Assembly (NCBI RefSeq): GCF_907164905.1
Contig: NZ_CAJRAF010000002.1
Location: 2,108,001-2,172,000 of the forward strand
DNA length: 64,000 nt
From: Dyadobacter sp. CECT 9275
GTDB lineage: Bacteria; Bacteroidota; Bacteroidia; Cytophagales; Spirosomataceae
Reading direction: 5' to 3'
The translations under genes and the position numbers were made by a program. Below the pieces are notes generated by a model. The model made no database searches. It had not been told where the DNA came from and worked only from the letters and a program-made list of their open reading frames with translations. Of the stretch, positions 1 through 64,000 are shown piece after piece (the first letter of the stretch is position 1; every line of letters starts with the position of its first letter).

Positions 1-683
1 GAGCGTTCTGCCAGTGATTTAACAGAAGAAACCGATAAATGTTTTCGGCCATCGAAGATGATATGCTCGTAAACCTCATCGCTGATCACAATCAGATCAT
101 GCCTGCTGGCCAGGGTATCCAGCTGAAGCAGATCTTCCCGGGTCCACACATACCCAGAAGGATTATTAGGCGTATTGACAATAATCGCACGTGTCCGGGT
201 CGATATGCGGGTACTAACCTGTTCCCAGTCAATTTTCTGAAACCGGGGGTCCAGCGTAACGTACACCGGCACACCTCCGCTCATCCGGATGGCCGGTACA
301 TAACTATCATAAGCAGGCTCAAATACAATTACCTCGTCTCCCGGACGGACTACCGCCGAGATAGCAACATACAAGGCCTCGGTTGCCCCGCTGGTGATGG
401 TTATCTCCAGGTCAGGATCATAGGAACAATGGTTGTAAGTATTAATTTTTTGCGTAATGGCTTCCCGCAGCGCGGAAACGCCTGCCATGGGAGCATACTG
501 GTTTTTTCCAAGCTTCATATACTTGCTCACCAAAGCCTGCAGGCCAGGCGCACAATCAAATTCGGGGAAGCCCTGAGCCAGATTAATGGCATCAAACGCT
601 CCCGCAAGTGCTGACATTTTGGTAAAAATGGTGGTACCTACCTCCGGAAGCTTGGAAGTAAAAGAAGTGGCAGAATGCGGCAT
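1..683 (-). CDS. Methionine/aromatic-type PLP-dependent aminotransferase, partial
   Basis: This is a class I/II fold-type I aminotransferase that starts with ATG at 683 and runs off the left edge, leaving about 227 N-terminal residues. Near the start I read INLAQGFPEFD, typical of the YbdL/KAT-like methionine aminotransferase group. Further on come NTPNNPSG and SDEVYEHI; the Asp and Tyr of the latter contact pyridoxal phosphate. The catalytic lysine lies beyond the window edge. The likely reaction is transamination of methionine, as in the last step of the methionine salvage pathway, and the protein is cytoplasmic. Family assignment is firm; substrate is inferred from the YbdL-like motifs. 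Confidence 0.85.
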   Translation of the reverse strand, partial: MPHSATSFTSKLPEVGTTIFTKMSALAGAFDAINLAQGFPEFDCAPGLQALVSKYMKLGKNQYAPMAGVSALREAITQKINTYNHCSYDPDLEITITSGATEALYVAISAVVRPGDEVIVFEPAYDSYVPAIRMSGGVPVYVTLDPRFQKIDWEQVSTRISTRTRAIIVNTPNNPSGYVWTREDLLQLDTLASRHDLIVISDEVYEHIIFDGRKHLSVSSVKSLAER

Positions 684-763
684 CTGAAAAAAGTAACTAA
701 AAAGACAAAACCCCTGTATCAAAACTAGCTGATAACAGAGGTTTTATAGATATAGGAATGAAG

Positions 764-1378
764 TTATTTTTTGTTTTTGAAATTATAAATCTTTTCAAGT
801 ACCCTTTTAACCTGCGGCTGGCCGTCAAAATTTTCGTCCACAAAAGCATACAAAACCTTTCTGTCGCCTCCCACTACAAAAAGAGCAGGCGTAAAAACTT
901 CTTCGGATATCCCCGCAATACGATCCCAGATCGGAGAGGTTTCCGAAAATACCCCGTATGACCGGGCCACGTTGTGATCCTTGTCATGGAAGAATGTCAA
1001 TTCTGCATCGAGCTTTTTTGAAAGTCTTTCGATCTGCTTAGGCGACTCCGTCGTTAATACCAGCACCTGCCCGCCCAGCGCTTCCACCTGTGGCGTAATT
1101 TCCTGCAAAAAGTTCAGATATTTTGGCGCATAACTCCCCCAGCAGGTACAGTAAAAGGTAATCACCAAAGGTTTGGACTGGATCAAATCCATGAGGTCAC
1201 GGGTGTCACCCGTGACCGAAAAGCCGGTAAGCGACGTCACGGGAAATCCTTCATCCGATTTCAGATAAAACAAAGGGGCTATATCGCCCTCCCTGAGCGA
1301 CTCCACCGATTCAGAAATTCTTTCTTTCAGTTGGATCGTAGATACATTACCCAGTTCATCTTCAATTTCGTAGTACAT
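764..1378 (-). CDS. AhpC/TSA-family redoxin (peroxiredoxin-like)
   Basis: A cytoplasmic thioredoxin-fold protein of 204 residues with no signal peptide. The active-site segment reads TFYCTCWGSYAP with Cys77 and Cys79, a CxC rather than the CxxC of thioredoxins, followed by a predicted helix. A late FTPALFVVGGDRKVLYA segment is the usual cis-Pro strand of AhpC/TSA proteins. It probably reduces peroxides or acts as a thiol oxidoreductase. I start it at the ATG at 1378. A TTG at 1411 would extend the frame, but that TTG forms part of the TATATTTG promoter element (1409-1416), so transcription would begin downstream of it. The gene stands alone. Confidence 0.8.
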   Translation of the reverse strand: MYYEIEDELGNVSTIQLKERISESVESLREGDIAPLFYLKSDEGFPVTSLTGFSVTGDTRDLMDLIQSKPLVITFYCTCWGSYAPKYLNFLQEITPQVEALGGQVLVLTTESPKQIERLSKKLDAELTFFHDKDHNVARSYGVFSETSPIWDRIAGISEEVFTPALFVVGGDRKVLYAFVDENFDGQPQVKRVLEKIYNFKNKK

Positions 1379-1408
1379 AAGTGCCAGGGGGTTGAATACT
1401 ATAAAATG

Positions 1409-1440
1409 CAAATATATTATTAGTCTATATATTCTACAAA
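1409..1440 (-). promoter_or_regulatory. Bacteroidota promoter of the redoxin gene
   Basis: Minus strand: TTTG (1437-1440), 20-nt spacer, TATATTTG (1409-1416). Both elements match the Bacteroidota -33/-7 consensus. Predicted transcription start is about 1402-1404, some 25 nt before the ATG at 1378. Confidence 0.65.
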
Positions 1441-1546
1441 TTTAATAGATTATTATTCTGAACATTTTTAATCGGTATTTTAAGCTATTTTTTGTTAAAA
1501 TGAAAACCTATCAGTTCTGTGGGAAAGGCTCTTTTGCTGTCTTAGC

Positions 1547-2044
1547 TTAAAAAGGAGGCGTTTCCAGTTTCAACCTGGAAAATGTAAAATGCCTTACAGT
1601 ACCTACGTTGGCCAGCATTTCACGCAGAGGAAGTGGCGGATATAGCGGGATTTCGGACAATGCACTCAGTTCGTGCCATCTGCAAAGCAGCTCGCCGGAA
1701 TCATCATGTACAATCTTGTCCTCTGTATCTTCCAGGTCGGCTATGTCCATCAGATAATAAAATCCGATTTCGTGGTGATCAATACCCTCGTATTCGAAAA
1801 AATTTTCAGCAACAGCGATCAGGCTACCCACTTTTGCCCGTTTCCCCAGCTCCTCTGACATTTCACGCTGCAGGGCTTCAGCAGCAAATTCAAACATTTC
1901 GACCCGCCCGCCAGGCAGGCTCCAGTAATTATCGGCAGGAGTTTTGTGTAACAATACTTTTTCCCCGACAGTTGCAATACCTGCAACCCGAAAATTAAAT
2001 AGTGCATTGCTGACATTTACACTGATCGTCTGTCCTCCGTTCAT
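1547..2044 (-). CDS. Nudix hydrolase
   Basis: A 165-residue Nudix-family pyrophosphohydrolase. The Nudix box is complete: Gly, five residues, Glu, seven residues, then REMSEELG, giving the metal-binding RExxEE core. It is preceded by WSLPGGRVE. Such proteins cleave nucleoside diphosphates linked to another moiety; the substrate cannot be read from sequence. The ATG at 2044 lies 20 nt after the stop of the LacI-family gene on the same strand, so the two are probably co-transcribed. That may link it to sugar-nucleotide or housecleaning functions, but this is only inference. Confidence 0.85.
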   Translation of the reverse strand: MNGGQTISVNVSNALFNFRVAGIATVGEKVLLHKTPADNYWSLPGGRVEMFEFAAEALQREMSEELGKRAKVGSLIAVAENFFEYEGIDHHEIGFYYLMDIADLEDTEDKIVHDDSGELLCRWHELSALSEIPLYPPLPLREMLANVGTVRHFTFSRLKLETPPF

Positions 2045-2064
2045 CTGTTGCAGTTAATCACAGA

Positions 2065-3105
2065 TCAAATTTCTTCTTTTATTTCTCCGGTGGTCGACTG
2101 CCGGATATCCAGCCTCGTTTGCAGACACCTGGTTTCAAAACCGGATACTCTTTTAGGATTTTCGATCAGCTGAATTAATAACTCGGTGGCCTGTTGGCCC
2201 ATATCCAGCGCGGGTTGTACCACGGCACTCAGAGGGGGATTGAAAAGCTGTGCTACCGCAATATTGGTAAACCCGATCATCCCGATTTCCTGCGGAATCC
2301 TGATCTTATTTTTGACTAAAACAGCCATACAACCTGTGGTAAGCCGGTCGCTGGCAGCAAATATGGCGTCCGGAGGCTCCGGCATATCCAGCAATTGCTG
2401 CACTGCCTCCTCGTTCTCACTGGTTACCATTCCCCCATGGTGACAATATTTCACATACGACTCATCGTATACAATACCGTGGTCTTCCAATGCTTTCCGA
2501 TAACCTCCCAGCCTTTCGGATGTAATCGACAGATACCTCGGACTGGTAATGTGCGCAATCCGCCTTTTGCCGGTTTCAATCAGATGCGCCGTGGCTTTGT
2601 AACTTCCTTCAAAATTGTCTGCAATAATCTTATGGGTATTGTCCGTCTGCGGGACCCGGTCAAAAAACACAATGGGCATACCCTTCTCCATCAATTCCTC
2701 AAAGTGATTGATATCCGTGGTCAGGCTGGATAGCGACACCAGCAGGCCGTCTACCTTGCGCGACACCAGGTAATGGGTATTGGCCAGTTCCCGCTCAAAG
2801 GATTCGTGGCTTTGGAAAATAACCACGTGGTAACCCAGGTTATAGGCAATGGACTCAATACCGTTGATCAGCTGAGAAAAAAAGTAGTTGGCAATTTCAG
2901 GGATGATAACCCCAATGGCTCTGCTCTTGCTATCCTTCAGACTCAGTGCTATGGGATTGGGCCGATAATTCATTTTCTCGGCATATTCCATCACCAGTCT
3001 TTTGGTCTCCGGATTAATCTCATAACTATTGCGTAGCGCCCGCGACACCGTCGAGGTTGAGAGGTTCAAAGCCTTTGCAATATCTTTTATGGTAATAGTC
3101 TCCAA
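2065..3105 (-). CDS. LacI-family transcriptional regulator
   Basis: A 346-residue LacI/GalR regulator. The N-terminal helix-turn-helix is clear (TIKDIAKALNLSTSTVSRAL), followed by the hinge helix (YRPNPIALSLKDSKS) and a periplasmic-binding-protein-like effector domain (GVIIPEIANYFFSQLINGIE onwards). The start is a TTG at 3105; there is no in-frame ATG before the helix-turn-helix, so this rare start is probably genuine. It is transcribed divergently from the kduD-kduI-kdgF uronate operon and is the obvious candidate regulator of it, with 5-keto-4-deoxyuronate or KDG as a plausible but unproven effector. A Nudix gene follows 20 nt downstream. Confidence 0.9.
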   Translation of the reverse strand: METITIKDIAKALNLSTSTVSRALRNSYEINPETKRLVMEYAEKMNYRPNPIALSLKDSKSRAIGVIIPEIANYFFSQLINGIESIAYNLGYHVVIFQSHESFERELANTHYLVSRKVDGLLVSLSSLTTDINHFEELMEKGMPIVFFDRVPQTDNTHKIIADNFEGSYKATAHLIETGKRRIAHITSPRYLSITSERLGGYRKALEDHGIVYDESYVKYCHHGGMVTSENEEAVQQLLDMPEPPDAIFAASDRLTTGCMAVLVKNKIRIPQEIGMIGFTNIAVAQLFNPPLSAVVQPALDMGQQATELLIQLIENPKRVSGFETRCLQTRLDIRQSTTGEIKEEI

Positions 3106-3377
3106 AACAAATGCAGGTTTATTTCAGCCGGTAAGTTACACTTAAAAACGAAATCTGAACCGCCGATTCGTCCATCCCATTCCTTCAGAAGCCGAAACAA
3201 GCGGGTCGGCGTATCTCCAGATAGGAGGACTGATAACGTTCCCGATAACGATTGCACAAAAAAAGACAATTCATTATTTGATTTTTATTATTATCTGATC
3301 TAAACTCGTCCCAGTACACTCCGATACCCTTGACGCAATATGTGAGGTTACACCCGGAAAATTAACTTAAATCCTGA

Positions 3378-4145
3378 ATGTATTCCCAGAATATTTTTGA
3401 TCTCCGTGGTAAAACCGCGCTTGTTACCGGCTGTAATAAAGGTATAGGTAAAGCTATGTCCCTGGCGCTGGCCGAAGCTGGTGCAGACATTATCGGTATA
3501 TCTTCCTCCATCTGGAAAGGAAGCGAAATTGAAACTGAAATCACAGCTCTGGGCCGAAGCTTCTCTGCTTATCAGGTTGACCTGAGCAGCCGTGATTCTC
3601 TTTATGCTTTTATCAGACAGGTCAAACAGGATCACCCGGTTATTGATATCCTGATCAATAACGCAGGGATTATTCTGCGCCAGCCCGCTGCCGAACACCC
3701 AGACGAGTACTGGGACAACGTGATGAATATCAACCTTGATGCACCTTTCATACTTTCCCGAGAAATTGGCCGCGATATGGTGGCACGCGGATATGGGAAA
3801 ATCATCTTCACGGCCTCTTTGCTCACATTTCAGGGGGGCATCAACGTGCCGGGTTACACGGCGTCAAAAAGTGCCATTGGCGGCTTGGTTAAAGCACTCT
3901 CCAACGAATGGGCGGGTAAAGGTGTAAACGTAAATGCCATAGCACCAGGTTATATCAATACGGACAACACCGAGCCGCTCAGGAATGATCCTGTCCGGAG
4001 CAAATCCATTCTGGAAAGAATCCCCGCCGGGCGCTGGGGCCAGCCAGAGGATTTCATGGGGCCGGTAATTTTTCTGGCGTCCAAAGCATCCGACTACGTC
4101 AGCGGTACCGTGGTCACTGTGGATGGCGGATGGATGGGCAGATAA
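3378..4145 (+). CDS. kduD: 2-deoxy-D-gluconate 3-dehydrogenase / KDG-forming SDR
   Basis: A 255-residue classical short-chain dehydrogenase. It has the cofactor motif TGCNKGIG, the NNAG motif, and a catalytic Tyr-Lys pair in YTASKSA with Ser upstream (FTASLL). Overall it resembles KduD, which reduces 2,5-diketo-3-deoxygluconate to 2-keto-3-deoxygluconate (KDG) with NAD(P)H. It is first in a plus-strand run followed by kduI and kdgF, which supply its substrate from unsaturated galacturonate released from pectin. A gap of 272 nt separates it from the divergent LacI-family gene. Context makes KduD much more likely than a generic SDR. Confidence 0.88.
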   Translation: MYSQNIFDLRGKTALVTGCNKGIGKAMSLALAEAGADIIGISSSIWKGSEIETEITALGRSFSAYQVDLSSRDSLYAFIRQVKQDHPVIDILINNAGIILRQPAAEHPDEYWDNVMNINLDAPFILSREIGRDMVARGYGKIIFTASLLTFQGGINVPGYTASKSAIGGLVKALSNEWAGKGVNVNAIAPGYINTDNTEPLRNDPVRSKSILERIPAGRWGQPEDFMGPVIFLASKASDYVSGTVVTVDGGWMGR

Positions 4146-4236
4146 TTTTTTGCCACCTCCACAATTTTATCAGGTCCGGCCCTTTGAATACAGTTACTCC
4201 AGGATTCGCACCAAACGGAAAATAACCCCTAATTAT

Positions 4237-5067
4237 ATGAAAATCAGATTTGAAAGCAGTCCCGGAGAAGTAGCACAGATGAATACTTCGTCATTAAGGG
4301 AACATTTTTTAATAGAAAACATATTCCATGACCATGCGATCGACTGGGTGTATTCTCATTACGACAGAGTCATGATCGGAAGTGCAATGCCAATCTCCGG
4401 AGCTCTTGTTTTAAATACTTTTGATTCCTTAAAAGCCGATTTTTTCCTGGAAAGAAGGGAGCTTGGCATTATTAACATTGCTGGTGACGGCATTGTTACG
4501 GCCGACGGAGTATCCTTCGAAATCAGCAAACTGGACTGTGTATATGTTGGGAGAGGAACAAAAGAAGTGACTTTTGCCAGTCTGGACCCAGCAGCACCAG
4601 CGGCATTTTATCTGCTTTCTGCTCCGGCGCACCAGCCTCACCCCACACGCTTGTTCACCAAAGAAGACGCCACACCCGTGACGGTGGGCAGCAGTGAAAC
4701 CTCCAATCTCCGAACCATTTATAAATATATTCACAGAGAGGGTATTCAAAGTTGCCAGCTGGTAATGGGGCTTACGGTACTCAGTGCCGGAAGCGTCTGG
4801 AATACGATGCCAGCACATGTGCACGACCGTAGAATGGAGGCTTACTGTTATTTTGATATCCCTGATAACCAGAAAGTCCTGCATCTGATGGGGCAACCCG
4901 CCGAAACCAGACATATCTGGATAGGCGACCGCCAGGCTGTCATTTCTCCTCCCTGGTCGATCCACGCGGGATGTGGCACGGCCAATTATTCTTTTATATG
5001 GGGAATGGCGGGAGAAAATAAAGATTATACCGATATGGATTCCGTTGCCATCAACGACTTACGCTAA
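4237..5067 (+). CDS. kduI: 5-dehydro-4-deoxy-D-glucuronate isomerase
   Basis: A 276-residue cupin-fold isomerase matching KduI in length and throughout its sequence: FLERRELGIINI, YVGRGTKEVTFAS, MGLTVLSAGSVWNTMPAHVHDRRME and a C-terminal SIHAGCGT...SFIWGMAGEN. The zinc ligands in KduI are two His and a Glu in the HVHDRRME segment plus a later His in SIHAG; all are present. It isomerises 5-keto-4-deoxyuronate (or its hydrated form) to 2,5-diketo-3-deoxygluconate. The frame extends upstream to 4123, inside kduD, but homology begins at the ATG at 4237, giving a 91-nt gap to kduD. Confidence 0.95.
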   Translation: MKIRFESSPGEVAQMNTSSLREHFLIENIFHDHAIDWVYSHYDRVMIGSAMPISGALVLNTFDSLKADFFLERRELGIINIAGDGIVTADGVSFEISKLDCVYVGRGTKEVTFASLDPAAPAAFYLLSAPAHQPHPTRLFTKEDATPVTVGSSETSNLRTIYKYIHREGIQSCQLVMGLTVLSAGSVWNTMPAHVHDRRMEAYCYFDIPDNQKVLHLMGQPAETRHIWIGDRQAVISPPWSIHAGCGTANYSFIWGMAGENKDYTDMDSVAINDLR

Positions 5068-5084
5068 ACATAATTCAACTCAAG

Positions 5085-5435
5085 ATGAACCTGACAACAA
5101 AAGGAAATCAATTCATTCAGGATGAAAGTATTACCTGGGAAGACCTGGGAGCGGGATTGAAACGAAAAATGATGGCCTACGATGACAACCTGATGATGGT
5201 TAAGGTATCTTTCGAAAAAGGAGGGATTGGCGCACTGCACAGTCACTATCATACGCAGATGAGCTATGTTGAAAGCGGAGCATTTGAAATTACGATAGGA
5301 GATAAAAAAGAAATACTGAAGAAAGGAGATGTATACCACATTCCGCCAGATATCCCCCATGGCGCATTGTGCCTGGAGGCAGGTATACTGATTGATATTT
5401 TCACACCGCTCCGGGAAGATTTTATAACTCGCTAA
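5085..5435 (+). CDS. kdgF: KdgF-type cupin, unsaturated uronate linearisation
   Basis: A small 116-residue single-domain cupin. Motif 1 reads GALHSHYHTQMSYVESG and motif 2 contains PPDIPHGA; the three His and Gln are the metal ligands. KdgF proteins open the unsaturated galacturonate ring to a linear ketone, supplying KduI. Only 17 nt separate it from kduI and the gene order kduD-kduI-kdgF forms one catabolic route, so the assignment rests on both sequence and context. A generic cupin of unknown function is the alternative. Confidence 0.85.
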   Translation: MNLTTKGNQFIQDESITWEDLGAGLKRKMMAYDDNLMMVKVSFEKGGIGALHSHYHTQMSYVESGAFEITIGDKKEILKKGDVYHIPPDIPHGALCLEAGILIDIFTPLREDFITR

Positions 5436-5509
5436 AGGAAGCTTGAAAACAAGATACAGTACTTTTCAACAATCTATTTTGCGAAATAACGAGGTAAAAT
5501 GCCATCCAA

Positions 5510-7456
5510 ATGAATCATTTTTTCAAAACGATTGTACGGATTACTTTCCCCCTGTCGGCGATCCTGCTATCCCTTTCCGGTTTCTCCCAGACCAAACCCT
5601 GGTCGGTCCGCATGGCGGAATCCTTTATGACCAATCATAAAGACTCGATCCTTGTGGGCAAGAACACTATTACCCGCTGGGATTACGAACAGGGACTGAT
5701 GCTGAAAGCATTGGAAAAGGTATGGAACCGTACCGGTGATGGTAAATATTTTGAGTACATCAGAAAAGATATTGATCAGTACGTGCGCGGGGATGGCAGT
5801 ATCCGGAGTTACAGGTTCGATGATTTTAATATAGACAACATCCCCACCGGAAGAGTACTCTTGACCCTTTACCAGCAAACACTGCCGGATAAGGAAAAAT
5901 ACAAAAAGGCATCGGACCGGCTCTGGCAACAACTGGAGCAACAACCCCGAACCAAAGAAGGCGGCTACTGGCACAAAAAGAAATACCCCTATCAGATGTG
6001 GCTCGACGGGCTTTTCATGGGTGAGCCCTTTGCCGCAGAGTACAGCCTGCTCTTTAATCACCCCGAACATTTTGAGGATATAGCTAACCAGTTTGCCCTG
6101 ATTGAAAAATATGCCGTAGATGAAACGACCGGCCTCATTTACCATGCCTATGACGAAAGCCGGGAGCAAAAATGGGCCGATAAAAAGACGGGGCGTTCAC
6201 CCAGTTTCTGGGCTCGTGCCATAGGCTGGTATGCCATTGCGCTGGTGGATGTACTCGATTATTTCCCAAAAAACCATCCCAGGAGAACCGAGCTGGTTAA
6301 ATATCTGCAGCGCCTGGCACCGGTGCTGGTAAGGTATCAGGACGGCAAGTCGGGCCTTTGGTATCAGGTGATTGACCAGGGCAACCGGGCCGGTAATTAT
6401 TTCGAAGCATCGGCATCCTGCATGTTCGTTTACGCACTGGCCAAAGGTGCAAGGATGGGTTATATCACCGAAAATTACGCAGCCGACGCCCGTCGTGGAT
6501 ACAATGCTATTCTTGCCAATTTTATTGAAGAAGAAGCCAACGGCACCATCAGCCTTAACAAAACGGTAAGTGTGGGCGGCCTGGGCGGCAATCCCTATCG
6601 TGACGGCAGTTATGCTTATTACCTGAGCGAACCCATCCGCAAGAATGACCTGAAGGGATTAGGCCCCTTTATTTTTGCCAGTGTGGAAATGGAGATAGCA
6701 GCCGAATACGGAATTGGAAAAGGGAAAACCGTGGGGCTGGATTATCACTTCAACCATGAATTCAGAAAGGGGCCGGCCGGTACCGAAGAGGCATTCCACT
6801 ATACCTGGGAAGACCGGCAGCATTCGGGTTTCTGGCTTTGGGGGAATATTTTCAATGAACTGGGAGCAAAAACGACTTCCATAAAAGCTGCACCAGCAAG
6901 GGACAATCTCAAAGGAATTGATGTGTACATCATCGTTGATCCGGATACAAAAAAAGAAACAGCCAATCCTCAGTACATTAGCCCGGGTGATATCAAAGAA
7001 ATTGAAAAATGGGTGAAAGCCGGAGGTATTCTGGTTCTGATGGCCAATGATACCTCCAACTGCGAGATACCCCATTTTAATAAACTGGCCCAGGCCTTCG
7101 GGATCCAATTCAGCAACCGGAACCGGAACATGGTACAGGGTATGCAGTTCGAACAGGGAAAAATAACAGTATCGGCCAGCGCAGGGCAAGTTTTCAAAAA
7201 CAGCAAAAAACTATATATCAAAGAGTTATCTCCGTTGTCTTTAACAAAACCTGCCATCGCTTTGCTCGAAGACGACGGTGATATTATCATGGCCACTTCC
7301 AGGTATGGCAAAGGGGTCGTCTTTGCCGTGGGAGATCCCTGGCTTTACAACGAGTATCTGGACGGCCGCAGGATTGATAGCAGTTTTGAAAATTTTGCGG
7401 CAGGAAAAGATCTTGCCGTATGGCTGCTCAACAAAGTTCCCAAACGAAATCAGTAG
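5510..7456 (+). CDS. GH88/GH105 unsaturated uronyl hydrolase with C-terminal DUF4350-like domain
   Basis: A 648-residue exported protein: a signal peptide (about residues 1-26, ending near SGFSQ), a six-hairpin GH88/105 domain to about residue 400, and a C-terminal domain of about 220 residues. The hydrolase part has MWLDGLFMGEP with its conserved Asp and RAIGWYAIALVDVL, both typical of YteR/YesR-like unsaturated rhamnogalacturonyl hydrolases. They release unsaturated galacturonate from lyase products by hydration of the double bond. The C-terminal part (GIDVYIIVDPDTKKE, GGILVLMAND, GKGVVFAVGDPWLYNEY) looks like the glutamine-amidotransferase-like DUF4350 fold without an evident nucleophile. 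It sits 3 nt before uxaB. Confidence 0.9.
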   Translation: MNHFFKTIVRITFPLSAILLSLSGFSQTKPWSVRMAESFMTNHKDSILVGKNTITRWDYEQGLMLKALEKVWNRTGDGKYFEYIRKDIDQYVRGDGSIRSYRFDDFNIDNIPTGRVLLTLYQQTLPDKEKYKKASDRLWQQLEQQPRTKEGGYWHKKKYPYQMWLDGLFMGEPFAAEYSLLFNHPEHFEDIANQFALIEKYAVDETTGLIYHAYDESREQKWADKKTGRSPSFWARAIGWYAIALVDVLDYFPKNHPRRTELVKYLQRLAPVLVRYQDGKSGLWYQVIDQGNRAGNYFEASASCMFVYALAKGARMGYITENYAADARRGYNAILANFIEEEANGTISLNKTVSVGGLGGNPYRDGSYAYYLSEPIRKNDLKGLGPFIFASVEMEIAAEYGIGKGKTVGLDYHFNHEFRKGPAGTEEAFHYTWEDRQHSGFWLWGNIFNELGAKTTSIKAAPARDNLKGIDVYIIVDPDTKKETANPQYISPGDIKEIEKWVKAGGILVLMANDTSNCEIPHFNKLAQAFGIQFSNRNRNMVQGMQFEQGKITVSASAGQVFKNSKKLYIKELSPLSLTKPAIALLEDDGDIIMATSRYGKGVVFAVGDPWLYNEYLDGRRIDSSFENFAAGKDLAVWLLNKVPKRNQ

Positions 7457-7459
7457 GCT

Positions 7460-8986
7460 ATGAAATCGCATTTGTTTCGTGAAAACCTGCGGTGTCTCCG
7501 CAAACACTCCCCCGTAGAGGTGGCCGATGACAGTATTTTTCATTTGCCCGAAAAAGTACTTCAGTTTGGCGCCGGGGTATTGCTGCGCGGATTGCCTGAT
7601 TTTTTCATTGACAAAGCCAATCGTCAGGGCATATTTAACGGGAGAATTGTGGTGGTAAAAACCACTTCACCCGGCGATATCCGGTCGTTTGAAAAACAGG
7701 ACAACCTTTATACCATTTGTACCCGAGACCTGGCTGACGGCAAAACCATTGAAGAAAATATTATTTCATCAGCGATCAGCCGGGTACTTTCAGCCAAAAG
7801 CCAGTGGTCGCTGGTACTTGATCTTGCCAAAAATCCCAATATCGCGGTTATCATTTCTAATGCAACCGAGCTCGGCATCAAACTTGTACAGGATGATATC
7901 TATCAATGGCCCCCGGTATCATTTCCCGGAAAGATACTTGCTTTCCTGTATGCCCGTTATGTTTCCTTTGGCGGTAGCACGGACAGCGGGCTGATCATCC
8001 TGCCAACAGAGCTCATCCCGAACAACGGAGCGCGGCTGGAAGCCATCGTTATGGAACTTGCCCACCGCAACGGGCTCGAGAGCGCTTTTATTGACTGGCT
8101 CGAAAAACACAATGATTTCTGCAATTCCCTGGTTGACCGCATTGTGCCCGGACTGCCCGATGAGACTGTTAAAAATGAGATAGAAAGTGTTCTGGGATAT
8201 ACGGACGACCTGATGATCGTCACAGAAAAATATCGGTTGTGGGCCATAGAAGGCGATGAGCGTATCCGCCAGAAATTATCGTTTGAACAGGCCGACTCGG
8301 GTGTGGTAATCCAACCTGATATTGAAGTTTTTCGTGAGCTTAAACTTTATCTTCTCAATGGCGCGCATACCGCAGGTGCTGCACTGGCTTATCTGTGCGG
8401 TTTTCAAACCGTCTCGGAGGCGATGGAAAACACTTCCTTTTCTACCTTTCTGGTCCATCTGATGGAAGACGAAATTGCCATAGCCATACCGTATCCTGTG
8501 GAAAGATCCGTTGTTTTGAATTTCACTCAGATGGTACTGGATCGTTTCCGAAATCCTTTTATGGAACATAAGTGGTCTTCCATCGCTCAAAATTATTCAG
8601 CCAAAATAGAAGCCCGCGTGCTGCCTGTTTTCTTTCAATATCTTGAAAAACAAAAAGTTCTTCCGGAATACACCACCTTCGCGATAGCAGCTTACCTGCT
8701 GTTTATGAAAGTTGTGAGAAAAAACGGAGATGGCTATTTTGCAAAATCCGGCGATACTTTTTATCAAATTCAGGATCCGCAAGCTCCTCTCTTTTATCAG
8801 TACTGGCAAACCGGAAAACTTCCTGGGGTGGTGGGTTCTCTGTTGGGAGAGCAGGCTATCTGGGGACAGAATTTAGGCAGGATCGAGGGATTAACCAGGC
8901 AGGTAACCTCTCACGTTGAGCTACTGACCAACAAAGATCCGCTGGAAGCACTCGCTACATTTCTAAGCAAAGCCGAGTATGTATAA
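7460..8986 (+). CDS. uxaB: Tagaturonate reductase (altronate oxidoreductase)
   Basis: A 508-residue member of the long-chain mannitol dehydrogenase family. It has an N-terminal Rossmann region (LQFGAGVLLRGLPDFFID) and the family active-site motif KxxxxNxxH in KLYLLNGAHT. The length and the opening segment match UxaB rather than fructuronate reductase UxuB. It reduces D-tagaturonate to D-altronate with NADH in galacturonate breakdown. Start ATG at 7460 is 3 nt after the GH88/105 stop, so the two are translationally close and surely co-transcribed. The companion enzymes UxaA and UxaC are not in this window. Confidence 0.9.
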   Translation: MKSHLFRENLRCLRKHSPVEVADDSIFHLPEKVLQFGAGVLLRGLPDFFIDKANRQGIFNGRIVVVKTTSPGDIRSFEKQDNLYTICTRDLADGKTIEENIISSAISRVLSAKSQWSLVLDLAKNPNIAVIISNATELGIKLVQDDIYQWPPVSFPGKILAFLYARYVSFGGSTDSGLIILPTELIPNNGARLEAIVMELAHRNGLESAFIDWLEKHNDFCNSLVDRIVPGLPDETVKNEIESVLGYTDDLMIVTEKYRLWAIEGDERIRQKLSFEQADSGVVIQPDIEVFRELKLYLLNGAHTAGAALAYLCGFQTVSEAMENTSFSTFLVHLMEDEIAIAIPYPVERSVVLNFTQMVLDRFRNPFMEHKWSSIAQNYSAKIEARVLPVFFQYLEKQKVLPEYTTFAIAAYLLFMKVVRKNGDGYFAKSGDTFYQIQDPQAPLFYQYWQTGKLPGVVGSLLGEQAIWGQNLGRIEGLTRQVTSHVELLTNKDPLEALATFLSKAEYV

Positions 8987-9039
8987 TACCTCCAGGTACT
9001 TTTCCATATTTTTACATTAAAACCCAACCTTCCCTTTTC

Positions 9040-10320
9040 ATGCAAACCGAAATGACCCGATACCGCTGGCGTGTAGTAGCATTGCTGTTTTTTGCCACCA
9101 CCATTAATTACCTCGACAGACAGGTACTCGGTCTTTTGAAACCGACATTGGAAACAGAATTTGGCTGGACAGAATCCGATTTCAGCCATATTGTAATGGC
9201 TTTTCAGGCGGCGTATGCTTTTTCACTGATCGGTTTTGGCGCTATTATTGACCGCATCGGCACCAAGCTCGGATATATTATATCGGTGGTGGTATGGAGT
9301 ATTGCGGCCTTACTACACGCTTTTGCCAACGGTACCATGAGTTTCGGCCTGATGCGCGCCCTTCTTGGTTTGGGAGAAGCGGGCAACTTCCCGGTTGCTA
9401 TAAAAGCAACGGCGGAATGGTTCCCTAAAAAAGAAAGAGCATTGGCTACCGGGATTTTTAATTCAGGTGCCAATATTGGAGCCGTGGTCGCGCCCATTAT
9501 GGTGCCATGGATCCTTGGACTCTATGGCTGGGAGCAGGCTTTCCTGATCACCGGTGCGGTTGGTTTTATCTGGCTTTTCTTCTGGATAAAATACTATGAA
9601 TTACCTGCCCGGCAACCACGAGCAAACGAGGCCGAAATTAACTATATATTAAGCGATAATGAGCCGGATACCAGCAAAGAAAAACCTGTAAAGTGGCTGG
9701 AACTTTTTAAGATACGCCAAACGTGGGCCTTTGTTTTTGGTAAAATGCTCACTGATCCCATCTGGTGGTTTTTCCTGTATTGGCTCCCATCCTATTTTGC
9801 AGAGGCTTTTAAACTGAACCTTTCCAAACCCAGCATTGAGCTGGTAATTGTTTACACGGCAACTACCATCGGCAGTATTGGCGGAGGATACCTGTCAGGC
9901 TTTCTGATCAATAAAGGATGGCCCGTATTCAGAGCAAGAAAAACGTCCATGCTATTGTTTGCAGTCTGTGTGATGCCCATTATGCTGGCCCAGTATACCA
10001 CCAATATCTGGCAGGCAGTGGTACTGATAAGCCTGGCGGCGGCGGCCCATCAGGCCTGGAGCGCAAATATTTTCACAACAGCGAGTGATATGTTTCCTAA
10101 AAAAGCAGTGAGCTCCGTGGTGGGGATCGGCGGGATGGCGGGCTCTGTTGGCGGCATTCTTTTCCCGATGCTGGTGGGTTATATACTGGATACCTACAAA
10201 TTTGCCGGTAACATAGGAGCAGGTTATAACCTCATTTTCATTATCTGTGGTTTTGCTTATTTACTTGCCTGGATCGTCATGCACTTTTTTGCTCCCAAAA
10301 TGGAACAGGTAAAGATTTAG
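9040..10320 (+). CDS. MFS hexuronate transporter, ExuT-like (ACS family)
   Basis: A 426-residue major facilitator with about 12 hydrophobic segments. The N-terminus reads NYLDRQVLG, a hallmark of the anion:cation symporter (ACS) family including ExuT, and GLGEAGNFPVAIKATAEWFP is the conserved loop after helix 4. It would import galacturonate, glucuronate or short unsaturated uronides by proton symport in the cytoplasmic membrane. It lies 53 nt after uxaB and appears to be the last catabolic gene of the uronate operon. Substrate is inferred from family and context. Confidence 0.88.
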   Translation: MQTEMTRYRWRVVALLFFATTINYLDRQVLGLLKPTLETEFGWTESDFSHIVMAFQAAYAFSLIGFGAIIDRIGTKLGYIISVVVWSIAALLHAFANGTMSFGLMRALLGLGEAGNFPVAIKATAEWFPKKERALATGIFNSGANIGAVVAPIMVPWILGLYGWEQAFLITGAVGFIWLFFWIKYYELPARQPRANEAEINYILSDNEPDTSKEKPVKWLELFKIRQTWAFVFGKMLTDPIWWFFLYWLPSYFAEAFKLNLSKPSIELVIVYTATTIGSIGGGYLSGFLINKGWPVFRARKTSMLLFAVCVMPIMLAQYTTNIWQAVVLISLAAAAHQAWSANIFTTASDMFPKKAVSSVVGIGGMAGSVGGILFPMLVGYILDTYKFAGNIGAGYNLIFIICGFAYLLAWIVMHFFAPKMEQVKI

Positions 10321-10395
10321 ATTTACCCATTATATCCAACCTTTCAATTACTTTTAACAGATATCCATTCCGTTCAGCAAACAGTTTTTACTCTG

Positions 10396-10830
10396 ATGAA
10401 AAAAACACTCATATTCGCCGCCCTTTTGCTTCTGACAAACCTGGCCGCTTTTGCTCAAACCAAAGATGAAAAAGAGGTATCGGTTTTCATTGAAAAACTT
10501 AAGACTGCTATCCTTGCGGCCAATGAAGCCGACCTTTCAAAACTCACCGCTCCGTCGCTGAGCTACGGACACTCCAACGGGCTTCTTGAAGACAAAAAAG
10601 CGTTCATCCAGGCACTGGTAAGCGGTGAATCCAAGTTTACCAAAATCGAACTGACCGAACAGACCATTTCCATTTCGGGTGATGTGGCCATGGTACGCCA
10701 TAAATTATTTGGAGACACCCACAACAAGGGAAAAGATCCCGCACAGGTAAAACTCGGGGTATTTATGGTTTTACAAAAGGTAAAAGGAAACTGGGTACTC
10801 CTCGGCAGACAAGCCTTCAAGCTACTTTAG
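10396..10830 (+). CDS. Exported NTF2-like/DUF4440-type protein
   Basis: A 144-residue protein with a signal peptide (MKKTLIFAALLLLTNLAAFAQ). The mature part resembles the NTF2/SnoaL-like fold of DUF4440: an initial amphipathic helix (KEVSVFIEKLKTAILAAN), DLSKLTAPSLSYGHSNG, and a closing beta sheet with VRHKLFGDT and VFMVLQKVKGNWVLLGRQAFK. Function is unknown; such domains bind small ligands or are enzymes. It follows the transporter by 75 nt and precedes a terminator, so it may be the last gene of the uronate operon. Confidence 0.75.
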   Translation: MKKTLIFAALLLLTNLAAFAQTKDEKEVSVFIEKLKTAILAANEADLSKLTAPSLSYGHSNGLLEDKKAFIQALVSGESKFTKIELTEQTISISGDVAMVRHKLFGDTHNKGKDPAQVKLGVFMVLQKVKGNWVLLGRQAFKLL

Positions 10831-10849
10831 AATTGCTCAGAAAAGCATG

Positions 10850-10877
10850 AAAAGCCCGCCACAACAGCGGGTTTTTT
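10850..10877. terminator. Rho-independent terminator
   Basis: Stem CCCGC (10855-10859) and GCGGG (10867-10871) with a 7-nt loop, A residues before it and six T after it. It closes the uronate operon on the plus strand; the A-rich 5' side means it may also work in the other direction. Confidence 0.7.
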
Positions 10878-11012
10878 CGGTTTATGACGGTGGTTCAGCT
10901 AACAGGCAAACCTTCGGCCTCCCTAGGATTTACTTCGGCAGCATTGACCCAACTGCTGTAACCGCGGAATTCCTGGATATTGCTTCTGAAACCAACATAT
11001 CTGGAATAAAAA

Positions 11013-11060
11013 TTGCGTAACAAAAAAGTTACACATATATTTGCGTAACCAAAAAGTTCC
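11013..11060 (+). promoter_or_regulatory. Promoter with tandem ArsR-type operator
   Basis: Two copies of TTGCGTAAC-N6-GTTnC lie 28 nt apart (11013-11032 and 11041-11060). The first is a perfect inverted repeat GTAAC-N6-GTTAC; the second has one mismatch (GTTCC). Between them sits TATATTTG (11036-11043), a perfect Bacteroidota -7 element, with TTG at 11013-11015 as the -33 element (20-nt spacing). A regulator bound to both copies would cover the -33 region and the start point. The first gene begins at 11066 and the operon encodes an ArsR-family protein, so autoregulation is the natural reading. Confidence 0.7.
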
Positions 11061-11065
11061 GTGTT

Positions 11066-11506
11066 ATGAAACGAGATGTCAAAGTACAATGGTTTTACCC
11101 GCATCCTCCCGAAGTGATCTGGGAATGCCTTACCAATCAGGAGTTACTAAACAAATGGACTTTTATCAAGGATTTTAAGCCCGTGGTAGGACATGAGTTT
11201 GAGGCACATGCCAAACCCCGGAAATCGCAAGGGTTTGATGGGATCATGTATCATAAGGTTCTGGAGGTAATACCTTTGAAAAAGCTGTCCTATACCTTCA
11301 GGGGCGGACCTCAGAAAGGTGTAATTACCCTGGACACCATCGTAACCTGGACCCTGACACCCAAAAACGGAGGTACCGAGCTAAAGGTTGAACAATCTGG
11401 TTTTGAGGGTACTAAAAATTACTTCACCAGCTTTATCATGGAACTGGGATGGAAAAAAATCCTATCCAAAAAAATCACAAAGGCGCTTCAGACATTAGAC
11501 GCATGA
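11066..11506 (+). CDS. SRPBCC (AHSA1-type) domain protein
   Basis: A 146-residue START/Bet v 1-like protein of the AHSA1 group: N-terminal strand VQWFYPHPPEVIWECLTNQELLNKW, then glycine-rich strands and a long C-terminal helix (FTSFIMELGWKKILSKKITKAL). These form a hydrophobic ligand pocket. AHSA1-like proteins encoded beside ArsR regulators are common and their ligands are mostly unknown. Its stop overlaps the start of the ArsR gene in the sequence ATGA, so translation is coupled. Here the SRPBCC gene precedes the regulator, the reverse of the more usual order. Confidence 0.85.
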   Translation: MKRDVKVQWFYPHPPEVIWECLTNQELLNKWTFIKDFKPVVGHEFEAHAKPRKSQGFDGIMYHKVLEVIPLKKLSYTFRGGPQKGVITLDTIVTWTLTPKNGGTELKVEQSGFEGTKNYFTSFIMELGWKKILSKKITKALQTLDA

Positions 11507-11847
11507 CCATGCCCATTTATGACCCGTTTCAGGCACTTGCCGACCCTGGCCGCAGGGAAATACTGATGATGATCGCCAAAGAGAAACGGTCTATCAATGC
11601 TATTGCGGAGAATTTTGAGATCAGCCGCCCGGCGGTTTCCAAACATATTAAAATCCTCCACGGCGCAGGTTTCATCGTGATGGAGGAAAAAGGCAGAGAG
11701 CGCTTTTGCATTCTTAACCAGGCCGGTTTCAGGGAAATACAACACTGGATGGATTTCTTTGAGGCACATTGGAAAGCTCAGTTATTAAGCCTCGATACGC
11801 TCCTGAAAACAAATACGATTGTCCCCGAAAAGGACAATCGTACCTGA
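11503..11847 (+). CDS. ArsR-family transcriptional regulator
   Basis: A 114-residue winged-helix regulator: DPFQALADPGRREILMMIAK, then the recognition segment FEISRPAVSKHIKILHGAGF and the wing (EEKGRERFCILN). No cysteine cluster for metal sensing is present, so it belongs to the non-metal ArsR branch normally paired with SRPBCC proteins. The start is the ATG at 11503, overlapping the preceding stop by ATGA; the frame is open to 11449 but inside the SRPBCC gene. The tandem inverted repeats at 11013-11060 are its likely binding sites. Confidence 0.9.
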   Translation: MTMPIYDPFQALADPGRREILMMIAKEKRSINAIAENFEISRPAVSKHIKILHGAGFIVMEEKGRERFCILNQAGFREIQHWMDFFEAHWKAQLLSLDTLLKTNTIVPEKDNRT

Positions 11848-11891
11848 GATAGATTCGGGAAATTCCAGGAAAGTACCTGTTCAGATCCGTA

Positions 11892-13106
11892 TCAATGGGA
11901 CGGCCTGTCCTGTGCAGGGGCTGAGGCATGAAAATCTTCCTGAATGACGCTCGCATATTTATCCAGCAAGGCAATCACCTGATCGTGGGATTTGGAACGC
12001 ACCACCATGCCCACGTGGTAAGGCTCATTCATTCGCCATACAATTTCAGGATCCTGAAAAACGGCTGCGTCCGGCCATTCCTGCCTGGCCAGGGAAATAA
12101 TGATCCCCGAGTACTCCTTACGTACCGGAGGAAGTTTATAATTTTCACCATTTGCTTCGGCAGTTTCCATTTTTGCCCATTCCTTCCACAAGTTGATCCC
12201 CGAAGACGCTTCAACCATTTCAGACAGGTGTGCTCCGCCGACACGGGAGGAAGTTTCCAGGAAATAATATTTACCATCGTCATAACAGCGTATCACCTCC
12301 GTGTGTGATGCACTGTGTTTTAAACCAAAGGCCTTTAACAAATCCACGGCCAGTGTTTCCAGCGCATGCTCCTCCGACGAATCAAAAGGTACCGTCACAG
12401 AACGGAAGATACCTCCCTCGTGTGCTACTTCAAATGGCGGCGCCAGGTATTTACTGCACCACAGGAATATTACCCTACCATTGTAGGAAATGGAATCAAC
12501 ATGATAAACATCACCTGGCTTAAACTGCTCCACCAGATAACTGTGCCGTTTATCGCCCAGGCGGTGAATCGTTTCCCACAGATCAGCCACGGTGTGGAGC
12601 TTTTTGATACCGGTTGCCGAAGCCTCCGACCTGGGCTTAATCATCCAGGGACCGGGATATTTTTCAATAAATCTGTTGATTTCGGCATCATTAAAAAGCG
12701 CCGAAAACCCTGGAACACGAATCCCCGACTCCGCAGCCTTGGTACGCATGGCAAGCTTATCACGGAAATACCGCCCGGTGGTTTGCCCCATCCCCGGTAT
12801 CCTGAAATACTCCCTGATGTGCGTAGCCTTTTCCACATCAAAATCGTCCAGTGCCACCACCCGGTCAATCGCCCTGCTGCGCATTACATACGCCAGGCCA
12901 TTGATGATCTGGTTCATATCGTACGTTCCGTCCTCCCCTTCTTGTACATAAAAAAAGTCATCGATACATTCCCTCACCCAAGGTTTACCTTCGAGTTTTT
13001 TGGCAGTGAGCAGAAGCACCGTATTACCGGCCTCTTTACACGCCTTGAGAAAATCATTGCCTTTAAAATATGTTGAAATGCAGAGGAAGGTCAGAGATCC
13101 CGACAT
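11892..13106 (-). CDS. ATP-grasp domain protein
   Basis: A 404-residue ATP-grasp enzyme. The N-terminal third is a pre-ATP-grasp Rossmann-like domain (LTFLCISTYFKGNDFLKACKE). The ATP-binding part contains GPWMIKPRSEASATGIKKL, with the nucleotide-binding Lys, YLVEQFKPGDVYHVDSI, and the Mg-binding strand FLETSSRVGG (Glu plus Arg). It resembles carboxylate-amine ligases (carbamoyl-phosphate synthase L / biotin-carboxylase-like ATP-grasp) of unknown product. Substrate is not readable from sequence. It is a single gene, tail-to-tail with the ArsR operon 44 nt away. Confidence 0.8.
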   Translation of the reverse strand: MSGSLTFLCISTYFKGNDFLKACKEAGNTVLLLTAKKLEGKPWVRECIDDFFYVQEGEDGTYDMNQIINGLAYVMRSRAIDRVVALDDFDVEKATHIREYFRIPGMGQTTGRYFRDKLAMRTKAAESGIRVPGFSALFNDAEINRFIEKYPGPWMIKPRSEASATGIKKLHTVADLWETIHRLGDKRHSYLVEQFKPGDVYHVDSISYNGRVIFLWCSKYLAPPFEVAHEGGIFRSVTVPFDSSEEHALETLAVDLLKAFGLKHSASHTEVIRCYDDGKYYFLETSSRVGGAHLSEMVEASSGINLWKEWAKMETAEANGENYKLPPVRKEYSGIIISLARQEWPDAAVFQDPEIVWRMNEPYHVGMVVRSKSHDQVIALLDKYASVIQEDFHASAPAQDRPSH

Positions 13107-13157
13107 AAAATTGTGTGTTGGTGGAAACTATGAAAATGTGGATGGTTCTTTCCTTTT

Positions 13158-13187
13158 CAAATAAAGCAAAAAGAAGCAATTTGTCAA
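13158..13187 (-). promoter_or_regulatory. Probable promoter of the ATP-grasp gene
   Basis: Minus strand: TTG (13185-13187), 19-nt spacer, TTTATTTG (13158-13165), one mismatch from TAnnTTTG. Start point would be near 13152, about 45 nt before the ATG at 13106. Confidence 0.45.
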
Positions 13188-13253
13188 GACTACGCCCATT
13201 TATATTTCAGACGGCATCGCCCTGCCCGGGATGAAAAAACGGATTGAAACCAA

Positions 13254-14648
13254 TCAGCTTATCTGCTCCAGGTATGCCCTCAGCAAACGGATTCCATAGG
13301 CCGTTCCGGCTCTCCCAGGGGCATATTCCGTATCTCCGAAAGCCGTTCCGGCAATATCCAGATGTGCCCAGGAGGTATGTTCGTCCGTGAAAGCTTCCAG
13401 GAATTTGGCAGCCACAATGGCACCTGCCATGGGTTTCCCGTGGTAATTTTTAACGTCTGCAATGTCCGACGACAGCTCTTCCCGGTATACATCCCACAAC
13501 GGTAACCTCCATACTTTTTCCCCTGTGAGATCGGCCGCTTCCGAGATGTCCGCCGCCAGTTGATCGTTGGAGGTAAATAATCCGGCTGCTTCGTATCCCA
13601 ATGTCTGAATGATACTGCCTGTCAGCGTGGCCAGATCAATGACCACATCCGGTTTAAAATTCCTGACGGCGTACGTCAACCCGTCGGCGAGGATCAGCCT
13701 GCCTTCCGCGTCAGTATCTATCACTTCAATCGTCTGCCCCGAATACGACTGAATGACGTCACCTGGCTTGGTGGAAGTTCCGTCCACACAATTTTCCGTG
13801 GAAGGAATCACACCAACTACGCGCACAGCAAGTTTCAGCTGTGCGGCCAGTTCTACAGCACCCAGCACAGCTGCGGCCCCACCCATGTCACTCTTCATTA
13901 AATGCATATTCCCCGACGGTTTGATAGAGATACCACCGGTATCAAACGTTACGCCTTTGCCTACCAGCGCCACGGTATGCCTGTACGCTTCGGGATGATA
14001 GTCCGATACGATCAACACCGGAGGCTCCGCACTTCCCTTGCTCACCGAAAGCAACGCATGCAACCCTTCCTTCTGCAGCATTTCCTTGTCCAGGATACGG
14101 ACATTGTAATTATTTTCGGCGCCCGATTCTATGGCCCATTCTGCCAGGAGTGTCGGGGATTTATGGTTACCCGGCGCGTTCATCAGGTCCATAATGCGCA
14201 TCTGAACCACAGCAGTTTTCTGAGCCAACCCTATTCCCTTTAAAATTTCTCCGGATTCCTGGGTTACCCAGATCTTCAGCTTCCCGTTATCTCCAAAAAA
14301 AATGCTCATCTTTTTTGGAGAGGTTTTATACAACTGGATGTCATACCCCCCAAGTAAAATTCCATTCACCGCAGCCTCAATCCATTCGGCAGATTTCCCT
14401 CTGGCATCCAATATAATTTCCTCCGGCCAGCGGTCTTTCCGTTTATAAAAAAGGGATCTGAATATTTTGATCAGCGCAGATGTTTCCTGCACCTTTCCCA
14501 GCCCAAGCCATAATTCCCTTGACGAATACCACCAGCTTTCACCCTTTTCTGCCCGGAACATGTCCTGATTTTCTGGCGCCGAATTTTCGTCGTATACCTT
14601 TATCAGAAGAATTTCTTCTGCCATTGCCGTTGTCTGTTGAATGTGCAT
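13254..14648 (-). CDS. Leucyl aminopeptidase, M17 family
   Basis: A 464-residue cytosolic M17 aminopeptidase. The C-terminal catalytic domain has VGKGVTFDTGGISIKPSG (metal-binding Lys and Asp), MHLMKSDMGGAAAVLG, and the signature DTDAEGRLILADGL with Asp and Glu ligands. It removes N-terminal amino acids, preferring Leu, using two metal ions, usually as a hexamer. The N-terminal domain is less conserved. The frame is open to 14810, but the ATG at 14648 gives the normal family length and leaves a 160-nt promoter region shared with the divergent GH88/105 gene. Confidence 0.92.
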   Translation of the reverse strand: MHIQQTTAMAEEILLIKVYDENSAPENQDMFRAEKGESWWYSSRELWLGLGKVQETSALIKIFRSLFYKRKDRWPEEIILDARGKSAEWIEAAVNGILLGGYDIQLYKTSPKKMSIFFGDNGKLKIWVTQESGEILKGIGLAQKTAVVQMRIMDLMNAPGNHKSPTLLAEWAIESGAENNYNVRILDKEMLQKEGLHALLSVSKGSAEPPVLIVSDYHPEAYRHTVALVGKGVTFDTGGISIKPSGNMHLMKSDMGGAAAVLGAVELAAQLKLAVRVVGVIPSTENCVDGTSTKPGDVIQSYSGQTIEVIDTDAEGRLILADGLTYAVRNFKPDVVIDLATLTGSIIQTLGYEAAGLFTSNDQLAADISEAADLTGEKVWRLPLWDVYREELSSDIADVKNYHGKPMAGAIVAAKFLEAFTDEHTSWAHLDIAGTAFGDTEYAPGRAGTAYGIRLLRAYLEQIS

Positions 14649-14808
14649 ATTATTTAAAGTCGAATTAAAATCAGAACTAAAAGAGTAACATCGCTCAATA
14701 AATTTCTTTTGGGCCAGGCCTGATGTAACAGAAAGACCTGGCCAGCTATGCAAACCCGGCAAATTCCGGATTTCCCTATATATAAACCTGACTAAGAAAC
14801 CTGACACC

Positions 14809-16197
14809 ATGATACGAATTTTTACCCATATTTCGACTTCCGGAACGGCTCTTGCTATTGCTTACCTGCTGGGATCCGCATCAGGCAGCTTTGCACAGCG
14901 TAACGAAACCCGGGCCAACGACTCCAACACCCCGCTTCACTTACTCCAACCCGATTACCCGGTTCCTTACGGCATTGTAAAAAAGGAGAATGTCCTTTCG
15001 GACCTGAACCGTATTTATAACTACCTGAACCAGGTGACGCCTACCGCCTTCGTGGACTCCAAAACCGGACAGCCGGTTACGGATCTTACAAAAATTGATC
15101 AGCATACTGTTTTGCAAAAAGGGGATTACCGCATTGTGAGTTACGAATGGGGGGTTACCTACTCTGCCATGTTGCTGGCCGCCAAAGTGACCGGAGACAG
15201 GAAATTCAGGGAATATGCTGATAAGCGACTGCATTTCATTGCGGAATCGGTGCCCTATTTTAAGAAAACCAGCCAGGAACATGCCGACTGGGGAACGGCT
15301 GGGCCGCTTCGGGGGCTGGTGGATCCGCATGCGCTGGACGACTGCGGGGCGATGTGCGCAGCGATGATCAAAGCGACACGTGCCGGAAGTACCGGTAATT
15401 TTCGTCCGCTGATCAACAGCCATATTGACTACATCCTTCACAAAGAACATAAGTTAAAGGATGGTAGCCTGGCCCGTAATCGCCCGCAACCCAACACGAT
15501 ATGGCTCGACGACCTCTTTATGGGCGTACCAGCCCTTGCCCAGATGGGGAAATTAACCGGAGACAAAAAATATTACGACGAAGCCGTAAAACAGGTACTG
15601 CAGATTTCTGACCGGATGTTTAACAAGGAAAAAGGGCTGTATATGCATGGCTGGGTGGAAGGAATGACCGAACATCCGCAGTTTCACTGGGCCCGTGCCA
15701 ATGGCTGGGCTATACTGACAAAAGTAGAGCTACTGGATGTGTTACCGGAGAACCATCCGGGCCGCGCAAAAATCCTGCAGCTTCTGAAAGCACATATCAA
15801 AGGATTGGCAGCCCGCCAGTCGGGGTCAGGTTTCTGGCACCAGTTGCTCGACAGAAATGACTCCTATCTTGAAACTTCGGCTACGGCCATTTATACCTAT
15901 GCTATTGCCAAAGCCATTAACAGTGGTTGGGTACAAGGGCTAACTTACGCACCCATGGCGCTCCTGGCGTGGAATGCAGTGTCAACCAAAATCAATCCAC
16001 AGGGGCAGGTAGAGGGCACCTGTGTCGGAACCGGCATGGCCTTTGATCCCGCATTTTATTACCACCGGCCCATCAGCCCATACGCCGCGCACGGGTATGG
16101 TCCGGTAATCATGGCGGGTGCCGAAGTATTGCAATTGCTCAACAATAACGCTTTTGAAATAAACGACAGTTCCGTGCAGCTTTTACAGAAAAAATAA
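14809..16197 (+). CDS. GH88/GH105 unsaturated uronyl/rhamnogalacturonyl hydrolase
   Basis: A 462-residue exported six-hairpin hydrolase. The signal peptide spans roughly residues 1-29 (AYLLGSASGSFAQ). Conserved GH88/105 blocks are YEWGVTYSAMLLAAKVTGD, IWLDDLFMGVPALAQMG with its catalytic-region Asp, QFHWARANGWAILTKVELL, and SGFWHQLLDRNDSYLETSATA. It probably acts in the periplasm on unsaturated disaccharides from pectin or rhamnogalacturonan lyases. It is a paralogue of the gene at 5510 but without the extra C-terminal domain, so the two likely differ in substrate. It is convergent with the LytTR regulator, 5 nt away. Confidence 0.9.
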   Translation: MIRIFTHISTSGTALAIAYLLGSASGSFAQRNETRANDSNTPLHLLQPDYPVPYGIVKKENVLSDLNRIYNYLNQVTPTAFVDSKTGQPVTDLTKIDQHTVLQKGDYRIVSYEWGVTYSAMLLAAKVTGDRKFREYADKRLHFIAESVPYFKKTSQEHADWGTAGPLRGLVDPHALDDCGAMCAAMIKATRAGSTGNFRPLINSHIDYILHKEHKLKDGSLARNRPQPNTIWLDDLFMGVPALAQMGKLTGDKKYYDEAVKQVLQISDRMFNKEKGLYMHGWVEGMTEHPQFHWARANGWAILTKVELLDVLPENHPGRAKILQLLKAHIKGLAARQSGSGFWHQLLDRNDSYLETSATAIYTYAIAKAINSGWVQGLTYAPMALLAWNAVSTKINPQGQVEGTCVGTGMAFDPAFYYHRPISPYAAHGYGPVIMAGAEVLQLLNNNAFEINDSSVQLLQKK

Positions 16198-16202
16198 CCT
16201 GG

Positions 16203-16940
16203 TCAGCGCCGTGTTTTGATTACCGCCAGCCGGTCCATCAGGTCGGTACGGTTCCCTTCTGGAATGAATATCAGCTGATCATAGTCTTTCAGTTTCAGAT
16301 GGTTTCTCTCAATTCTTTCGATGTAACTCAGGTTGATCAGCAAAGAACGGGAAACCCTGTAAAAATCAGGACCATTGAGAAACTGTCCCAGGTAGCCGAT
16401 ATTCATGGTAATGAGTCTGGGTTTTTCTTTTCCTGCCTCAAAAATATGAACATACGAACCGTTTAGTACCGAATTAACGTAGAGTATATCCGCCTTTACA
16501 ACTCTTTCGTAACCTTTTTCATAAGGCAGAAATAAATGATCCGGCACATGCTCCTTTTTGGTAGTCGGCTGGAAGTTGAGATGTGCCAGTTTTAATTGCA
16601 TCACAAGCTCTGTTTGCCGGAAAGGCTTTAAAAGGTAGGCTCTGGGTGACACCATCTGCGCTCTCTGAAAGGTATGGTCTCGTGAATCCGCCGTCAGGAA
16701 AACGATCGGTATCCAGTGATGCCGCAGCAGTTCATTTGCCGTGTAGATACCATCAAAGGAATCTTCCAGCTGAATATCTATCAATGCCATGTCGGGAGGT
16801 GAATCCCTGGCTGCCTGCAGCGCTTCTTCATAATTGCGGGCAATCCCCGATACCTGGTACCCGGCTTCTTCAAGATTTCTCCTGATATTGCTTGCAATCA
16901 AAAGATCATCCTCGACAACCAGCACATTTAAAGATTTCAT
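16203..16940 (-). CDS. LytTR-family response regulator
   Basis: A 245-residue two-domain regulator. The receiver domain starts LNVLVVEDDLLIAS and has the phospho-acceptor Asp55 in ALIDIQLED, the conserved Thr in VFLTADS and the Lys in AYLLKPF. A LytTR DNA-binding domain follows from about residue 145 (ERVVKADILYVNSVLNGSYVHIF to SLLINLSYIERIERNHLKL). The frame is open to a TTG at 16973, but the ATG at 16940 gives the normal receiver start. It begins 5 nt after the kinase stop, so kinase and regulator form one transcription unit. Confidence 0.92.
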   Translation of the reverse strand: MKSLNVLVVEDDLLIASNIRRNLEEAGYQVSGIARNYEEALQAARDSPPDMALIDIQLEDSFDGIYTANELLRHHWIPIVFLTADSRDHTFQRAQMVSPRAYLLKPFRQTELVMQLKLAHLNFQPTTKKEHVPDHLFLPYEKGYERVVKADILYVNSVLNGSYVHIFEAGKEKPRLITMNIGYLGQFLNGPDFYRVSRSLLINLSYIERIERNHLKLKDYDQLIFIPEGNRTDLMDRLAVIKTRR

Positions 16941-16945
16941 ATATA

Positions 16946-18772
16946 TCAATTGAGTATTGAAGAAAGTGACCAATGCGTGGCAGTAATTTCTGTACTACGC
17001 ATTTTTTGCCTTTGACCTATTTTAAAATCCATTTCAAAAACAAGTCCGGCTCCCGAACTGAACTTATGCCGGGCTCTGAGCTGGCTGGCCTGCAGGCGGA
17101 TCAGCGTAACGCCAAAAGAACGGTTGTCGGCAGGATTTTCATTCAATAAAAAGTGACCTGCACTTACCCCACCTCCATTATCCCCGAACACAAATCTGAT
17201 CATTCCTTTTTCCAGCTTACAGACCATCCTGATTTCCGGGCAGGTATTACGCGGGAATGCATACTTACACGCATTGGTAACAAGCTCGTTCAGGATAAGC
17301 CCCAGATGCAGAGCCTGGTTGGCTGGTATTTGCACAGGGTCAATGGCAATGTTCGTTATTATGTTTTCATACCCGTACGATTGCAGCACACCTTCCATCA
17401 GTTCGGTGATGAAGTCGGGCAGAAAGATTTCTCTCCCGTTGTCAACCTCAGCGAGTTTTCGGTTCAGCAGGCCCATTGCTTCAATTCTCAGGCGCCCATC
17501 TTCAATGATCCGCTTCGTGGTTTCGTCAGGCAGGATATCAGACTGAAGGCTTAGCATACTCGAAACCGCCTGAAGGTTATTCCTGACCCTATGACTCTGC
17601 TCCATCATCAGCTCCTCATTTTTAATTCTCAGTCCGCGGTTTTTCTTATATAGCCTAAAAAACACAATACTGGCGCCAAATGTGGCAATCAGCAGGCAGA
17701 GAATTGCGTAAGTCCAGTATTCCTGGTTTTGCAGAGTTTGTGTCCGGAGTTTCAGTTCCGCATCCTTCACTTTGAGAAGCACATCTTTTTGCTCGGTTTC
17801 ATATTCCTTGCTGAGCCGGGTGATGGCACCGTCGCGGTCAGCGAGGTAATTGACTTTATCCAGCTGATGATAGCGGTTATTATATTCATAAGCACTTTTC
17901 CAATCTTGTTTCTGCCGGTAATACTTTTCATAGAACTCTGCCAGTAATTTTTCATCCCAAAGGCTGTTGAACAAATTGTTTTTCTTTAATTCCTCGGCAT
18001 CTTTTACATACTTCAGGGCTGTCTCCCGATTTTTGTTCAGGTAATAAAAGCCAAAGTCAACCATCAGCTGATAAGCCTCAGTCACTTCCTTTTCCCGCAG
18101 AAATATTTCCAGCGCATCTTTCCTGAGTTTTATTCCCCGGTCATCGTAACGATAGTGTATCAACAAATTTCCCAGATTGGACTTGCGTGTGGCGATTTCA
18201 ACGGGATTGTTCTCCGGACTTTGCAAGATGAGTTTTTCGTTCTTTTTGAGAAAATATCCCAAGCTATCCTTTTGTACGGAGGGAAGCCCTGGCTTACGGC
18301 CATTTTCGGACCAGTCGTGAGAATAAAAGTTGGTCATCAGGCCGTAGGCCCTTGAAAGACTTAAGTAAGACTGATCAGCCTCTGCATATTTTAAAGTCAG
18401 GAATGCGTATCGTCTGGTTTCAGAATAATTTTGAGCACGAAGTCCGAATCCGGCAAGTTTGCTGTATATCCTACAAAGGTGAAAAGCATCCCCGCACCGC
18501 TCCTGAATCCGCATGGATTTCATATACCACCGGCATGCCGTAAGATCATCCCCGGTAGCCTCATAGACCTTTCCATACAGATAGTACGACTCGGCCAGCA
18601 GCAGTGAGTCCTGTGTTTTTATGGCTTGCCGATATACCGTATCGGCATACAGTATCTTATGACTTTGCAAGGGCAGCAAATCCCTTTTCTGAGCAAAAGC
18701 CGAAAAGATACCCAGCAACAATAACTGCAGCAATAGCAAACCTTGAAATTTCTTATTTCTAAAATTTTTCAT
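16946..18772 (-). CDS. TPR-containing sensor histidine kinase (HisKA_2/HWE-like)
   Basis: A 608-residue kinase: signal peptide (1-28), a periplasmic helical region of tetratricopeptide-like repeats (about 35-310), a coiled coil (315-350), one membrane helix (352-373), then a cytoplasmic kinase. The phosphorylation box is EQSHRVRNNLQAV with His394, the HisKA_2 pattern (HRVxNNLQ) rather than classical HisKA. The ATPase domain shows LGLILNELVTNACKYAF (N box) and FGDNGGGV (G box). It likely phosphorylates the LytTR regulator encoded 5 nt downstream. The sensed signal is unknown. The last 30 residues beyond the ATPase fold are not conserved-looking. Confidence 0.9.
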   Translation of the reverse strand: MKNFRNKKFQGLLLLQLLLLGIFSAFAQKRDLLPLQSHKILYADTVYRQAIKTQDSLLLAESYYLYGKVYEATGDDLTACRWYMKSMRIQERCGDAFHLCRIYSKLAGFGLRAQNYSETRRYAFLTLKYAEADQSYLSLSRAYGLMTNFYSHDWSENGRKPGLPSVQKDSLGYFLKKNEKLILQSPENNPVEIATRKSNLGNLLIHYRYDDRGIKLRKDALEIFLREKEVTEAYQLMVDFGFYYLNKNRETALKYVKDAEELKKNNLFNSLWDEKLLAEFYEKYYRQKQDWKSAYEYNNRYHQLDKVNYLADRDGAITRLSKEYETEQKDVLLKVKDAELKLRTQTLQNQEYWTYAILCLLIATFGASIVFFRLYKKNRGLRIKNEELMMEQSHRVRNNLQAVSSMLSLQSDILPDETTKRIIEDGRLRIEAMGLLNRKLAEVDNGREIFLPDFITELMEGVLQSYGYENIITNIAIDPVQIPANQALHLGLILNELVTNACKYAFPRNTCPEIRMVCKLEKGMIRFVFGDNGGGVSAGHFLLNENPADNRSFGVTLIRLQASQLRARHKFSSGAGLVFEMDFKIGQRQKMRSTEITATHWSLSSILN

Positions 18773-19413
18773 TGAACAACGCTGACAAAGGTTATTAAAA
18801 GTACTAATTATGCTGATTACCGTAAAAAGATGAAAATCAAATTATAAATGCTGCCCCGCCGGAAATGACGGCCCCTTCACCTTCCTTGAGCACTTCCCTT
18901 TCTTCCCGGAACAAAACCTGCACTTCGCAGGACAATAGCATACTTTATTACGCCTGGCATATTCTTTCTTGTCATTTGCAGGAAAGACTCTTTTAAAAGG
19001 ACCTTTGTCCGGGAGGCCCCACCTGGCATCTGCCGATTTCCCTCTTTAAGGATACATCGAATGATCTCCTTTGCTTGACACTTCCGGCCCTTCCACGAGC
19101 AAAATACCTTGTTCCCTGCGCACCTCTAATTTAACGTTGAGACATTTTGCAACTTGGTGGTATTAATAAAAAGAATGCTGAAACAGGGGCTCTTGAGATC
19201 TGATCAAACCGCTTCTGCTAATGGCTATTTATCCCCGTAAACGGGGAGCAGGTAATGGTATGATCCTGAATTTTTATCAGAACCATACAGACCAGGCGGA
19301 GAAATCTTTAAAATTCATTTAAAACAAAACACAACTTACTGATTTAAAGATATTTAAAACACATATCTCATATTCATATTTAAAGTATTCCAGTAAATTA
19401 TAACCCCAAATCT
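18773..19413. other. 641-base intergenic region without a confident gene
   Basis: This gap lies between the divergent kinase and barrel-protein genes. I see no tRNA, insertion sequence or strong promoter box. On the minus strand there are two short coding-like stretches: a 34-codon frame with ATG at 18941 ending at 18837 (Glu-rich, VLFREEREVLKEGEGAVISG) and an ATG-less stretch near 19040-19150 (VRREQGILLVEGPEVSSKGD). They could be a small upstream protein and gene debris, or chance. The last 150 bases before 19414 are AT-rich and probably hold the barrel gene's promoter. Confidence 0.4.
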
Positions 19414-20622
19414 ATGAGCCGTTTATCCCTTGTTTTGTTTGTATTGTTAATGAGTTCTTTTTATTCATTGGCGCAAACTCCCGCCGGCAAAAAGCCAGCT
19501 ACTGCCAAACCGACTGCTGCGCCTCAGAAAAGCAAAGCACAACCAGCCAAAAAACCGGTTACTCCTGTAAAGACAGACAAGCTGTACCAACTCGACGGTA
19601 CCACCATTATTCGAGGCACTATTTTCAAAGTGACCGAAGACTCCGTAAGTTACTACACCGTAGGGACCAAGAGGATAAAGAAGACAGTTGCCAAGGCAAA
19701 GCTATCCAAAATTGTATATGCCAACGGCACTACAAAAATCATTGAGCAGCCTGTTGTGCAGAAAGAAGAAGTTGTAAAACAGGAGCAACCGGCAGCTGTG
19801 ATAGAAACAGTTGAAAAAACCGAGGAACCGGTAAAACAAGATCCGGTACTGGATGAAATTGTCCTGAAAACAGGTGATGTGATCAGCGGGAGAATAACCA
19901 GCCAGCAAAAATCCAAAGTAGGTTTCCGCCCGGCTTCTGATCCCGAGTCTGGCGCGGAACAATTTGTAACGACCTCCAAAATATGGAAACTCCGGTATGG
20001 TGCTACTGCACAGGAAGTTATATTAAATCCGGTAAAAGAGAAAAAGGAACCGGTTGCCAAAACACAGAAGGTTAAAACTCCGAAGGAACCAAAACCGGTT
20101 CGGGAAACCAGCTCAGCTGAGCGTATCTACAAACCCTTTAAAGTGGATGTTACCCTTGGATACCCCCAAATGCTCGATAGCGACGGAGATTTTAACTGGG
20201 GATTTGTGCTATCCGTTGAGCCGAAGTACAACATCACCGATAACATTGCAGCAGGGTTAAAAATTGAAGCCGCCGGTTTCGTTTCAAGTGAAATAGATTA
20301 TGGCGTTTCAGGGTTACTTCTGATGAGTTCCTACATGGCTACCGGTGAATACCAGTTTGGCACCAAAAAAGTCAGGCCATTTGTGGGTATTGCGGCAGGT
20401 TTGTTCCAGCCCAAGTTATATCTGATGGCCGATGATGAGGAGACCGTTAGCGTAACAATGGACAACATATTTGGTTTTGCACCTCGGGCGGGTGTCCAGC
20501 TTGGACATTTCCGGATCGCTGCGGAATTTAACCTGGCGAAGGATTCCAAAAACGATATCAATTACAACTACTTCTCAATCAAAACCGGTGCTACCATTGG
20601 CGGGGGTAAAAAGAGAAGGTAA
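19414..20622 (+). CDS. Exported protein with duplicated N-terminal module and putative outer-membrane beta-barrel
   Basis: A 402-residue protein I cannot name. A signal peptide (1-21, ending SLAQ) is followed by a Lys/Pro/Ala-rich linker (22-52). Two related modules then appear: DKLYQLDGTTIIRGTIFKV... (about 55-105) and DEIVLKTGDVISGRITSQQ... (about 148-195), each a small beta unit ending in a K(I/L)xYxxGxT-like strand. After another charged linker, residues from about 235 (FKVDVTLGYPQ) form alternating strands to the terminus, like an opacity-type outer-membrane barrel. The modules may bind peptidoglycan or a partner. It precedes a CsgG-like gene by 128 nt, suggesting an envelope locus. Confidence 0.7.
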   Translation: MSRLSLVLFVLLMSSFYSLAQTPAGKKPATAKPTAAPQKSKAQPAKKPVTPVKTDKLYQLDGTTIIRGTIFKVTEDSVSYYTVGTKRIKKTVAKAKLSKIVYANGTTKIIEQPVVQKEEVVKQEQPAAVIETVEKTEEPVKQDPVLDEIVLKTGDVISGRITSQQKSKVGFRPASDPESGAEQFVTTSKIWKLRYGATAQEVILNPVKEKKEPVAKTQKVKTPKEPKPVRETSSAERIYKPFKVDVTLGYPQMLDSDGDFNWGFVLSVEPKYNITDNIAAGLKIEAAGFVSSEIDYGVSGLLLMSSYMATGEYQFGTKKVRPFVGIAAGLFQPKLYLMADDEETVSVTMDNIFGFAPRAGVQLGHFRIAAEFNLAKDSKNDINYNYFSIKTGATIGGGKKRR

Positions 20623-20750
20623 TAGTACGGGGATACTTCCGACTTGGAAGTATCCTCGCCAGAAAATGAAGCATCCCTTACAGATCAATTAGAATTTTAC
20701 CAGCCTTGGTATCTGAATCCGGTCATCAAAGATTTAATCAAAAAAAAGTT

Positions 20751-21344
20751 ATGAAAAATAATATCCTTATGCTTCGGCTGCTGCTGTTTTTCCTGGTTGT
20801 GTCATCCCCCTGCTGGTCTCAGAAAGACCCTAAGGTGACCATGGAAAAAATTGCTGAAAAATGTAAAGACCTGCCCCGCGACAAACGGGTAACGGTAAAA
20901 GTAGCCCGTTTTAATGTTTCTACCAGAGCCGCTCAGGCTAATGCAACCTTTGGTGATGAACTGGCCACCATGCTTACCTCCGCCATTCAGCAAACCAACT
21001 GTTTCAGGGTATTAGAAATGAACCGCAATATTGGGGACGCAACAGGCGAAATGGCCTTTGCACAGGATGGTTTCACCAATGGCTCGGGACCGGAGGCTGG
21101 CCAGCAGCTAGGCGCACAGCTGATTGTTACCGGAGAAGTTACCGATTATTCAGAAGGAAAATCTTCCACCACCGTGGCTGTAGTGAGCGTGGGAGGAAAC
21201 AAGGCAACCGTAGGTTTCACCCTTAAATTGCTGAATCCGCAGACAGGCGAGGTTCTTTTCAGCAGAGATATCAACATGACGGGCAGCTCCTCAGGGTTCA
21301 CCGGTTTCAAGTTTGCGGGTATTCAGACGGTAGGTACCACCTAA
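20751..21344 (+). CDS. CsgG-like protein, N-terminal part of an apparently split gene
   Basis: A 197-residue open frame with a signal peptide (to about residue 24, SSPCWSQ) followed by a CsgG/HfaB-type domain: VKVARFNVS, FGDELATMLTSAIQQTNCFRV, QLGAQLIVTGEVTDYSEG and LKLLNPQTGEVLFSRDI. CsgG forms oligomeric outer-membrane secretion pores for curli; many Bacteroidota relatives have unknown roles. The frame ends at TAA 21342-21344, but reading continues in the same frame with no further stop to 22440, and the following residues supply the helix that should close this domain. I therefore think this is the 5' half of one gene interrupted by a nonsense codon. The ATG at 20751 is preferred over an upstream TTG at 20706. 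Confidence 0.75.
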   Translation: MKNNILMLRLLLFFLVVSSPCWSQKDPKVTMEKIAEKCKDLPRDKRVTVKVARFNVSTRAAQANATFGDELATMLTSAIQQTNCFRVLEMNRNIGDATGEMAFAQDGFTNGSGPEAGQQLGAQLIVTGEVTDYSEGKSSTTVAVVSVGGNKATVGFTLKLLNPQTGEVLFSRDINMTGSSSGFTGFKFAGIQTVGTT

Positions 21345-21353
21345 AACAGAGCT

Positions 21354-22439
21354 GTGCAGGACGCTATGCAAAAAGCCATTATAAAGTCCGTGGAACTGAT
21401 GGCAGACGAGAAGGACAAGATCGATATTCCTGAGCCGCTGAAACCGAAGGTAAAAAAACAATACAACGCACAGAACTGCACTTTACTGCGCAGCGGATCA
21501 CCGAAGGTAATTATCCTGGTAACCGAAGCTACAACCGCAGGTACTGCCCGTGACAATACAACAACGACGGATATGAACCGTCGCGAGAGGGAGATGGCGC
21601 TGCGAGAGCGGGAAGCGACCGTTGAAATCGTAAAGGGAATTTTTGGAAGAAGAAACGATAACAGCAATAAAACTGAAAATCAGGCAAGCCGTCAGACAAG
21701 TGCGTCGGCAGTATACAAACCTGTGGTGATTGAACAGTCGGCCACCGAAACGGAACTCACACGGCATTTTGTTGAAGCTGGTTTCAGGGTGGTGGATCCC
21801 AAGGTGTACAGTCGGTTACGGCAGGTAGCCGATTCCACCGGCGATGTTGGCGACATGGCTGCCATGGGTCTTAAAATGGGCGCGCAGATGATCATCACCG
21901 GACAGACCATATCAGAACGTACGAATGTTCAGGGAGGGATGACTTCCTGCCGGGCACGTCTGGAAATAAAAGCAATTGCTACCGAAGACGGGTCCATTTT
22001 AGCTACTAACGCGATAGCGGGTGGCGGGATTGACGTATCCGAGGCGGTAGCCAATAAAATCGCTATTAAAAATGCTTCCGAAAACATGGCGCAATACCTG
22101 ATGGAGAGATTATGTTCCATGAATATACAACTGGCCGGAACCGAAAGAGGCGGCAGTTCCGCTGCTGCTAAAACCCAGGGAGCTACTGGTACTACAATGA
22201 CGGAAATAACGGTTTCAAATGTCAACTATGCAAAGCTGACTGCAGTTGCGAATGCTATTTCCAAAAATTCAAAGGTTAAAAATGTCCAGAAAAAATTACC
22301 AGCAGGTAGTACCGAAGGGAAGTTGCAGGTAGAACATACCGGCAGTACCGACGAGTTGATTGATGCCCTTGGCAAAGCGCCTGCACTGAAATTTGAAGTG
22401 ACCGGAGTGGACAACGGAATCGCCAGTATCACCATGTAA
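21354..22439 (+). CDS. C-terminal part of the split CsgG-like protein (second CsgG/FlgT-like region)
   Basis: A frame of about 361 residues in the same reading frame as the preceding one, separated from it only by TAA and three codons. It opens without a convincing start (GTG 21354 or ATG 21366) in the middle of a helix (VQDAMQKAIIKSVELMADE). It then has a charged stretch, a second CsgG/FlgT-like unit (TELTRHFVEAGFRVVDP to MGLKMGAQMIITGQTISE), and a C-terminal ferredoxin-like alpha/beta domain (ISKNSKVKNVQKKLP, GSTDELIDALGKAPALKFEV). No signal peptide is present, so if translated alone it would stay in the cytoplasm. It could be made by readthrough, reinitiation, or not at all. Confidence 0.7.
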   Translation: MQDAMQKAIIKSVELMADEKDKIDIPEPLKPKVKKQYNAQNCTLLRSGSPKVIILVTEATTAGTARDNTTTTDMNRREREMALREREATVEIVKGIFGRRNDNSNKTENQASRQTSASAVYKPVVIEQSATETELTRHFVEAGFRVVDPKVYSRLRQVADSTGDVGDMAAMGLKMGAQMIITGQTISERTNVQGGMTSCRARLEIKAIATEDGSILATNAIAGGGIDVSEAVANKIAIKNASENMAQYLMERLCSMNIQLAGTERGGSSAAAKTQGATGTTMTEITVSNVNYAKLTAVANAISKNSKVKNVQKKLPAGSTEGKLQVEHTGSTDELIDALGKAPALKFEVTGVDNGIASITM

Positions 22440-22470
22440 AGATATACGCCCGCCTCTATACACATTTCAA

Positions 22471-22505
22471 CTTGCCCCTAAAACCAGGGGCAAGTTTTTG
22501 TTTTT
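22471..22505 (+). terminator. Rho-independent terminator after the CsgG-like gene
   Basis: Perfect 9-bp stem CTTGCCCCT (22471-22479) / AGGGGCAAG (22486-22494), 6-nt loop, then TTTTTGTTTTTG. Confidence 0.85.
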
Positions 22506-22561
22506 GTTTCTATTCCTCCTTTTACAATACAGCTCATTTAAACATCTTATATTATCCAGAA

Positions 22562-22726
22562 ATAAAGAAATCACCACAACGCTTTTTTCTCCTGTTTTTT
22601 TCGCTTGCTTGTTTAATCCTTTCTTGCCAGAAAAGTGAAGACGACCCCGCTCCCGGAGCTGGAAACCTGGTAACAGGCAACCCGGTAATCAATGGAATTT
22701 CCGGAGGAACGGCCGTCAAAAATTAG
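22562..22726 (+). pseudogene. Very short lipoprotein frame with ATA in place of ATG
   Basis: The 54-codon frame reads like a lipoprotein: two Lys, a hydrophobic core (RFFLLFFSLACLIL), a lipobox ending LSC, then an acidic and Pro/Gly-rich tail (QKSEDDPAPGAGN). There is no in-frame ATG, GTG or TTG except a TTG inside the terminator stem at 22472. The codon where the start should be (22562-22564) is ATA, as if ATG had mutated. It ends with TAG, overlapping the convergent M28 peptidase gene by 4 nt. It may be a dead remnant of a longer lipoprotein gene or a tiny lipoprotein using a rare start. Confidence 0.4.
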
Positions 22727-24276
22727 TCCAACCCTCCCCTGCGCGTAGCCTTTCCCTGCGTTGGCCAGGTACCTGGCTCACCTTTGGAATTCAGCGGAAG
22801 TATGCTTTTTTCCCGTGACGTTCTGACAGGATCTTCACTGGCCTGATATGCCAGAACAGCCGTAAGAATGGCGTTGCTCCGCACGTCATCAAAGACAATC
22901 TTGTCGTAGGTATCCAGATTGGTATGCCAGGTATAAGTTCCGTACGACCAGCTGAGCGAACTCAGTGAAAACGCCGGGGCTCCCACCGCCACAAAAGACG
23001 CGAAGTCGGAACCACCGCCACCCGGTATACCCGGAAAGCTCGTTTCCACATTTTTGCGTATATCCTGCGGAACTTTCGAAAGCCAGCGTCCCAGATAGTC
23101 GTATGCATTCAGAAAACCCTGACCAGCCAGGTTCACCACCCTTCCTGTTCCATTGTCCTGGTTAAATACTACCTGTATATTATTGACAATTTCCGGGTGA
23201 TCCTCCACAAAAGCACGCGAACCGTTAAGTCCCTGTTCCTCACTGCCCCAATGTCCCACCAGAATCGTCCGTTTCGGATGGGGGAAAACCTTTTTGAGAA
23301 TCCGGGCTGCTTCCATCATGGTAATCGTACCGGTTCCGTTATCCGTTGCGCCGGATCCGCCGTCCCAGGAGTCAAAATGCGCGGAAAGGATCACATATTC
23401 TTCCGGTTTTTCAGAGCCCCTGATTTCGGCGATGGTATTAAAAGTGGGTACCACACCTGTCTCTTTTGAATCTGCCCGCAAGCTGATCTTTGGCGTATGC
23501 CCCGATTCCGCCAGCCTGTACAGCAACCCGTAATCTTCCAGCGCCATGTCTACGGAAGGTATCTTTTTGGTAACTGCACCAAATATCTTATTTGCACCAA
23601 AACCCTTTGACCAGTAGGAATTGAGGATTCCCGCCGCTCCGGCTTTCTCCAGTGCCGCCTGTAAGCTGCGTGAAGTATAACCGGTTTTCGTAATTCTTCT
23701 GCCCCAGGCAATCGTCAGAGCGTCCCGGTCCTTTTTCATTTTCTCAACAGATTCTTTGGTACCAAACTCATCCCAGTTATAGTCCGGGCGCCCTGTTGGC
23801 TGGAGCATTGATAACATCACAAATTTACCTCTTACAGATGGCAGCCATTTTTGAAAAGCCACCGAATCGGGTACATCAGGAATGATCACTACGTCACCGG
23901 TAACGGTTTTCCCAGCCATTCCAGGGCTCCACGCCAGCTGCATGCCCTGCAGGGACTTCACCCTGGGTGCAACCATATCAATATGCGTGATACCCCTTTC
24001 CCAGCCGCGCCACTCACCCCATTTTTCGTTTCTGGCGCTGATACCCCAGGATTTATATTTCTCCACTGCCCACTCATGCGCCTGTAGCATTTGCGGAGTA
24101 CCCACAAGCCGCGGGCCTATCACATCCATCAGTTCATGTCCCAGTTTCTCGAGTTGCGAATTTTCAGTCGCTTCCTTTACGATAGCATCAACAACGGGGT
24201 CTTTGGTTTGGGCCTGAGCGATTACCGAAACTCCGAGGGTTAATCCCAGCAAAAAACCTGATATTCTTTTCATCAT
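22723..24276 (-). CDS. Exported M28-family zinc metallopeptidase
   Basis: A 517-residue exopeptidase with a signal peptide (MMKRISGFLLGLTLGVSVIAQAQ). A PA-like insert lies around residues 110-270. The M28 core has SAHFDSWDGGSGATDNGTG (first zinc His and bridging Asp), VGHWGSEEQGLNGS (catalytic Glu and second zinc Glu), GGGSDFASF (Asp ligand) and TWHTNLDTYD (His ligand). All metal ligands are present. It likely removes N-terminal residues from peptides in the periplasm, like other exported Bacteroidota M28 enzymes. The gene is monocistronic. Confidence 0.92.
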   Translation of the reverse strand: MMKRISGFLLGLTLGVSVIAQAQTKDPVVDAIVKEATENSQLEKLGHELMDVIGPRLVGTPQMLQAHEWAVEKYKSWGISARNEKWGEWRGWERGITHIDMVAPRVKSLQGMQLAWSPGMAGKTVTGDVVIIPDVPDSVAFQKWLPSVRGKFVMLSMLQPTGRPDYNWDEFGTKESVEKMKKDRDALTIAWGRRITKTGYTSRSLQAALEKAGAAGILNSYWSKGFGANKIFGAVTKKIPSVDMALEDYGLLYRLAESGHTPKISLRADSKETGVVPTFNTIAEIRGSEKPEEYVILSAHFDSWDGGSGATDNGTGTITMMEAARILKKVFPHPKRTILVGHWGSEEQGLNGSRAFVEDHPEIVNNIQVVFNQDNGTGRVVNLAGQGFLNAYDYLGRWLSKVPQDIRKNVETSFPGIPGGGGSDFASFVAVGAPAFSLSSLSWSYGTYTWHTNLDTYDKIVFDDVRSNAILTAVLAYQASEDPVRTSREKSILPLNSKGEPGTWPTQGKATRRGGLD

Positions 24277-24611
24277 TAGTACCTGTTAGCTTACACTTTC
24301 CTGTTTTTAATTTAAGGAATGCCGGGTAAAACCTCCACTGCATTTCCGGAATGTTTCAAATATACTATCAAAATTGTGTCATATTTCTGCTTACCAACCG
24401 GATCAATAATTTAAAAACTGTTAATTTTTCCCTAAAATGTGCGCATCATGCCACAAAAATCTGTTAAAACAGGTACTGTTAATTGATCGGAAAATGTCGG
24501 AGTACCCCACATTATCATCCATACTAAAACGGAGCGGGCAGCAGCAGATATGAAATGAATTTTACAGGAAAAATTTCCTTTATTCATCCTTTAACCAAAA
24601 ATAATTTTCAT
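24277..24611. other. 335-base intergenic region between M28 peptidase and ACP genes
   Basis: The region is AT-rich and holds the peptidase promoter box (24357-24364, minus strand). I see no coding frame, RNA gene or repeat in it, and no clear TAnnTTTG for the ACP gene. Confidence 0.5.
24357..24364 (-). promoter_or_regulatory. -7 element of the M28 peptidase promoter
   Basis: Minus strand TATATTTG, an exact TAnnTTTG match about 80 nt before the ATG at 24276. No clear -33 element was found. Confidence 0.45.
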
Positions 24612-24848
24612 ATGAACGAGCAAATCAGAGCCTTGCTGGCTGTTAATTCAGGCCTGCCGTTTACAGCCATTACCGACGAAGCAAACCTTTCCAGAGACCT
24701 GGGTTTTGATAGCCTGGATACGGTGGATCTCGTTTTGCAAATGGAGGACCTCTTTCATATCGCTATTCCTGACGAAGATTATCAGCAGCTGCAAACTGTG
24801 AAACAGTTTTGCGAATACCTGGAAAACAAAATGGCAGCAGCGGCCTGA
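24612..24848 (+). CDS. Acyl carrier protein
   Basis: A 78-residue acyl carrier protein. The phosphopantetheine attachment site is Ser34 in DLGFDSLDTVDLVLQME, with the usual acidic helix II after it. It is not the housekeeping fatty-acid AcpP, as there are no fabD/fabF/fabG neighbours and the sequence starts unusually (MNEQIRALLAVNSGLPF). It stands before a UbiA-like gene and a methyltransferase gene, so a role in a small secondary-metabolite pathway is plausible. The frame is open upstream to 24555, but the ATG at 24612 starts the carrier fold. A terminator follows at once. Confidence 0.9.
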   Translation: MNEQIRALLAVNSGLPFTAITDEANLSRDLGFDSLDTVDLVLQMEDLFHIAIPDEDYQQLQTVKQFCEYLENKMAAAA

Positions 24849-24870
24849 GTAATTCCCTAAAAACCCTCAG

Positions 24871-24902
24871 CGCCTCCGACAACCCGCCGGAGGCGTATTT
24901 AT
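24871..24902 (+). terminator. Terminator or attenuator after the ACP gene
   Basis: Stem CGCCTCCG (24871-24878) / CGGAGGCG (24888-24895) followed by TATTTATAT. The T-run is broken, so termination may be partial. Confidence 0.55.
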
Positions 24903-24939
24903 ATCATTGGCACTGGCTTTCATCCATCCCCGAAACGCT

Positions 24940-24947
24940 TACATTTG
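24940..24947 (+). promoter_or_regulatory. -7 element before the UbiA-like gene
   Basis: TACATTTG, an exact TAnnTTTG match, ends 23 nt before the ATG at 24971. It supports that start and a transcript separate from the ACP gene. Confidence 0.5.
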
Positions 24948-24970
24948 TGAACCGCCACTTGCATGTAAAA

Positions 24971-25891
24971 ATGGGGACAAGAACTGTACAGTTTATTTTT
25001 TTCGCTAACTACTTTGTCGGCATTCTCGCAATTGCCCTGTCCGTAGAAACTGTCTTCCAGCTTTCTCTGCCGCTCAATTCACCTGCTTATTACCTGTTGT
25101 TATTTTCGGGCACCGTTCTGTATTACACTTATGCCTATGCCGGCCCCGTCAGGGATACTGTTTCTTCTAATCCCCGCACCGAATGGTATCGCACACATCA
25201 TCATTTTGTACAAAGAAGTCAGCAATTCCTTTTGCTCGTCTGTTGCACGGTTGGTGCGTGGTTTTTCATCAATCATTTCAAGGGTATCGTGGCACTACCC
25301 GCGGTATATTGGCTCCTGATCGTACTGATACCTCTATCTGCTGCTTTGTATTATGGCCTGCTCCCGAAGTCACTTTACAGCCTCAACTTAAGGAACACAG
25401 GCTGGCTGAAAGCGTTTGTTATTGGTTTTGTGTGGGCAGGTTGCGTGAACATACTACCAGTTGCCATGGCCAGGATCGAATATGGAATCGAAATTGCGGA
25501 TCCGGGTTTTATGCTCTGGCTTTTTATCAAAAACTGGATGTTCTGTACGGTCAATGCCATTATGTTTGATATCAAAGATTATGACGACGATAATAACCGG
25601 CAGCTGAAAACCTTTGTTGTGCGGTTTGGCCTTAACAAAACCATATCCTTGATCCTGATCCCCCTGCTGCTCATTGGCCTGGTTTCGCTCATTACTTTCA
25701 CTACTTACCGCCACTTCGGGCCAGTCCCTATCCTTCTCAACACCATCCCCTTCCTGTGCCTGCTGGCCGTTGCCTTTTCGCTACATACGCCCAAGCGCAT
25801 TTTGTACTACCTGATTGTCATTGACGGCCTGCTGCTTGTGAAGGCTCTTTGCGGGATCGGCGGAATATTGTATATCAATCATTTTCAATAG
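24971..25891 (+). CDS. UbiA-like membrane protein with degenerate first Asp-rich motif
   Basis: A 306-residue membrane protein with about eight hydrophobic segments. The second aspartate-rich region of UbiA prenyltransferases is visible as FDIKDYDDDNNRQLKTFVVRFG. Where the first motif (NDxxDxxxD) should be, the sequence has YTYAYAGPVRDTVSSN, with no such cluster. That suggests altered or lost prenyl-diphosphate binding; it may still bind a lipid. The frame is open to 24809 (overlapping the ACP gene), but I choose the ATG at 24971 because the promoter box at 24940 precedes it and the membrane domain starts there. The methyltransferase gene follows 5 nt downstream. Confidence 0.75.
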   Translation: MGTRTVQFIFFANYFVGILAIALSVETVFQLSLPLNSPAYYLLLFSGTVLYYTYAYAGPVRDTVSSNPRTEWYRTHHHFVQRSQQFLLLVCCTVGAWFFINHFKGIVALPAVYWLLIVLIPLSAALYYGLLPKSLYSLNLRNTGWLKAFVIGFVWAGCVNILPVAMARIEYGIEIADPGFMLWLFIKNWMFCTVNAIMFDIKDYDDDNNRQLKTFVVRFGLNKTISLILIPLLLIGLVSLITFTTYRHFGPVPILLNTIPFLCLLAVAFSLHTPKRILYYLIVIDGLLLVKALCGIGGILYINHFQ

Positions 25892-25896
25892 GTTAT

Positions 25897-26547
25897 ATGC
25901 CAAACAATTATGACAATATCGCAAGTACCTACGATTTCCTGAGCCAGCTGGTTTTCGGGCAGGCACTGAGGAATAGCCAAAAAGTGTTACTGCATCACAT
26001 TCCTCCCTGCGCCAAAGTATTAATTGTGGGTGGCGGTACTGGCTGGATTCTGGAAGAAATTACGAAAATTCATACGAGCGGACTCGATATTACCTATGTC
26101 GAAATTTCAGAAAAAATGATCGCTTTGTCCAGGCAAAAAAATGCTGGCAGCAATGTGGTGAAATTTGTCAACGTACCAGTAGAAAATTTCCGGGCCGGCC
26201 AGCACTACGATATCATCTTCACCGCATTTTTGTTCGATAATTTCCAGGTATCACGCATCCAAAACGTTTTCCGGCAGCTTGACCGGCTGCTGGAACCCGG
26301 CGGCAAATGGCTGTTTGCCGATTTCCATATCGATCATTATAACGGCAGTTTATGGAAAATCGTGCTTTTAAAAACGATGCTTGTCTTTTTCAAAATCGTG
26401 TGCGGTATTGAAGCAGAAAAACTAACAGATATGGCGCCTTATTTTACGGGGAGCGGCTACCTGGTTTTACAGGAAAGTTACCACTTCTCTAGGTTTATCA
26501 AAGGGCTCGCTTATCACAAGCCGGTTACAGCGGATATACTTTCATGA
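25897..26547 (+). CDS. Class I SAM-dependent methyltransferase
   Basis: A 216-residue methyltransferase. It begins YDNIASTYDFLSQLVFG, as UbiE/COQ5-like enzymes do, and has the SAM-binding glycine loop VLIVGGGTGWIL, the acidic residue at the end of strand 2 (TYVEIS), and a motif IV-like FTAFLFDNFQ. Start ATG at 25897, 5 nt after the UbiA-like stop, so the two are co-transcribed. Together with the ACP gene upstream, it suggests modification of a lipid or quinone-like compound. Substrate is unknown. Confidence 0.85.
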   Translation: MPNNYDNIASTYDFLSQLVFGQALRNSQKVLLHHIPPCAKVLIVGGGTGWILEEITKIHTSGLDITYVEISEKMIALSRQKNAGSNVVKFVNVPVENFRAGQHYDIIFTAFLFDNFQVSRIQNVFRQLDRLLEPGGKWLFADFHIDHYNGSLWKIVLLKTMLVFFKIVCGIEAEKLTDMAPYFTGSGYLVLQESYHFSRFIKGLAYHKPVTADILS

Positions 26548-26794
26548 TCCGGTTGATCCTCTCAAATCACACCTTTTTCCCGTCTAACACAACGAGGCCG
26601 GTGGTATCTCAACAGGAACTGAGCCGCCACATATTTCCATTTGCAGGTAAAAAAACGACTTAGGCAAAAGGAGATTCCGACAATCCTGTTTTCCGTTTCA
26701 TGCTGTGGCCCTTACATCGGCCGATAAACACCGTTCGCTCAAAATTTACAGAGTAAACAGAAATCCATACCGTAAATAGCTCAAATTAACGCTA

Positions 26795-26802
26795 TACATT
26801 TG
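26795..26802 (+). promoter_or_regulatory. -7 element before the quinone oxidoreductase gene
   Basis: TACATTTG, an exact TAnnTTTG match 23 nt before the ATG at 26826. Confidence 0.45.
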
Positions 26803-26825
26803 CCTTAACGTAGTGACAAAAACCC

Positions 26826-27761
26826 ATGAAAGCCATAATTATCCAGACACCGGGTGGAGCAGAAAATCTCATCCACACCGAAATAACCGTTCCCGCCATT
26901 CAGGACGGAGAAGTACTTGTTAAGGTAAAAGCCATCAGTATCAACCCGATTGACGCCAAAACCAGGTCAGGAAAAGGCATGTACGGGAAATTAACGGGCC
27001 AGGATCCTATCATAATTGGCTGGGATATTTCAGGCGAAGTTACTGCTACAAAGTCCGACCTCTTTAAAGTAGGAGATGCCGTTTTCGGGATGGTGAATTT
27101 TCCCGGGCACGGAAAAGCTTACGCGGAATACGTTGCCGCACCAGCTTCTCAACTGGCCTTAAAACCCGCCAATATCTCGCATACCCAGGCAGCGGCCACC
27201 ACCCTGGCCGCTTTAACGGCCTGGCAGGCTTTGATCACACATGGTAAAATTAAAACAAACGACAGGGTATTGATCCACTCGGCTGCGGGCGGGGTAGGTC
27301 ATTTTGCGGTTCAGATTGCGAAAAATGCCGGAGCATACGTCGTAGGAACTTCATCCGCCGAAAACAAGGATTTTGTACTGGGACTGGGTGCGGACGAACA
27401 TATCGACTACAAAGCCCGGAACCTGAAAGACGCCACCCGGGATATTGATTTTGTACTAGATCCTCTCGGAGGCGACAATATCGACAAATCTCTCCAAGTC
27501 ATGAAGAAAGGAGGAACCATCATCAGCCTGCCAACCGGCCTGCGCGAGCTGGTAGGCGAAAAGGCCGAAGCGGCAGGTATGACCGGGTTCTTTATCATGG
27601 TTACTTCCAACGGTAAGGACATGAACTCCCTGGCTTCCCTCCTGGAAAAAGGAATTGTAAAAGCGCATGTCTCTCAGGAATTCGGTTTCGATGATATGGC
27701 CAAGGCCCATCGGCAGATCGAAAGCGGAAAAACCCGGGGAAAGATCGTTGTAACGTTATAA
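26826..27761 (+). CDS. NADP-dependent quinone oxidoreductase (zinc-independent MDR family)
   Basis: A 311-residue medium-chain dehydrogenase/reductase. The N-terminal GroES-like domain (EVLVKVKAISINPIDAKTRSG) lacks the catalytic zinc Cys/His set. The Rossmann domain has HSAAGGVGHFAVQIAKNAGA, the NADPH-binding AxxGVG loop. Such enzymes reduce quinones or enones with NADPH. A promoter box precedes it, and an AraC-family regulator starts 39 nt after its stop, suggesting a stress- or electrophile-responsive unit. Exact substrate unknown. Confidence 0.88.
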   Translation: MKAIIIQTPGGAENLIHTEITVPAIQDGEVLVKVKAISINPIDAKTRSGKGMYGKLTGQDPIIIGWDISGEVTATKSDLFKVGDAVFGMVNFPGHGKAYAEYVAAPASQLALKPANISHTQAAATTLAALTAWQALITHGKIKTNDRVLIHSAAGGVGHFAVQIAKNAGAYVVGTSSAENKDFVLGLGADEHIDYKARNLKDATRDIDFVLDPLGGDNIDKSLQVMKKGGTIISLPTGLRELVGEKAEAAGMTGFFIMVTSNGKDMNSLASLLEKGIVKAHVSQEFGFDDMAKAHRQIESGKTRGKIVVTL

Positions 27762-27788
27762 AACTTTTCAATCTCCGTTTGATTTTCG

Positions 27789-27796
27789 TAACTTTG
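27789..27796 (+). promoter_or_regulatory. -7 element overlapping the AraC gene start region
   Basis: TAACTTTG lies only 4 nt before the ATG at 27801. If used, transcription would begin at or just after that ATG, giving a leaderless message, possibly starting at the second ATG (27810). Confidence 0.35.
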
Positions 27797-27800
27797 ATCC

Positions 27801-28703
27801 ATGGAAAAGATGCAAAGCCTGGAAGATTTTTACTTACAGAAATTCAACTGGATGCCTGATAACCTTAAAAAAGAAATCGGGCATTTCAATGTTTTCAAAC
27901 TGGAAGACTGTTTCCGTCCCGGGGCAGAGCCGGTTCAGTACTCCCGCCGTGATTTTTACAAGATCAGCCTGATCAGGGGAAGGAATATTTATCACTATGC
28001 AGATAAAAGTGTTGAAATCTCAGGATCAACACTCATTTTTTTTAACCCGCAGGTACCTTATACCTGGGAATCGGTTTCAGATGACAAAACCGGTTTCTTC
28101 TGTATTTTCCGTGAGGCATTTATTACGGAAAAGATCCGCGAAAATCTGTCGGAACTGCCTATGTTCGCACCCGGAAGTAAGCCTTCCTATGTATTGTCCG
28201 AGGAACAGGACCACCACGTAAGCGAGCTATTCTCCAAAATGATAGATGAGATCAATTCGGATTACCGGTATAAATACGACCTAATCCGCAACTATACCAT
28301 GGAGCTCATTCACTACGCCCTGAAAATGCAGCCTTCCGAAGCACTCTATCAGCATACAGACGCCAACACCCGCATTACCTCTGTCTTTACCGAATTACTG
28401 GAACGCCAGTTTCCCATAGAATCCCCCGCACAACGGTTTGCACTGCGTTCGGCCAATGATTTTGCGCAACAGCTTTCCGTCCATGTGAACCACCTGAACC
28501 GCGCCATTCGTCAAACCACAGGTAAAACCACCACACACCATATCTCCGAAAGAATTATATCGGAAGCAAAAGCATTGCTGAAACATACCAACTGGAATAT
28601 CTCTGAAATCAGTTACAGCCTCGGTTTTGAAGAACCTGCTCATTTCAATAATTTTTTCAAGAAACAAACCAGCCTAACTCCTTCCTCTTTCCGGACTGTT
28701 TGA
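27801..28703 (+). CDS. AraC-family transcriptional regulator
   Basis: A 300-residue regulator. The N-terminal half is a cupin-like sensing domain (YSRRDFYKISLIRGRNIYHY, SGSTLIFFNPQVPYTWE). The C-terminal half carries the two AraC helix-turn-helix units: DFAQQLSVHVNHLNRAIRQ and WNISEISYSLGFEEPAHFN, followed by FFKKQTSLTPSSFR. It lies between a quinone oxidoreductase and an SDR gene, both on the same strand, and may control one or both. The inducer is unknown. Start at ATG 27801; ATG 27810 is an alternative. Confidence 0.92.
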   Translation: MEKMQSLEDFYLQKFNWMPDNLKKEIGHFNVFKLEDCFRPGAEPVQYSRRDFYKISLIRGRNIYHYADKSVEISGSTLIFFNPQVPYTWESVSDDKTGFFCIFREAFITEKIRENLSELPMFAPGSKPSYVLSEEQDHHVSELFSKMIDEINSDYRYKYDLIRNYTMELIHYALKMQPSEALYQHTDANTRITSVFTELLERQFPIESPAQRFALRSANDFAQQLSVHVNHLNRAIRQTTGKTTTHHISERIISEAKALLKHTNWNISEISYSLGFEEPAHFNNFFKKQTSLTPSSFRTV

Positions 28704-28755
28704 ATTTCGCAATCATCTGTTTGAGTACCGCAATAAGCCATTTGCCCCAAGGCCC

Positions 28756-28763
28756 TACTTTTG
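28756..28763 (+). promoter_or_regulatory. -7 element before the SDR gene
   Basis: TACTTTTG, an exact TAnnTTTG match ending 25 nt before the ATG at 28789; it would make the SDR gene independent of the AraC transcript. Confidence 0.45.
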
Positions 28764-28788
28764 TGTTACTCATTTAAACAACAGAAAG

Positions 28789-29649
28789 ATGAAAAATCAA
28801 AAAGTATGGTTTGTTACAGGCGCTTCCAAAGGCCTGGGACTTTCCCTCGTAAAAAAATTACTTCAAGAAGGCTATCACGTTGCGGCAACTTCCAGAAATA
28901 AGGATGAGCTTTCGGCGGCCGTCGGTGATTACCATCACTTCCTGCCACTAGAGGTGGATCTAACCAGTGAAGAAAGCATAAACAAAGCCGTGCAGCAGAC
29001 AACAGAAGCCTTTGGCACGCTGGATGTACTGGTCAATAATGCAGGATACGGCTTACTGGGAAGCCTGGAGGAGCTTTCGGATGAGGAAAGCCGCAAAAAT
29101 TTTGATATTAATGTTTTCGGCCTGCTGAACGTGATACGCGCCGTAATGCCGGTGATGAGAGAAAACAGGAACGGGCATATCTTCAATATATCTTCCATTG
29201 GCGGATATTTCGCCGGCTTTCCAGGATGGGGTATCTACTGTGCAACCAAATTCGCCGTAGCAGGTTTAACGGAGGCACTTGCGGCAGAAATCCGCCCATT
29301 TAATGTTCACGCTACGGTGGTATACCCCGGTTATTTCCGTACCGAATTCCTTTCCGGATCCATAGCCGTTTCCAGCCATACCGTTGACGGTTACACGGAG
29401 GTACGCAACAGCCAGGAACTGCACAAAAATGAGATCAATGGCAACCAGCCGGGCGATCCCGACAAAGCGGCAGATGCGCTCATCCAACTATCGCTGGAAG
29501 AAAATCCCGTTGTACATCTGTTCCTTGGACAAGACGCATTCGACCTTGCCAAAGAAAAAATCAGACAGATAGAAAAGGACATGGAAACGGCAAAAGATAT
29601 CTCAGTATCCACCGGCTTTGAAGTATCTGGTCTGAGATCAGCGGGATGA
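28789..29649 (+). CDS. Short-chain dehydrogenase/reductase
   Basis: A 286-residue classical SDR: TGASKGLGLSLVKKL (cofactor loop), NNAGYGLLG, ISSIGG (catalytic Ser), and YCATKFAVAGL (catalytic Tyr and Lys). The pattern with EELSDEESRKNFDINVFG is typical of the oxidoreductase/retinol-dehydrogenase-like SDRs often found under AraC control in Bacteroidota. It lies 85 nt after the AraC gene and is followed by a strong terminator. Substrate unknown. Confidence 0.9.
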   Translation: MKNQKVWFVTGASKGLGLSLVKKLLQEGYHVAATSRNKDELSAAVGDYHHFLPLEVDLTSEESINKAVQQTTEAFGTLDVLVNNAGYGLLGSLEELSDEESRKNFDINVFGLLNVIRAVMPVMRENRNGHIFNISSIGGYFAGFPGWGIYCATKFAVAGLTEALAAEIRPFNVHATVVYPGYFRTEFLSGSIAVSSHTVDGYTEVRNSQELHKNEINGNQPGDPDKAADALIQLSLEENPVVHLFLGQDAFDLAKEKIRQIEKDMETAKDISVSTGFEVSGLRSAG

Positions 29650-29678
29650 TCTACACCAGCAAGTGCAGGCACCTCGAC

Positions 29679-29717
29679 AAACGGAGAAACGGACAGCAGT
29701 CCTTTCTCCGTTTTTTT
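29679..29717 (+). terminator. Rho-independent terminator after the SDR gene
   Basis: Stem AAACGGAGAAA (29679-29689) / TTTCTCCGTTT (29703-29713), extended inward by GGAC/GTCC, then seven T residues. Confidence 0.85.
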
Positions 29718-29794
29718 ATGAGCTTGAGAGCGACAGGGAATTACGGCTCATTGGCATTGGAATTACGACATTAAAACGCAGATAGCGCCGTCCA

Positions 29795-30697
29795 TTACCG
29801 TACAACCACGCTCCTTTTTCTCCCAAAAAGATACTGCTCATTAAATACCAGAATAGAAATTATAATCAGCGAATAAGCGACGATCTGATATTGATTAATG
29901 GGCTCATGAAAATACAACAAGGCTATTGTAAAGTTAATCAACGGATTGATATACAATAAAATGCCCATCGTGGAAGAATTGACCCCATTTAAAGCATAAA
30001 GGTTGAGAAACAAAGGTACAATCGTAAAAAGGACAGCTGTTACCAGTATCAGACCATAAAATACCCCTTCTGTGGGAACGGAGGCGGCGTAGGAAGGGTA
30101 AAAGGGTAACAGTATCAAAGCCGAAAATATAAGCTGAAAGGTAAGCACAAGGAACTTGTCAAAACCCGCATTCCGGCGCTGGCTCACCAGATAAAACGCA
30201 TAGGATGCAGCCACGATCAGACTATAGGCAATATCTGCAATGTTGTTGAACGACAACAGCAAACAGCTCAACACACTGAGGCCCACCGCCACCCACTGCC
30301 ATTTGCTGAGTTTTTCATGCAAAACAAAAAAAGCGATGACGGTAGTCATTACAGGACAAACCAGATAAGCAAAGGAAGCTGCCTTTACACTGACATTGTT
30401 CATTACATAAATAAAAAAGAACCAGTTCGCAGTCAGCAGAACTCCGCCGCTAAATGTCAGGAGCAACATCCGCTGCCTTACCGAAGACGGAAGTTTTTTA
30501 TACATCTCAACATTTTCCCTTAATACCCTTCTGCGCACAAAAAGACTAATAACAGACATAATCACAGCGCACATAAATACCCGGTAAAATAGAATATCAA
30601 GCGAGGCATAACCGTGTAACTGTTTCAGAACCAAACTGAAAAAACCCCAGAGAACGAATGAAGCAACAGCAGAAATGTAGTATTTAGAAAATTGCAT
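29795..30697 (-). CDS. EamA-family permease, RarD-like
   Basis: A 300-residue membrane protein with about ten hydrophobic helices and the internal duplication of the drug/metabolite transporter superfamily. The start (FSKYYISAVASFVLWGFFSL) and the segment ANWFFFIYVMNNVSVKAASF resemble RarD, although RarD substrates are not established. It probably exports a small metabolite across the inner membrane. Start is the ATG at 30697; the frame extends to a TTG at 30751 without homology. It is divergent from the HAD hydrolase gene. Confidence 0.85.
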   Translation of the reverse strand: MQFSKYYISAVASFVLWGFFSLVLKQLHGYASLDILFYRVFMCAVIMSVISLFVRRRVLRENVEMYKKLPSSVRQRMLLLTFSGGVLLTANWFFFIYVMNNVSVKAASFAYLVCPVMTTVIAFFVLHEKLSKWQWVAVGLSVLSCLLLSFNNIADIAYSLIVAASYAFYLVSQRRNAGFDKFLVLTFQLIFSALILLPFYPSYAASVPTEGVFYGLILVTAVLFTIVPLFLNLYALNGVNSSTMGILLYINPLINFTIALLYFHEPINQYQIVAYSLIIISILVFNEQYLFGRKRSVVVR

Positions 30698-30773
30698 GCG
30701 TAATGACAGAACTTTAATTAAACTAACAGTGCAGAGAGGATGCGGGTTCAATACGAATATCCAAAATCTGAAA

Positions 30774-30808
30774 TTTGGGCCATTACACCGAAAAGAAAGC
30801 TATTTTTG
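30774..30808 (+). promoter_or_regulatory. Promoter of the HAD hydrolase gene
   Basis: TTTG (30774-30777), 23-nt spacer, TATTTTTG (30801-30808). Start point near 30814, about 28 nt before the ATG at 30842, which argues against the longer frame from 30740. Confidence 0.55.
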
Positions 30809-30841
30809 CAGACTTGGCGCCAGAAAATAATTTTTTTATAT

Positions 30842-31666
30842 ATGCATTTTTCCAATATCCGCCTCATTGCAACCGACATGGACGGTACGCTCCTGAACTC
30901 CCGACATGAGCTAAACGAATCTTTCTATCCGGTTTTTCAACAGTTAAAAAACAGGGGGATCCGGTTTGTTGCGGCAAGCGGAAGGCAGTATTTTAACCTG
31001 GAAAAAAAGCTGGAGAATGTGAAGGACGACGTCATTTTTGCAGCCGAGAACGGGAGTTATGTTGTTTTTCGTGATCAGGAATTGCATGTGCAGGCCATTG
31101 ACCGTTCCATTGTTTTTGACCTCATCACCACCGCGCGTAACATACCGGATACCTATGCCATTATATGCGGTAAGAAAAAGGCCTATGTGGAAAGTACCGT
31201 ACCCGCTTTTCTGGAACACCTCAGGCTCTACTTCGAAAGATATGAAATTGTGGAGGATCTGCTCGAAGTAAAAAATGATGACTTTCTGAAATTTACCCTT
31301 TGCGATCTGGCCGGTTCGGAAAAGAACAGCTATCCGCATTTCAAACATCTGAAAGAGCAGCTGCAGGTGAAAGTTTCCGGCCCGATATGGCTCGACATAT
31401 CACACAAGCTGGCAAACAAGGGCCGGGCTATGGAAGTACTTCAGGCATTGTTCGGGATATCAGAAAAGGAAACCATGGTATTTGGCGATTATTTTAACGA
31501 CCTTGAAATGCTCCAGAAAGCTTATTATTCCTACGCCATGGCCAATGCACATCCGGAAGTGAAAAAGGTTTCCAGATTTACAGCCGGCAGTAATGATGAG
31601 AATGGAGTGGTGGCGGTATTGCAGGAATTCCTGAACTCAACTGAAGCATTTCATTCTGATTTGTAA
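30842..31666 (+). CDS. HAD-superfamily phosphatase, Cof type
   Basis: A 274-residue Cof-like HAD hydrolase. Motif I is ATDMDGTLLNS (nucleophile Asp and acid/base Asp), motif II is VAASGRQY, motif III Lys is in KLANKGRAM, and motif IV is VFGDYFNDLEM. The C2-type cap lies between motifs II and III. Such enzymes dephosphorylate sugar phosphates, flavin precursors or pyridoxal phosphate in the cytoplasm. Start ATG at 30842 fits the promoter upstream. The tetR gene follows 29 nt later but has its own promoter. Confidence 0.92.
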   Translation: MHFSNIRLIATDMDGTLLNSRHELNESFYPVFQQLKNRGIRFVAASGRQYFNLEKKLENVKDDVIFAAENGSYVVFRDQELHVQAIDRSIVFDLITTARNIPDTYAIICGKKKAYVESTVPAFLEHLRLYFERYEIVEDLLEVKNDDFLKFTLCDLAGSEKNSYPHFKHLKEQLQVKVSGPIWLDISHKLANKGRAMEVLQALFGISEKETMVFGDYFNDLEMLQKAYYSYAMANAHPEVKKVSRFTAGSNDENGVVAVLQEFLNSTEAFHSDL

Positions 31667-31691
31667 ATTGATATACCAATTGGTATATTTG
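31660..31691 (+). promoter_or_regulatory. tetR promoter with palindromic operator; likely leaderless message
   Basis: TTTG (31660-31663), 20-nt spacer, TATATTTG (31684-31691). The perfect 18-bp palindrome ATATACCAATTGGTATAT (31671-31688) fills the spacer and overlaps the -7 box. The ATG at 31696 lies 4 nt after the -7 box, about where transcription should begin. Repressor binding would block the promoter directly. Confidence 0.75.
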
Positions 31692-31695
31692 CCAA

Positions 31696-32304
31696 ATGGA
31701 ATTTGTACCCCGATCAGAAAAAACCCGTCAGCTCATTATTGAAGCTACCGCCGGTATCTTCAATAAAAAGGGATATGCAGGTACTTCCATATCCGACCTT
31801 ACCGAAGCCACCCATCTTACCAAAGGAAGTATCTACGGAAATTTCAGAAATAAAGAGGAAGTAGCCCTGGCGGCATTTGATTACAACCTGAAACTCTGGC
31901 AAAGCATCATCCGGTCAAAAATCCGGAAAGCGAGCACGCAGAAAGAAGCCTTGATTATCCTTGCAGATATCTTTAGAAGTAATGCAAAAGACACCTTGCC
32001 AGAAGGAGGCTGCCCTTTTCTGAATACCATTACCGAAGCCGACGATACCCATGAGGAATTGAGAAAAAGAGCGGCAGCTGGCCTGCTCCGCTGGAAGGAT
32101 GAGATTGCCGGAATGATTCGGAAAGGAATTGATACGGGTGAATTTGTACCCGGCACGGATGTTGACAAACTTGCTTTTTCGATCATAGCACTGGTGGAAG
32201 GAGCCATACTCATTGGTTCCGGAACCCAGAATCCTGCCTACTGTGATGCCATTTTAAGTACCATCAAAGATCTTATCAGAAATATAGAAACTAACAGCAT
32301 ATAA
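31696..32304 (+). CDS. TetR/AcrR-family transcriptional regulator
   Basis: A 202-residue TetR-family repressor. The DNA-binding domain is clear: TRQLIIEATAGIFNKKGYAG, then TSISDLTEATHLTKGSIYGN, then FRNKEEVALAAFDY. The rest is a helical ligand-binding domain with GGCPFLNTITEADDTHEELR, typical of a subgroup found in many phyla. Identical 18-bp palindromes lie over its own promoter and between it and fabF, so it very likely represses both. The ligand may be an acyl-CoA or other lipophile given the target, but that is inference. Confidence 0.93.
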   Translation: MEFVPRSEKTRQLIIEATAGIFNKKGYAGTSISDLTEATHLTKGSIYGNFRNKEEVALAAFDYNLKLWQSIIRSKIRKASTQKEALIILADIFRSNAKDTLPEGGCPFLNTITEADDTHEELRKRAAAGLLRWKDEIAGMIRKGIDTGEFVPGTDVDKLAFSIIALVEGAILIGSGTQNPAYCDAILSTIKDLIRNIETNSI

Positions 32305-32318
32305 TTTTTTGTTCACTC

Positions 32319-32336
32319 ATATACCAATTGGTATAT
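32319..32336 (+). promoter_or_regulatory. Second TetR operator, before fabF
   Basis: An exact copy of ATATACCAATTGGTATAT, ending 29 nt before the fabF ATG. A weak -7-like TTAATTTG (32341-32348) follows it. Confidence 0.75.
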
Positions 32337-32365
32337 ATTATTAATTTGGAATTTACGATAATCAT

Positions 32366-33613
32366 ATGAAAAGAGTAGTAGTTACAGGACTTGGTGCCAT
32401 TACCCCACTGGGTAACACCGTTGATGAATTTTGGGCAAATATTGTTGCCGGTAACAGCGGTGCAGGACCTCTTACCAAATTCGATGCGACAAAGTTCAAA
32501 ACCCGTTTTGCCTGTGAGGTAAAAGGCTTTCAGGGTGAAGATTTTATAGATAAAAAGGAATTAAAAAAATATGACCTCTTTACGCAGTATGGCATTGTAG
32601 CAAGTGACCAGGCCATTGCCGACGCGGGGCTGGATTTCACGGCCATGTCCGAATCGGAACGGTACGAGGTAGGGGTGATTTGGGCAACGGGAAATGGCGG
32701 TATCGGCACCTTTGAGGAACAACTTCGGGAATTCCACGGCGGAGATGGCACCCCCAGGTTTAACCCCTATTTCATTCCAAAGATGATTGTGGACATTGCC
32801 GCCGGAGTGATATCCATACGCCACAAATTACACGGACCAAACTATTGCACTGTTTCTGCCTGTGCTTCTTCCAATACGGCAATCATCAGCGCATTTGATA
32901 CCATCAGACTGGGAAAAGCTAACATCATGATCGCCGGCGGGTCCGAAGCTGCCATTACACATTCCTCCATTGGAGGATTCAGTTCGGCTCAGGCACTTTC
33001 CAAAAGGAACGAAGACCCGCAAGGTGCATCCAGGCCTTTTGATGTAGAGCGCGACGGCTTCGTAATGGGTGAAGGAGCGGGTGCTCTGGTGCTTGAAGAA
33101 CTGGAACACGCACTCCGCCGAGGAGCACATATCTATGCTGAACTGATGGGCGGCGGCATGGCGGCAGATGCGTATCACCTGACGGGCACCCCACCTGACG
33201 GCCTGGGCGCGGCTTTGGGAATTTCAAAAGCATTAAAAGACGCTGGACTGCAACCGGAGCAGATTGACTATGTAAATGCCCACGCGACCTCCACGCACCA
33301 GGGAGATATCAGCGAGCTGATCGGTATCAGAAAAGTATTTGGAGAACATCCTGTGGCCGTCACAGCAACCAAATCCATGACGGGGCATCTGCTTGGGGCA
33401 GCGGGCGCCGCCGAAAGTATTATCAGCATTCTTTCGATAAAGGATGGCGTGATACCGGCCACCATCAATACGCGAGTGCTGGACCCCGAATTACCTGAGG
33501 GGATGAAAATCGTAACGGGCAAATCTGTCCACACGCCTGTCAGGTATGTGGTGAACAATACCTTTGGATTTGGTGGCCACACGGCTACTTCCATTTTTGG
33601 AAAATACGAATAA
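32366..33613 (+). CDS. fabF: 3-oxoacyl-ACP synthase II (KAS II)
   Basis: A 415-residue condensing enzyme with the complete Cys-His-His triad: Cys166 in VSACASSNTA, His306 in VNAHATSTH and His341 in KSMTGHLLGAAGA. It extends acyl-ACP with malonyl-ACP in the cytoplasm. It is not beside an acpP gene, and being under a TetR operator suggests a specialised or conditional copy, for adjusting membrane fatty acids or for a secondary lipid, rather than the main housekeeping enzyme. It ends before a hairpin terminator at 33628. Confidence 0.92.
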   Translation: MKRVVVTGLGAITPLGNTVDEFWANIVAGNSGAGPLTKFDATKFKTRFACEVKGFQGEDFIDKKELKKYDLFTQYGIVASDQAIADAGLDFTAMSESERYEVGVIWATGNGGIGTFEEQLREFHGGDGTPRFNPYFIPKMIVDIAAGVISIRHKLHGPNYCTVSACASSNTAIISAFDTIRLGKANIMIAGGSEAAITHSSIGGFSSAQALSKRNEDPQGASRPFDVERDGFVMGEGAGALVLEELEHALRRGAHIYAELMGGGMAADAYHLTGTPPDGLGAALGISKALKDAGLQPEQIDYVNAHATSTHQGDISELIGIRKVFGEHPVAVTATKSMTGHLLGAAGAAESIISILSIKDGVIPATINTRVLDPELPEGMKIVTGKSVHTPVRYVVNNTFGFGGHTATSIFGKYE

Positions 33614-33627
33614 CCCGATATCAAAAA

Positions 33628-33651
33628 CGGCCTGGCTATAAAACCAGGCCG
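33628..33651. terminator. Hairpin between convergent fabF and dehydrogenase genes
   Basis: Perfect 8-bp GC-rich stem CGGCCTGG / CCAGGCCG with an 8-nt loop. The plus-strand T-run is poor; on the minus strand TTTTTGA follows. Confidence 0.65.
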
Positions 33652-33675
33652 CTATCTTATCTCTCAAAGCTAAAT

Positions 33676-34935
33676 TCACTGTGCGCTCACGCGCCATATT
33701 GTCCCGCCGGAATCGTCGTTCACCAGCAGAGAGCCATCTTCCAGCACGGCAATCCCTACGGGCCTGCCATATACCTTTCCTTCGTCTTCTACAAACCCTG
33801 TTAAAAAGTCTTCGGGTTTGCCAACCGGTTTACCGTTTTTAAAAGGCACAAAAACTACTTTATAGCCTGCCAGTTTCGAACGGTTCCAGCTTCCATGCTG
33901 TCCTATAAATGCTCCGTTACGGTACTTCTCCGGGAATTTCGTTTTGTCGTAAAATGCCAGTCCGAGCGACGCAGTATGTGCCCCCAGCGGAACATCCGGA
34001 ACAATGGCCCGAGCCACCAGCTCTTTACCCTGTCCTTTCATGCGTGGGTCTTCATGCTGCCCGAAGTACGAATAGGGCCAGCCGTAAAAACCGCCTTCCT
34101 TAACACTGGTAATGTAATCAGGAACAAGTTCGTCGCCCAGTTTATCCCGCTCATTCACGGCAGTCCATAACACGTTGGTACCGGGCGCCCAGTCCATTCC
34201 TACGGGATTCCTAAGACCACTCGCAAATATTTTTTCGCCCGAGCCGTCCGGATTTATTTCCAGAATGTTGGCACGTCGCCTTTCCTCATCCATTCCATGC
34301 TCGGCCACATTGCTTGCCGAACCCACCGATATATATATTTTGGACCCGTCGGCATTGGCCAGCAAATTTCGTGTCCAGTGGTTATTATAACCTCCAGCAG
34401 GTAATTCCAGTATCTTTTGGGCTTTCCCAGTAATTTTGGTCTCCCCGGACTTGTAGGGGTAGCGGTAAACGCCATCTGTATTTGCGACGTAGAAATAATC
34501 ATGCAGGACCAGCATACCAAATGGCTGCTTGAGCTTTTCTATAAATATTTCTCTTAGCTCCGGCACGCCGTCTTTATTGGTATCCCGCAGGACCGTAATG
34601 CGGTCAGCGCTGTTTTTGGTACCTGATTCCGCCACGAATACATCTCCATTAGGCGCAATGTAACAGTAACGGGGATTTTTAAGCTGATCGGCATATTTGG
34701 TAACCACAAACCCTGTGGGCGCCTTAGGTACCCTCCCATCCGACCAGCCCACCTCCTTCGGTCTGTTGGTAACCGATTCCGTTGCAAAAGGAGCAGGTAG
34801 CAATAAACTATCCGTCTCCGTCACTACGGAGTCAGGCCCCCTATTCACAGCCTCCTGCTTTTCTTCCTGATTACCGCAACCTAGCAGGATAACGGCCGCA
34901 ACGCAGCAAGTAAGTATCAAGTTTTTCTCCTTCAT
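33676..34935 (-). CDS. PQQ-type sugar (sorbosone) dehydrogenase-like lipoprotein
   Basis: A 419-residue lipoprotein: the signal peptide ends at the lipobox ILLGC (Cys about residue 20), then an acidic linker. The six-bladed propeller is of the glucose/L-sorbosone dehydrogenase family: GFVVTKYADQLKNPRYCYIAP, LPAGGYNNHWTRNLLANADG, SGLRNPVGMDWAPGTNVLW, and the C-terminal GRPVGIAVLEDGSLLVNDD. Members oxidise aldoses using PQQ, but many homologues have no proven activity. It sits in the envelope facing the periplasm. Start ATG at 34935 gives a proper signal; the frame is open further upstream. Confidence 0.85.
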   Translation of the reverse strand: MKEKNLILTCCVAAVILLGCGNQEEKQEAVNRGPDSVVTETDSLLLPAPFATESVTNRPKEVGWSDGRVPKAPTGFVVTKYADQLKNPRYCYIAPNGDVFVAESGTKNSADRITVLRDTNKDGVPELREIFIEKLKQPFGMLVLHDYFYVANTDGVYRYPYKSGETKITGKAQKILELPAGGYNNHWTRNLLANADGSKIYISVGSASNVAEHGMDEERRRANILEINPDGSGEKIFASGLRNPVGMDWAPGTNVLWTAVNERDKLGDELVPDYITSVKEGGFYGWPYSYFGQHEDPRMKGQGKELVARAIVPDVPLGAHTASLGLAFYDKTKFPEKYRNGAFIGQHGSWNRSKLAGYKVVFVPFKNGKPVGKPEDFLTGFVEDEGKVYGRPVGIAVLEDGSLLVNDDSGGTIWRVSAQ

Positions 34936-35168
34936 AGCATTCCCATTATTTCGTTGAGATTGTAGCGCTACTACGCCTTTCAAACAGTCAAAATAATAAT
35001 GCCAGCTACCTGATCTGTTTTCTTTCAGAGTACCTTGTTCATCCAGAGATATAAAACCAACTCGATTTTACCCTACGCCCCTTCCCATAAAAAAGGTTCT
35101 TGCGCATAGTTTCCCTTTTGAAAAGAAAAATATGTCGCAAAAACCTTCTGCAAATACTATTAATACAT

Positions 35169-35717
35169 TCAGAATCTGAACGGAACTTCCACCAGCGTGG
35201 AGGCCCAGCCCATCATCAGGATAGCGCCAGCCGGAGCCGGTTTGAACTGGATCGAGAAGTTTTCCACCGGCGAACTTGCCTTGGAAACAGGAGCCGTAAC
35301 GCGGATCACATCATTTGCTTCCTTGTACTTGTATGCACCCCAGTAGTCCAGGTCCGAATTGATGATAATGGTCCATTCGGTTTCACCGGGAATGGCGAAT
35401 AGCGAATAAGTACCTGCCTTTACCTTCTTTCCGCCAATGGTGACATCCTGATATAACTTAATTTCGGTGGATTCATCCGCGCCAGCCCGCCATACTTTAC
35501 CATACGGTACCAGCTTGCCGAATATTTCCCGTCCGTTCGCAAAAGGGCGGCTGTAAGAAATTTTAACAAGTGCCTTGTCGCCTTCCTTGCGGTCGTGTGC
35601 GAAATGGTCAGGAAAATAGGCAATGTCTCTTGGACTTTTATCCAGGCCACGAAACTGTGCCTGAGCAGCAAAAGACAACAACAAAGTGAGGATCAGCAGG
35701 CAGGAGATTTTTTTCAT
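35169..35717 (-). CDS. DUF2911 family exported protein
   Basis: A 182-residue protein with a signal peptide (MKKISCLLILTLLLSFAAQAQ). The body matches DUF2911: LVKISYSRPFANGREIFGKL, PYGKVWRAGADESTEIKL and AGTYSLFAIPGETEWTIIIN. This beta-rich domain is very common in Bacteroidota and has no known function. It is a single gene located between two other exported proteins. Confidence 0.88.
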   Translation of the reverse strand: MKKISCLLILTLLLSFAAQAQFRGLDKSPRDIAYFPDHFAHDRKEGDKALVKISYSRPFANGREIFGKLVPYGKVWRAGADESTEIKLYQDVTIGGKKVKAGTYSLFAIPGETEWTIIINSDLDYWGAYKYKEANDVIRVTAPVSKASSPVENFSIQFKPAPAGAILMMGWASTLVEVPFRF

Positions 35718-35773
35718 TGGAAGTTAATGATAAGTTGAGATTTGATTTAAAAGATATGATTCCGAAGACCGGA

Positions 35774-37360
35774 TTACGAGTACAAAACTCCTTTCAGCAC
35801 GGGCCTTGCATCTTTTGTATTTCCCAAAATAGCCAGACTCCTTTTGAATTCAACCGAAAGAGAAGTCCCGTCAAAGGTACACTTCACTTTTTCATAATGG
35901 GCTGTTTCGATGAAACGAAGGGTCATTTCAAAAGTATTTTCATTGAGCCAGGTACCACTAGCGGCAATTTTTGACTTTGTTTCACCCGGCACCGGCGTCA
36001 ACACAAGCTTCAAAGGCATCACAGGCATATCCGTCATTCCTTCCTTCCATTTATTAATTCCGGCATGGATGGCATGTTCGCCCGCGTTGTCCTTTATTGT
36101 CAGCGAGGCCAGCTCTTTGGAAAAATGAAGAGATACATCACTGATACCAAGCGCATTTTCTGCCATTTTAAAATGTTTTCCGCTTATTTCTGACACCAGA
36201 GATGAGGAGGCATTTCCTGCCTCAGGCGACAATACCAGCCGGGATAGTCTTGTTTCCAATGAGTTCTGCAAGGTTTTGTCAACCGTTTTATCATCAGCCT
36301 GAGGAAGAATATGATTCCATATCTGATCCATAATTCCCTGCATGTCGGAAGTTTCACTCGTAATTGCTACCACCATATTTTTATCGGGTATTACAATACA
36401 GTATTGCCCGTAAGCACCGTCACCACGATAAGCACCATGCCGGCACCGCCAGAACTGATAGCCATATCCCTGAAGCCAATCGTTATCAGCCTTGGGTCGG
36501 GAGCCCCCCTTAGACTGAATATGGGCAGTGGTAGCCTCTTCAATCCAGGCTTGCGGCAATATCTGCTTGCCCTTCCAGCTCCCTTTTTGTAAATATAACT
36601 GCCCAAATTTAGCGATATCTTCGGTTTTTAACCTAAGTCCCCAGCCGCCTGTATTGATTCCGTTGGGATCCACCTCCCAATCCATTCCGGAGATTCCGAG
36701 CGGTGCAAATAAACGTGGGGTAAGATACTCCAGCAGTGTTTTACCTGTGAGTTTTTGTATGATCGCAGACAACATGTAGGTTGCTCCGCTGTTGTAGACA
36801 AAATGCGTACCGGGCTGATGTTCCACAGGTTGCGCCAGAAACGTTTTAACCCAGTTAGGATCTTTGGCCTCCCTCACCGCTGGTGTGGTATCCTTATCGT
36901 GGCCCGTTGCCATGGTCAGCAGATCTTTCACCCGCATGGCAGCCAGGTTATTACTGATCATCGCCGGTACTTCGGCTGGGAAAAGAGCAACTACCTTGTC
37001 CTCGACACTTAGTCTCTTCTCGGAAACGGCGAATCCAATTGCGCTGGAAGTAAAGCTTTTACTCAAAGAATAAAGCGTATGTTTAAGGTCAGGTGCATAC
37101 GGAGCCCACCATCCCTCCGCAACTACATTTCCATGACGGAGTACCATCAGGCTATGAAGATTAAGGTTGGCTTTCTCTACTGCATTGATAAAAGCAAGCA
37201 AACTCCCGGACTGTATCCCCTGGGATTCAGGGGTTGACCGGGGAAGTTGACCGGCCATTAATGGGGAACCGAGTCCTTTAAGTGGTATTTGGTTTAGCAA
37301 GCCCAACTCCAGGGCACCAATCCCCGCCTGCTTCAAAAATGACCTCCGGTTATATTCCAT
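35774..37360 (-). CDS. Serine hydrolase, class C beta-lactamase fold
   Basis: A 528-residue exported protein. The N-terminus has a Tat-like RRSFLKQAG signal. The beta-lactamase/EstB fold shows the nucleophile motif SLSK (SxxK) in YSLSKSFTSSAIGF, the YNS motif in HFVYNSGATYML, and a late HGAYRGDGAYGQYCIV segment. The C-terminal 170 residues form an extra beta-rich domain. It is more likely an esterase or D-aminopeptidase than a true beta-lactamase. Start at ATG 37360; the frame is open to 37417 without a signal. Confidence 0.85.
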   Translation of the reverse strand: MEYNRRSFLKQAGIGALELGLLNQIPLKGLGSPLMAGQLPRSTPESQGIQSGSLLAFINAVEKANLNLHSLMVLRHGNVVAEGWWAPYAPDLKHTLYSLSKSFTSSAIGFAVSEKRLSVEDKVVALFPAEVPAMISNNLAAMRVKDLLTMATGHDKDTTPAVREAKDPNWVKTFLAQPVEHQPGTHFVYNSGATYMLSAIIQKLTGKTLLEYLTPRLFAPLGISGMDWEVDPNGINTGGWGLRLKTEDIAKFGQLYLQKGSWKGKQILPQAWIEEATTAHIQSKGGSRPKADNDWLQGYGYQFWRCRHGAYRGDGAYGQYCIVIPDKNMVVAITSETSDMQGIMDQIWNHILPQADDKTVDKTLQNSLETRLSRLVLSPEAGNASSSLVSEISGKHFKMAENALGISDVSLHFSKELASLTIKDNAGEHAIHAGINKWKEGMTDMPVMPLKLVLTPVPGETKSKIAASGTWLNENTFEMTLRFIETAHYEKVKCTFDGTSLSVEFKRSLAILGNTKDARPVLKGVLYS

Positions 37361-37477
37361 GTAGATAAATTTGCTGACTCTCACTTTCAAAGTAAGCAGA
37401 CCCAAATTCTTACCCATTGAAAAACCACCCGACCAAAAAAGTCAGGGGGATGTCAGGAATTACAGAAAATAACCAGG

Positions 37478-38578
37478 CTATTTTGCTTCTTCTGAAGCTT
37501 TCCTAACGATGTCAGCTTTTGATCCTTTCCAAAAAGCAACCTTTTGCCGATTCCAGGTATAGGTAACGGCCACTGAGTCTCCCCAGCTGATCACAGCCGG
37601 ATAGGAAAATTCGTCATCCTTGTCGCCTGCTTCCAGTTTGAACTTATCATTCCAGTTTTTACCGTCATCATAAGACAGCGCCAACATAAGAGGATAGCGT
37701 GAGCCCCAGTTTCGTCCATCAGGATTGTAAGCAAGGGCCAGGGTACCATCTTCCAGTTTGGCAAGGTCAATCCCACTATTGGGATTTGGAAGTGCGGTGG
37801 CGTAAATTGGAGACCATGTTTTACCATTGTCTTCTGAATCGCTGCGTCCGATCACACCTCCTGTGGTACGCACCAGCATATGAATCTTGCCAGGCTCCGA
37901 CTCCCATAAAGTAGGCTGGATAGCTCCTTTTCCCTTGATCTGCATGGTATCTACTTTGAAAAACTGAGATGCTTTCCAGGTCTTGCCGCTGTCCTCGCTG
38001 CGATCCACAAAAATTTCCCAACGGCCCACCTCGTTGGACGATCCCGCCAGCCAGGTTCCGTCGGCAAGTTCTATCAGTTTATTTTTCACAGGCCCTCTTC
38101 CTCCTTTATCCCCTTTCATGAGTTCGTACGCTTCGGACCAGGTATTTCCGCCATCCTTCGATGTTTTCACCCACGTTTCCCATTGCGCAATTTCTTTGCC
38201 CACCTTAAAATAAAGATAAATGGTACCATCCGGTCCTTTCTGCAAAACCGGATTCCAATGAGCGTCTTCCCTTATTTTAGCTACCTCGACCGGTGCGCTC
38301 CAGTGTCCTTCATTTCCTTTGGATAGCCAGATTCCCACATCAGGATTTTTTTCTTCTGTCCCCCCAAACCAAGCAACTAAAAACTGCCCGTTATCCAGCC
38401 GTACCAACGTGGAGGCGTGGCACTGCGCAAAGGGTCTTTCGTCCCCGAAAACGAAAGTCCGGCCAGACGATTGATCTGCGGACTGGGAAGTATCCTTTTT
38501 ATCAGTTCCGCAGCCTGTTAAATAAAAGACAGTGGTTAAAACAAGAATAGAAGCGATGGATTTTTTGAACTGGAACAT
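37478..38578 (-). CDS. BNR/sialidase-family lipoprotein
   Basis: A 366-residue lipoprotein with lipobox FYLTGC. The mature part is a six-bladed propeller with at least four Asp-box repeats (SKDGGNTW, SEDSGKTW, SEDNGKTW and SYDDGKNW). The segment QCHASTLVRLDNGQFLVAWFGG is typical of the exo-alpha-sialidase-like family widely found in Bacteroidota. It may cleave glycosides or unsaturated uronides (PL24/33-like folds share this propeller). True sialidase activity cannot be decided from the sequence. The start is ATG 38578, giving the lipoprotein signal, rather than GTG 38608. Confidence 0.8.
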   Translation of the reverse strand: MFQFKKSIASILVLTTVFYLTGCGTDKKDTSQSADQSSGRTFVFGDERPFAQCHASTLVRLDNGQFLVAWFGGTEEKNPDVGIWLSKGNEGHWSAPVEVAKIREDAHWNPVLQKGPDGTIYLYFKVGKEIAQWETWVKTSKDGGNTWSEAYELMKGDKGGRGPVKNKLIELADGTWLAGSSNEVGRWEIFVDRSEDSGKTWKASQFFKVDTMQIKGKGAIQPTLWESEPGKIHMLVRTTGGVIGRSDSEDNGKTWSPIYATALPNPNSGIDLAKLEDGTLALAYNPDGRNWGSRYPLMLALSYDDGKNWNDKFKLEAGDKDDEFSYPAVISWGDSVAVTYTWNRQKVAFWKGSKADIVRKASEEAK

Positions 38579-38640
38579 ATCTGTTTTAAAATTGAAAGCG
38601 TTTTTCACTGTGATTACATCTATTTACCCCAATCGGGCCA

Positions 38641-39648
38641 TCAGTTTAGCTGCTTTTTCAAATCTTCCATCACATGAACCGGAGACAGATCCTCGTATAA
38701 AATCCGGTATACCGAATTAGTCACCGGAAGGTTAACTAAATATTTCTTATTCATTTCACATATACTTTTGGTAGCATAATATCCTTCAGCTATCATTTTC
38801 ATTTCAAGCTGTGCGGCTTTCACACTATATCCCCGCCCAACCATGTTCCCGAATAACCTGTTGCGGCTAAACTGGGAATAGGCCGTAACCAGCAAGTCTC
38901 CCAAATAAGCCGAAGAACTCATTTCTCTTTCTCTCGGATCAAGGGCCGTTACAAACCTCCCTATTTCCTGCATGGCGTTAGATACCAGCACAGCCTGAAA
39001 ATTATCCCCATACCCCAGGCCATGGGTGATTCCGCACGCCAGGGCTACAATATTTTTCATTACCGCGGCGTATTCCACACCATACAGATCATCCAGTGGC
39101 TTGGCCGTTACAAATCGGCAGGTCATCAGTCCCGAAAAATCTTTGGCGGTATCACCGTTGGTAGAAGCGATGGTAAGGTACGACTGCTTTTCAAGAGCCA
39201 CTTCCTCAGCATGGCAAGGGCCGGCAATTACGCAGGTGTCAGCCAGTGCTACCTGAAACTTGTCAGCAATCCAGTCGGTTACCAGCGCATTTTCACCTGG
39301 TATCATTCCTTTTATGGCTGATACAACCCTTTTAGCCTTGAAGTGTTTGTGCTGAAGTCCGTGCAGCGACTCCTCAACAAAAGCAGCAGGAACGGCTAGT
39401 ATGACATATTCGGCACCTTTTATCGCGTCGTTCATCTGGTCGCAAACCTTCACCTTCTTAGGAGAAAGGTAAACATCACTCAGGTAACTCGGATTATGAT
39501 GGAACTTACGAATGTGCTCAATATCTGTTTTGCTCCTGAGCCACCAGCGGATCTGTACATTGGGCTGTTCACATAATATTTTGATAATCGCGGTAGCCCA
39601 GCTCCCTCCCCCTATGACGGCTATCTTTCTGCTGTTCAGAAAACTCAT
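38641..39648 (-). CDS. gpsA: NAD(P)H-dependent glycerol-3-phosphate dehydrogenase
   Basis: A 335-residue cytoplasmic dehydrogenase: NAD-binding loop AVIGGGSWATAI, GAEYVILAVPA, the catalytic Lys segment VEYAAVMKNIVALACG, and C-terminal YLGDLLVTAYSQFSRN. It makes sn-glycerol 3-phosphate from dihydroxyacetone phosphate for phospholipid synthesis. The ATG at 39648 starts directly before the Rossmann fold; the frame continues to 39690 without homology. Confidence 0.93.
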   Translation of the reverse strand: MSFLNSRKIAVIGGGSWATAIIKILCEQPNVQIRWWLRSKTDIEHIRKFHHNPSYLSDVYLSPKKVKVCDQMNDAIKGAEYVILAVPAAFVEESLHGLQHKHFKAKRVVSAIKGMIPGENALVTDWIADKFQVALADTCVIAGPCHAEEVALEKQSYLTIASTNGDTAKDFSGLMTCRFVTAKPLDDLYGVEYAAVMKNIVALACGITHGLGYGDNFQAVLVSNAMQEIGRFVTALDPREREMSSSAYLGDLLVTAYSQFSRNRLFGNMVGRGYSVKAAQLEMKMIAEGYYATKSICEMNKKYLVNLPVTNSVYRILYEDLSPVHVMEDLKKQLN

Positions 39649-40034
39649 GTATCTCAAATTAGGTGATGACAGGCAGTACATACCTGCCAACCGGTTAGTA
39701 TCTCCAAAACACCAAACTACTATTTAGAATAGAGATTGAATATTATTTTTAAATAAAATGCAGAAAATAATTTGAATTATACCAAAATATTCTAATTTTA
39801 GCAAAAACAGATAAAATTAACCGGGGAAACAGGCGGCCAAAGTGACGCGGATTTGAAAAATAATGCAGCAAAGTCCGATCAGCAGCGTCTCTGCCACCGC
39901 CTGGATCAAATACAAAAACCAAACTATTTTGACCATACGACATAAAAAATCCTTGCAGCAAAGCCGCAAGGATTTCTCTTTTAACCTAAACTAAATCGAA
40001 CTTATTACGCTAGAACAACGCAGTAATCTTTAAT
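39649..40034. other. 386-base intergenic region between gpsA and the adaptor gene
   Basis: It contains the terminator of the TolC/HlyD unit (39944-39975, minus strand) and an AT-rich stretch upstream of gpsA. No convincing gene is seen on either strand. Confidence 0.5.
39944..39975 (-). terminator. Terminator of the TolC/HlyD unit
   Basis: 10-bp perfect stem AAATCCTTGC / GCAAGGATTT (39947-39956, 39966-39975) with six T on the minus strand. The plus strand side (CTCTTTT) is weaker. Confidence 0.75.
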
Positions 40035-41423
40035 TTAATTTGATTTTTTCTGATCTTTTTTCACCTCATCCTTCTTTCTCTCCACTAAGTCACCGTTGTT
40101 CAGGTTTTTAGATACAGCAATATAGGGACCTGCAATAATGGTCTCTCCTTCTTTAAGACCGGAGAGTATCTGAATATTCTCGAAATCACTGATCCCGGTT
40201 TTCACCTCTTTCATCTCTGCTTTGCCTTTCACATCCACAAATACTACTTCCTTGATCACCTCTTCTTTTTTAGGTTTCTCTGGACCCTGCGCATTCTGAT
40301 TTTCTCCATCCTTAGGTACTTCCGGCTTGTTATTACGTGTTGTTACGGAAGCAATCGGGACAGATAAAACCTGATTTTTCCTTTCGGTAATAATATCCAC
40401 GGAAGCGGTCATTCCCGGTTTGAAAGGATACGATTTTTTAGACCGGTTCAGCATCAGATCACTGAACGACTCGTTCAGTATCTTCACTTTTACCTCAAAT
40501 TCCGTTACCGCGTCTGCTGTTGCACTACTGGCCGTGGTGGTTGAGGCAAGTCCCGCCGCCGTATTGGCAATTTCCTTCACAATCCCTTTGAATTTCCTAC
40601 CCGATGCACTGTATGCATCCACGTCAATTTCGGCTGTATCTCCCAACGATACCCTCACGATATCATTCTCGTTTACATTCACCCGCACTTCCATATTGGC
40701 GAGGTTGGCAATACGCATCATTTCAGTTCCTGCCATTTGAGAGGTACCCACTACCCGCTCACCTGCCTCCACATTCAGTAATGAAATGATACCGCTGACA
40801 GGAGCAAAAATGTTGGTCTTCCGAAGATTCTCTGCTGCGTCCTTTAAGCCTGCCTCCGCACTTTTAATATTGAACAAAGCAGCCGAAACATTCGCTTTGG
40901 TGGAGGCCAGATCCTGCTGCGCCACTCCGTAGGTTGATTCAAACTGTTCAAAATCCGCCGCCGAAATCACCTTGTCCTGATACAATTTCCGGTTTCTTTC
41001 GAAATTGGCTTTTGCCTGTATCAAACGCGCTTCCGCCTGGGCCACCATGGCTTTGGTCTGCTCGTAATTAGCCTTGCTAGAGTTGACCGTTGCCTGAGCT
41101 CGCGCCATGAGTGATTCATAGTTATCGGGCCTTATCCTCAGCAGTAACTGCCCTTTGACTACCGAATCCCCCTCGGCAACATTCAGGCTGATGATCTCCC
41201 CCGAAACATCAGGGCTCAGTTTCACTTCCACTTCCGGCTGGACTTTACCAGAAGCACTTACCCGCTCGATAATATCTGCTCTTTTTACTGTAGTATATTC
41301 TACCTCAGTTGTTTTCGGCTTTCCGATCAGGCCTGCCTGTTTGGCACCAAACAGACCAGCGGTAAGCAAAATAACCGCGCCTCCTGCTATCCACCATATT
41401 CGTTTTGAAGATTTCCGGGCCAT
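40035..41423 (-). CDS. HlyD/MacA-family efflux adaptor protein
   Basis: A 462-residue membrane-fusion (adaptor) protein: cytoplasmic tail, one membrane helix (IWWIAGGAVILLTAGLF), lipoyl halves (VEVKLSPDVSGEIISLNV and IFAPVSGIISLLNVEAGE), an alpha-hairpin coiled coil in between (residues about 105-200), and beta-barrel and membrane-proximal domains. It bridges an inner-membrane pump to TolC. It lies 90 nt after the TolC gene on the same strand. Unusually no ABC or RND pump gene follows; a terminator does. The ATG at 41423 gives the standard short cytoplasmic tail. Confidence 0.9.
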   Translation of the reverse strand: MARKSSKRIWWIAGGAVILLTAGLFGAKQAGLIGKPKTTEVEYTTVKRADIIERVSASGKVQPEVEVKLSPDVSGEIISLNVAEGDSVVKGQLLLRIRPDNYESLMARAQATVNSSKANYEQTKAMVAQAEARLIQAKANFERNRKLYQDKVISAADFEQFESTYGVAQQDLASTKANVSAALFNIKSAEAGLKDAAENLRKTNIFAPVSGIISLLNVEAGERVVGTSQMAGTEMMRIANLANMEVRVNVNENDIVRVSLGDTAEIDVDAYSASGRKFKGIVKEIANTAAGLASTTTASSATADAVTEFEVKVKILNESFSDLMLNRSKKSYPFKPGMTASVDIITERKNQVLSVPIASVTTRNNKPEVPKDGENQNAQGPEKPKKEEVIKEVVFVDVKGKAEMKEVKTGISDFENIQILSGLKEGETIIAGPYIAVSKNLNNGDLVERKKDEVKKDQKKSN

Positions 41424-41513
41424 ATAATTTGTATTGATTTCTATTGTATTTGGGTAAATATTTTCTGTTACTTTTTGGATCTGCACCTGCATGTCAAACA
41501 AATACTCTAAATC

Positions 41514-43013
41514 CTAGAAATCCGACAGTGGCCTGTTCATGTAAAAATCGAGGATTTTGGTACGAAACACATAGTCGTATTTCGTCTGAATCAGGTTGGC
41601 ATTCGCTCTGTCCAGATTTGCTTTGGCAATATTATATTCGACCGAGTTGATGGCACCCACATCAAACCTCACCTGCGATACACGGAAAGTCTCCTGCAAG
41701 GCACGCACCTGGTTGGCTGTGGCGCTGTATTTCTTTGCGGCGTTATTCATATTAATGTAGGCCTGTTCAACATTCTGTCGGATGGTGAGCTGTACCTGCT
41801 GAGACTGGAATTCTGCCGTTTTTTGCTGAATTTTTGCATTGGCCACATTGTATTTTACCTGAAACTGAGAGAAAATCGGTATTCTGAGGCTCAGATTCAG
41901 AGACGCGCTCCGGTTCCCGTCCAGCTGGTTCAGGTAACCAAAACTTTGAATGGAACCATTGGGTATCGTTACCCGGTCTATGACGGGCAACATCTGGTCA
42001 TTATACCGGATAAAACTTGTTGTAGACTCCACCTCCCTAACGGTACTGCCGGTTCCGTCAGAGATAAAACGCTGCCTGGGTGCCACACTTGAATACGCAG
42101 TCCCAAATCCTCCGTTCAGTACAAGTGAAGGCATGCCCGCTCCCCTTGCAATTTCCACAGACCTCCTGGCCGACTCTATTCTCAAATTTGCCGCTTTCAT
42201 TTGGGGCAGGTTCCCCAGAGCCGTATCAAAAACCTCCTGTATGGTGGCATCATACGCCTGAAGTGAAGGATCTTTTACCGGGATTTTAACCACATTCACC
42301 GGCTCGCTGCCGGGCATGTTCATGAATTGTTTCAGACTTAGCTTGGCAGTTTCCAGATTATTCTGCGCATTGACCAGCGTAAGCTCGTCATTGGCAAGCT
42401 GCGCCCGAAGGTCCAGCAAATTACTTTCTGCCAACGTACCCGCTGCCACCAGCTTGGCGGTTCGCTCTACCTGAAGCTGCGAAGCGTTTACCTGAAGGCG
42501 TGCCACTTCAATGAGTTCCTCATTGGAAATTACCTGCAGATAGGCCAGCGCCACATTGAGCATCAGGTCATTCCGGGCGGCTTCAAGATCTTTCTGGCTA
42601 GCTTTCAGGTTCACGTCATTCCGGCGGACAGCGTTCTGAAGCTGAAACCCGTTGAACAGTACTACTGACGAGCTTAACTGAAAGTTGTTCGAATTGACGC
42701 TCTGCTGTACGTAGTTGTTGGTATAGGGGTCAATATTACGCCCTGAACTGAATCCCTGCCCGGCACTGAAACCCAGGCTTGGCCAGCGCTGCCAGCGCGA
42801 TTGCCGGTAAAAGTTATCATTGGTTTTTACCTGCAGCTCAGAAATCTTCACCTGAGGGTTTGTTTCAAGGGCCAGGCGGATACAATCTTCCAGTGAATAG
42901 GTATTTGCCGGTTGCTGCACGTCATTTTGCCCGTACGCCATTTCAACCGAGACAACCCCCGTCAGGATCAATGCAAAAAACAAGGATTTGGGTAACCAAT
43001 TAAACATAGTCAT
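41514..43013 (-). CDS. TolC-family outer-membrane efflux protein
   Basis: A 499-residue outer-membrane channel protein with a signal peptide (to about residue 28, SVEMAYGQ). It shows the internal repeat of the TolC/OEP family: LEDCIRLALETNPQVKISEL and later PQMKAANLRIESARRSVEIA, long coiled-coil helices (RNDLMLNVALAYLQVISNEE), and C-terminal NSVEYNIAKANLDRANANLI. It forms the trimeric exit duct for the adaptor encoded downstream. The first gene of the pair; ATG 43013 or 43007. Confidence 0.9.
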   Translation of the reverse strand: MTMFNWLPKSLFFALILTGVVSVEMAYGQNDVQQPANTYSLEDCIRLALETNPQVKISELQVKTNDNFYRQSRWQRWPSLGFSAGQGFSSGRNIDPYTNNYVQQSVNSNNFQLSSSVVLFNGFQLQNAVRRNDVNLKASQKDLEAARNDLMLNVALAYLQVISNEELIEVARLQVNASQLQVERTAKLVAAGTLAESNLLDLRAQLANDELTLVNAQNNLETAKLSLKQFMNMPGSEPVNVVKIPVKDPSLQAYDATIQEVFDTALGNLPQMKAANLRIESARRSVEIARGAGMPSLVLNGGFGTAYSSVAPRQRFISDGTGSTVREVESTTSFIRYNDQMLPVIDRVTIPNGSIQSFGYLNQLDGNRSASLNLSLRIPIFSQFQVKYNVANAKIQQKTAEFQSQQVQLTIRQNVEQAYINMNNAAKKYSATANQVRALQETFRVSQVRFDVGAINSVEYNIAKANLDRANANLIQTKYDYVFRTKILDFYMNRPLSDF

Positions 43014-43048
43014 GTATAAGTTAGATGACCAATATTAACTGATGTAAT

Positions 43049-43081
43049 AAAAAACAACCATCCATTTTGGACGGACGGTTG
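43049..43081 (-). terminator. Terminator after the SpmA/SpmB-like gene
   Basis: Minus strand stem of nine pairs (CAACCGTCC with GGATGGTTG, one G-U pair) followed by six T (43049-43054). Confidence 0.7.
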
Positions 43082-43120
43082 CATGAGCAGGTTAAAAGGG
43101 TGATTTGGAAAGTGGCCCTT

Positions 43121-44356
43121 TCAATGAAAGAATAAATAACCGAGCCAGATACCCGCTATAACGCCTACCATGTCTGCAATGAGCCCGGCAACGATGGCAT
43201 ATCTCGTATTTTTAATTCCGACGGAGCCAAAGTACAGTGCAACAATGTATAACGTCGTATCTGCCGATCCCTGGAAAATACAAACCAGCCGACCTACAAA
43301 GGAATCGGGCCCGAATTCCTTCATTGCGTCAATCATCAGGGCGCGTGCACCGCTACCGCTGAGGGGCTTCATCAGTGCCACCGGTAAGGCATCGGTGAAG
43401 TCAGTATTGAGGCCTGTGAATGAGAAAAGGAATTTCAACCCGTCTATCAGGTAATCCATCGCACCACAATTACGAAAAGCGCTGATCGCCACCAATAAAC
43501 CCACCAGATAAGGGATCACGGTAACCGTGGTGGCAAATCCACCTTTGGCACCTTCAATAAAAGCCTCAAAAACATTTACCTTTTTATACAAACCACCGAG
43601 CAAAAATCCGGATACGACCAAAAGTAAGATCGAGTTTCCTGTCAGGATCGATATCGTTTCGATCTGCTCTTTGGGCAGACCGGCCAGGTACCACAATGCC
43701 AGGGCCATCAGACCGGTTACCGAACCCAGTCCGACCAGAACCGTCCGGTTCCAAAGATTGATACGCTGCCAGAAAGCGGTGATGATCAACGCTACAACTG
43801 TGGTGATATACGTTCCTACAACACAGGGTATGAAAACATCAGACGGGCTGGTCGCTCCCAGGATGGCCCGTTGCGCTATAATCGTCAGCGGGATGATCTG
43901 AAGGCCGGAAGTATGCAATACCAAAAACATGATCTGTGCATTGGACGCAGTATCTTTGCTGGGATTGAGATCCTGCAAACTTTGCATAGCTTTCAGCCCA
44001 AAAGGTGTGGCTGCGTTATCCAGCCCCAGCATGTTGGCAGAAAAGTTCATGATCATCTGTCCGTTGGCCGGGTGATCCTTCGGGACTTCCGGAAATAACT
44101 TGTTAAAAAATGGTCCGATCAACCGTGCCAGTACATTAATAAACCCTGCTTTTTCTCCGATATTGAGTATCCCCAAAAAAAATGTCATTACACCGGTAAG
44201 CGGCAGGGCAATGTCCATCACCGCAGTTTCAGACATATCCAGCATACCTTCCACAATGGCTTTAAACGTGGTAACATCTCCGGTAAGGACAAATTTGAGG
44301 GTGGCAACAAGAAAGGCAATTACAAAAAAAGCAACGAAAATATAATTTAATGCCAT
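43121..44356 (-). CDS. SpmA-SpmB-type fused nucleoside-recognition (Gate) membrane protein
   Basis: A 411-residue inner-membrane protein with two related halves, each with a Gate/nucleoside recognition domain. The first half (GVMTFFLGILNIGEKAG, MNFSANMLGLDNAATPFGLKAM) matches SpmA. The second (KGGFATTVTVIPYLVGLLVAI, MKPLSGSGARALMIDA) matches SpmB. In spore formers these are separate proteins; the fused form is widespread in Bacteroidota, which do not sporulate. Transport or sensing of a small solute is likely but unproven. Monocistronic. Confidence 0.85.
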   Translation of the reverse strand: MALNYIFVAFFVIAFLVATLKFVLTGDVTTFKAIVEGMLDMSETAVMDIALPLTGVMTFFLGILNIGEKAGFINVLARLIGPFFNKLFPEVPKDHPANGQMIMNFSANMLGLDNAATPFGLKAMQSLQDLNPSKDTASNAQIMFLVLHTSGLQIIPLTIIAQRAILGATSPSDVFIPCVVGTYITTVVALIITAFWQRINLWNRTVLVGLGSVTGLMALALWYLAGLPKEQIETISILTGNSILLLVVSGFLLGGLYKKVNVFEAFIEGAKGGFATTVTVIPYLVGLLVAISAFRNCGAMDYLIDGLKFLFSFTGLNTDFTDALPVALMKPLSGSGARALMIDAMKEFGPDSFVGRLVCIFQGSADTTLYIVALYFGSVGIKNTRYAIVAGLIADMVGVIAGIWLGYLFFH

Positions 44357-44525
44357 TCGAAAAAGTAGGGTTTAGGGTAAAAATCCGGCATTTTGAAAGA
44401 GTTGTTTAAAGGTAGAAACGCAGATTCAATAAAACCAGTGATTTCTTCTTGCAGAGATAAAGAATGAGGAAAAAACTAAACCTATATTGCAGTTGTAACC
44501 AATGTTAATAAAATCAACAAAATCT

Positions 44526-45002
44526 ATGAAACGCTATGCTCCGGCCATTCTTTGCTTATTGATTTTTGCCTGCAATCAACAAAAGGATACCTCAGGAAAA
44601 GATGCCGCATCACCAGAAATTGCAAATGATACCATACCCGAAATCAGGACGCATATCAAAAAGGAGGCCGTTGCCAGTTATAGCGAAAAGGTTGTTGACA
44701 AGGATAAACTGAACAACTGGAAATTTTCGGTGGATGCCTACGAAACTCCCGAAACGTTTCGTTACCTGTTAAAAATCAGATACAAAGAACTCGACGTAAC
44801 TGATACCCTCACGATTCCCAATTTCGGGATCTATCCGGTTGTTGAATTAAAAAAGGGCCGGGACGACTTATCCTGTATCGTTGGTTTTCAGGATAAAAAG
44901 AAAGAATTTAAAGATTTCAAAATGGTGGAAGTGGTGGATGGCCAACTCAAAATCAGGTCCCTGAAAAGCTACAGACGGGCTTTGTACAGGAAAAAGCAAT
45001 AG
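44526..45002 (+). CDS. Small hypothetical lipoprotein
   Basis: A 158-residue protein I do not recognise. A lipoprotein signal (MKRYAPAILCLLIFAC, Cys16) is followed by a disordered acidic segment and then a beta-rich globular part (WKFSVDAYETPETFRYLLKI, LTIPNFGIYPVVELKKG) ending in a basic tail (YRRALYRKKQ). The ATG at 44526 is preferred over the one at 44502 because it begins the signal. A very strong hairpin follows. Function unknown. Confidence 0.65.
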   Translation: MKRYAPAILCLLIFACNQQKDTSGKDAASPEIANDTIPEIRTHIKKEAVASYSEKVVDKDKLNNWKFSVDAYETPETFRYLLKIRYKELDVTDTLTIPNFGIYPVVELKKGRDDLSCIVGFQDKKKEFKDFKMVEVVDGQLKIRSLKSYRRALYRKKQ

Positions 45003-45015
45003 TCCTGATTTTCAT

Positions 45016-45058
45016 TTTACGGGAAAAGCCAGGAACGAATCCTGGCTTTTCCCGTAAA
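45016..45058. terminator. Very long perfect hairpin between convergent genes
   Basis: A 19-bp perfect stem (45016-45034 with 45040-45058) with a 5-nt loop. It contains AAAAGCCAGGA / TCCTGGCTTTT. No long T-run follows, but its position between two convergent genes suggests a bidirectional terminator. Confidence 0.75.
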
Positions 45059-45100
45059 CCCGTAAAATAGTATCTGAAGCTACCTCCGGTAATTTCCTGT

Positions 45101-46039
45101 CTATGCTTTAAAAATAGCATCCATTTTTTCACGGATGGTGAGTAACCTGGTTCGGTCCCCACCGGATACCTCCGCTGATGCCCAACCCGAATATCCTACT
45201 TTTTTAAGCGCTTTATTTACTTCCGGCCAGTTGCAGTCTCCGTCAAAGAACTCGACATCAAAACCTTTCCAAAGGCCCAGTTCATTTTGTTTCTTAAAAC
45301 TGAACTCTTTCAGATCAAGCTTAAGAATACGTTTGTCTAACGCTTCGATCCACGAAACCGGCCAGCTGTAACGAAGGACGTTGCCCACGTCAAAGTACCA
45401 GCCCACCATCGGGTGCTTAAACTCGTCCACATAACGGGCCGCTTCTATCGGGCTAAGCAGAAACTGGTTCCAAACGTTCTCGAAAGCAATTTTTACACCG
45501 GTTTCCTCCGCTACGGGTAGTACTTTACGGATTTCAGCCTGCGAACGTTCATACGCTTCCTCATAGGTAACATTTGCGTTAACCACACCGGGAACCACCA
45601 GAACCGTTGTTCCGCCATATTTTTTTGTATCTCGCAGCGCCTTTTCAATAGACTTGGTGCATTCCGCTCTTTTCGCAGGATCAGGATCAGACAAAGGCAG
45701 TTTCCAGTGGTACGAATTGACCGTGCCCGGGATAAGTAAACCTGTTTTGTCCCTTGCCGCCAGAACTTCTTTCATATCCAGGTCATTGGGAGAATCCAGC
45801 TCCACGCCGTCATATCCCAAATCCTTGAGTAGCTTGAACTTGTCCATTACAGACAGGTTCTCTTTCACCATTCCCCATTTAAGGCTTTTGCGGATCATCG
45901 GCTGGGCTGCCGTTATTCCCTCTGTTACCGAAGAATTAACAACCGAAACAGCAGGCGCAGCAGATGCGACAGAAGACGTCAGCGCAGCCGTTCCGGTTGC
46001 CGCCAACGCTCCTTTGATAAGAAAATCTCTTCTTTGCAT
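45101..46039 (-). CDS. Exported sugar phosphate isomerase/epimerase-like TIM-barrel protein
   Basis: A 312-residue AP-endonuclease-2/xylose-isomerase-like TIM barrel. The N-terminus is Tat-like (MQRRDFLIKGALAATGTAA). The barrel has LGYDGVELDSPND, KIAFENVWNQFL (metal Glu), GWYFDVGNVL (metal Asp) and LKLDLKEFSF. It begins 6 nt after the Gfo/Idh/MocA gene, and such pairs usually act together on unusual sugars (keto-sugars, epimerisation) in the periplasm. Substrate unknown. Confidence 0.88.
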   Translation of the reverse strand: MQRRDFLIKGALAATGTAALTSSVASAAPAVSVVNSSVTEGITAAQPMIRKSLKWGMVKENLSVMDKFKLLKDLGYDGVELDSPNDLDMKEVLAARDKTGLLIPGTVNSYHWKLPLSDPDPAKRAECTKSIEKALRDTKKYGGTTVLVVPGVVNANVTYEEAYERSQAEIRKVLPVAEETGVKIAFENVWNQFLLSPIEAARYVDEFKHPMVGWYFDVGNVLRYSWPVSWIEALDKRILKLDLKEFSFKKQNELGLWKGFDVEFFDGDCNWPEVNKALKKVGYSGWASAEVSGGDRTRLLTIREKMDAIFKA

Positions 46040-46045
46040 ACCTGA

Positions 46046-47335
46046 TCAGGAGAATGCAGTGATACCAGGCTTCGCTACTTCAACCACCGGTGGTACCATC
46101 TGGAAGCTGTATGTATCAGGCCCCAGTTTTTCCGTTGAGTTAAGTGCTTGTTCCCAGGTAATTCTCTTTCCGGTATAGGCCGCCATTCTTCCCATGATGG
46201 CCAGCAATGTGCTTTGAGCCATAAACTCTCCATCGTTGATCAGCTTACCGCTACGGATGGAGGCAAAAAGTTCGTTATGTTCCGTCTGGTACATATCATT
46301 TTGAGCACCTTCGTATTTCCATGGATTCTGTCCATATATCTCATGCACATTCCGTGCGCAGTTTACCATAGCACGCCCTTTGGTACCGATGGTCTCTACA
46401 AGATAGCTGTTTTCACAGTTAGCCTGCTGGCGGGAATGGTGGAAACCTTTCACGCCGTTTTCGTATTCATAAGTTACTGCAAAGTGGTCGAAGATATTCC
46501 CGAACAGTGAATCTGTACGAACCTGACGGCCACCTGTTCCTACTGCTGACAAAGGAAGCTTACCTCCCATGGCCCACGACATCATGTCGATACTGTGAAC
46601 AGCCTGTTCAACAATATGATCTCCTGCAAGCCAGGTATAGTAGGTCCAGTTGCGTAAAACATATTCGGCATCTGTCCAACCTGGCTGCCTTGGGAACGAC
46701 CACAGCGTTCCGGTGTCATAAGTATTGTAAATGGCTGAGATATCACCTACAGCGCCATCCAGTATTCTTGAAAAACTTGCACGCTTTGGCTCATGATACC
46801 TCCAGCAGAAGCCCGACATCAACGATACATTTTTTTGCTTGGCCAGCTTGGCTGCATCCAGTACTTTGCGGACACCGGGCGCATCCACCGCAACCGGTTT
46901 TTCACAAAACACGTGTTTTCCTGCATTGATCGCGGCCGTAAGGTGTTCTGGACGGAAATGAGGAGGCGTGGCCAAAAGCACAACATCTACACCCGAGTCA
47001 ATAACTTTTTTGAAAGCGTCGAAACCTATAAACTTATGTCCTTCATCAACCTGCACCTTCGCTCCGTGAACTTTTGTAAGGTTTTCCAGAGATGAGTCCA
47101 TTTTATCCTTGAAGATATCTCCCATCGCATGGAGTACCACGTTAGGATCTGCCTTGAGTGCCTGATTGGCAGCTCCCGAACCACGACCGCCGCAACCGAT
47201 CAAACCAATTTTTAATGTGTCGCTGTTAACACCGGCAAACGCACGGTTTGGATTAAGAATGGCTATTGTTGGAAGCGCACTACTTGCCACTGCCATACCC
47301 GCCATCTTTAAAACATCTCTGCGAGAAGTATTCAT
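46046..47335 (-). CDS. Gfo/Idh/MocA-family oxidoreductase, exported
   Basis: A 429-residue NAD(P)-binding oxidoreductase with a Tat signal (NTSRRDVLKMAGMAVASSALP). The Rossmann fold reads KIGLIGCGGRGSGAANQALK, and the family EKP motif is in HVFCEKPVAVD. HIVEQAVHSIDMMSW carries the catalytic-region His. Exported members bind their cofactor before Tat export and act on glycosides through transient oxidation, as in GH109 or 3-keto-glycoside pathways. It is first in an operon with the TIM-barrel epimerase, 6 nt apart. Confidence 0.9.
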   Translation of the reverse strand: MNTSRRDVLKMAGMAVASSALPTIAILNPNRAFAGVNSDTLKIGLIGCGGRGSGAANQALKADPNVVLHAMGDIFKDKMDSSLENLTKVHGAKVQVDEGHKFIGFDAFKKVIDSGVDVVLLATPPHFRPEHLTAAINAGKHVFCEKPVAVDAPGVRKVLDAAKLAKQKNVSLMSGFCWRYHEPKRASFSRILDGAVGDISAIYNTYDTGTLWSFPRQPGWTDAEYVLRNWTYYTWLAGDHIVEQAVHSIDMMSWAMGGKLPLSAVGTGGRQVRTDSLFGNIFDHFAVTYEYENGVKGFHHSRQQANCENSYLVETIGTKGRAMVNCARNVHEIYGQNPWKYEGAQNDMYQTEHNELFASIRSGKLINDGEFMAQSTLLAIMGRMAAYTGKRITWEQALNSTEKLGPDTYSFQMVPPVVEVAKPGITAFS

Positions 47336-47376
47336 TTGAAACTAAGGATTAGGTGGAATTGGATTACAAAACATGT

Positions 47377-47410
47377 ATATCGCTTCAGCCAGTAATGCCC
47401 GAAGCGATAT
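47377..47410 (-). promoter_or_regulatory. Inverted repeat in the leader of the oxidoreductase operon
   Basis: A perfect 10-bp repeat ATATCGCTTC / GAAGCGATAT with a 14-nt spacer lies 42-75 nt before the ATG at 47335. A weak -7-like TATCTTTA (47421-47428) precedes it, so it could be an operator or a leader stem-loop. Confidence 0.4.
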
Positions 47411-47554
47411 TACGAAGCAATAAAGATAAAAAAATATATTGGATGTTTTTTCAGAAATAACAAAAAATACATGTGGTGTGCTCGTTACCGCATGCATTTT
47501 TGCAAGTGAAAGTGGGTTTTATCCCTTTTTTATACTTCCAGTATCTGTTGCAAA

Positions 47555-49081
47555 TCAGTCCCATTCTACTTCTATCACGTATTCCCTGAGATCTATCGTC
47601 GTGAATTTTTCTCCGTTCTGACGTTTCAGTGACACCTTCCCGTTCTGCACTTTGGCAACCTGCTGAGAAATAACATCCTTGGAACTCTTCTTACGGTAAA
47701 TGGCAACCAGTTGCTCTTCACTGGTAACGTCCACATCAAAATTCCGGCCTTTGGCTGTTACCAGTTTCGAATTACTCGGCAGATAGGGAGCCCGTGCGAG
47801 AGCAAGGGCCCGGGAAGCCAGCGGTACGCCATAGCCCACGAAGTTATTCCCGTAAGGATACAGGTGTGCCGACTTTTCTATAAGTCCTATCAGCTCTTTA
47901 TTCGTCAGTTTGGGGTTAACCTGTAACAGACAGGCGGCAAACCCCGTAATAACAGGGGCCGACAAGGAAGTACCGTACAAAGAAAAACAGGAGACATTGG
48001 GCTTTACATAAGGCAGGAACTCCGGCCCGATGCTGCTGTATCCTATCCTGTTCCATAATTTTCCATTGGTTGCACCAATAGAAAGTACACCTTTGGCGTC
48101 AGCCGGAGCAGATACAATACCCCAGCTTTTATCGTCGCCTTCATTACCTGCCGAGACAATAAGTGTGATACCTTTTCTGTCTGAAGCGATCTGTGCAGCC
48201 TTTGAAATTGCGCTCGTTTTTCCATCCATCTGGGAAGGCACATAATTTTCACTCGGGTCGGAAAAGCCCTTGGCATAACCCAGCGAAGTATTGATCAAAC
48301 GGACGCCAAGACTATCCATCCACTCCATTGCTGCGATCCAGTTATCTTCTTCTCCGCGATATTCCCGCATGGAATAATCCGTACGGGCCAGATAAAATTT
48401 AGCGTTTGTAGCAACGCCATACTGCATTTGGTCTTTGTAATCTATCCCCGAAATAGCGGCCAGTACCTCCGTCCCGTGCATGTCGGAAAACGATTCAGCA
48501 GTACTGAAAAGCAAATCCCCAGGGCGACCTCTTTTCACATAGTCTCTGATCCCGAGTATCCTGTTATTACTAAAAATATGATGAAGAGAAAAAGACGAAT
48601 CAGCACCGTAAAAGCCTGCGTCAATTACTCCAATGGTCACGCCCTTGGCTGTGATATCATTTTTCAGGAAAGCTTCGGCCTGCACCTGCGACATTACCGG
48701 GGCCATCTGTGCTTTTTCAACCGGACGCGTTTGTGCAATGTAAAAACCCGGATCAATGGGAACGATATGGCTCACAAAATCAAGCTGCTGCAGACGCTCC
48801 GCCTGCTCTCCGCTCAGGTTTGCCGAAACAGCATTCAGCCATTTGGAACGATTGATGATATTGACATGATTTTGTTTCAGTACTGCTTCGTATGCAGCGC
48901 TCACCGGCAGGTCCGTATCGTCGTAAGGAAGAAGTCCCAGCTTCTGACGATTTTCCAAGGTCAAAGAAGATACTGCGGGCGCCGATTTCAAATCCTTGTT
49001 TTTCAGATAAATCCAGTATTTGGGATGTGCTGATAAAAACAGCGGAATAAAAAAGAATAGCAGCAGAAATAGTCTTTTCAT
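47555..49081 (-). CDS. Subtilisin-like (S8) serine protease
   Basis: A 508-residue exported protease with signal peptide (MKRLFLLLFFFIPLFLSA). After a prodomain-like region the catalytic triad is complete: Asp154 in TIGVIDAGF, His202 in SDMHGTEV and Ser372 in YGTSLSAPV. VSAGNEGDD is the oxyanion Asn region. About 90 C-terminal residues form a beta domain, without an obvious type IX secretion tail. It probably degrades proteins in the periplasm or at the surface. A single gene. Confidence 0.93.
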   Translation of the reverse strand: MKRLFLLLFFFIPLFLSAHPKYWIYLKNKDLKSAPAVSSLTLENRQKLGLLPYDDTDLPVSAAYEAVLKQNHVNIINRSKWLNAVSANLSGEQAERLQQLDFVSHIVPIDPGFYIAQTRPVEKAQMAPVMSQVQAEAFLKNDITAKGVTIGVIDAGFYGADSSFSLHHIFSNNRILGIRDYVKRGRPGDLLFSTAESFSDMHGTEVLAAISGIDYKDQMQYGVATNAKFYLARTDYSMREYRGEEDNWIAAMEWMDSLGVRLINTSLGYAKGFSDPSENYVPSQMDGKTSAISKAAQIASDRKGITLIVSAGNEGDDKSWGIVSAPADAKGVLSIGATNGKLWNRIGYSSIGPEFLPYVKPNVSCFSLYGTSLSAPVITGFAACLLQVNPKLTNKELIGLIEKSAHLYPYGNNFVGYGVPLASRALALARAPYLPSNSKLVTAKGRNFDVDVTSEEQLVAIYRKKSSKDVISQQVAKVQNGKVSLKRQNGEKFTTIDLREYVIEVEWD

Positions 49082-49207
49082 GAATAACCGGTCAGTTAGG
49101 GATTATGGTATAGATAGCTTGCTGATGGATTCACTCTAAATGACAGTGCCCGCCGGGCAGTACACTATTCTTTTGTTACATTCATCATCAATTATGCAAG
49201 ATAAACG

Positions 49208-49215
49208 TAATTTTG
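49208..49215 (+). promoter_or_regulatory. -7 element before the aminopeptidase P gene
   Basis: TAATTTTG, an exact TAnnTTTG match. The TTG at 49213 that would extend the reading frame is part of this box, which supports the ATG at 49249. Confidence 0.5.
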
Positions 49216-49248
49216 CAGATTAAATTACAGTTACAAAATTTTCCGGTT

Positions 49249-50538
49249 ATGCGTTATTCCCCTATTGACCCATCGCTTTTCATTGGAAACCGCCGGCGCC
49301 TTGCCGAACTTCTCAAGCCGAAATCCATGGTGGTACTGAATGCCAATGATATACTGCCCACCAATGCAGACGGCACGCTGGCTTTCAAACAAAATACCGA
49401 TCTGTTCTATCTTACAGGGGTTGACCAGGAAGAAACCATACTGGTGCTTTCGCCGCAACATCCCGACGAAAAACTGCGCGAGGTACTTTTTGTGCGGGAA
49501 ACCAATGAAACCATCGCCATTTGGGAGGGAGAAAAACTCAGTAAGAAACAGGCCCGGGAAGTAACCGGAATTGAGACGGTTTTCTGGACACATCAATTCG
49601 AAAATGTTTTCAGGAATATCGTTTTTGAAGCTGAAACAGTATATCTCAACACCAACGAACATACCCGTAACGACTCACTCACCCAAACCAGGGAGGCACG
49701 GTTTGTCAGAGATTTCAAAGAAAAATATCCGCTGCATCGGCTGGACCGGCTCGCTCCGCTCATGCATTCCCTGCGGGCCATTAAGCAGCCTTTGGAAGTA
49801 ATACTTATGCAGAAAGCCTGTGATATTACTAAACTAGGCTTCGACAGACTGCTGAAATTTGTAAAACCGGGAGTGCAGGAATATGAGATTGAGGCAGAGC
49901 TGCTGCACGAATTTATCCGGAACCGGTCAAAAGGCTTTGCCTATCAGCCAATCATCGCTTCGGGTGCGAATGCCTGCGTACTTCATTACATTCAGAATGA
50001 CAAGCCCTGTCGGGATGGCGATATCCTTTTGCTGGACGTAGCAGCAGAATATGCCAATTACAATTCGGACCTTACCCGTAGTATACCGGTAAACGGCCGT
50101 TTCACAAAAAGGCAGCGCGATGTTTACGATGCTGTCCTGAATGTTTTCAAAGCGGCGAAAGGAATGCTGGTAACCGGCAATCTGTGGGACGAATACCACA
50201 GGGAAGTTGGGAAAATAATGGAAAGTGAGTTGCTTGGCCTGGGCCTCATCAGCAAAACGGACATTGAAAAGCAGGATCCGGAATGGCCCGCTTATCGCAA
50301 GTATTTTCCTCACGGTACCTCTCATTTTTTAGGATTGGACGTCCACGATGTGGGCAATAAGTACAGGCGTTTTGAGCCAGGAATGGTATTTACCTGTGAA
50401 CCGGGAATTTATATCCGGGAGGAAGGACTGGGAATAAGACTGGAAAATAATATTCTGATCACGCAGGAAGGCAATATTGACCTGATGGGGCACATCCCCA
50501 TTGAAGCGGAGGAAATTGAGGAAATCATGAACAGTTAA
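49249..50538 (+). CDS. Xaa-Pro aminopeptidase (M24B)
   Basis: A 429-residue aminopeptidase P. The creatinase-like N-terminal domain (FIGNRRRLAELLKPKSMVVL) is followed by the pita-bread fold. Metal ligands are seen in LLLDVAAEYANYNSDLTRS (two Asp), GTSHFLGLDVHDVG (His), CEPGIYIREEG (Glu) and LGIRLENNILIT (Glu). It removes the N-terminal residue before proline and is cytoplasmic. Start chosen at ATG 49249 because the longer frame begins inside the promoter box. Confidence 0.93.
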   Translation: MRYSPIDPSLFIGNRRRLAELLKPKSMVVLNANDILPTNADGTLAFKQNTDLFYLTGVDQEETILVLSPQHPDEKLREVLFVRETNETIAIWEGEKLSKKQAREVTGIETVFWTHQFENVFRNIVFEAETVYLNTNEHTRNDSLTQTREARFVRDFKEKYPLHRLDRLAPLMHSLRAIKQPLEVILMQKACDITKLGFDRLLKFVKPGVQEYEIEAELLHEFIRNRSKGFAYQPIIASGANACVLHYIQNDKPCRDGDILLLDVAAEYANYNSDLTRSIPVNGRFTKRQRDVYDAVLNVFKAAKGMLVTGNLWDEYHREVGKIMESELLGLGLISKTDIEKQDPEWPAYRKYFPHGTSHFLGLDVHDVGNKYRRFEPGMVFTCEPGIYIREEGLGIRLENNILITQEGNIDLMGHIPIEAEEIEEIMNS

Positions 50539-50609
50539 TATGCATTCTTCGGATTTTTAGCTAATTCGGTTAACGATTATTTTAGGACCCAATAACACAC
50601 TTGTATAAA

Positions 50610-50996
50610 ATGAAAAGTATAACAGAAGCAAAACGGTATCTTGATAAAGCAAAAGAAATCCTTACGGAAAAAGCATTAAAAGAGGATGGATACTACCAGG
50701 ACTCCAAATATGTAAAGATGGCTGGCCATACTGCGTACGCCGGAGTTCTGCTTGCACTGGATGCTTTTCTAGGCAAAAAGAGTAAAGGACGTAAAGATGT
50801 GGACTGGTACATACAGCATCTTGCCAAAACAGATAAGAAAATCCTTAACGCCTTCCTGACCGCCTATCAGGTACTCCATCTCGACATGGCCTACGACGGA
50901 GCAAAAAGCGCGAAACTCGCTGCAACAGGATTAGAGGAAGCGGAAAAGATCATCGACTGGCTCCAAAAGCGAAGCGTAGTAACAGCGGGATCATAA
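50610..50996 (+). CDS. DUF5618 family protein
   Basis: A 128-residue helical cytoplasmic protein resembling DUF5618: ITEAKRYLDKAKEILTEKAL, AGHTAYAGVLLALDAFLGKK, and DKKILNAFLTAYQVLHLDMA. Its shape resembles HEPN/helical-bundle proteins, but no catalytic motif is visible. Common in Bacteroidota; function unknown. Start at ATG 50610; a TTG 9 nt upstream also opens the frame. Lies 13 nt before the MgtC-like gene. Confidence 0.75.
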   Translation: MKSITEAKRYLDKAKEILTEKALKEDGYYQDSKYVKMAGHTAYAGVLLALDAFLGKKSKGRKDVDWYIQHLAKTDKKILNAFLTAYQVLHLDMAYDGAKSAKLAATGLEEAEKIIDWLQKRSVVTAGS

Positions 50997-51009
50997 ACCT
51001 ATTGATTAC

Positions 51010-51639
51010 ATGAATTTTTTACCTGACGACGTCTATAAATTGCTACTGTCCTTTTTCCTGGGCATGATCATCGGCTTGGAAAGGGAATACCGCAGCAAGT
51101 CGGCGGGGCTGAGAACCATGATCCTCATTGCCGTAGGATCAACACTTTTTACCATTATCTCCATCAAGATAAGTTCTGACGCGGGACGGATAGCGGCCAA
51201 CATCGTAACAGGTATCGGGTTCATAGGTGCAGGAATTATTTTCAGAGAAAATAGCCGGGTCGTTGGCATCACGACTGCTGCCATTGTGTGGGTAACCGCA
51301 GCACTGGGTATGGGAATAGGGGCTGGATTTTATGTACTTTCCATTGCCTGTTTTGTGATATCAGGTATGTCTCTGGTGATCCTGTCTCCGGTACAAAACT
51401 GGGTACGAAAACAAAGTCAGATCAGAAATTACCGACTGATGTGCATTTATGAGAAAAAGACGTTAAAAAAATATGAAGAACAGTTCAGAGAATATGACCT
51501 TAAAATCCTGAGAGCCGAACAAAACCGGTCGGGAAGCCATATAACCGGGACCTGGATCCTGCAGGGAACCGAAAAAGCACACGAGGAGTTAACCAAACGG
51601 TTACTTAACGATTCAGAGATTCTGGAATTTGATTTTTAA
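51010..51639 (+). CDS. MgtC/SapB-family membrane protein
   Basis: A 209-residue protein with four N-terminal membrane helices and a C-terminal cytoplasmic domain. The MgtC signature is clear: GMIIGLEREYRSKSAGLRTM, VGSTLFTIIS, NIVTGIGFIGAGIIFRE, and TTAAIVWVTAALGMGIGAG. The C-terminal part resembles an ACT-like domain. MgtC proteins help survival at low magnesium by affecting ATP synthase in some pathogens; the role here is unknown. It follows DUF5618 by 13 nt. Confidence 0.9.
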   Translation: MNFLPDDVYKLLLSFFLGMIIGLEREYRSKSAGLRTMILIAVGSTLFTIISIKISSDAGRIAANIVTGIGFIGAGIIFRENSRVVGITTAAIVWVTAALGMGIGAGFYVLSIACFVISGMSLVILSPVQNWVRKQSQIRNYRLMCIYEKKTLKKYEEQFREYDLKILRAEQNRSGSHITGTWILQGTEKAHEELTKRLLNDSEILEFDF

Positions 51640-51822
51640 CCTTTGAATCAATTCAATGAAAACTGTCCGAACGGCAACTTCATTTGCCTGTAATGCGTTA
51701 TAAATTTGTTGCAAAATGCTTTTGAAATAAACAATGCGCAGAATCAGTATTTTGTATAACCCATTACAAGTTTATTTACAAAAGGGAAATATCACTTTTG
51801 TAAATTAAAAGTAAAACCCACT

Positions 51823-52689
51823 ATGTCTAGTACTATTCCGAAGCTGCTATGGGAGCTTATTGAAAAAAATACAACACCGCAGGAAGCGGACTGGCTGAAA
51901 GAAAAGGGGTCCGCCGGAGCCATGGAACTAATGACCGCCTTTGTTGCCGCACCACGGTTTCTAGCCAAAAAATCAATTTATACGGACCTATCCGACCACT
52001 CGGAAATACCCGGATTCAGCGTGCACTGCTGGACGCTGGTGCGACTTGCACGTGTGTGGCTGCTGACCCAACTGGATGACTCGGATCAGAACGCATATAT
52101 CCACAACATAGAAACGCTCTTTGATACCGCTGAAATGAATGAACTGGTGGCCTTGTATTCAGCGCTGCCGGTACTATCTTTTCCAGAAAAATGGCTTTTC
52201 AGAGCAACAGATGCCGTACGCTCCAATATGGGACTGGTTTTCGATGCTATTGCGCTTCATAACCCCTACCCCGAGAAGTACTTTACTGAACTTGCATGGA
52301 ACCAGCTGGTACTCAAAACGATCTTCAATGACAAGCCTATCCACTACATCGTTGGATTAAAAAACAGGGAAAATCCTGCGCTGGCCTATACGCTGTCGGA
52401 CTTTGCTCATGAACGCTGGGCAGCGGGACGATCCGTTGCACCAGAAGTATGGAGGTTGGTAAGCAGCTATATGAACGAAGACCTGGTATCCGATATGCGC
52501 CGACTGTTTCAGTCGGATCAACCGTCCAATCAGAAAGCCGCTGCACTGGCATGCCATGAATCCGGATATGTTTCTGCTTTGCATCTGCTGGCAGAATACC
52601 CCGAATTTGAACAATTAATAGCGTCCGGAGAATTAACCTGGGCCAATCTAGAAATCACTGACCTGAATACCTATGTGCCTCAACCATAA
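51823..52689 (+). CDS. eboA: EboA-like protein, first gene of the ebo cluster
   Basis: A 288-residue cytoplasmic helical protein with no enzyme motif. Position and sequence (LWELIEKNTTPQEADWLKEK, GFSVHCWTLVRLARVWLLTQ, FRATDAVRSNMGLVFDAIAL, YNQ-like AWNQLVLKTIFNDKP) fit EboA domain proteins, which look like HEAT-type helical repeats and open ebo operons. Its role is unknown; it may be a scaffold. The TatD-like gene start overlaps its last 17 nt. A -7-like box CACTTTTG (51792-51799, one mismatch) lies upstream. Confidence 0.85.
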   Translation: MSSTIPKLLWELIEKNTTPQEADWLKEKGSAGAMELMTAFVAAPRFLAKKSIYTDLSDHSEIPGFSVHCWTLVRLARVWLLTQLDDSDQNAYIHNIETLFDTAEMNELVALYSALPVLSFPEKWLFRATDAVRSNMGLVFDAIALHNPYPEKYFTELAWNQLVLKTIFNDKPIHYIVGLKNRENPALAYTLSDFAHERWAAGRSVAPEVWRLVSSYMNEDLVSDMRRLFQSDQPSNQKAAALACHESGYVSALHLLAEYPEFEQLIASGELTWANLEITDLNTYVPQP

Positions 52690-53707
52690 CGAAAACTCCC
52701 CAAACCCATCGCATTTTGAGGAAAGTGAAGAAATTGCAACTGTAGAAAACCCTGATCACCGCGACATCGCCTGGAATGATTACCGCGATCTGATCAAAGG
52801 AATGCGTTTTTTTGATCCGCATATTCACATGGTTTCCCGCACAACCGACGATTATCAGGCAATGCACCAGGCAGGTATAGTAGCACTGATAGAACCTGCT
52901 TTCTGGGTTGGACAACCCCGGACAGGCCTGTCCAGTTTCAAGGACTATTACAGTAGCCTTGTGGGCTGGGAAAGGTTCCGTTCTTCACAATTCGGTATCA
53001 AACATTATTGCACCATGGGTTTAAATTCCCGTGAAGCAAACAATGAGCCGCTGGCAGAGCAGGTAATGGAAATTTTGCCGCTGTACATTTATAAAGAAGG
53101 TGTGGTAGGCGTAGGTGAAATTGGCTTCGACGACCAGACCGCTGCCGAAGAAAAATACTATCGCCTTCAGCTGGAACTCGCAAAAAAAGCCAATCTTCCG
53201 GTGCAGATCCATACACCTCACCGCGACAAAAAGAAAGGGACTGAACGGAGCATGGCCATAGCGCTGGAACACGGCATTGACCCTTCCTGGGTGATTGTGG
53301 ACCACAATAATGAAGAAACGGTCAAAAGCGTGCTTGACAAAGGCTTTTGGGCTGCTTTTACAATTTATCCATTTACCAAAATGGGGAATGAAAGAATGGT
53401 AAAAGTGGTTGAAGCCTATGGCCCGGAAAGGATTATGGTTAACTCCGCGGCAGACTGGGGCATTTCCGATCCCCTGGCGATCCCTAAAACGGCTGCGTTA
53501 ATGAAAATGAGAGGTATCCCGGAGGAGGCCATTAAAATGGTAACTTTTCAGAATGCAATTGATGCTTTCGGAAAAAGCGGACAGATAGATGTAACGGATT
53601 TTGAATCGGGTGTGGCAAGTGACCCCGCCGACAAATTTCATGGAAATTCCATTTTACGTGGCGGACAGCAACTGAATCCCGCCAAAGATTCCCTCGTCAT
53701 TCAATAA
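52673..53707 (+). CDS. eboB: TatD-family metal-dependent hydrolase of the ebo cluster (EboB-type)
   Basis: A 344-residue TIM-barrel amidohydrolase. Metal ligands are visible in FFDPHIHM (HxH), GVGEIGFDD (Glu), VQIHTPH (His), VIVDHNNEE (His) and NSAADWG (Asp). The RTTDDYQAM and EPAFWVGQPRTG segments are particular to the ebo-type TatD proteins. The first 43 residues (to Met44 at 52802) are a poorly conserved acidic extension, so the true start may be 52802; the ATG at 52673 would overlap eboA by 17 nt and allow coupling. Substrate is unknown. Confidence 0.88.
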   Translation: MCLNHNENSPNPSHFEESEEIATVENPDHRDIAWNDYRDLIKGMRFFDPHIHMVSRTTDDYQAMHQAGIVALIEPAFWVGQPRTGLSSFKDYYSSLVGWERFRSSQFGIKHYCTMGLNSREANNEPLAEQVMEILPLYIYKEGVVGVGEIGFDDQTAAEEKYYRLQLELAKKANLPVQIHTPHRDKKKGTERSMAIALEHGIDPSWVIVDHNNEETVKSVLDKGFWAAFTIYPFTKMGNERMVKVVEAYGPERIMVNSAADWGISDPLAIPKTAALMKMRGIPEEAIKMVTFQNAIDAFGKSGQIDVTDFESGVASDPADKFHGNSILRGGQQLNPAKDSLVIQ

Positions 53708-53708
53708 C

Positions 53709-54578
53709 GTGAGCAGTATCAAACCCTATTTACAGCTGACCCGCCCGGCCAATCTCGTCACTGCTGTGGCAGATATCCTGGCGGGTCTGGCTATAGCACA
53801 GTTTACATTTTCCGACTTCTCTCCTGCCTGCCTGGTACTCGCTACCCTCGGTTTATATGGAGGAGGCGTGGTCATGAACGATGTTTTCGATGCCAAACTG
53901 GATGCAATAGAGCGGCCCGAACGTGCCATTCCCTCGGGAAAGGTATCCTTGCAAGCTGCCACGTTCCTGGGTATTACCCTTTTGTTTGCAGGAGTATTGT
54001 TTGCCGCACTTTTTAGTTTTGAAAGCGGCGTCATTGCCATGATCATCGCCGTGCTTACCGTTGTATACAACCGTTTTGCCAAGCATCATGTATTTTTCGG
54101 TCCGTTGGTCATGGGCATGTGCCGGGGCGGAAACCTGATACTGGGAATGAGCGTTTTCCCCGAATCCGTTCAGCAATATGGCTGGATTGCCCTCGTACCG
54201 ATTGCCTACATCGGTGCCATCACACTTATCAGCCAGGATGAGGTACATGGAGGGAAAAAACGTACGCTTTACATTGCCGCGCTTTTGTACTTCGCCGTGC
54301 TTTCGGTACAGATTACCGTGGCGTCGGACAAAGGGAATCTGGTTCCCGCTCTGCCTTTTATACTCCTGCATACCTGGCTGATTGGCCGGCCACTGTGGAA
54401 TGCCATTCAGAACCCTGTTGGCCCTTTGATTGGGAAAGCGGTAAAGGCCGGAGTGATATCGCTTATCGTCATGAACGCCTCCTGGTGCATGGCATTTGGG
54501 CTGTGGCCGGTTGCCCTGGCTGTACTGGCATTACTGCCGCTGTCAATACTTCTGGCCAAAGTATTTGCCGTAACTTAG
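53709..54578 (+). CDS. eboC: UbiA-family prenyltransferase of the ebo cluster (EboC)
   Basis: A 289-residue membrane protein with about eight helices. The first aspartate motif is intact: NDVFDAKLDAIERPERAIPS. In place of the second motif the sequence reads LISQDEVHGGKKRTLYIA, with one Asp and one Glu instead of the usual DxxxD. This looks like a family feature and may alter the acceptor. It would attach a prenyl group to a small molecule in the membrane. GTG start, 1 nt after the eboB stop, so tightly coupled. Confidence 0.88.
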   Translation: MSSIKPYLQLTRPANLVTAVADILAGLAIAQFTFSDFSPACLVLATLGLYGGGVVMNDVFDAKLDAIERPERAIPSGKVSLQAATFLGITLLFAGVLFAALFSFESGVIAMIIAVLTVVYNRFAKHHVFFGPLVMGMCRGGNLILGMSVFPESVQQYGWIALVPIAYIGAITLISQDEVHGGKKRTLYIAALLYFAVLSVQITVASDKGNLVPALPFILLHTWLIGRPLWNAIQNPVGPLIGKAVKAGVISLIVMNASWCMAFGLWPVALAVLALLPLSILLAKVFAVT

Positions 54579-54677
54579 AACAAAAATAAAGTTACAACAC
54601 CAACTAATGGTTTTTCTCTAATTGGAAGTCAGTATTAAAATTGAATTAGAAATAGAGATAATCAGGCTAAGCTGACG

Positions 54678-54685
54678 TAAGTTTG
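54678..54685 (+). promoter_or_regulatory. Internal promoter box before eboD
   Basis: TAAGTTTG, an exact TAnnTTTG match in the 168-nt gap between eboC and eboD, 61 nt before the eboD ATG. No clear -33 element. It may give eboDEF independent transcription. Confidence 0.45.
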
Positions 54686-54746
54686 TCCTATAAATTCGTT
54701 TCTAAAACAGATAATACATTGTAATTGCTTTTTTTGCCGGACAGAG

Positions 54747-55925
54747 ATGCAGCCAATTAAACAAAAATTTCAGATAGAATATACATATTCGGTTTTTTTC
54801 ACCCGGAATCTGTTTGAAATATCCAATACCTCCCTGAAAGATTTTTTTCTTGATTATCAGGAGTTGGGGTTTCAGCGAAAAGCACTTATTGTTATAGATC
54901 AGGGTTTTTCCGCTTTTTACCCCCAGCTTGAAAAACAGATAAAGCTCTATTTCAAACAGGCTGTTCCTCATATTCAGCTCGCTCCGGAGATCATATATGT
55001 CCCGGGTGGCGAGGCCTCCAAAAATGACCCGGTGCTTTTTGATAAGCTGGCCGAAGCCGTGGACATCTATGGTATTGACAGGCATTCGTTTGTGATCGGG
55101 ATTGGCGGAGGCGCGGTTTTGGATCTGGTTGGTTACGCAGCGGCGGTATCTCATCGCGGCATCAAACTGATCAGGATTCCTACCACCGTTTTATCTCAGA
55201 ACGACTCGGGAGTTGGCGTTAAAAACGGTATCAATTTCCATGGCAAAAAGAATTTTCTCGGCACCTTTGCCCCTCCCGTAGCCGTTTTCAACGACCTTAC
55301 GCTGCTGAACAGTCTGGACGACCGTGACTGGCGTGCAGGAATTGCGGAGGCCATCAAAGTGGCACTGATAAAGGATGCCCGTTTTTTTGAATGGATTGAA
55401 CAAAATGTAGTTTCGCTCGCCAACCGGGACGAAACCAATATGGCATATCTCATCCACAGATGTGCCGAAATGCATACCGATCATATTGCCGGGGGCGATC
55501 CTTTTGAATTTGGCTCGTCCCGTCCTTTGGATTTTGGGCACTGGGCTGCACATAAGCTGGAATTCCTTACCAATTTCGAGGTTCGGCACGGAGAAGCGGT
55601 TGCCATAGGCATCGCCCTCGACTGCATCTATGCCAGGAGAATAGGGATGCTTGCTGAAAATGACCTGAACCGGATTCTGGACGTTTTAACCGCACTGGGA
55701 TTTGACCTGTACCATCCGAAACTTTCTGAAAACGATAAAATCAACCTGCGTAATGGTATTCAGGAATTCAGGGAACATCTGGGCGGGCGGCTCACCATTA
55801 TGCTTCTGGAAGAAATAGGGAAAGGAGTGGAAGTGCATGAACTGGATGCTGATTTGATCTCGCTGTCGGTAGATGACCTTGAAAACGTTCAGCTGCACAG
55901 TGCAGGAGCGAAGGTTTCTCAATAA
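54747..55925 (+). CDS. eboD: EboD sugar-phosphate cyclase (dehydroquinate-synthase-like)
   Basis: A 392-residue member of the 3-dehydroquinate synthase superfamily. NAD-binding segment GIGGGAVLDLVGYAAAVSHRGI; active-site segments RIPTTVLSQNDSGVGVKNGINF and KKNFLGTFAPP; zinc ligands in AEAIKVALIKD (Glu), DFGHWAAHKLE (His) and RHGEAVAIGI (His). It differs from true AroB (around QNDSGVGVKNG) in the way EboD proteins do. These form their own sugar-phosphate cyclase clade whose product is not settled. It would cyclise a C7-type sugar phosphate to a cyclitol. Confidence 0.9.
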   Translation: MQPIKQKFQIEYTYSVFFTRNLFEISNTSLKDFFLDYQELGFQRKALIVIDQGFSAFYPQLEKQIKLYFKQAVPHIQLAPEIIYVPGGEASKNDPVLFDKLAEAVDIYGIDRHSFVIGIGGGAVLDLVGYAAAVSHRGIKLIRIPTTVLSQNDSGVGVKNGINFHGKKNFLGTFAPPVAVFNDLTLLNSLDDRDWRAGIAEAIKVALIKDARFFEWIEQNVVSLANRDETNMAYLIHRCAEMHTDHIAGGDPFEFGSSRPLDFGHWAAHKLEFLTNFEVRHGEAVAIGIALDCIYARRIGMLAENDLNRILDVLTALGFDLYHPKLSENDKINLRNGIQEFREHLGGRLTIMLLEEIGKGVEVHELDADLISLSVDDLENVQLHSAGAKVSQ

Positions 55926-55930
55926 TTCAG

Positions 55931-55938
55931 TAATTTTG
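55931..55938 (+). promoter_or_regulatory. Possible internal promoter box before eboE
   Basis: TAATTTTG, an exact TAnnTTTG match just after the eboD stop and 34 nt before the ATG at 55973. It may be chance in an AT-rich gap. Confidence 0.3.
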
Positions 55939-55972
55939 GTCATCCAGACCTGTGCCAAATCCGACCCAGTTA

Positions 55973-57172
55973 ATGAATACTATCTACGGACATCTTACCT
56001 ATTGCAGCAATATCCACCCAGGCGAAAAATGGGAAGACCATTTTAGAGCCCTTCGCGAAAATCTGCCCTATATCAAATCCAGACTGGCCCCTGACCAGCC
56101 TTTCGGACTGGGCCTAAGAATAGCGAACGAAGCCTCCCTGGCGTTAAGTAAGCCGGAAAATCTGGCCGAATTCAAAACCTGGCTGGATCAGCAAGGCATC
56201 TATGTGTTTGTAATCAATGGATTCCCGTTCGGCGGCTTTCATAATACGGTGGTGAAAGATCATGTTCACACACCGGATTGGACTACGGCAGACAGAAAAG
56301 ATTATACCATCAGGTTATTCCGGATTCTGAGCCAGCTTCTTCCCGAGGGGATGGAAGGTGGCGTTTCCACCCCGCCATTATCCTACCGGTTATGGTGGAA
56401 AAACGCTGATGAAAGATTTCATGCCTCTCAAAAAGCAACGGAAAATATTCTTTTTGTTTTGGACGAGGTACTAGCTATAAAGGAACAAACCGGCAAAACG
56501 CTGCATCTTGATATTGAACCTGAACCGGATGGTATTCTGGATAACACCGCTGATTTTGTAAACTGGTACAAAAATGAACTGCTGCCAGCCGGGTCTGCTT
56601 ACCTGGTATCAAAATATGATTTCAGTGAAGCCAAAGCCAGAGAAACGATTCGGGAGCACATTCGCCTGTGTTACGACATCTGTCATGCCGCAGTAGGTTT
56701 TGAAAAGCCTGAGGATATTTTAGCCAGTCTGGCGGAAGCAGGCATTAAGGTGGGCAGAATACAGGTAAGCTCTGCATTGAAAGTAGACTTCTCGTCGCAG
56801 CCAGAGGCGAAATTAGAGGCAATTGCTGCATTTGATGAACCTGTCTATCTTCATCAGGTGGTTGCCAGAACTTCAGGAAATAATTTTGCCCATTTTGGCG
56901 ACTTACCCCAAGCACTGGATCAGTACAGCGGGGACCATCAAGAATGGCGGGTTCATTTTCACGTGCCGTTATTTATAGCATCCTACGGCCTGCTGGACTC
57001 CACCCAGGCCGATATTGTAAGAACGCTGGCACTCCACAAAAACGCCCCGTTCACAAATTACCTGGAGGTAGAAACTTATACGTGGGGGGTACTTCCCGCA
57101 GACATGCAAAAACCCATAGGCGATTCCATCGTACGCGAACTGGAATGGGTAAAAGAAATACTGACCCGCTAA
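55973..57172 (+). CDS. eboE: EboE, xylose-isomerase-like TIM-barrel protein
   Basis: A 399-residue TIM-barrel protein of the sugar phosphate isomerase/xylose isomerase-like superfamily. Metal-type segments include LDIEPEPDGIL (Glu), CYDICHAAVGFE (Asp/His) and RIQVSSALKVDF. The opening GHLTYCSNIHPGEKWEDHF is characteristic of the metabolite-traffic protein EboE. It may isomerise or epimerise the cyclitol or sugar handled by EboD. The ATG at 55973 is preferred over a GTG at 55952. Confidence 0.9.
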   Translation: MNTIYGHLTYCSNIHPGEKWEDHFRALRENLPYIKSRLAPDQPFGLGLRIANEASLALSKPENLAEFKTWLDQQGIYVFVINGFPFGGFHNTVVKDHVHTPDWTTADRKDYTIRLFRILSQLLPEGMEGGVSTPPLSYRLWWKNADERFHASQKATENILFVLDEVLAIKEQTGKTLHLDIEPEPDGILDNTADFVNWYKNELLPAGSAYLVSKYDFSEAKARETIREHIRLCYDICHAAVGFEKPEDILASLAEAGIKVGRIQVSSALKVDFSSQPEAKLEAIAAFDEPVYLHQVVARTSGNNFAHFGDLPQALDQYSGDHQEWRVHFHVPLFIASYGLLDSTQADIVRTLALHKNAPFTNYLEVETYTWGVLPADMQKPIGDSIVRELEWVKEILTR

Positions 57173-57202
57173 GCAATAAAAGTACCGGCAGAACCTGAAA
57201 TT

Positions 57203-58567
57203 ATGAATAAAACTGTTGTCATAGATATCGTTGGCCTGAGTGCCAATCTGATCGGGGAACATACACCGTTTCTGAAAAAATACTTACAGGAGAGGTACCT
57301 CACACCCATCAGGCCGGTATTGCCCGCAGTCACCACCACATCGCAAAGTACTTATGTTACCGGCAGGTGGCCCCAATCTCATGGTATTGTAGCAAACGGC
57401 TGGTACGACCGGGTGGATTCCGAAGTGAAGTTCTGGAAACAGTCGAACAAACTGGTAGGCGGTGAGAAAATTTGGGATGCCGCAAAAAAAGCGGATCCTT
57501 CATTTACCTGTTCCAAGATGTTCTGGTGGTACAATATGTATTCAACCGCAGACTTTTCAGTAACGCCCCGGCCGCAATATCATGCAGACGGCGTAAAAGC
57601 CCCGGATTGCTATGCCCATCCGGCAGCGCTGCGCGACCAGCTTCAAAAAGAATTGGGGCAGTTCCCGTTGTTCAGTTTCTGGGGACCCAATGCAAATATT
57701 AAATCGACTAAATGGATTGCGGATGCTTCAATGTGGGTGGATAACCAGCATAATCCTACGCTGACGCTGATTTACCTCCCGCATCTTGATTACTGCCTCC
57801 AGAAGTTTGGCCCTGATTTTAGCAAGATCAGTAAGGAGTTAGGAGAGATAGACAAAATCGTGGAGGAACTGGTTATTTTTTATGAAGCCAAACAGGCAAA
57901 AATCATCCTTCTGTCTGAATATGGCATCAATCCTGTCAACAACCCGATCCACATCAACAGAATCCTCAGGAATGAAGGGCTGATATCCGTCAGAACAGAA
58001 CGCTGGTACGAACTGCTTGACCCTGGAGCTTCAAAAGCCTTTGCAGCTTCCGACCACCAGATTGCACATATCTATCTGAATGACCCGAGTGTGAAAGAGC
58101 AGGTTATTCGTATTTTGAAGCAGACTCCAGGTATTGATCTGGTTTTGGATCGGGAAGAACAAAAGGAATATCATCTTGATCACGAACGCTCGGGAGATAT
58201 CGTAGCCGTTGCGGATGCCGCCAGCTGGTTTACTTATTATTACTGGCTTGAAGACGCCAAGGCACCAGACTATGCACATTTGGTGGACATTCACAGGAAA
58301 CCGGGTTATGACCCCGTTGAAATGTTTATGGATCCTAAAAACCCATTGATCAAATTACGGGCAGGCTACAAACTCGCACGCAAACTACTGGGATTCAGAT
58401 ACCTCATGGATGTAATACCTCTTGACGCTACCCTGATAAAAGGATCACATGGCGGAATAAATATGGGAAAAGAGTACTATCCAATCTGCATTACCAACAC
58501 GCCTCTAGATAAAAATGAGATTGAAGCGATTGATGTATATGATGTAATCTGGAAACATTTGATGTGA
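57203..58567 (+). CDS. eboF: EboF, alkaline phosphatase superfamily (nucleotide pyrophosphatase-like)
   Basis: A 454-residue metal-dependent phosphohydrolase/phosphodiesterase. The first Asp is in VVIDIVGLS, and the Thr nucleophile region reads PAVTTTSQSTYVTGRWP. LPHLDYCLQKFGP gives the Asp/His pair. The usual SDHG appears as LSEYGI, a variant seen in ebo-type proteins. The last His is in KGSHGGINMG. No signal peptide, so it is cytoplasmic. It probably removes a phosphate or nucleotide from the pathway intermediate. Last gene of the cluster, 30 nt after eboE. Confidence 0.9.
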   Translation: MNKTVVIDIVGLSANLIGEHTPFLKKYLQERYLTPIRPVLPAVTTTSQSTYVTGRWPQSHGIVANGWYDRVDSEVKFWKQSNKLVGGEKIWDAAKKADPSFTCSKMFWWYNMYSTADFSVTPRPQYHADGVKAPDCYAHPAALRDQLQKELGQFPLFSFWGPNANIKSTKWIADASMWVDNQHNPTLTLIYLPHLDYCLQKFGPDFSKISKELGEIDKIVEELVIFYEAKQAKIILLSEYGINPVNNPIHINRILRNEGLISVRTERWYELLDPGASKAFAASDHQIAHIYLNDPSVKEQVIRILKQTPGIDLVLDREEQKEYHLDHERSGDIVAVADAASWFTYYYWLEDAKAPDYAHLVDIHRKPGYDPVEMFMDPKNPLIKLRAGYKLARKLLGFRYLMDVIPLDATLIKGSHGGINMGKEYYPICITNTPLDKNEIEAIDVYDVIWKHLM

Positions 58568-58632
58568 TTTTTGCGATTAGCAAATCGCGAATTAACCGGA
58601 AGGAATTCCGAAGAATGTGACTGTCACTCCTT

Positions 58633-59115
58633 TCAGAATTTTCCCCACATCGCTGCCACAGCATAACCTATCATCACCAGGCAAAGCAGGACTTTCATCG
58701 CGATTCCTGTTACAAAACCAACAAAGGAACCCAAAGCCGACTTAAAGGCATCTTTCGCACCAAAGCCTCCTAATAATTCACCAATCAGGGCGCCTGCAAA
58801 AGTACCTGCGAAGATCCCTATGCCAGGCAGGATAAAGAAGCCGACTAATAATCCTATCGTTGCTCCAACTGCACCATACCTGGTCCCTCCAAATTTTTTT
58901 GTTCCCCAGATAGGTATGTAATAATCAAGTACTGCTATAACAGCCGTAAAGATACCCAGCGTGATCAATACCGGCTTGCTGAATTCCGCAAATTTGCTGA
59001 TGTGCAAAAGAATAAGTCCTGCATAACTAAGCGGAGGACCGGGCAATGGCAACACAGCGCCCGCCAAACCAACGAGCAGACAAACGATACCTGCTAAAAG
59101 AAGAAGAATATCCAT
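58633..59115 (-). CDS. DUF456 family membrane protein
   Basis: A 160-residue protein with about four membrane helices and glycine-rich segments: LVGLAGAVLPLPGPPLSYAG, and the repeated GxxxG-type helices FFILPGIGIFAGTFAGALIG. This pattern is typical of DUF456 (YqgC-like) proteins, whose function is unknown. Glycine zippers suggest membrane oligomers. Convergent with eboF and divergent from the carboxynorspermidine dehydrogenase gene. Confidence 0.88.
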   Translation of the reverse strand: MDILLLLAGIVCLLVGLAGAVLPLPGPPLSYAGLILLHISKFAEFSKPVLITLGIFTAVIAVLDYYIPIWGTKKFGGTRYGAVGATIGLLVGFFILPGIGIFAGTFAGALIGELLGGFGAKDAFKSALGSFVGFVTGIAMKVLLCLVMIGYAVAAMWGKF

Positions 59116-59165
59116 TTCGGCATGACAAATTAATGATGAATTAACAAAAAAACAGTGGGTCGTCC

Positions 59166-59173
59166 TATCTTTG
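59166..59173 (+). promoter_or_regulatory. -7 element before the carboxynorspermidine dehydrogenase gene
   Basis: TATCTTTG, an exact TAnnTTTG match about 80 nt before the ATG at 59253. Confidence 0.45.
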
Positions 59174-59252
59174 CCGGAAATATCAAAACCAAGGTATAGT
59201 TGTTGTATATATTATCCCTTCGTGCGGTTGTTCCATTATTCAAATTCATAAA

Positions 59253-60470
59253 ATGTCAAAAGTTCTTATTATCGGTGCCGGGGGTGTTGGCAGTGTTGTT
59301 GCCCATAAATGTGCAATGAACAGTCAGGTTTTTTCTGAAATTATGCTGGCCAGCCGTACCAAGGCCAAGTGTGATAAAATAGCTGCCGAAATCCAGGAAA
59401 TGCACGGAGTTACGATCCAGACTGCACAGGTTGACGCTGATATTGTGGCAGAAACGGTACTTCTGATCAAAAAATTTCAACCAAAGATGCTGATCAACGT
59501 AGCACTTCCCTACCAGGATCTTACGTTGATGGAGGCTTGTCTCGCCACTGGTATACATTACCTGGATACTGCCAATTACGAACCGAAGGACGTTGCCAAA
59601 TTTGAATACAGCTGGCAATGGGCCTATCAGGAGCGCTTCCGTGAAGCAGGCCTGATGGCACTTCTGGGCTGCGGTTTTGATCCGGGCGTTACCCAGGTTT
59701 ACACGGCCTATGCCAACAAGCACCATTTTGACGAAATGCATTACCTTGATATCATTGATTGCAACGCAGGAGATCATGGTAAAGCATTTGCGACCAATTT
59801 TAATCCTGAGATCAATATCCGGGAAATTACACAGCCGGGACGTTACTGGGAAAATGGTGAGTGGGTAGAAATAGAAGCGATGTCCATCCATAAACCGATA
59901 GATTACCCGGGAATCGGGCCCAAAGAAAGTTACGTGTTGTACCACGAAGAACTGGAATCACTGGTCAAAAATTTCCCGACGCTTAAACGTGCCAGGTTCT
60001 GGATGACTTTCGGCCAGCAGTATATTACGCACCTGAATGTCCTTGAAAATGTGGGGATGACGAGTATCAAACCCATTAAATTTCAGGGAATGGATATTGT
60101 ACCCCTGGAATTCCTTAAAGCGGTGTTACCTGCGCCCGATTCCCTTGGCGAAAACTACTCTGGCCAAACTTCCATTGGCTGCCAGATAAAAGGTATCCAG
60201 GACGGCCAGGAAAAGACTTATTATGTCTGGAACAACTGTGACCATGCCGAATGTTACCGAGAGGTACGTGCCCAGGCAGTGAGTTATACCACAGGTGTAC
60301 CTGCCATGATCGGTGCTATGCTGATGCTTACCAACGAAGAATGGCTGAAACCAGGTGTGTGGAACTGTGAAGAACTTAATCCGGATCCGTTTATGGATCT
60401 GCTCAACCAGCATGGATTGCCCTGGAATGAAAAAGTGAATGTGGAATTACCGCATGAATACCCAGCCTGA
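59253..60470 (+). CDS. Carboxynorspermidine dehydrogenase (saccharopine dehydrogenase family)
   Basis: A 405-residue saccharopine-dehydrogenase-family enzyme. The Rossmann loop reads KVLIIGAGGVGSVVAHKCAM, followed by LASRTKAKCDKIAAEI. Segments such as LGCGFDPGVTQVYTAYA, IIDCNAGDHGKAFATNFNPE and TTGVPAMIGAMLM match carboxynorspermidine/carboxyspermidine dehydrogenase rather than lysine-pathway enzymes. It condenses aspartate semialdehyde with a diamine (diaminopropane or putrescine) using NADPH to make carboxy(nor)spermidine. Its partner decarboxylase (nspC) is not in the window. A terminator overlaps the start of the downstream miaA end. Confidence 0.9.
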   Translation: MSKVLIIGAGGVGSVVAHKCAMNSQVFSEIMLASRTKAKCDKIAAEIQEMHGVTIQTAQVDADIVAETVLLIKKFQPKMLINVALPYQDLTLMEACLATGIHYLDTANYEPKDVAKFEYSWQWAYQERFREAGLMALLGCGFDPGVTQVYTAYANKHHFDEMHYLDIIDCNAGDHGKAFATNFNPEINIREITQPGRYWENGEWVEIEAMSIHKPIDYPGIGPKESYVLYHEELESLVKNFPTLKRARFWMTFGQQYITHLNVLENVGMTSIKPIKFQGMDIVPLEFLKAVLPAPDSLGENYSGQTSIGCQIKGIQDGQEKTYYVWNNCDHAECYREVRAQAVSYTTGVPAMIGAMLMLTNEEWLKPGVWNCEELNPDPFMDLLNQHGLPWNEKVNVELPHEYPA

Positions 60471-60482
60471 TTTTTGTAAAAG

Positions 60483-60528
60483 AACAAAGGAGATCCCAGG
60501 ATTCAGGTCCGGTTTCCCTTTGTTTTTT
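60483..60528 (+). terminator. Probable terminator between convergent genes
   Basis: 8-bp stem AACAAAGG (60483-60490) / CCTTTGTT (60517-60524) followed by T residues. The 26-nt loop is long. The right arm lies within the miaA 3' end. Confidence 0.5.
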
Positions 60529-61429
60529 CCAGGATATAATCCAGAATACCCTCAAAGTTGTCAGGATGAAACCATTGAAAAATAGCCTGATGCCGGAACC
60601 AGGTCAGTTGTCGCTTGGCATATCTTCTTGAATTTTGCTTTAAAAGTCTTACCATTTCCGGCTCGTTATACTGCCCATCCAAAAAACCGTAAACTTCCTT
60701 GTAACCAACAGTCTGCAAAGCATGATGCGCCCTGTACGCGATCAAATCCCTTGCTTCCTGCACCAGGCCGTTTTCGAGCATTAAGTCCATCCGTTCATCA
60801 ATCCGGCTGTATAATTCCTGCCTGTCCCGGTCCAGTCCTATCATAATGGGCTGAAAAGGGCGTTCCTTTTTCATTTTTTGCTGAAATCTTGAGATAGGTA
60901 TACCGCTGGTCATAAATACTTCCAGCGCCCTGACCACCCGCTGAGGATTCTGCCATTCACGGGTACCGGCAAAGTCGGGGTCTGCCCTGGCAATCTCAGC
61001 TTGTAGGGTTGTCAATCCTTCCTTTTCAAGCCTTTCAGTTAGTGATTCCCGCAGGCCCGGGAGCGGTGCGGGTAGGTCGTCTAGCCCTTCCAAAACAGCC
61101 TTCACGTAAAACCCGGATCCACCAGCCATGATTACATAGTTGCTTTTCCTGAATAATTCCTCCAGCAGCTGCAGCGCATCTCTTTCAAAATCTCCTGCGC
61201 TATAGGATTCTGCAATGGAATGGGAATTGATAAAATAATGGGGTACCAAGGCTAGCTCTTCCTCCGAAGGCTTGGCAGTGCCAACGTTCAACTCTTTAAA
61301 AAACTGCCTGGAATCCGCTGAAATAATTTCTGCTTTCAGGGCCATGGCGATCCTGATAGCCAGAGAGGTTTTCCCAACCGCCGTGGGACCGGCAATAATA
61401 ATCAGGTATTTATTCGAAGTGTTTGGCAT
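60503..61429 (-). CDS. miaA: tRNA dimethylallyltransferase
   Basis: A 308-residue enzyme with the P-loop IIAGPTAVGKTSLAIRIA, the conserved EIISADSRQFFKELNVGTAK segment, VPHYFINS, and MAGGSGFYVKAVLEGL. It transfers a dimethylallyl group to N6 of A37 in tRNAs reading UNN codons. The C-terminal KQNSRRYAKRQLTWFRHQ binds tRNA. It is cytoplasmic. Divergent from the DUF4230 gene; the promoter box at 61461-61468 fits this start. Confidence 0.95.
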   Translation of the reverse strand: MPNTSNKYLIIIAGPTAVGKTSLAIRIAMALKAEIISADSRQFFKELNVGTAKPSEEELALVPHYFINSHSIAESYSAGDFERDALQLLEELFRKSNYVIMAGGSGFYVKAVLEGLDDLPAPLPGLRESLTERLEKEGLTTLQAEIARADPDFAGTREWQNPQRVVRALEVFMTSGIPISRFQQKMKKERPFQPIMIGLDRDRQELYSRIDERMDLMLENGLVQEARDLIAYRAHHALQTVGYKEVYGFLDGQYNEPEMVRLLKQNSRRYAKRQLTWFRHQAIFQWFHPDNFEGILDYILEKTKGNRT

Positions 61430-61460
61430 TCTGGTGTTTTTATTTCAACTTTATTCATTA

Positions 61461-61468
61461 CAAAAGTA
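61461..61468 (-). promoter_or_regulatory. -7 element of the miaA promoter
   Basis: Minus strand TACTTTTG, an exact TAnnTTTG match 31 nt before the miaA ATG at 61429. Confidence 0.45.
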
Positions 61469-61473
61469 AGATC

Positions 61474-62145
61474 ATGAACGCCAGCACACTACTATTCTTC
61501 CTAATTTCTCTTACGCTGGGTACTGGTATAGGTGCCGTGGCCTACAAGTGGTTTTTTGTAAAAAAGTCAAACGAAGAAACATCCAAAACCGAATCCACAG
61601 TACTCCTTGAAAGTATCGAAAAGGTATTCAAGGTGGTAATGGCAGAAGGGTATTTCACCGAAATATACAATTATGAGAACCACAGGAATTTCTGGAACCT
61701 GATAAGCGACAAGAAAAAAGCGCTTATCATTGCCAAAGCCAAAGTACTTGTGGGGTACGACTTCGGCAAAATGCGCTTTCATTTTTCTCATTCCGACCGA
61801 AAAATGATCATTGAATATTTCCCGGAGCCAGAGGTATTGTCCATGGATACGGATTATAAATTTTATGACATAGAACAAGGCTGGCTGAACCGTTTTCAGA
61901 CAGACGACTACACTGCCATTCTAAATGAAGCAAAAAAGACGATGAACGAAAAAGCTCTTCAGAGCGACCTCCCCAGAATTGCCTCTAATCAGGTACAGTT
62001 GATGATGTTTCAGCTTGCCGCAACCATGAGCTGGAAAATAGATCTTCTATTACCCGAAATCAACAAAAAACAACTTGATGAATTTTCAAAATATCGTCCC
62101 ACGGATGCGAATATCGATTCGCTTAAAATTGATGACAATCCCTAA
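61474..62145 (+). CDS. DUF4230 domain protein, membrane-anchored
   Basis: A 223-residue protein with one N-terminal membrane helix (LLFFLISLTLGTGIGAVAYKWFF) and a soluble domain resembling DUF4230: VLLESIEKVFKVVMAEGYFTE, KKKALIIAKAKVLVGYDFGKM, and YFPEPEVLSMDTDYKFYDIEQGW. The domain is common in envelope proteins; function unknown. The topology places most of it in the periplasm. Start at ATG 61474; the frame is open further but into miaA. Confidence 0.8.
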   Translation: MNASTLLFFLISLTLGTGIGAVAYKWFFVKKSNEETSKTESTVLLESIEKVFKVVMAEGYFTEIYNYENHRNFWNLISDKKKALIIAKAKVLVGYDFGKMRFHFSHSDRKMIIEYFPEPEVLSMDTDYKFYDIEQGWLNRFQTDDYTAILNEAKKTMNEKALQSDLPRIASNQVQLMMFQLAATMSWKIDLLLPEINKKQLDEFSKYRPTDANIDSLKIDDNP

Positions 62146-62261
62146 TATTTAATTATTTTATAATGAAATAACTTTTCTGCTCATCATTTATCTCTTTCTT
62201 CGCGTAGATATGTTAAATTACAAAAGTCTTTACTACTTATTCATTCTTAAACTTTAGCGAT

Positions 62262-62900
62262 ATGTTGAAAAAACTATCTTTGATGCTCTTTCTTGGTATG
62301 GTATTACTCTTTGCAGGCTGTAAGGGAGATCAGGGCGATGTCGGTCCTCAGGGAGAAAAAGGAGACAAGGGAGATACTGGCGCACAAGGTCCAGCTGGTC
62401 CTGCCGGTCAGGACGGAGAGGACGGCACAGGGTCCGGATCACTTCCTTTGCTATTATCCGTTGGAAAAGATACCACCTATGCAGAAACAGGCGGGTATAT
62501 AGTGGCACTCGATGAACTTACTGACGAAGCACTTGCTCTTTTAGACAAGTCTGCAATCCTGGTTTATATTAAATCGCAGGGTGTGTATTGGCCGCTGCCC
62601 GGTTTGGTCGCTTTTGAAGAAGGTGTAAGCAATTTTACTTTTGTTCATGGTGTAGACGAAACGGACAAATACTTCTTCGTAGAGTTGCTGGCCGTCAACT
62701 GGTCAGAAGATCAGGAAACTGCACCTCGCAGGGTTTTTGAAGACCTCCGCATCATTATCATGCCGACCGAAGAACTTACCAGAAAACGCCAGGATATCAA
62801 TTACAAAGATTACAACGACGTAGTAAGCAAACTCGGCCTTACCGACAAAGATCTGAAAATTGTAAGCGGTAATAAACAACTCGCTTTTAAGAAAAAATAA
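62262..62900 (+). CDS. Lipoprotein with a short collagen-like repeat
   Basis: A 212-residue lipoprotein. The signal (MLKKLSLMLFLGMVLLFAGC) ends in lipobox FAGC with Cys20. At once follow about 12 Gly-x-y triplets (from GDQGDVGPQGEKGDKG through GPAGPAGQDGEDG), the collagen-like triple-helix pattern, then a globular C-terminal domain (residues 60-212) I do not recognise. The triplets may form a trimeric stalk that projects the domain from the membrane. A strong terminator follows. Confidence 0.85.
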   Translation: MLKKLSLMLFLGMVLLFAGCKGDQGDVGPQGEKGDKGDTGAQGPAGPAGQDGEDGTGSGSLPLLLSVGKDTTYAETGGYIVALDELTDEALALLDKSAILVYIKSQGVYWPLPGLVAFEEGVSNFTFVHGVDETDKYFFVELLAVNWSEDQETAPRRVFEDLRIIIMPTEELTRKRQDINYKDYNDVVSKLGLTDKDLKIVSGNKQLAFKKK

Positions 62901-62917
62901 CAAGCCGGATTGATATA

Positions 62918-62950
62918 AAAAAAGCGGAGCCGAAAACTCCGCTTTTTTTA
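62918..62950. terminator. Bidirectional terminator between the collagen-like lipoprotein and ychF
   Basis: 13-bp perfect stem with GCGGAG/CTCCGC core, seven A before and seven T after (62918-62930, 62938-62950); works on both strands for the two convergent genes. Confidence 0.9.
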
Positions 62951-62963
62951 TATGCCTGGATTC

Positions 62964-64000
62964 TTAAACATTAAATCTAAAGTGCATGATATCTCCGTCG
63001 GCCACAACATATTCCTTTCCTTCGACTGCCATTTTACCGGCTTCCTTTACGCCCGCTTCATTCTTGAACTGCTGAAAATCAGCTATTTTAATTACCTCAG
63101 CACGAATAAACCCTTTCTCAAAATCACTGTGAATGACGCCGGCGGCCTGTGGCGCTTTCCATCCCCTCACAATGGTCCATGCCCTCACCTCCTTCACACC
63201 GGCCGTAAAATACGTAATCAGGTTCAGCAAGGAATACGATGCTTTAATCAGTTTGCTCAGCCCTGATTCTTTCAGTCCGTATTCAGCAAGAAACATTTCA
63301 TGCTCCTCCGGATCTTCAATTTCGGATATCTGTGACTCAATCGCAGCACATAAAACAATTACTTCCGCACCTTCCTGTTTGACAGTTTCACGAAGTTTCT
63401 CGGAATACTCGTTTCCAGCAAGCATGGACTGCTCATCTACATTGGCAACATACAAAACAGGTTTTGCGGTCAGTAGCTGAAGATCTCCGATTGCCGCTTG
63501 CTTTGCTTCCTCGTCAACAATGAGGCTTCGGGCATTTTTGCCAGCTTCCAGCGTGGCTTTATACTGCTTCAGCAATTCAAGTTCAGCCTTGGCTTTGGCG
63601 TCACCGGCTCTTGCAGCTTTTTCGACTTTCTGTATTTTTTTATCTACCGATTCAAGGTCTTTCAGCTGAAGTTCGGCATCTATAATTTCTTTGTCAAAAA
63701 CCGGGTCCACGCGACCCTCCACATGGACAACGTTCTCATCCTGAAAACAACGTACCACATGCACAATAGCATCAACCTCCCGGATGTTGGCCAAAAATTT
63801 ATTTCCCAGACCAGCTCCCTGGCTTGCGCCTTTAACCAATCCTGCAATGTCGACGAACTCAATGATCGTCGGGATAACTTTTTGAGGATTAACCAGGCCC
63901 GTGAGAATATCAAGGCGCTCATCGGGTACCGTTACTACCCCCACATTGGGTTCAATCGTACAAAACGGGTAGTTGGCGGCTTCCGCCTTACCAGTTGAAA
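62964..64000 (-). CDS. ychF: Ribosome-binding ATPase/GTPase YchF, 5' end outside window
   Basis: About 345 C-terminal residues of the Obg-like NTPase YchF. The first codons visible ([20 protein letters not shown]) are the switch I region, so the P-loop lies just beyond the right edge. The G3 segment reads [20 protein letters not shown]. The adenine-specifying NxxE-like region appears as [10 protein letters not shown] coiled coil ([20 protein letters not shown]) and C-terminal TGS domain ([20 protein letters not shown]) follow. It hydrolyses ATP and binds ribosomes. Confidence 0.95.

Follow-up and report, generated by a model that had tools for sequence, protein, structure and literature searches.

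A complete ebo operon in Dyadobacter sp. CECT 9275 and its candidate role in the formation of a prenylated cyclitol

The window analysed here is the whole 64,000-nucleotide stretch of contig NZ_CAJRAF010000002.1 of Dyadobacter sp. CECT 9275. Six consecutive genes on the same strand, in the order eboA-B-C-D-E-F, occupy positions 51823-58567 and constitute an intact, complete six-gene ebo operon (Table 1). Open reading frame positions and family support for each gene bear out the complete cluster in A-F order that had been claimed in an earlier note made from the sequence alone, and six family matches in the published ebo order are, in our judgement, far beyond chance. The 5' end of eboB overlaps eboA by 17 bases. 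A promoter-like site is present at 54635-54662, in the gap between eboC and eboD, although the total for the region was not above that of shuffled sequences; promoter and terminator scans of the region both gave counts no higher than shuffles, and Rfam at gathering thresholds returned nothing at 44000-64000. The flanking genes encode an aminopeptidase P, a DUF5618 protein, an MgtC-like protein, a DUF456 protein and a saccharopine-dehydrogenase-like protein, and are shared chiefly with loci of Dyadobacter and Telluribacter. No scytonemin genes were recognised among the neighbours scanned, in agreement with the earlier note.

Table 1. Genes and intergenic gap of the Dyadobacter ebo operon (positions in the window).
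Feature	Position	Strand	Support or remark
eboA: EboA-domain protein, 288 aa	51823-52689	+	NF035938, conserved residues
eboB: TatD/amidohydrolase-like, 344 aa	52673-53707	+	PF01026, likely metal ligands intact
eboC: UbiA-superfamily membrane prenyltransferase, 289 aa, GTG start	53709-54578	+	NF035940, NDxxDxxxD
eboD: EboD-clade sugar phosphate cyclase, 392 aa	54747-55925	+	NF004852/PRK06203, tree, site columns
eboE: xylose-isomerase-like TIM barrel, 406 aa, GTG start	55952-57172	+	NF035939
eboF: PF01663-superfamily protein, altered metal site, 454 aa	57203-58567	+	PF01663 match, site columns
eboC-eboD intergenic gap, 168 bases	54579-54746	+	second promoter possible

The ebo operon received its name in 2016. 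Scytonemin export in Nostoc depends on ebo genes, and such genes also lie inside a worm-repelling Pseudomonas cluster. A comparison across Bacteroidota found the ABCDEF order in 88 of the 101 related loci examined, so the Dyadobacter locus is ordinary for its group. The main text of Yurchenko et al. 2016 (PMC5133447) already describes ebo operons from Bacteroidetes, Cyanobacteria and the plastids of eustigmatophytes, with the same six families in the ABCDEF order, from which the present locus differs in nothing essential, and it also proposes a prenylated cyclitol. Since both the order and this idea were published there, the locus represents another case of a known kind of operon. When the flanking genes of the 101 loci were clustered, the most widely shared clusters either tracked genus (Dyadobacter, Chitinophaga) or were without identification, and no common theme was found, as judged by eye, among genes inserted within ebo operons. 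A possibly VioB-like gene pair adjoins the ebo genes in four loci and is absent at the Dyadobacter locus.

EboA matches the EboA domain model of NCBIfam (NF035938) with 179.9 bits against a cut-off of 50, while its 212.3 bits for the narrower family NF035937 lie below the cut-off of 320. Its residues R77, K165, E197, R198 and R203 are invariant in 101/101 rows, and a profile search against PDB sequences gave no match up to E = 5. No models named for EboB or EboF were matched in NCBIfam. EboB matches Pfam TatD_DNase with 57.6 bits (cut-off 27), has AF_1765 as its nearest solved chain by sequence and retains H50, H52, E149, H180, H211 and D261 in 103/103 rows; by the TatD site, these six positions are the likely metal ligands.

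EboD scores 576.4 bits against NF004852/PRK06203 (cut-off 333), a model that carries the NCBI name 3-dehydroquinate synthase. In a tree of 43 rows, the 32 EboD rows formed one clade (support 100/100) and five AroB/DHQS rows a separate one (98/93). A grouping of EboD with AroB had been named in the earlier note as part of the result that would speak against the ebo reading, and it was not obtained, which supports the view that EboD is distinct from AroB. EboD grouped with the sedoheptulose 7-phosphate (SH7P) cyclases with a support of 91/89, at a point where long branches meet. Five columns that discriminate EEVS from DHQS were viewed. At four of them EboD matches EEVS: R143, R259, D262 and H344, found in 106/106 EboD rows, are shared with the EEVS chain 4p53 and with three annotated SH7P cyclases, unlike the DHQS rows. 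At the fifth, H269 is DHQS-like, whereas EEVS has a proline. Judged by these residues, the active site of EboD appears largely EEVS-like, but H269, together with P260, W266 and E343, which are peculiar to EboD, sets it apart from a plain EEVS. The same pattern holds in comparison with ValA, which shares the columns of R143, R259, D262 and H344 and has a proline in place of H269, while EboD differs from it by P260, W266, E343 and its separate clade.

In distant relatives, the place of EboD is taken by an inositol-phosphate synthase (MIPS), as seen in Streptomyces, Gemmatirosa and one haloarchaeal cluster; the latter comprises MIPS, TatD, UbiA, two XI-like genes and one EboF-like gene. Among the 40 EboE-bearing plasmid records listed, MIPS was found within 10 kb in 22 (21 of them Streptomyces, many near-identical), EboD in 15 and neither in three, and no listed row combined MIPS with EboD. 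The Streptomyces clusters (MIPS, SCO3242-type UbiA, XI-like, EboA, TatD, EboE and EboF) have homologues of EboA, EboB, EboE and EboF in common with the Dyadobacter locus, but MIPS replaces EboD and the prenyltransferase belongs to the SCO3242 family. In S. coelicolor, SCO3242 and SCO3243 (MIPS) have already been listed jointly as genes of the CDA cluster in the text covered of PMC3610822. These replacements of EboD by MIPS make a cyclitol core likelier.

A further candidate for such a swap is the only ABCEF locus, in a Bacteroidota genome (G361) in which no match reached EboD level (best 165.1 bits, cut-off 333). This genome carries a MIPS gene followed 16 bases on by an XI-like gene; the encoded XI-like protein shares 41-46% identity with its counterparts in four MIPS-type clusters. 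The case is only suggestive, because the pair lies on a different contig from the ebo genes, because sets of MIPS, Gfo/Idh, YcaO and sugar isomerase without annotated ebo genes occur in Roseomonas and Hymenobacter, with closer relatives of the G361 MIPS, and because MIPS is also present in 2/19 other EboE-bearing genomes.

EboC matches the NCBIfam equivalog NF035940 with 405.3 bits (cut-off 250), carries the NDxxDxxxD motif and has seven hydrophobic segments. Its nearest solved relative by sequence is the digeranylgeranylglyceryl phosphate (DGGGP) synthase 6m31. Matches of EboC to PPR designs were weak and were set aside, as no single stretch passed alone. According to the text covered of PMC9235831, in-vitro assays with EboC homologues of Maribacter, Zobellia and Algoriphagus showed farnesylation of quinolines, the substrates being 8-hydroxyquinoline-2-carboxylic acid and quinaldic acid. 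The acceptor of EboC may therefore be aromatic (a quinoline or a hydroxybenzoate-like compound), with EboD feeding the aromatic ring via a dehydroquinate-like product, which counts against a prenyl-cyclitol. We nevertheless regard this explanation as unlikely: activity of membrane fractions on aromatic acceptors does not establish the natural substrate, EboD falls outside the AroB clade, a second PF01761 protein of the genome groups with AroB (on a long branch), and the clusters in which MIPS replaces EboD point to a non-aromatic ring.

EboE matches the equivalog NF035939 of NCBIfam with 499.7 bits (cut-off 250). Its fold falls among ketose epimerases and xylose isomerases, as a xylose-isomerase-like TIM barrel, and its profile found nothing credible among PDB sequences. 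The family matches and the EboE fold agree with the TatD-like, UbiA-type and xylose-isomerase-like assignments first given to EboB, EboC and EboE. EboF matches Phosphodiest (PF01663) of Pfam with 215.5 bits (cut-off 23). The usual zinc ligands of this family are an Asp near the N-terminus, an Asp-x3-His and an Asp-His. EboF is homologous to the zinc-dependent nucleotide pyrophosphatases/phosphodiesterases but differs at four positions of this usual site: V10, Q200, E239 and Y240, found in 111/111 EboF rows, align with D, H, D and H in the seven PF01663 paralogues that the same genome encodes. T44 and D196 are retained, and H416 is invariant, its match to the last His of the family not being settled by the alignment. 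These residues suggest that EboF has lost the usual PF01663 zinc site; of the phosphatase-like role first assigned to it, the family membership stood and the usual metal site did not, which warns experimenters against assuming a phosphatase. A paper on a tardigrade ferritin-like phosphatase (PMC11616004, text covered) has no bearing on EboF.

The altered EboF site also bears on the linear pathway proposed in the earlier note, in which EboD cyclises, EboE isomerises, EboF dephosphorylates, EboC prenylates and EboB hydrolyses, with a prenylated cyclitol as end product. The gene families fit such a pathway, and the same product class was put forward by Yurchenko et al. (PMC5133447). However, according to the text covered of that paper, the reaction of a sugar phosphate cyclase already removes the phosphate, and the four zinc-site positions of EboF differ in 111/111 rows. 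The cyclitol core has gained in likelihood through the MIPS swap, the order of cyclisation, isomerisation and dephosphorylation is unsupported, and the linear pathway as a whole seems decidedly unlikely.

In Nostoc punctiforme, whose ebo cluster comprises the same gene families, every ebo deletion tested (eboD was not among them) traps the scytonemin monomer in the cytoplasm, and single deletions yielded no gene-specific intermediates in the text covered of Klicki et al. 2018 (PMC6282210); this role has been demonstrated there only, and no scytonemin gene was recognised adjoining the Dyadobacter operon. The EDB cluster of Pseudomonas fluorescens NZI7 holds a full ebo cluster according to the same paper, and indole products were obtained from it in E. 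coli according to the text covered of a review (PMC9655573), which ties the EDB cluster to indole products in that strain. The product of the worm-repellent trait, described as unresolved in the earlier note, is partly accounted for by these. The identical phenotype of the Nostoc deletions would also be expected if the Ebo proteins assembled into a complex in the membrane and themselves transported metabolites, their enzyme-like folds mainly binding and no dedicated small molecule being made; the apparent alteration of EboF as a hydrolase and the invariant basic residues of EboA are in keeping with this. It is nonetheless quite improbable, as the catalytic-type sites of EboB, EboC, EboD and EboE are kept in nearly every row, and an unrelated cyclase can fill the cyclase slot, which fits a product better than a subunit.

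A membrane module is found fused to EboD itself in some relatives. Of the 120 proteins listed as related to one from Salipiger, 45 carry a VTT (DedA-like) membrane domain fused to EboD, and all 45 have the EboD letters; the VTT domain scores 32.8 bits against the UptA model (cut-off 250). An ebo context was seen for one of these fusions only, and the window contains none. Neither the EboF site changes nor the VTT fusion or the MIPS swap are reported in the main-text parts of PMC5133447 covered here.

Our favoured reading, to which we give about an even chance, is a prenylated cyclitol that forms at the inner membrane and perhaps crosses it. EboD would most likely act on sedoheptulose 7-phosphate, or on a closely related ketose phosphate, and cyclise it to an EEVS-type C7 keto-cyclitol, and EboE, probably with EboB, would rearrange or trim the polyol. 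EboC would prenylate this polyol from the cytoplasmic side of the membrane, perhaps through an ether bond like the one that DGGGP synthase forms. EboA and EboF could be phosphate- or polyol-binding partners, or catalyse a reaction that does not rely on the usual zinc site. After this, the prenyl-cyclitol may cross the membrane and assist the passage of aromatic or indolic compounds to the periplasm in genomes that make them; we infer this transport, and any cargo in Dyadobacter. The scheme is supported by the family matches of all genes, the clade and letters of EboD, the MIPS swap, the VTT fusions, the kinship of EboC with DGGGP synthase, the EboE fold and the Nostoc phenotype. It is weakened by the aromatic acceptors of the EboC homologues, the departure of EboD from a plain EEVS, the 91/89 grouping, the VTT score, the single VTT fusion seen in an ebo context and the lack of one in the window, the predominance of Streptomyces among the MIPS records and the lack of intermediates in Nostoc.

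More tentatively, ebo may be a cyclitol-lipid system of Bacteria and haloarchaea, in which the ring is made by EboD (C7) or MIPS (C6) and prenylated by an EboC- or SCO3242-type enzyme. A VTT module, which some Alphaproteobacteria have as a fusion with EboD, would carry the product across the membrane, the lipid would be a carrier used in common by indolic and other aromatic products (scytonemin, EDB and VioB-like clusters), and the zinc site of EboF would have been exchanged for a conserved new one. If inositol-phosphate synthase can take the place of the cyclase, a simple swap is enough to test the product class.

All six ebo genes lie in the window where the earlier note placed them and are as it described them, and the family assignment was borne out for each (EboA, TatD-like EboB, EboC, EboD, EboE and a PF01663-type EboF), in a host genome of 7.2 Mb in 4 contigs with a listed completeness of 100%. 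The operon owes its name to Yurchenko et al. 2016 (PMC5133447). That study reports ABCDEF as ancestral in Bacteroidetes as well as in Cyanobacteria, shows that EboD makes up a new sugar phosphate cyclase clade, and proposes an isoprenoid-cyclitol as product. In Nostoc, the scytonemin monomer was trapped in the cytoplasm in each ebo deletion tested, eboD not being among them, and a prenylated sugar-like carrier was proposed (Klicki et al. 2018, PMC6282210). EboC homologues have been reported to farnesylate quinolines in vitro (Amiri Moghaddam et al. 2022, PMC9235831), and a review attributes indole products to the Pseudomonas EDB cluster, which contains ebo genes (PMC9655573). Since the operon, its order, the product class and the carrier are already in print, the proposal of a pathway to a prenylated cyclitol is not new. 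The ebo locus of the window is ordinary and already known. The useful part of the analysis is its comparative leads (see the table), which we favour reading as pointing to a ring polyol core of the ebo product and to its membrane handling.

Features of the window and of the loci compared with it
Location	Strand	Source	Feature
51823-58567	plus	window	ebo operon, eboA-B-C-D-E-F
45101-47335	minus	window	xylose isomerase (XI)-like TIM barrel and Gfo/Idh/MocA oxidoreductase pair, Tat-like N-termini (by eye)
59253-60470		window	saccharopine-dehydrogenase-like gene
62262-62900		window	protein with short collagen-like GPQGEKGDKGD repeat
L145:4365-11567		Streptomyces plasmid	cluster with EboD replaced by inositol-phosphate synthase (MIPS); adjoins gene annotated ScyD/ScyE family
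		Streptomyces sp. NBC_00028	MIPS (by Pfam), SCO3242-type prenyltransferase, XI-like, EboA, TatD, EboE, EboF, in this order (gene order of the L145 cluster)
L184:3106-9656		Halobaculum (haloarchaeal)	ebo-like cluster: MIPS, TatD, UbiA, two XI-like genes, EboF-like gene
L178:6759-8844		Bacteroidota	MIPS and XI-like gene pair; sole Bacteroidota genome examined with an ABCEF ebo locus
L147:7097-8998		Salipiger plasmid	EboD gene directly 5' of eboE; 633 residues, N-terminal VTT (DedA-like) domain
L034:14164-17261		genome of the window's order	ferritin-like gene (matches PF12902-bearing queries) and conserved gene of 660 residues, immediately 5' of eboA

Among the matches listed, EboE identity was highest in Dyadobacter, followed by Telluribacter, Persicitalea and Runella, as far as named relatives go; records very close to the own genome may be absent from this ranking. 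At least 589 related stretches were confirmed in one species-level genome collection, of which 80 were kept, and EboE was above cut-off in 22 of 395 genomes sampled from the class, the own genome counted. The cluster comparison suggested in the earlier note returned ABCDEF in 88 of 101 loci (sets of 80 and 21, with some genomes in both and some loci ending at contig ends); the remaining orders were DEF (7), EF (3), ABCEF (1), ABCDE (1) and, in one locus, DEF plus a more distant eboA on the opposite strand. EboC was above cut-off in eight of nine genomes whose local ebo set is incomplete, so the DEF loci checked are split and not devoid of eboC.

The EboD-versus-AroB tree, named beforehand as a possible refutation, placed the 32 EboD rows in one clade (100/100), apart from AroB/3-dehydroquinate synthase (DHQS), whose five rows formed a separate clade (98/93; 43-row tree). 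EboD joined five sedoheptulose-phosphate-cyclase rows at 91/89, a node at which long branches meet. E201, H265 and H281, which we take, after DHQS, to be zinc-ligand positions, are kept in EboD. At the columns where DHQS rows differ from chain 4p53, a cyclase of the 2-epi-5-epi-valiolone synthase (EEVS) type identified as ValA (PMC4426668), EboD agrees with EEVS at R143, R259, D262 and H344 and with DHQS at H269, and differs from both at P260, W266 and E343; the R of the R259 column is also found in one ungrouped Streptomyces DHQS-family row. These letters were constant in 106/106 EboD rows (E343 in 105), after removal of rows below 75% of the window protein length, and the "other phyla" part of these counts is loose, in that Aureibacter belongs to Bacteroidota and two Salipiger plasmids (L147 and L155) come from one strain.

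In EboF, V10, Q200, E239 and Y240 align with the D, H, D and H of the enzymes, taken as metal-ligand positions, both by HMMER against solved family members and by MAFFT against paralogues of the own genome (7 of its 20 other PF01663 matches). All four are invariant in 111/111 EboF rows kept by the same 75% length filter (Bacteroidota, Deinococcus, Alpha- and Betaproteobacteria, Streptomyces), as is the stretch D284-H285-Q286-x2-H289, and a haloarchaeal relative has L for Q200 and retains V10, E239 and Y240. Because the four positions are invariant, the alignments argue for a site that has changed rather than decayed, and we favour the view that the phosphatase role given to EboF in the earlier note should not be assumed.

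MIPS takes the place of EboD in Streptomyces, and the order of the NBC_00028 cluster is repeated on two further Streptomyces plasmids. Among 40 listed of 47 EboE-bearing plasmid records, MIPS was found within 10 kb in 22, EboD in 15 and neither in three, and in none of the 40 did the two occur together (calls from the records listed, 60 of 79 for MIPS and 60 of 115 for EboD); the 22 are not independent, 21 being Streptomyces, many near-identical, and the remaining one Gemmatirosa, of a different phylum. MIPS was also absent from six EboD-bearing records searched over their full length. Of the three records with neither, one has EboE alone, and in the other two the stretch contains only genes of EboB, EboE and EboF type. 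No EboA is annotated in the Halobaculum cluster. SCO3242 and its MIPS neighbour SCO3243 have been published as CDA-cluster genes (PMC3610822); a published link between MIPS and ebo was not found among the literature search matches listed, and the main text of Yurchenko 2016 (PMC5133447) nowhere uses the word "inositol".

On the second ebo plasmid of the Salipiger strain with the VTT fusion, EboD is without fusion length. A protein search recovered VTT together with both EboD domains in 45 of the best 120 of 8000 scored proteins, the query counted, and R143, D262 and H344 are present in 45/45 fusions. VTT/DedA proteins have been described as flippases, for undecaprenyl-phosphate or putatively for phospholipids (PMC10127716); the match of the Salipiger domain to the UptA model was weak (32.8 bits vs. 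a cut-off of 250).

A ferritin-like PF12902 gene and an adjoining gene of 587-662 residues stand beside ebo genes in Mycetohabitans, Aureibacter, the L034 genome and Gloeothece; in Gloeothece the annotated ebo genes are limited to the TatD and EboD types. The pair was found in 3 of 116 loci searched, with Gloeothece serving as one of the queries. Matches to the VioB model were weak (16.2 and 28.9 bits vs. a cut-off of 1250, Gloeothece being outside the scan), and neither the L034 pair nor the long gene of Mycetohabitans gave a match; the window's genome has no PF12902 match.

Around the operon itself, the minus-strand pair of XI-like and oxidoreductase genes belongs to superfamilies shared with ebo accessory genes elsewhere, but it lies 4.5 kb from ebo and on the opposite strand. 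The collagen-like protein scored 24.7 bits with the Collagen Pfam model, below the cut-off of 27.2. The saccharopine-dehydrogenase-like gene, which reached 404 bits with the carboxynorspermidine synthase model, below the cut-off of 800, is located 3' of ebo in several Dyadobacter loci.
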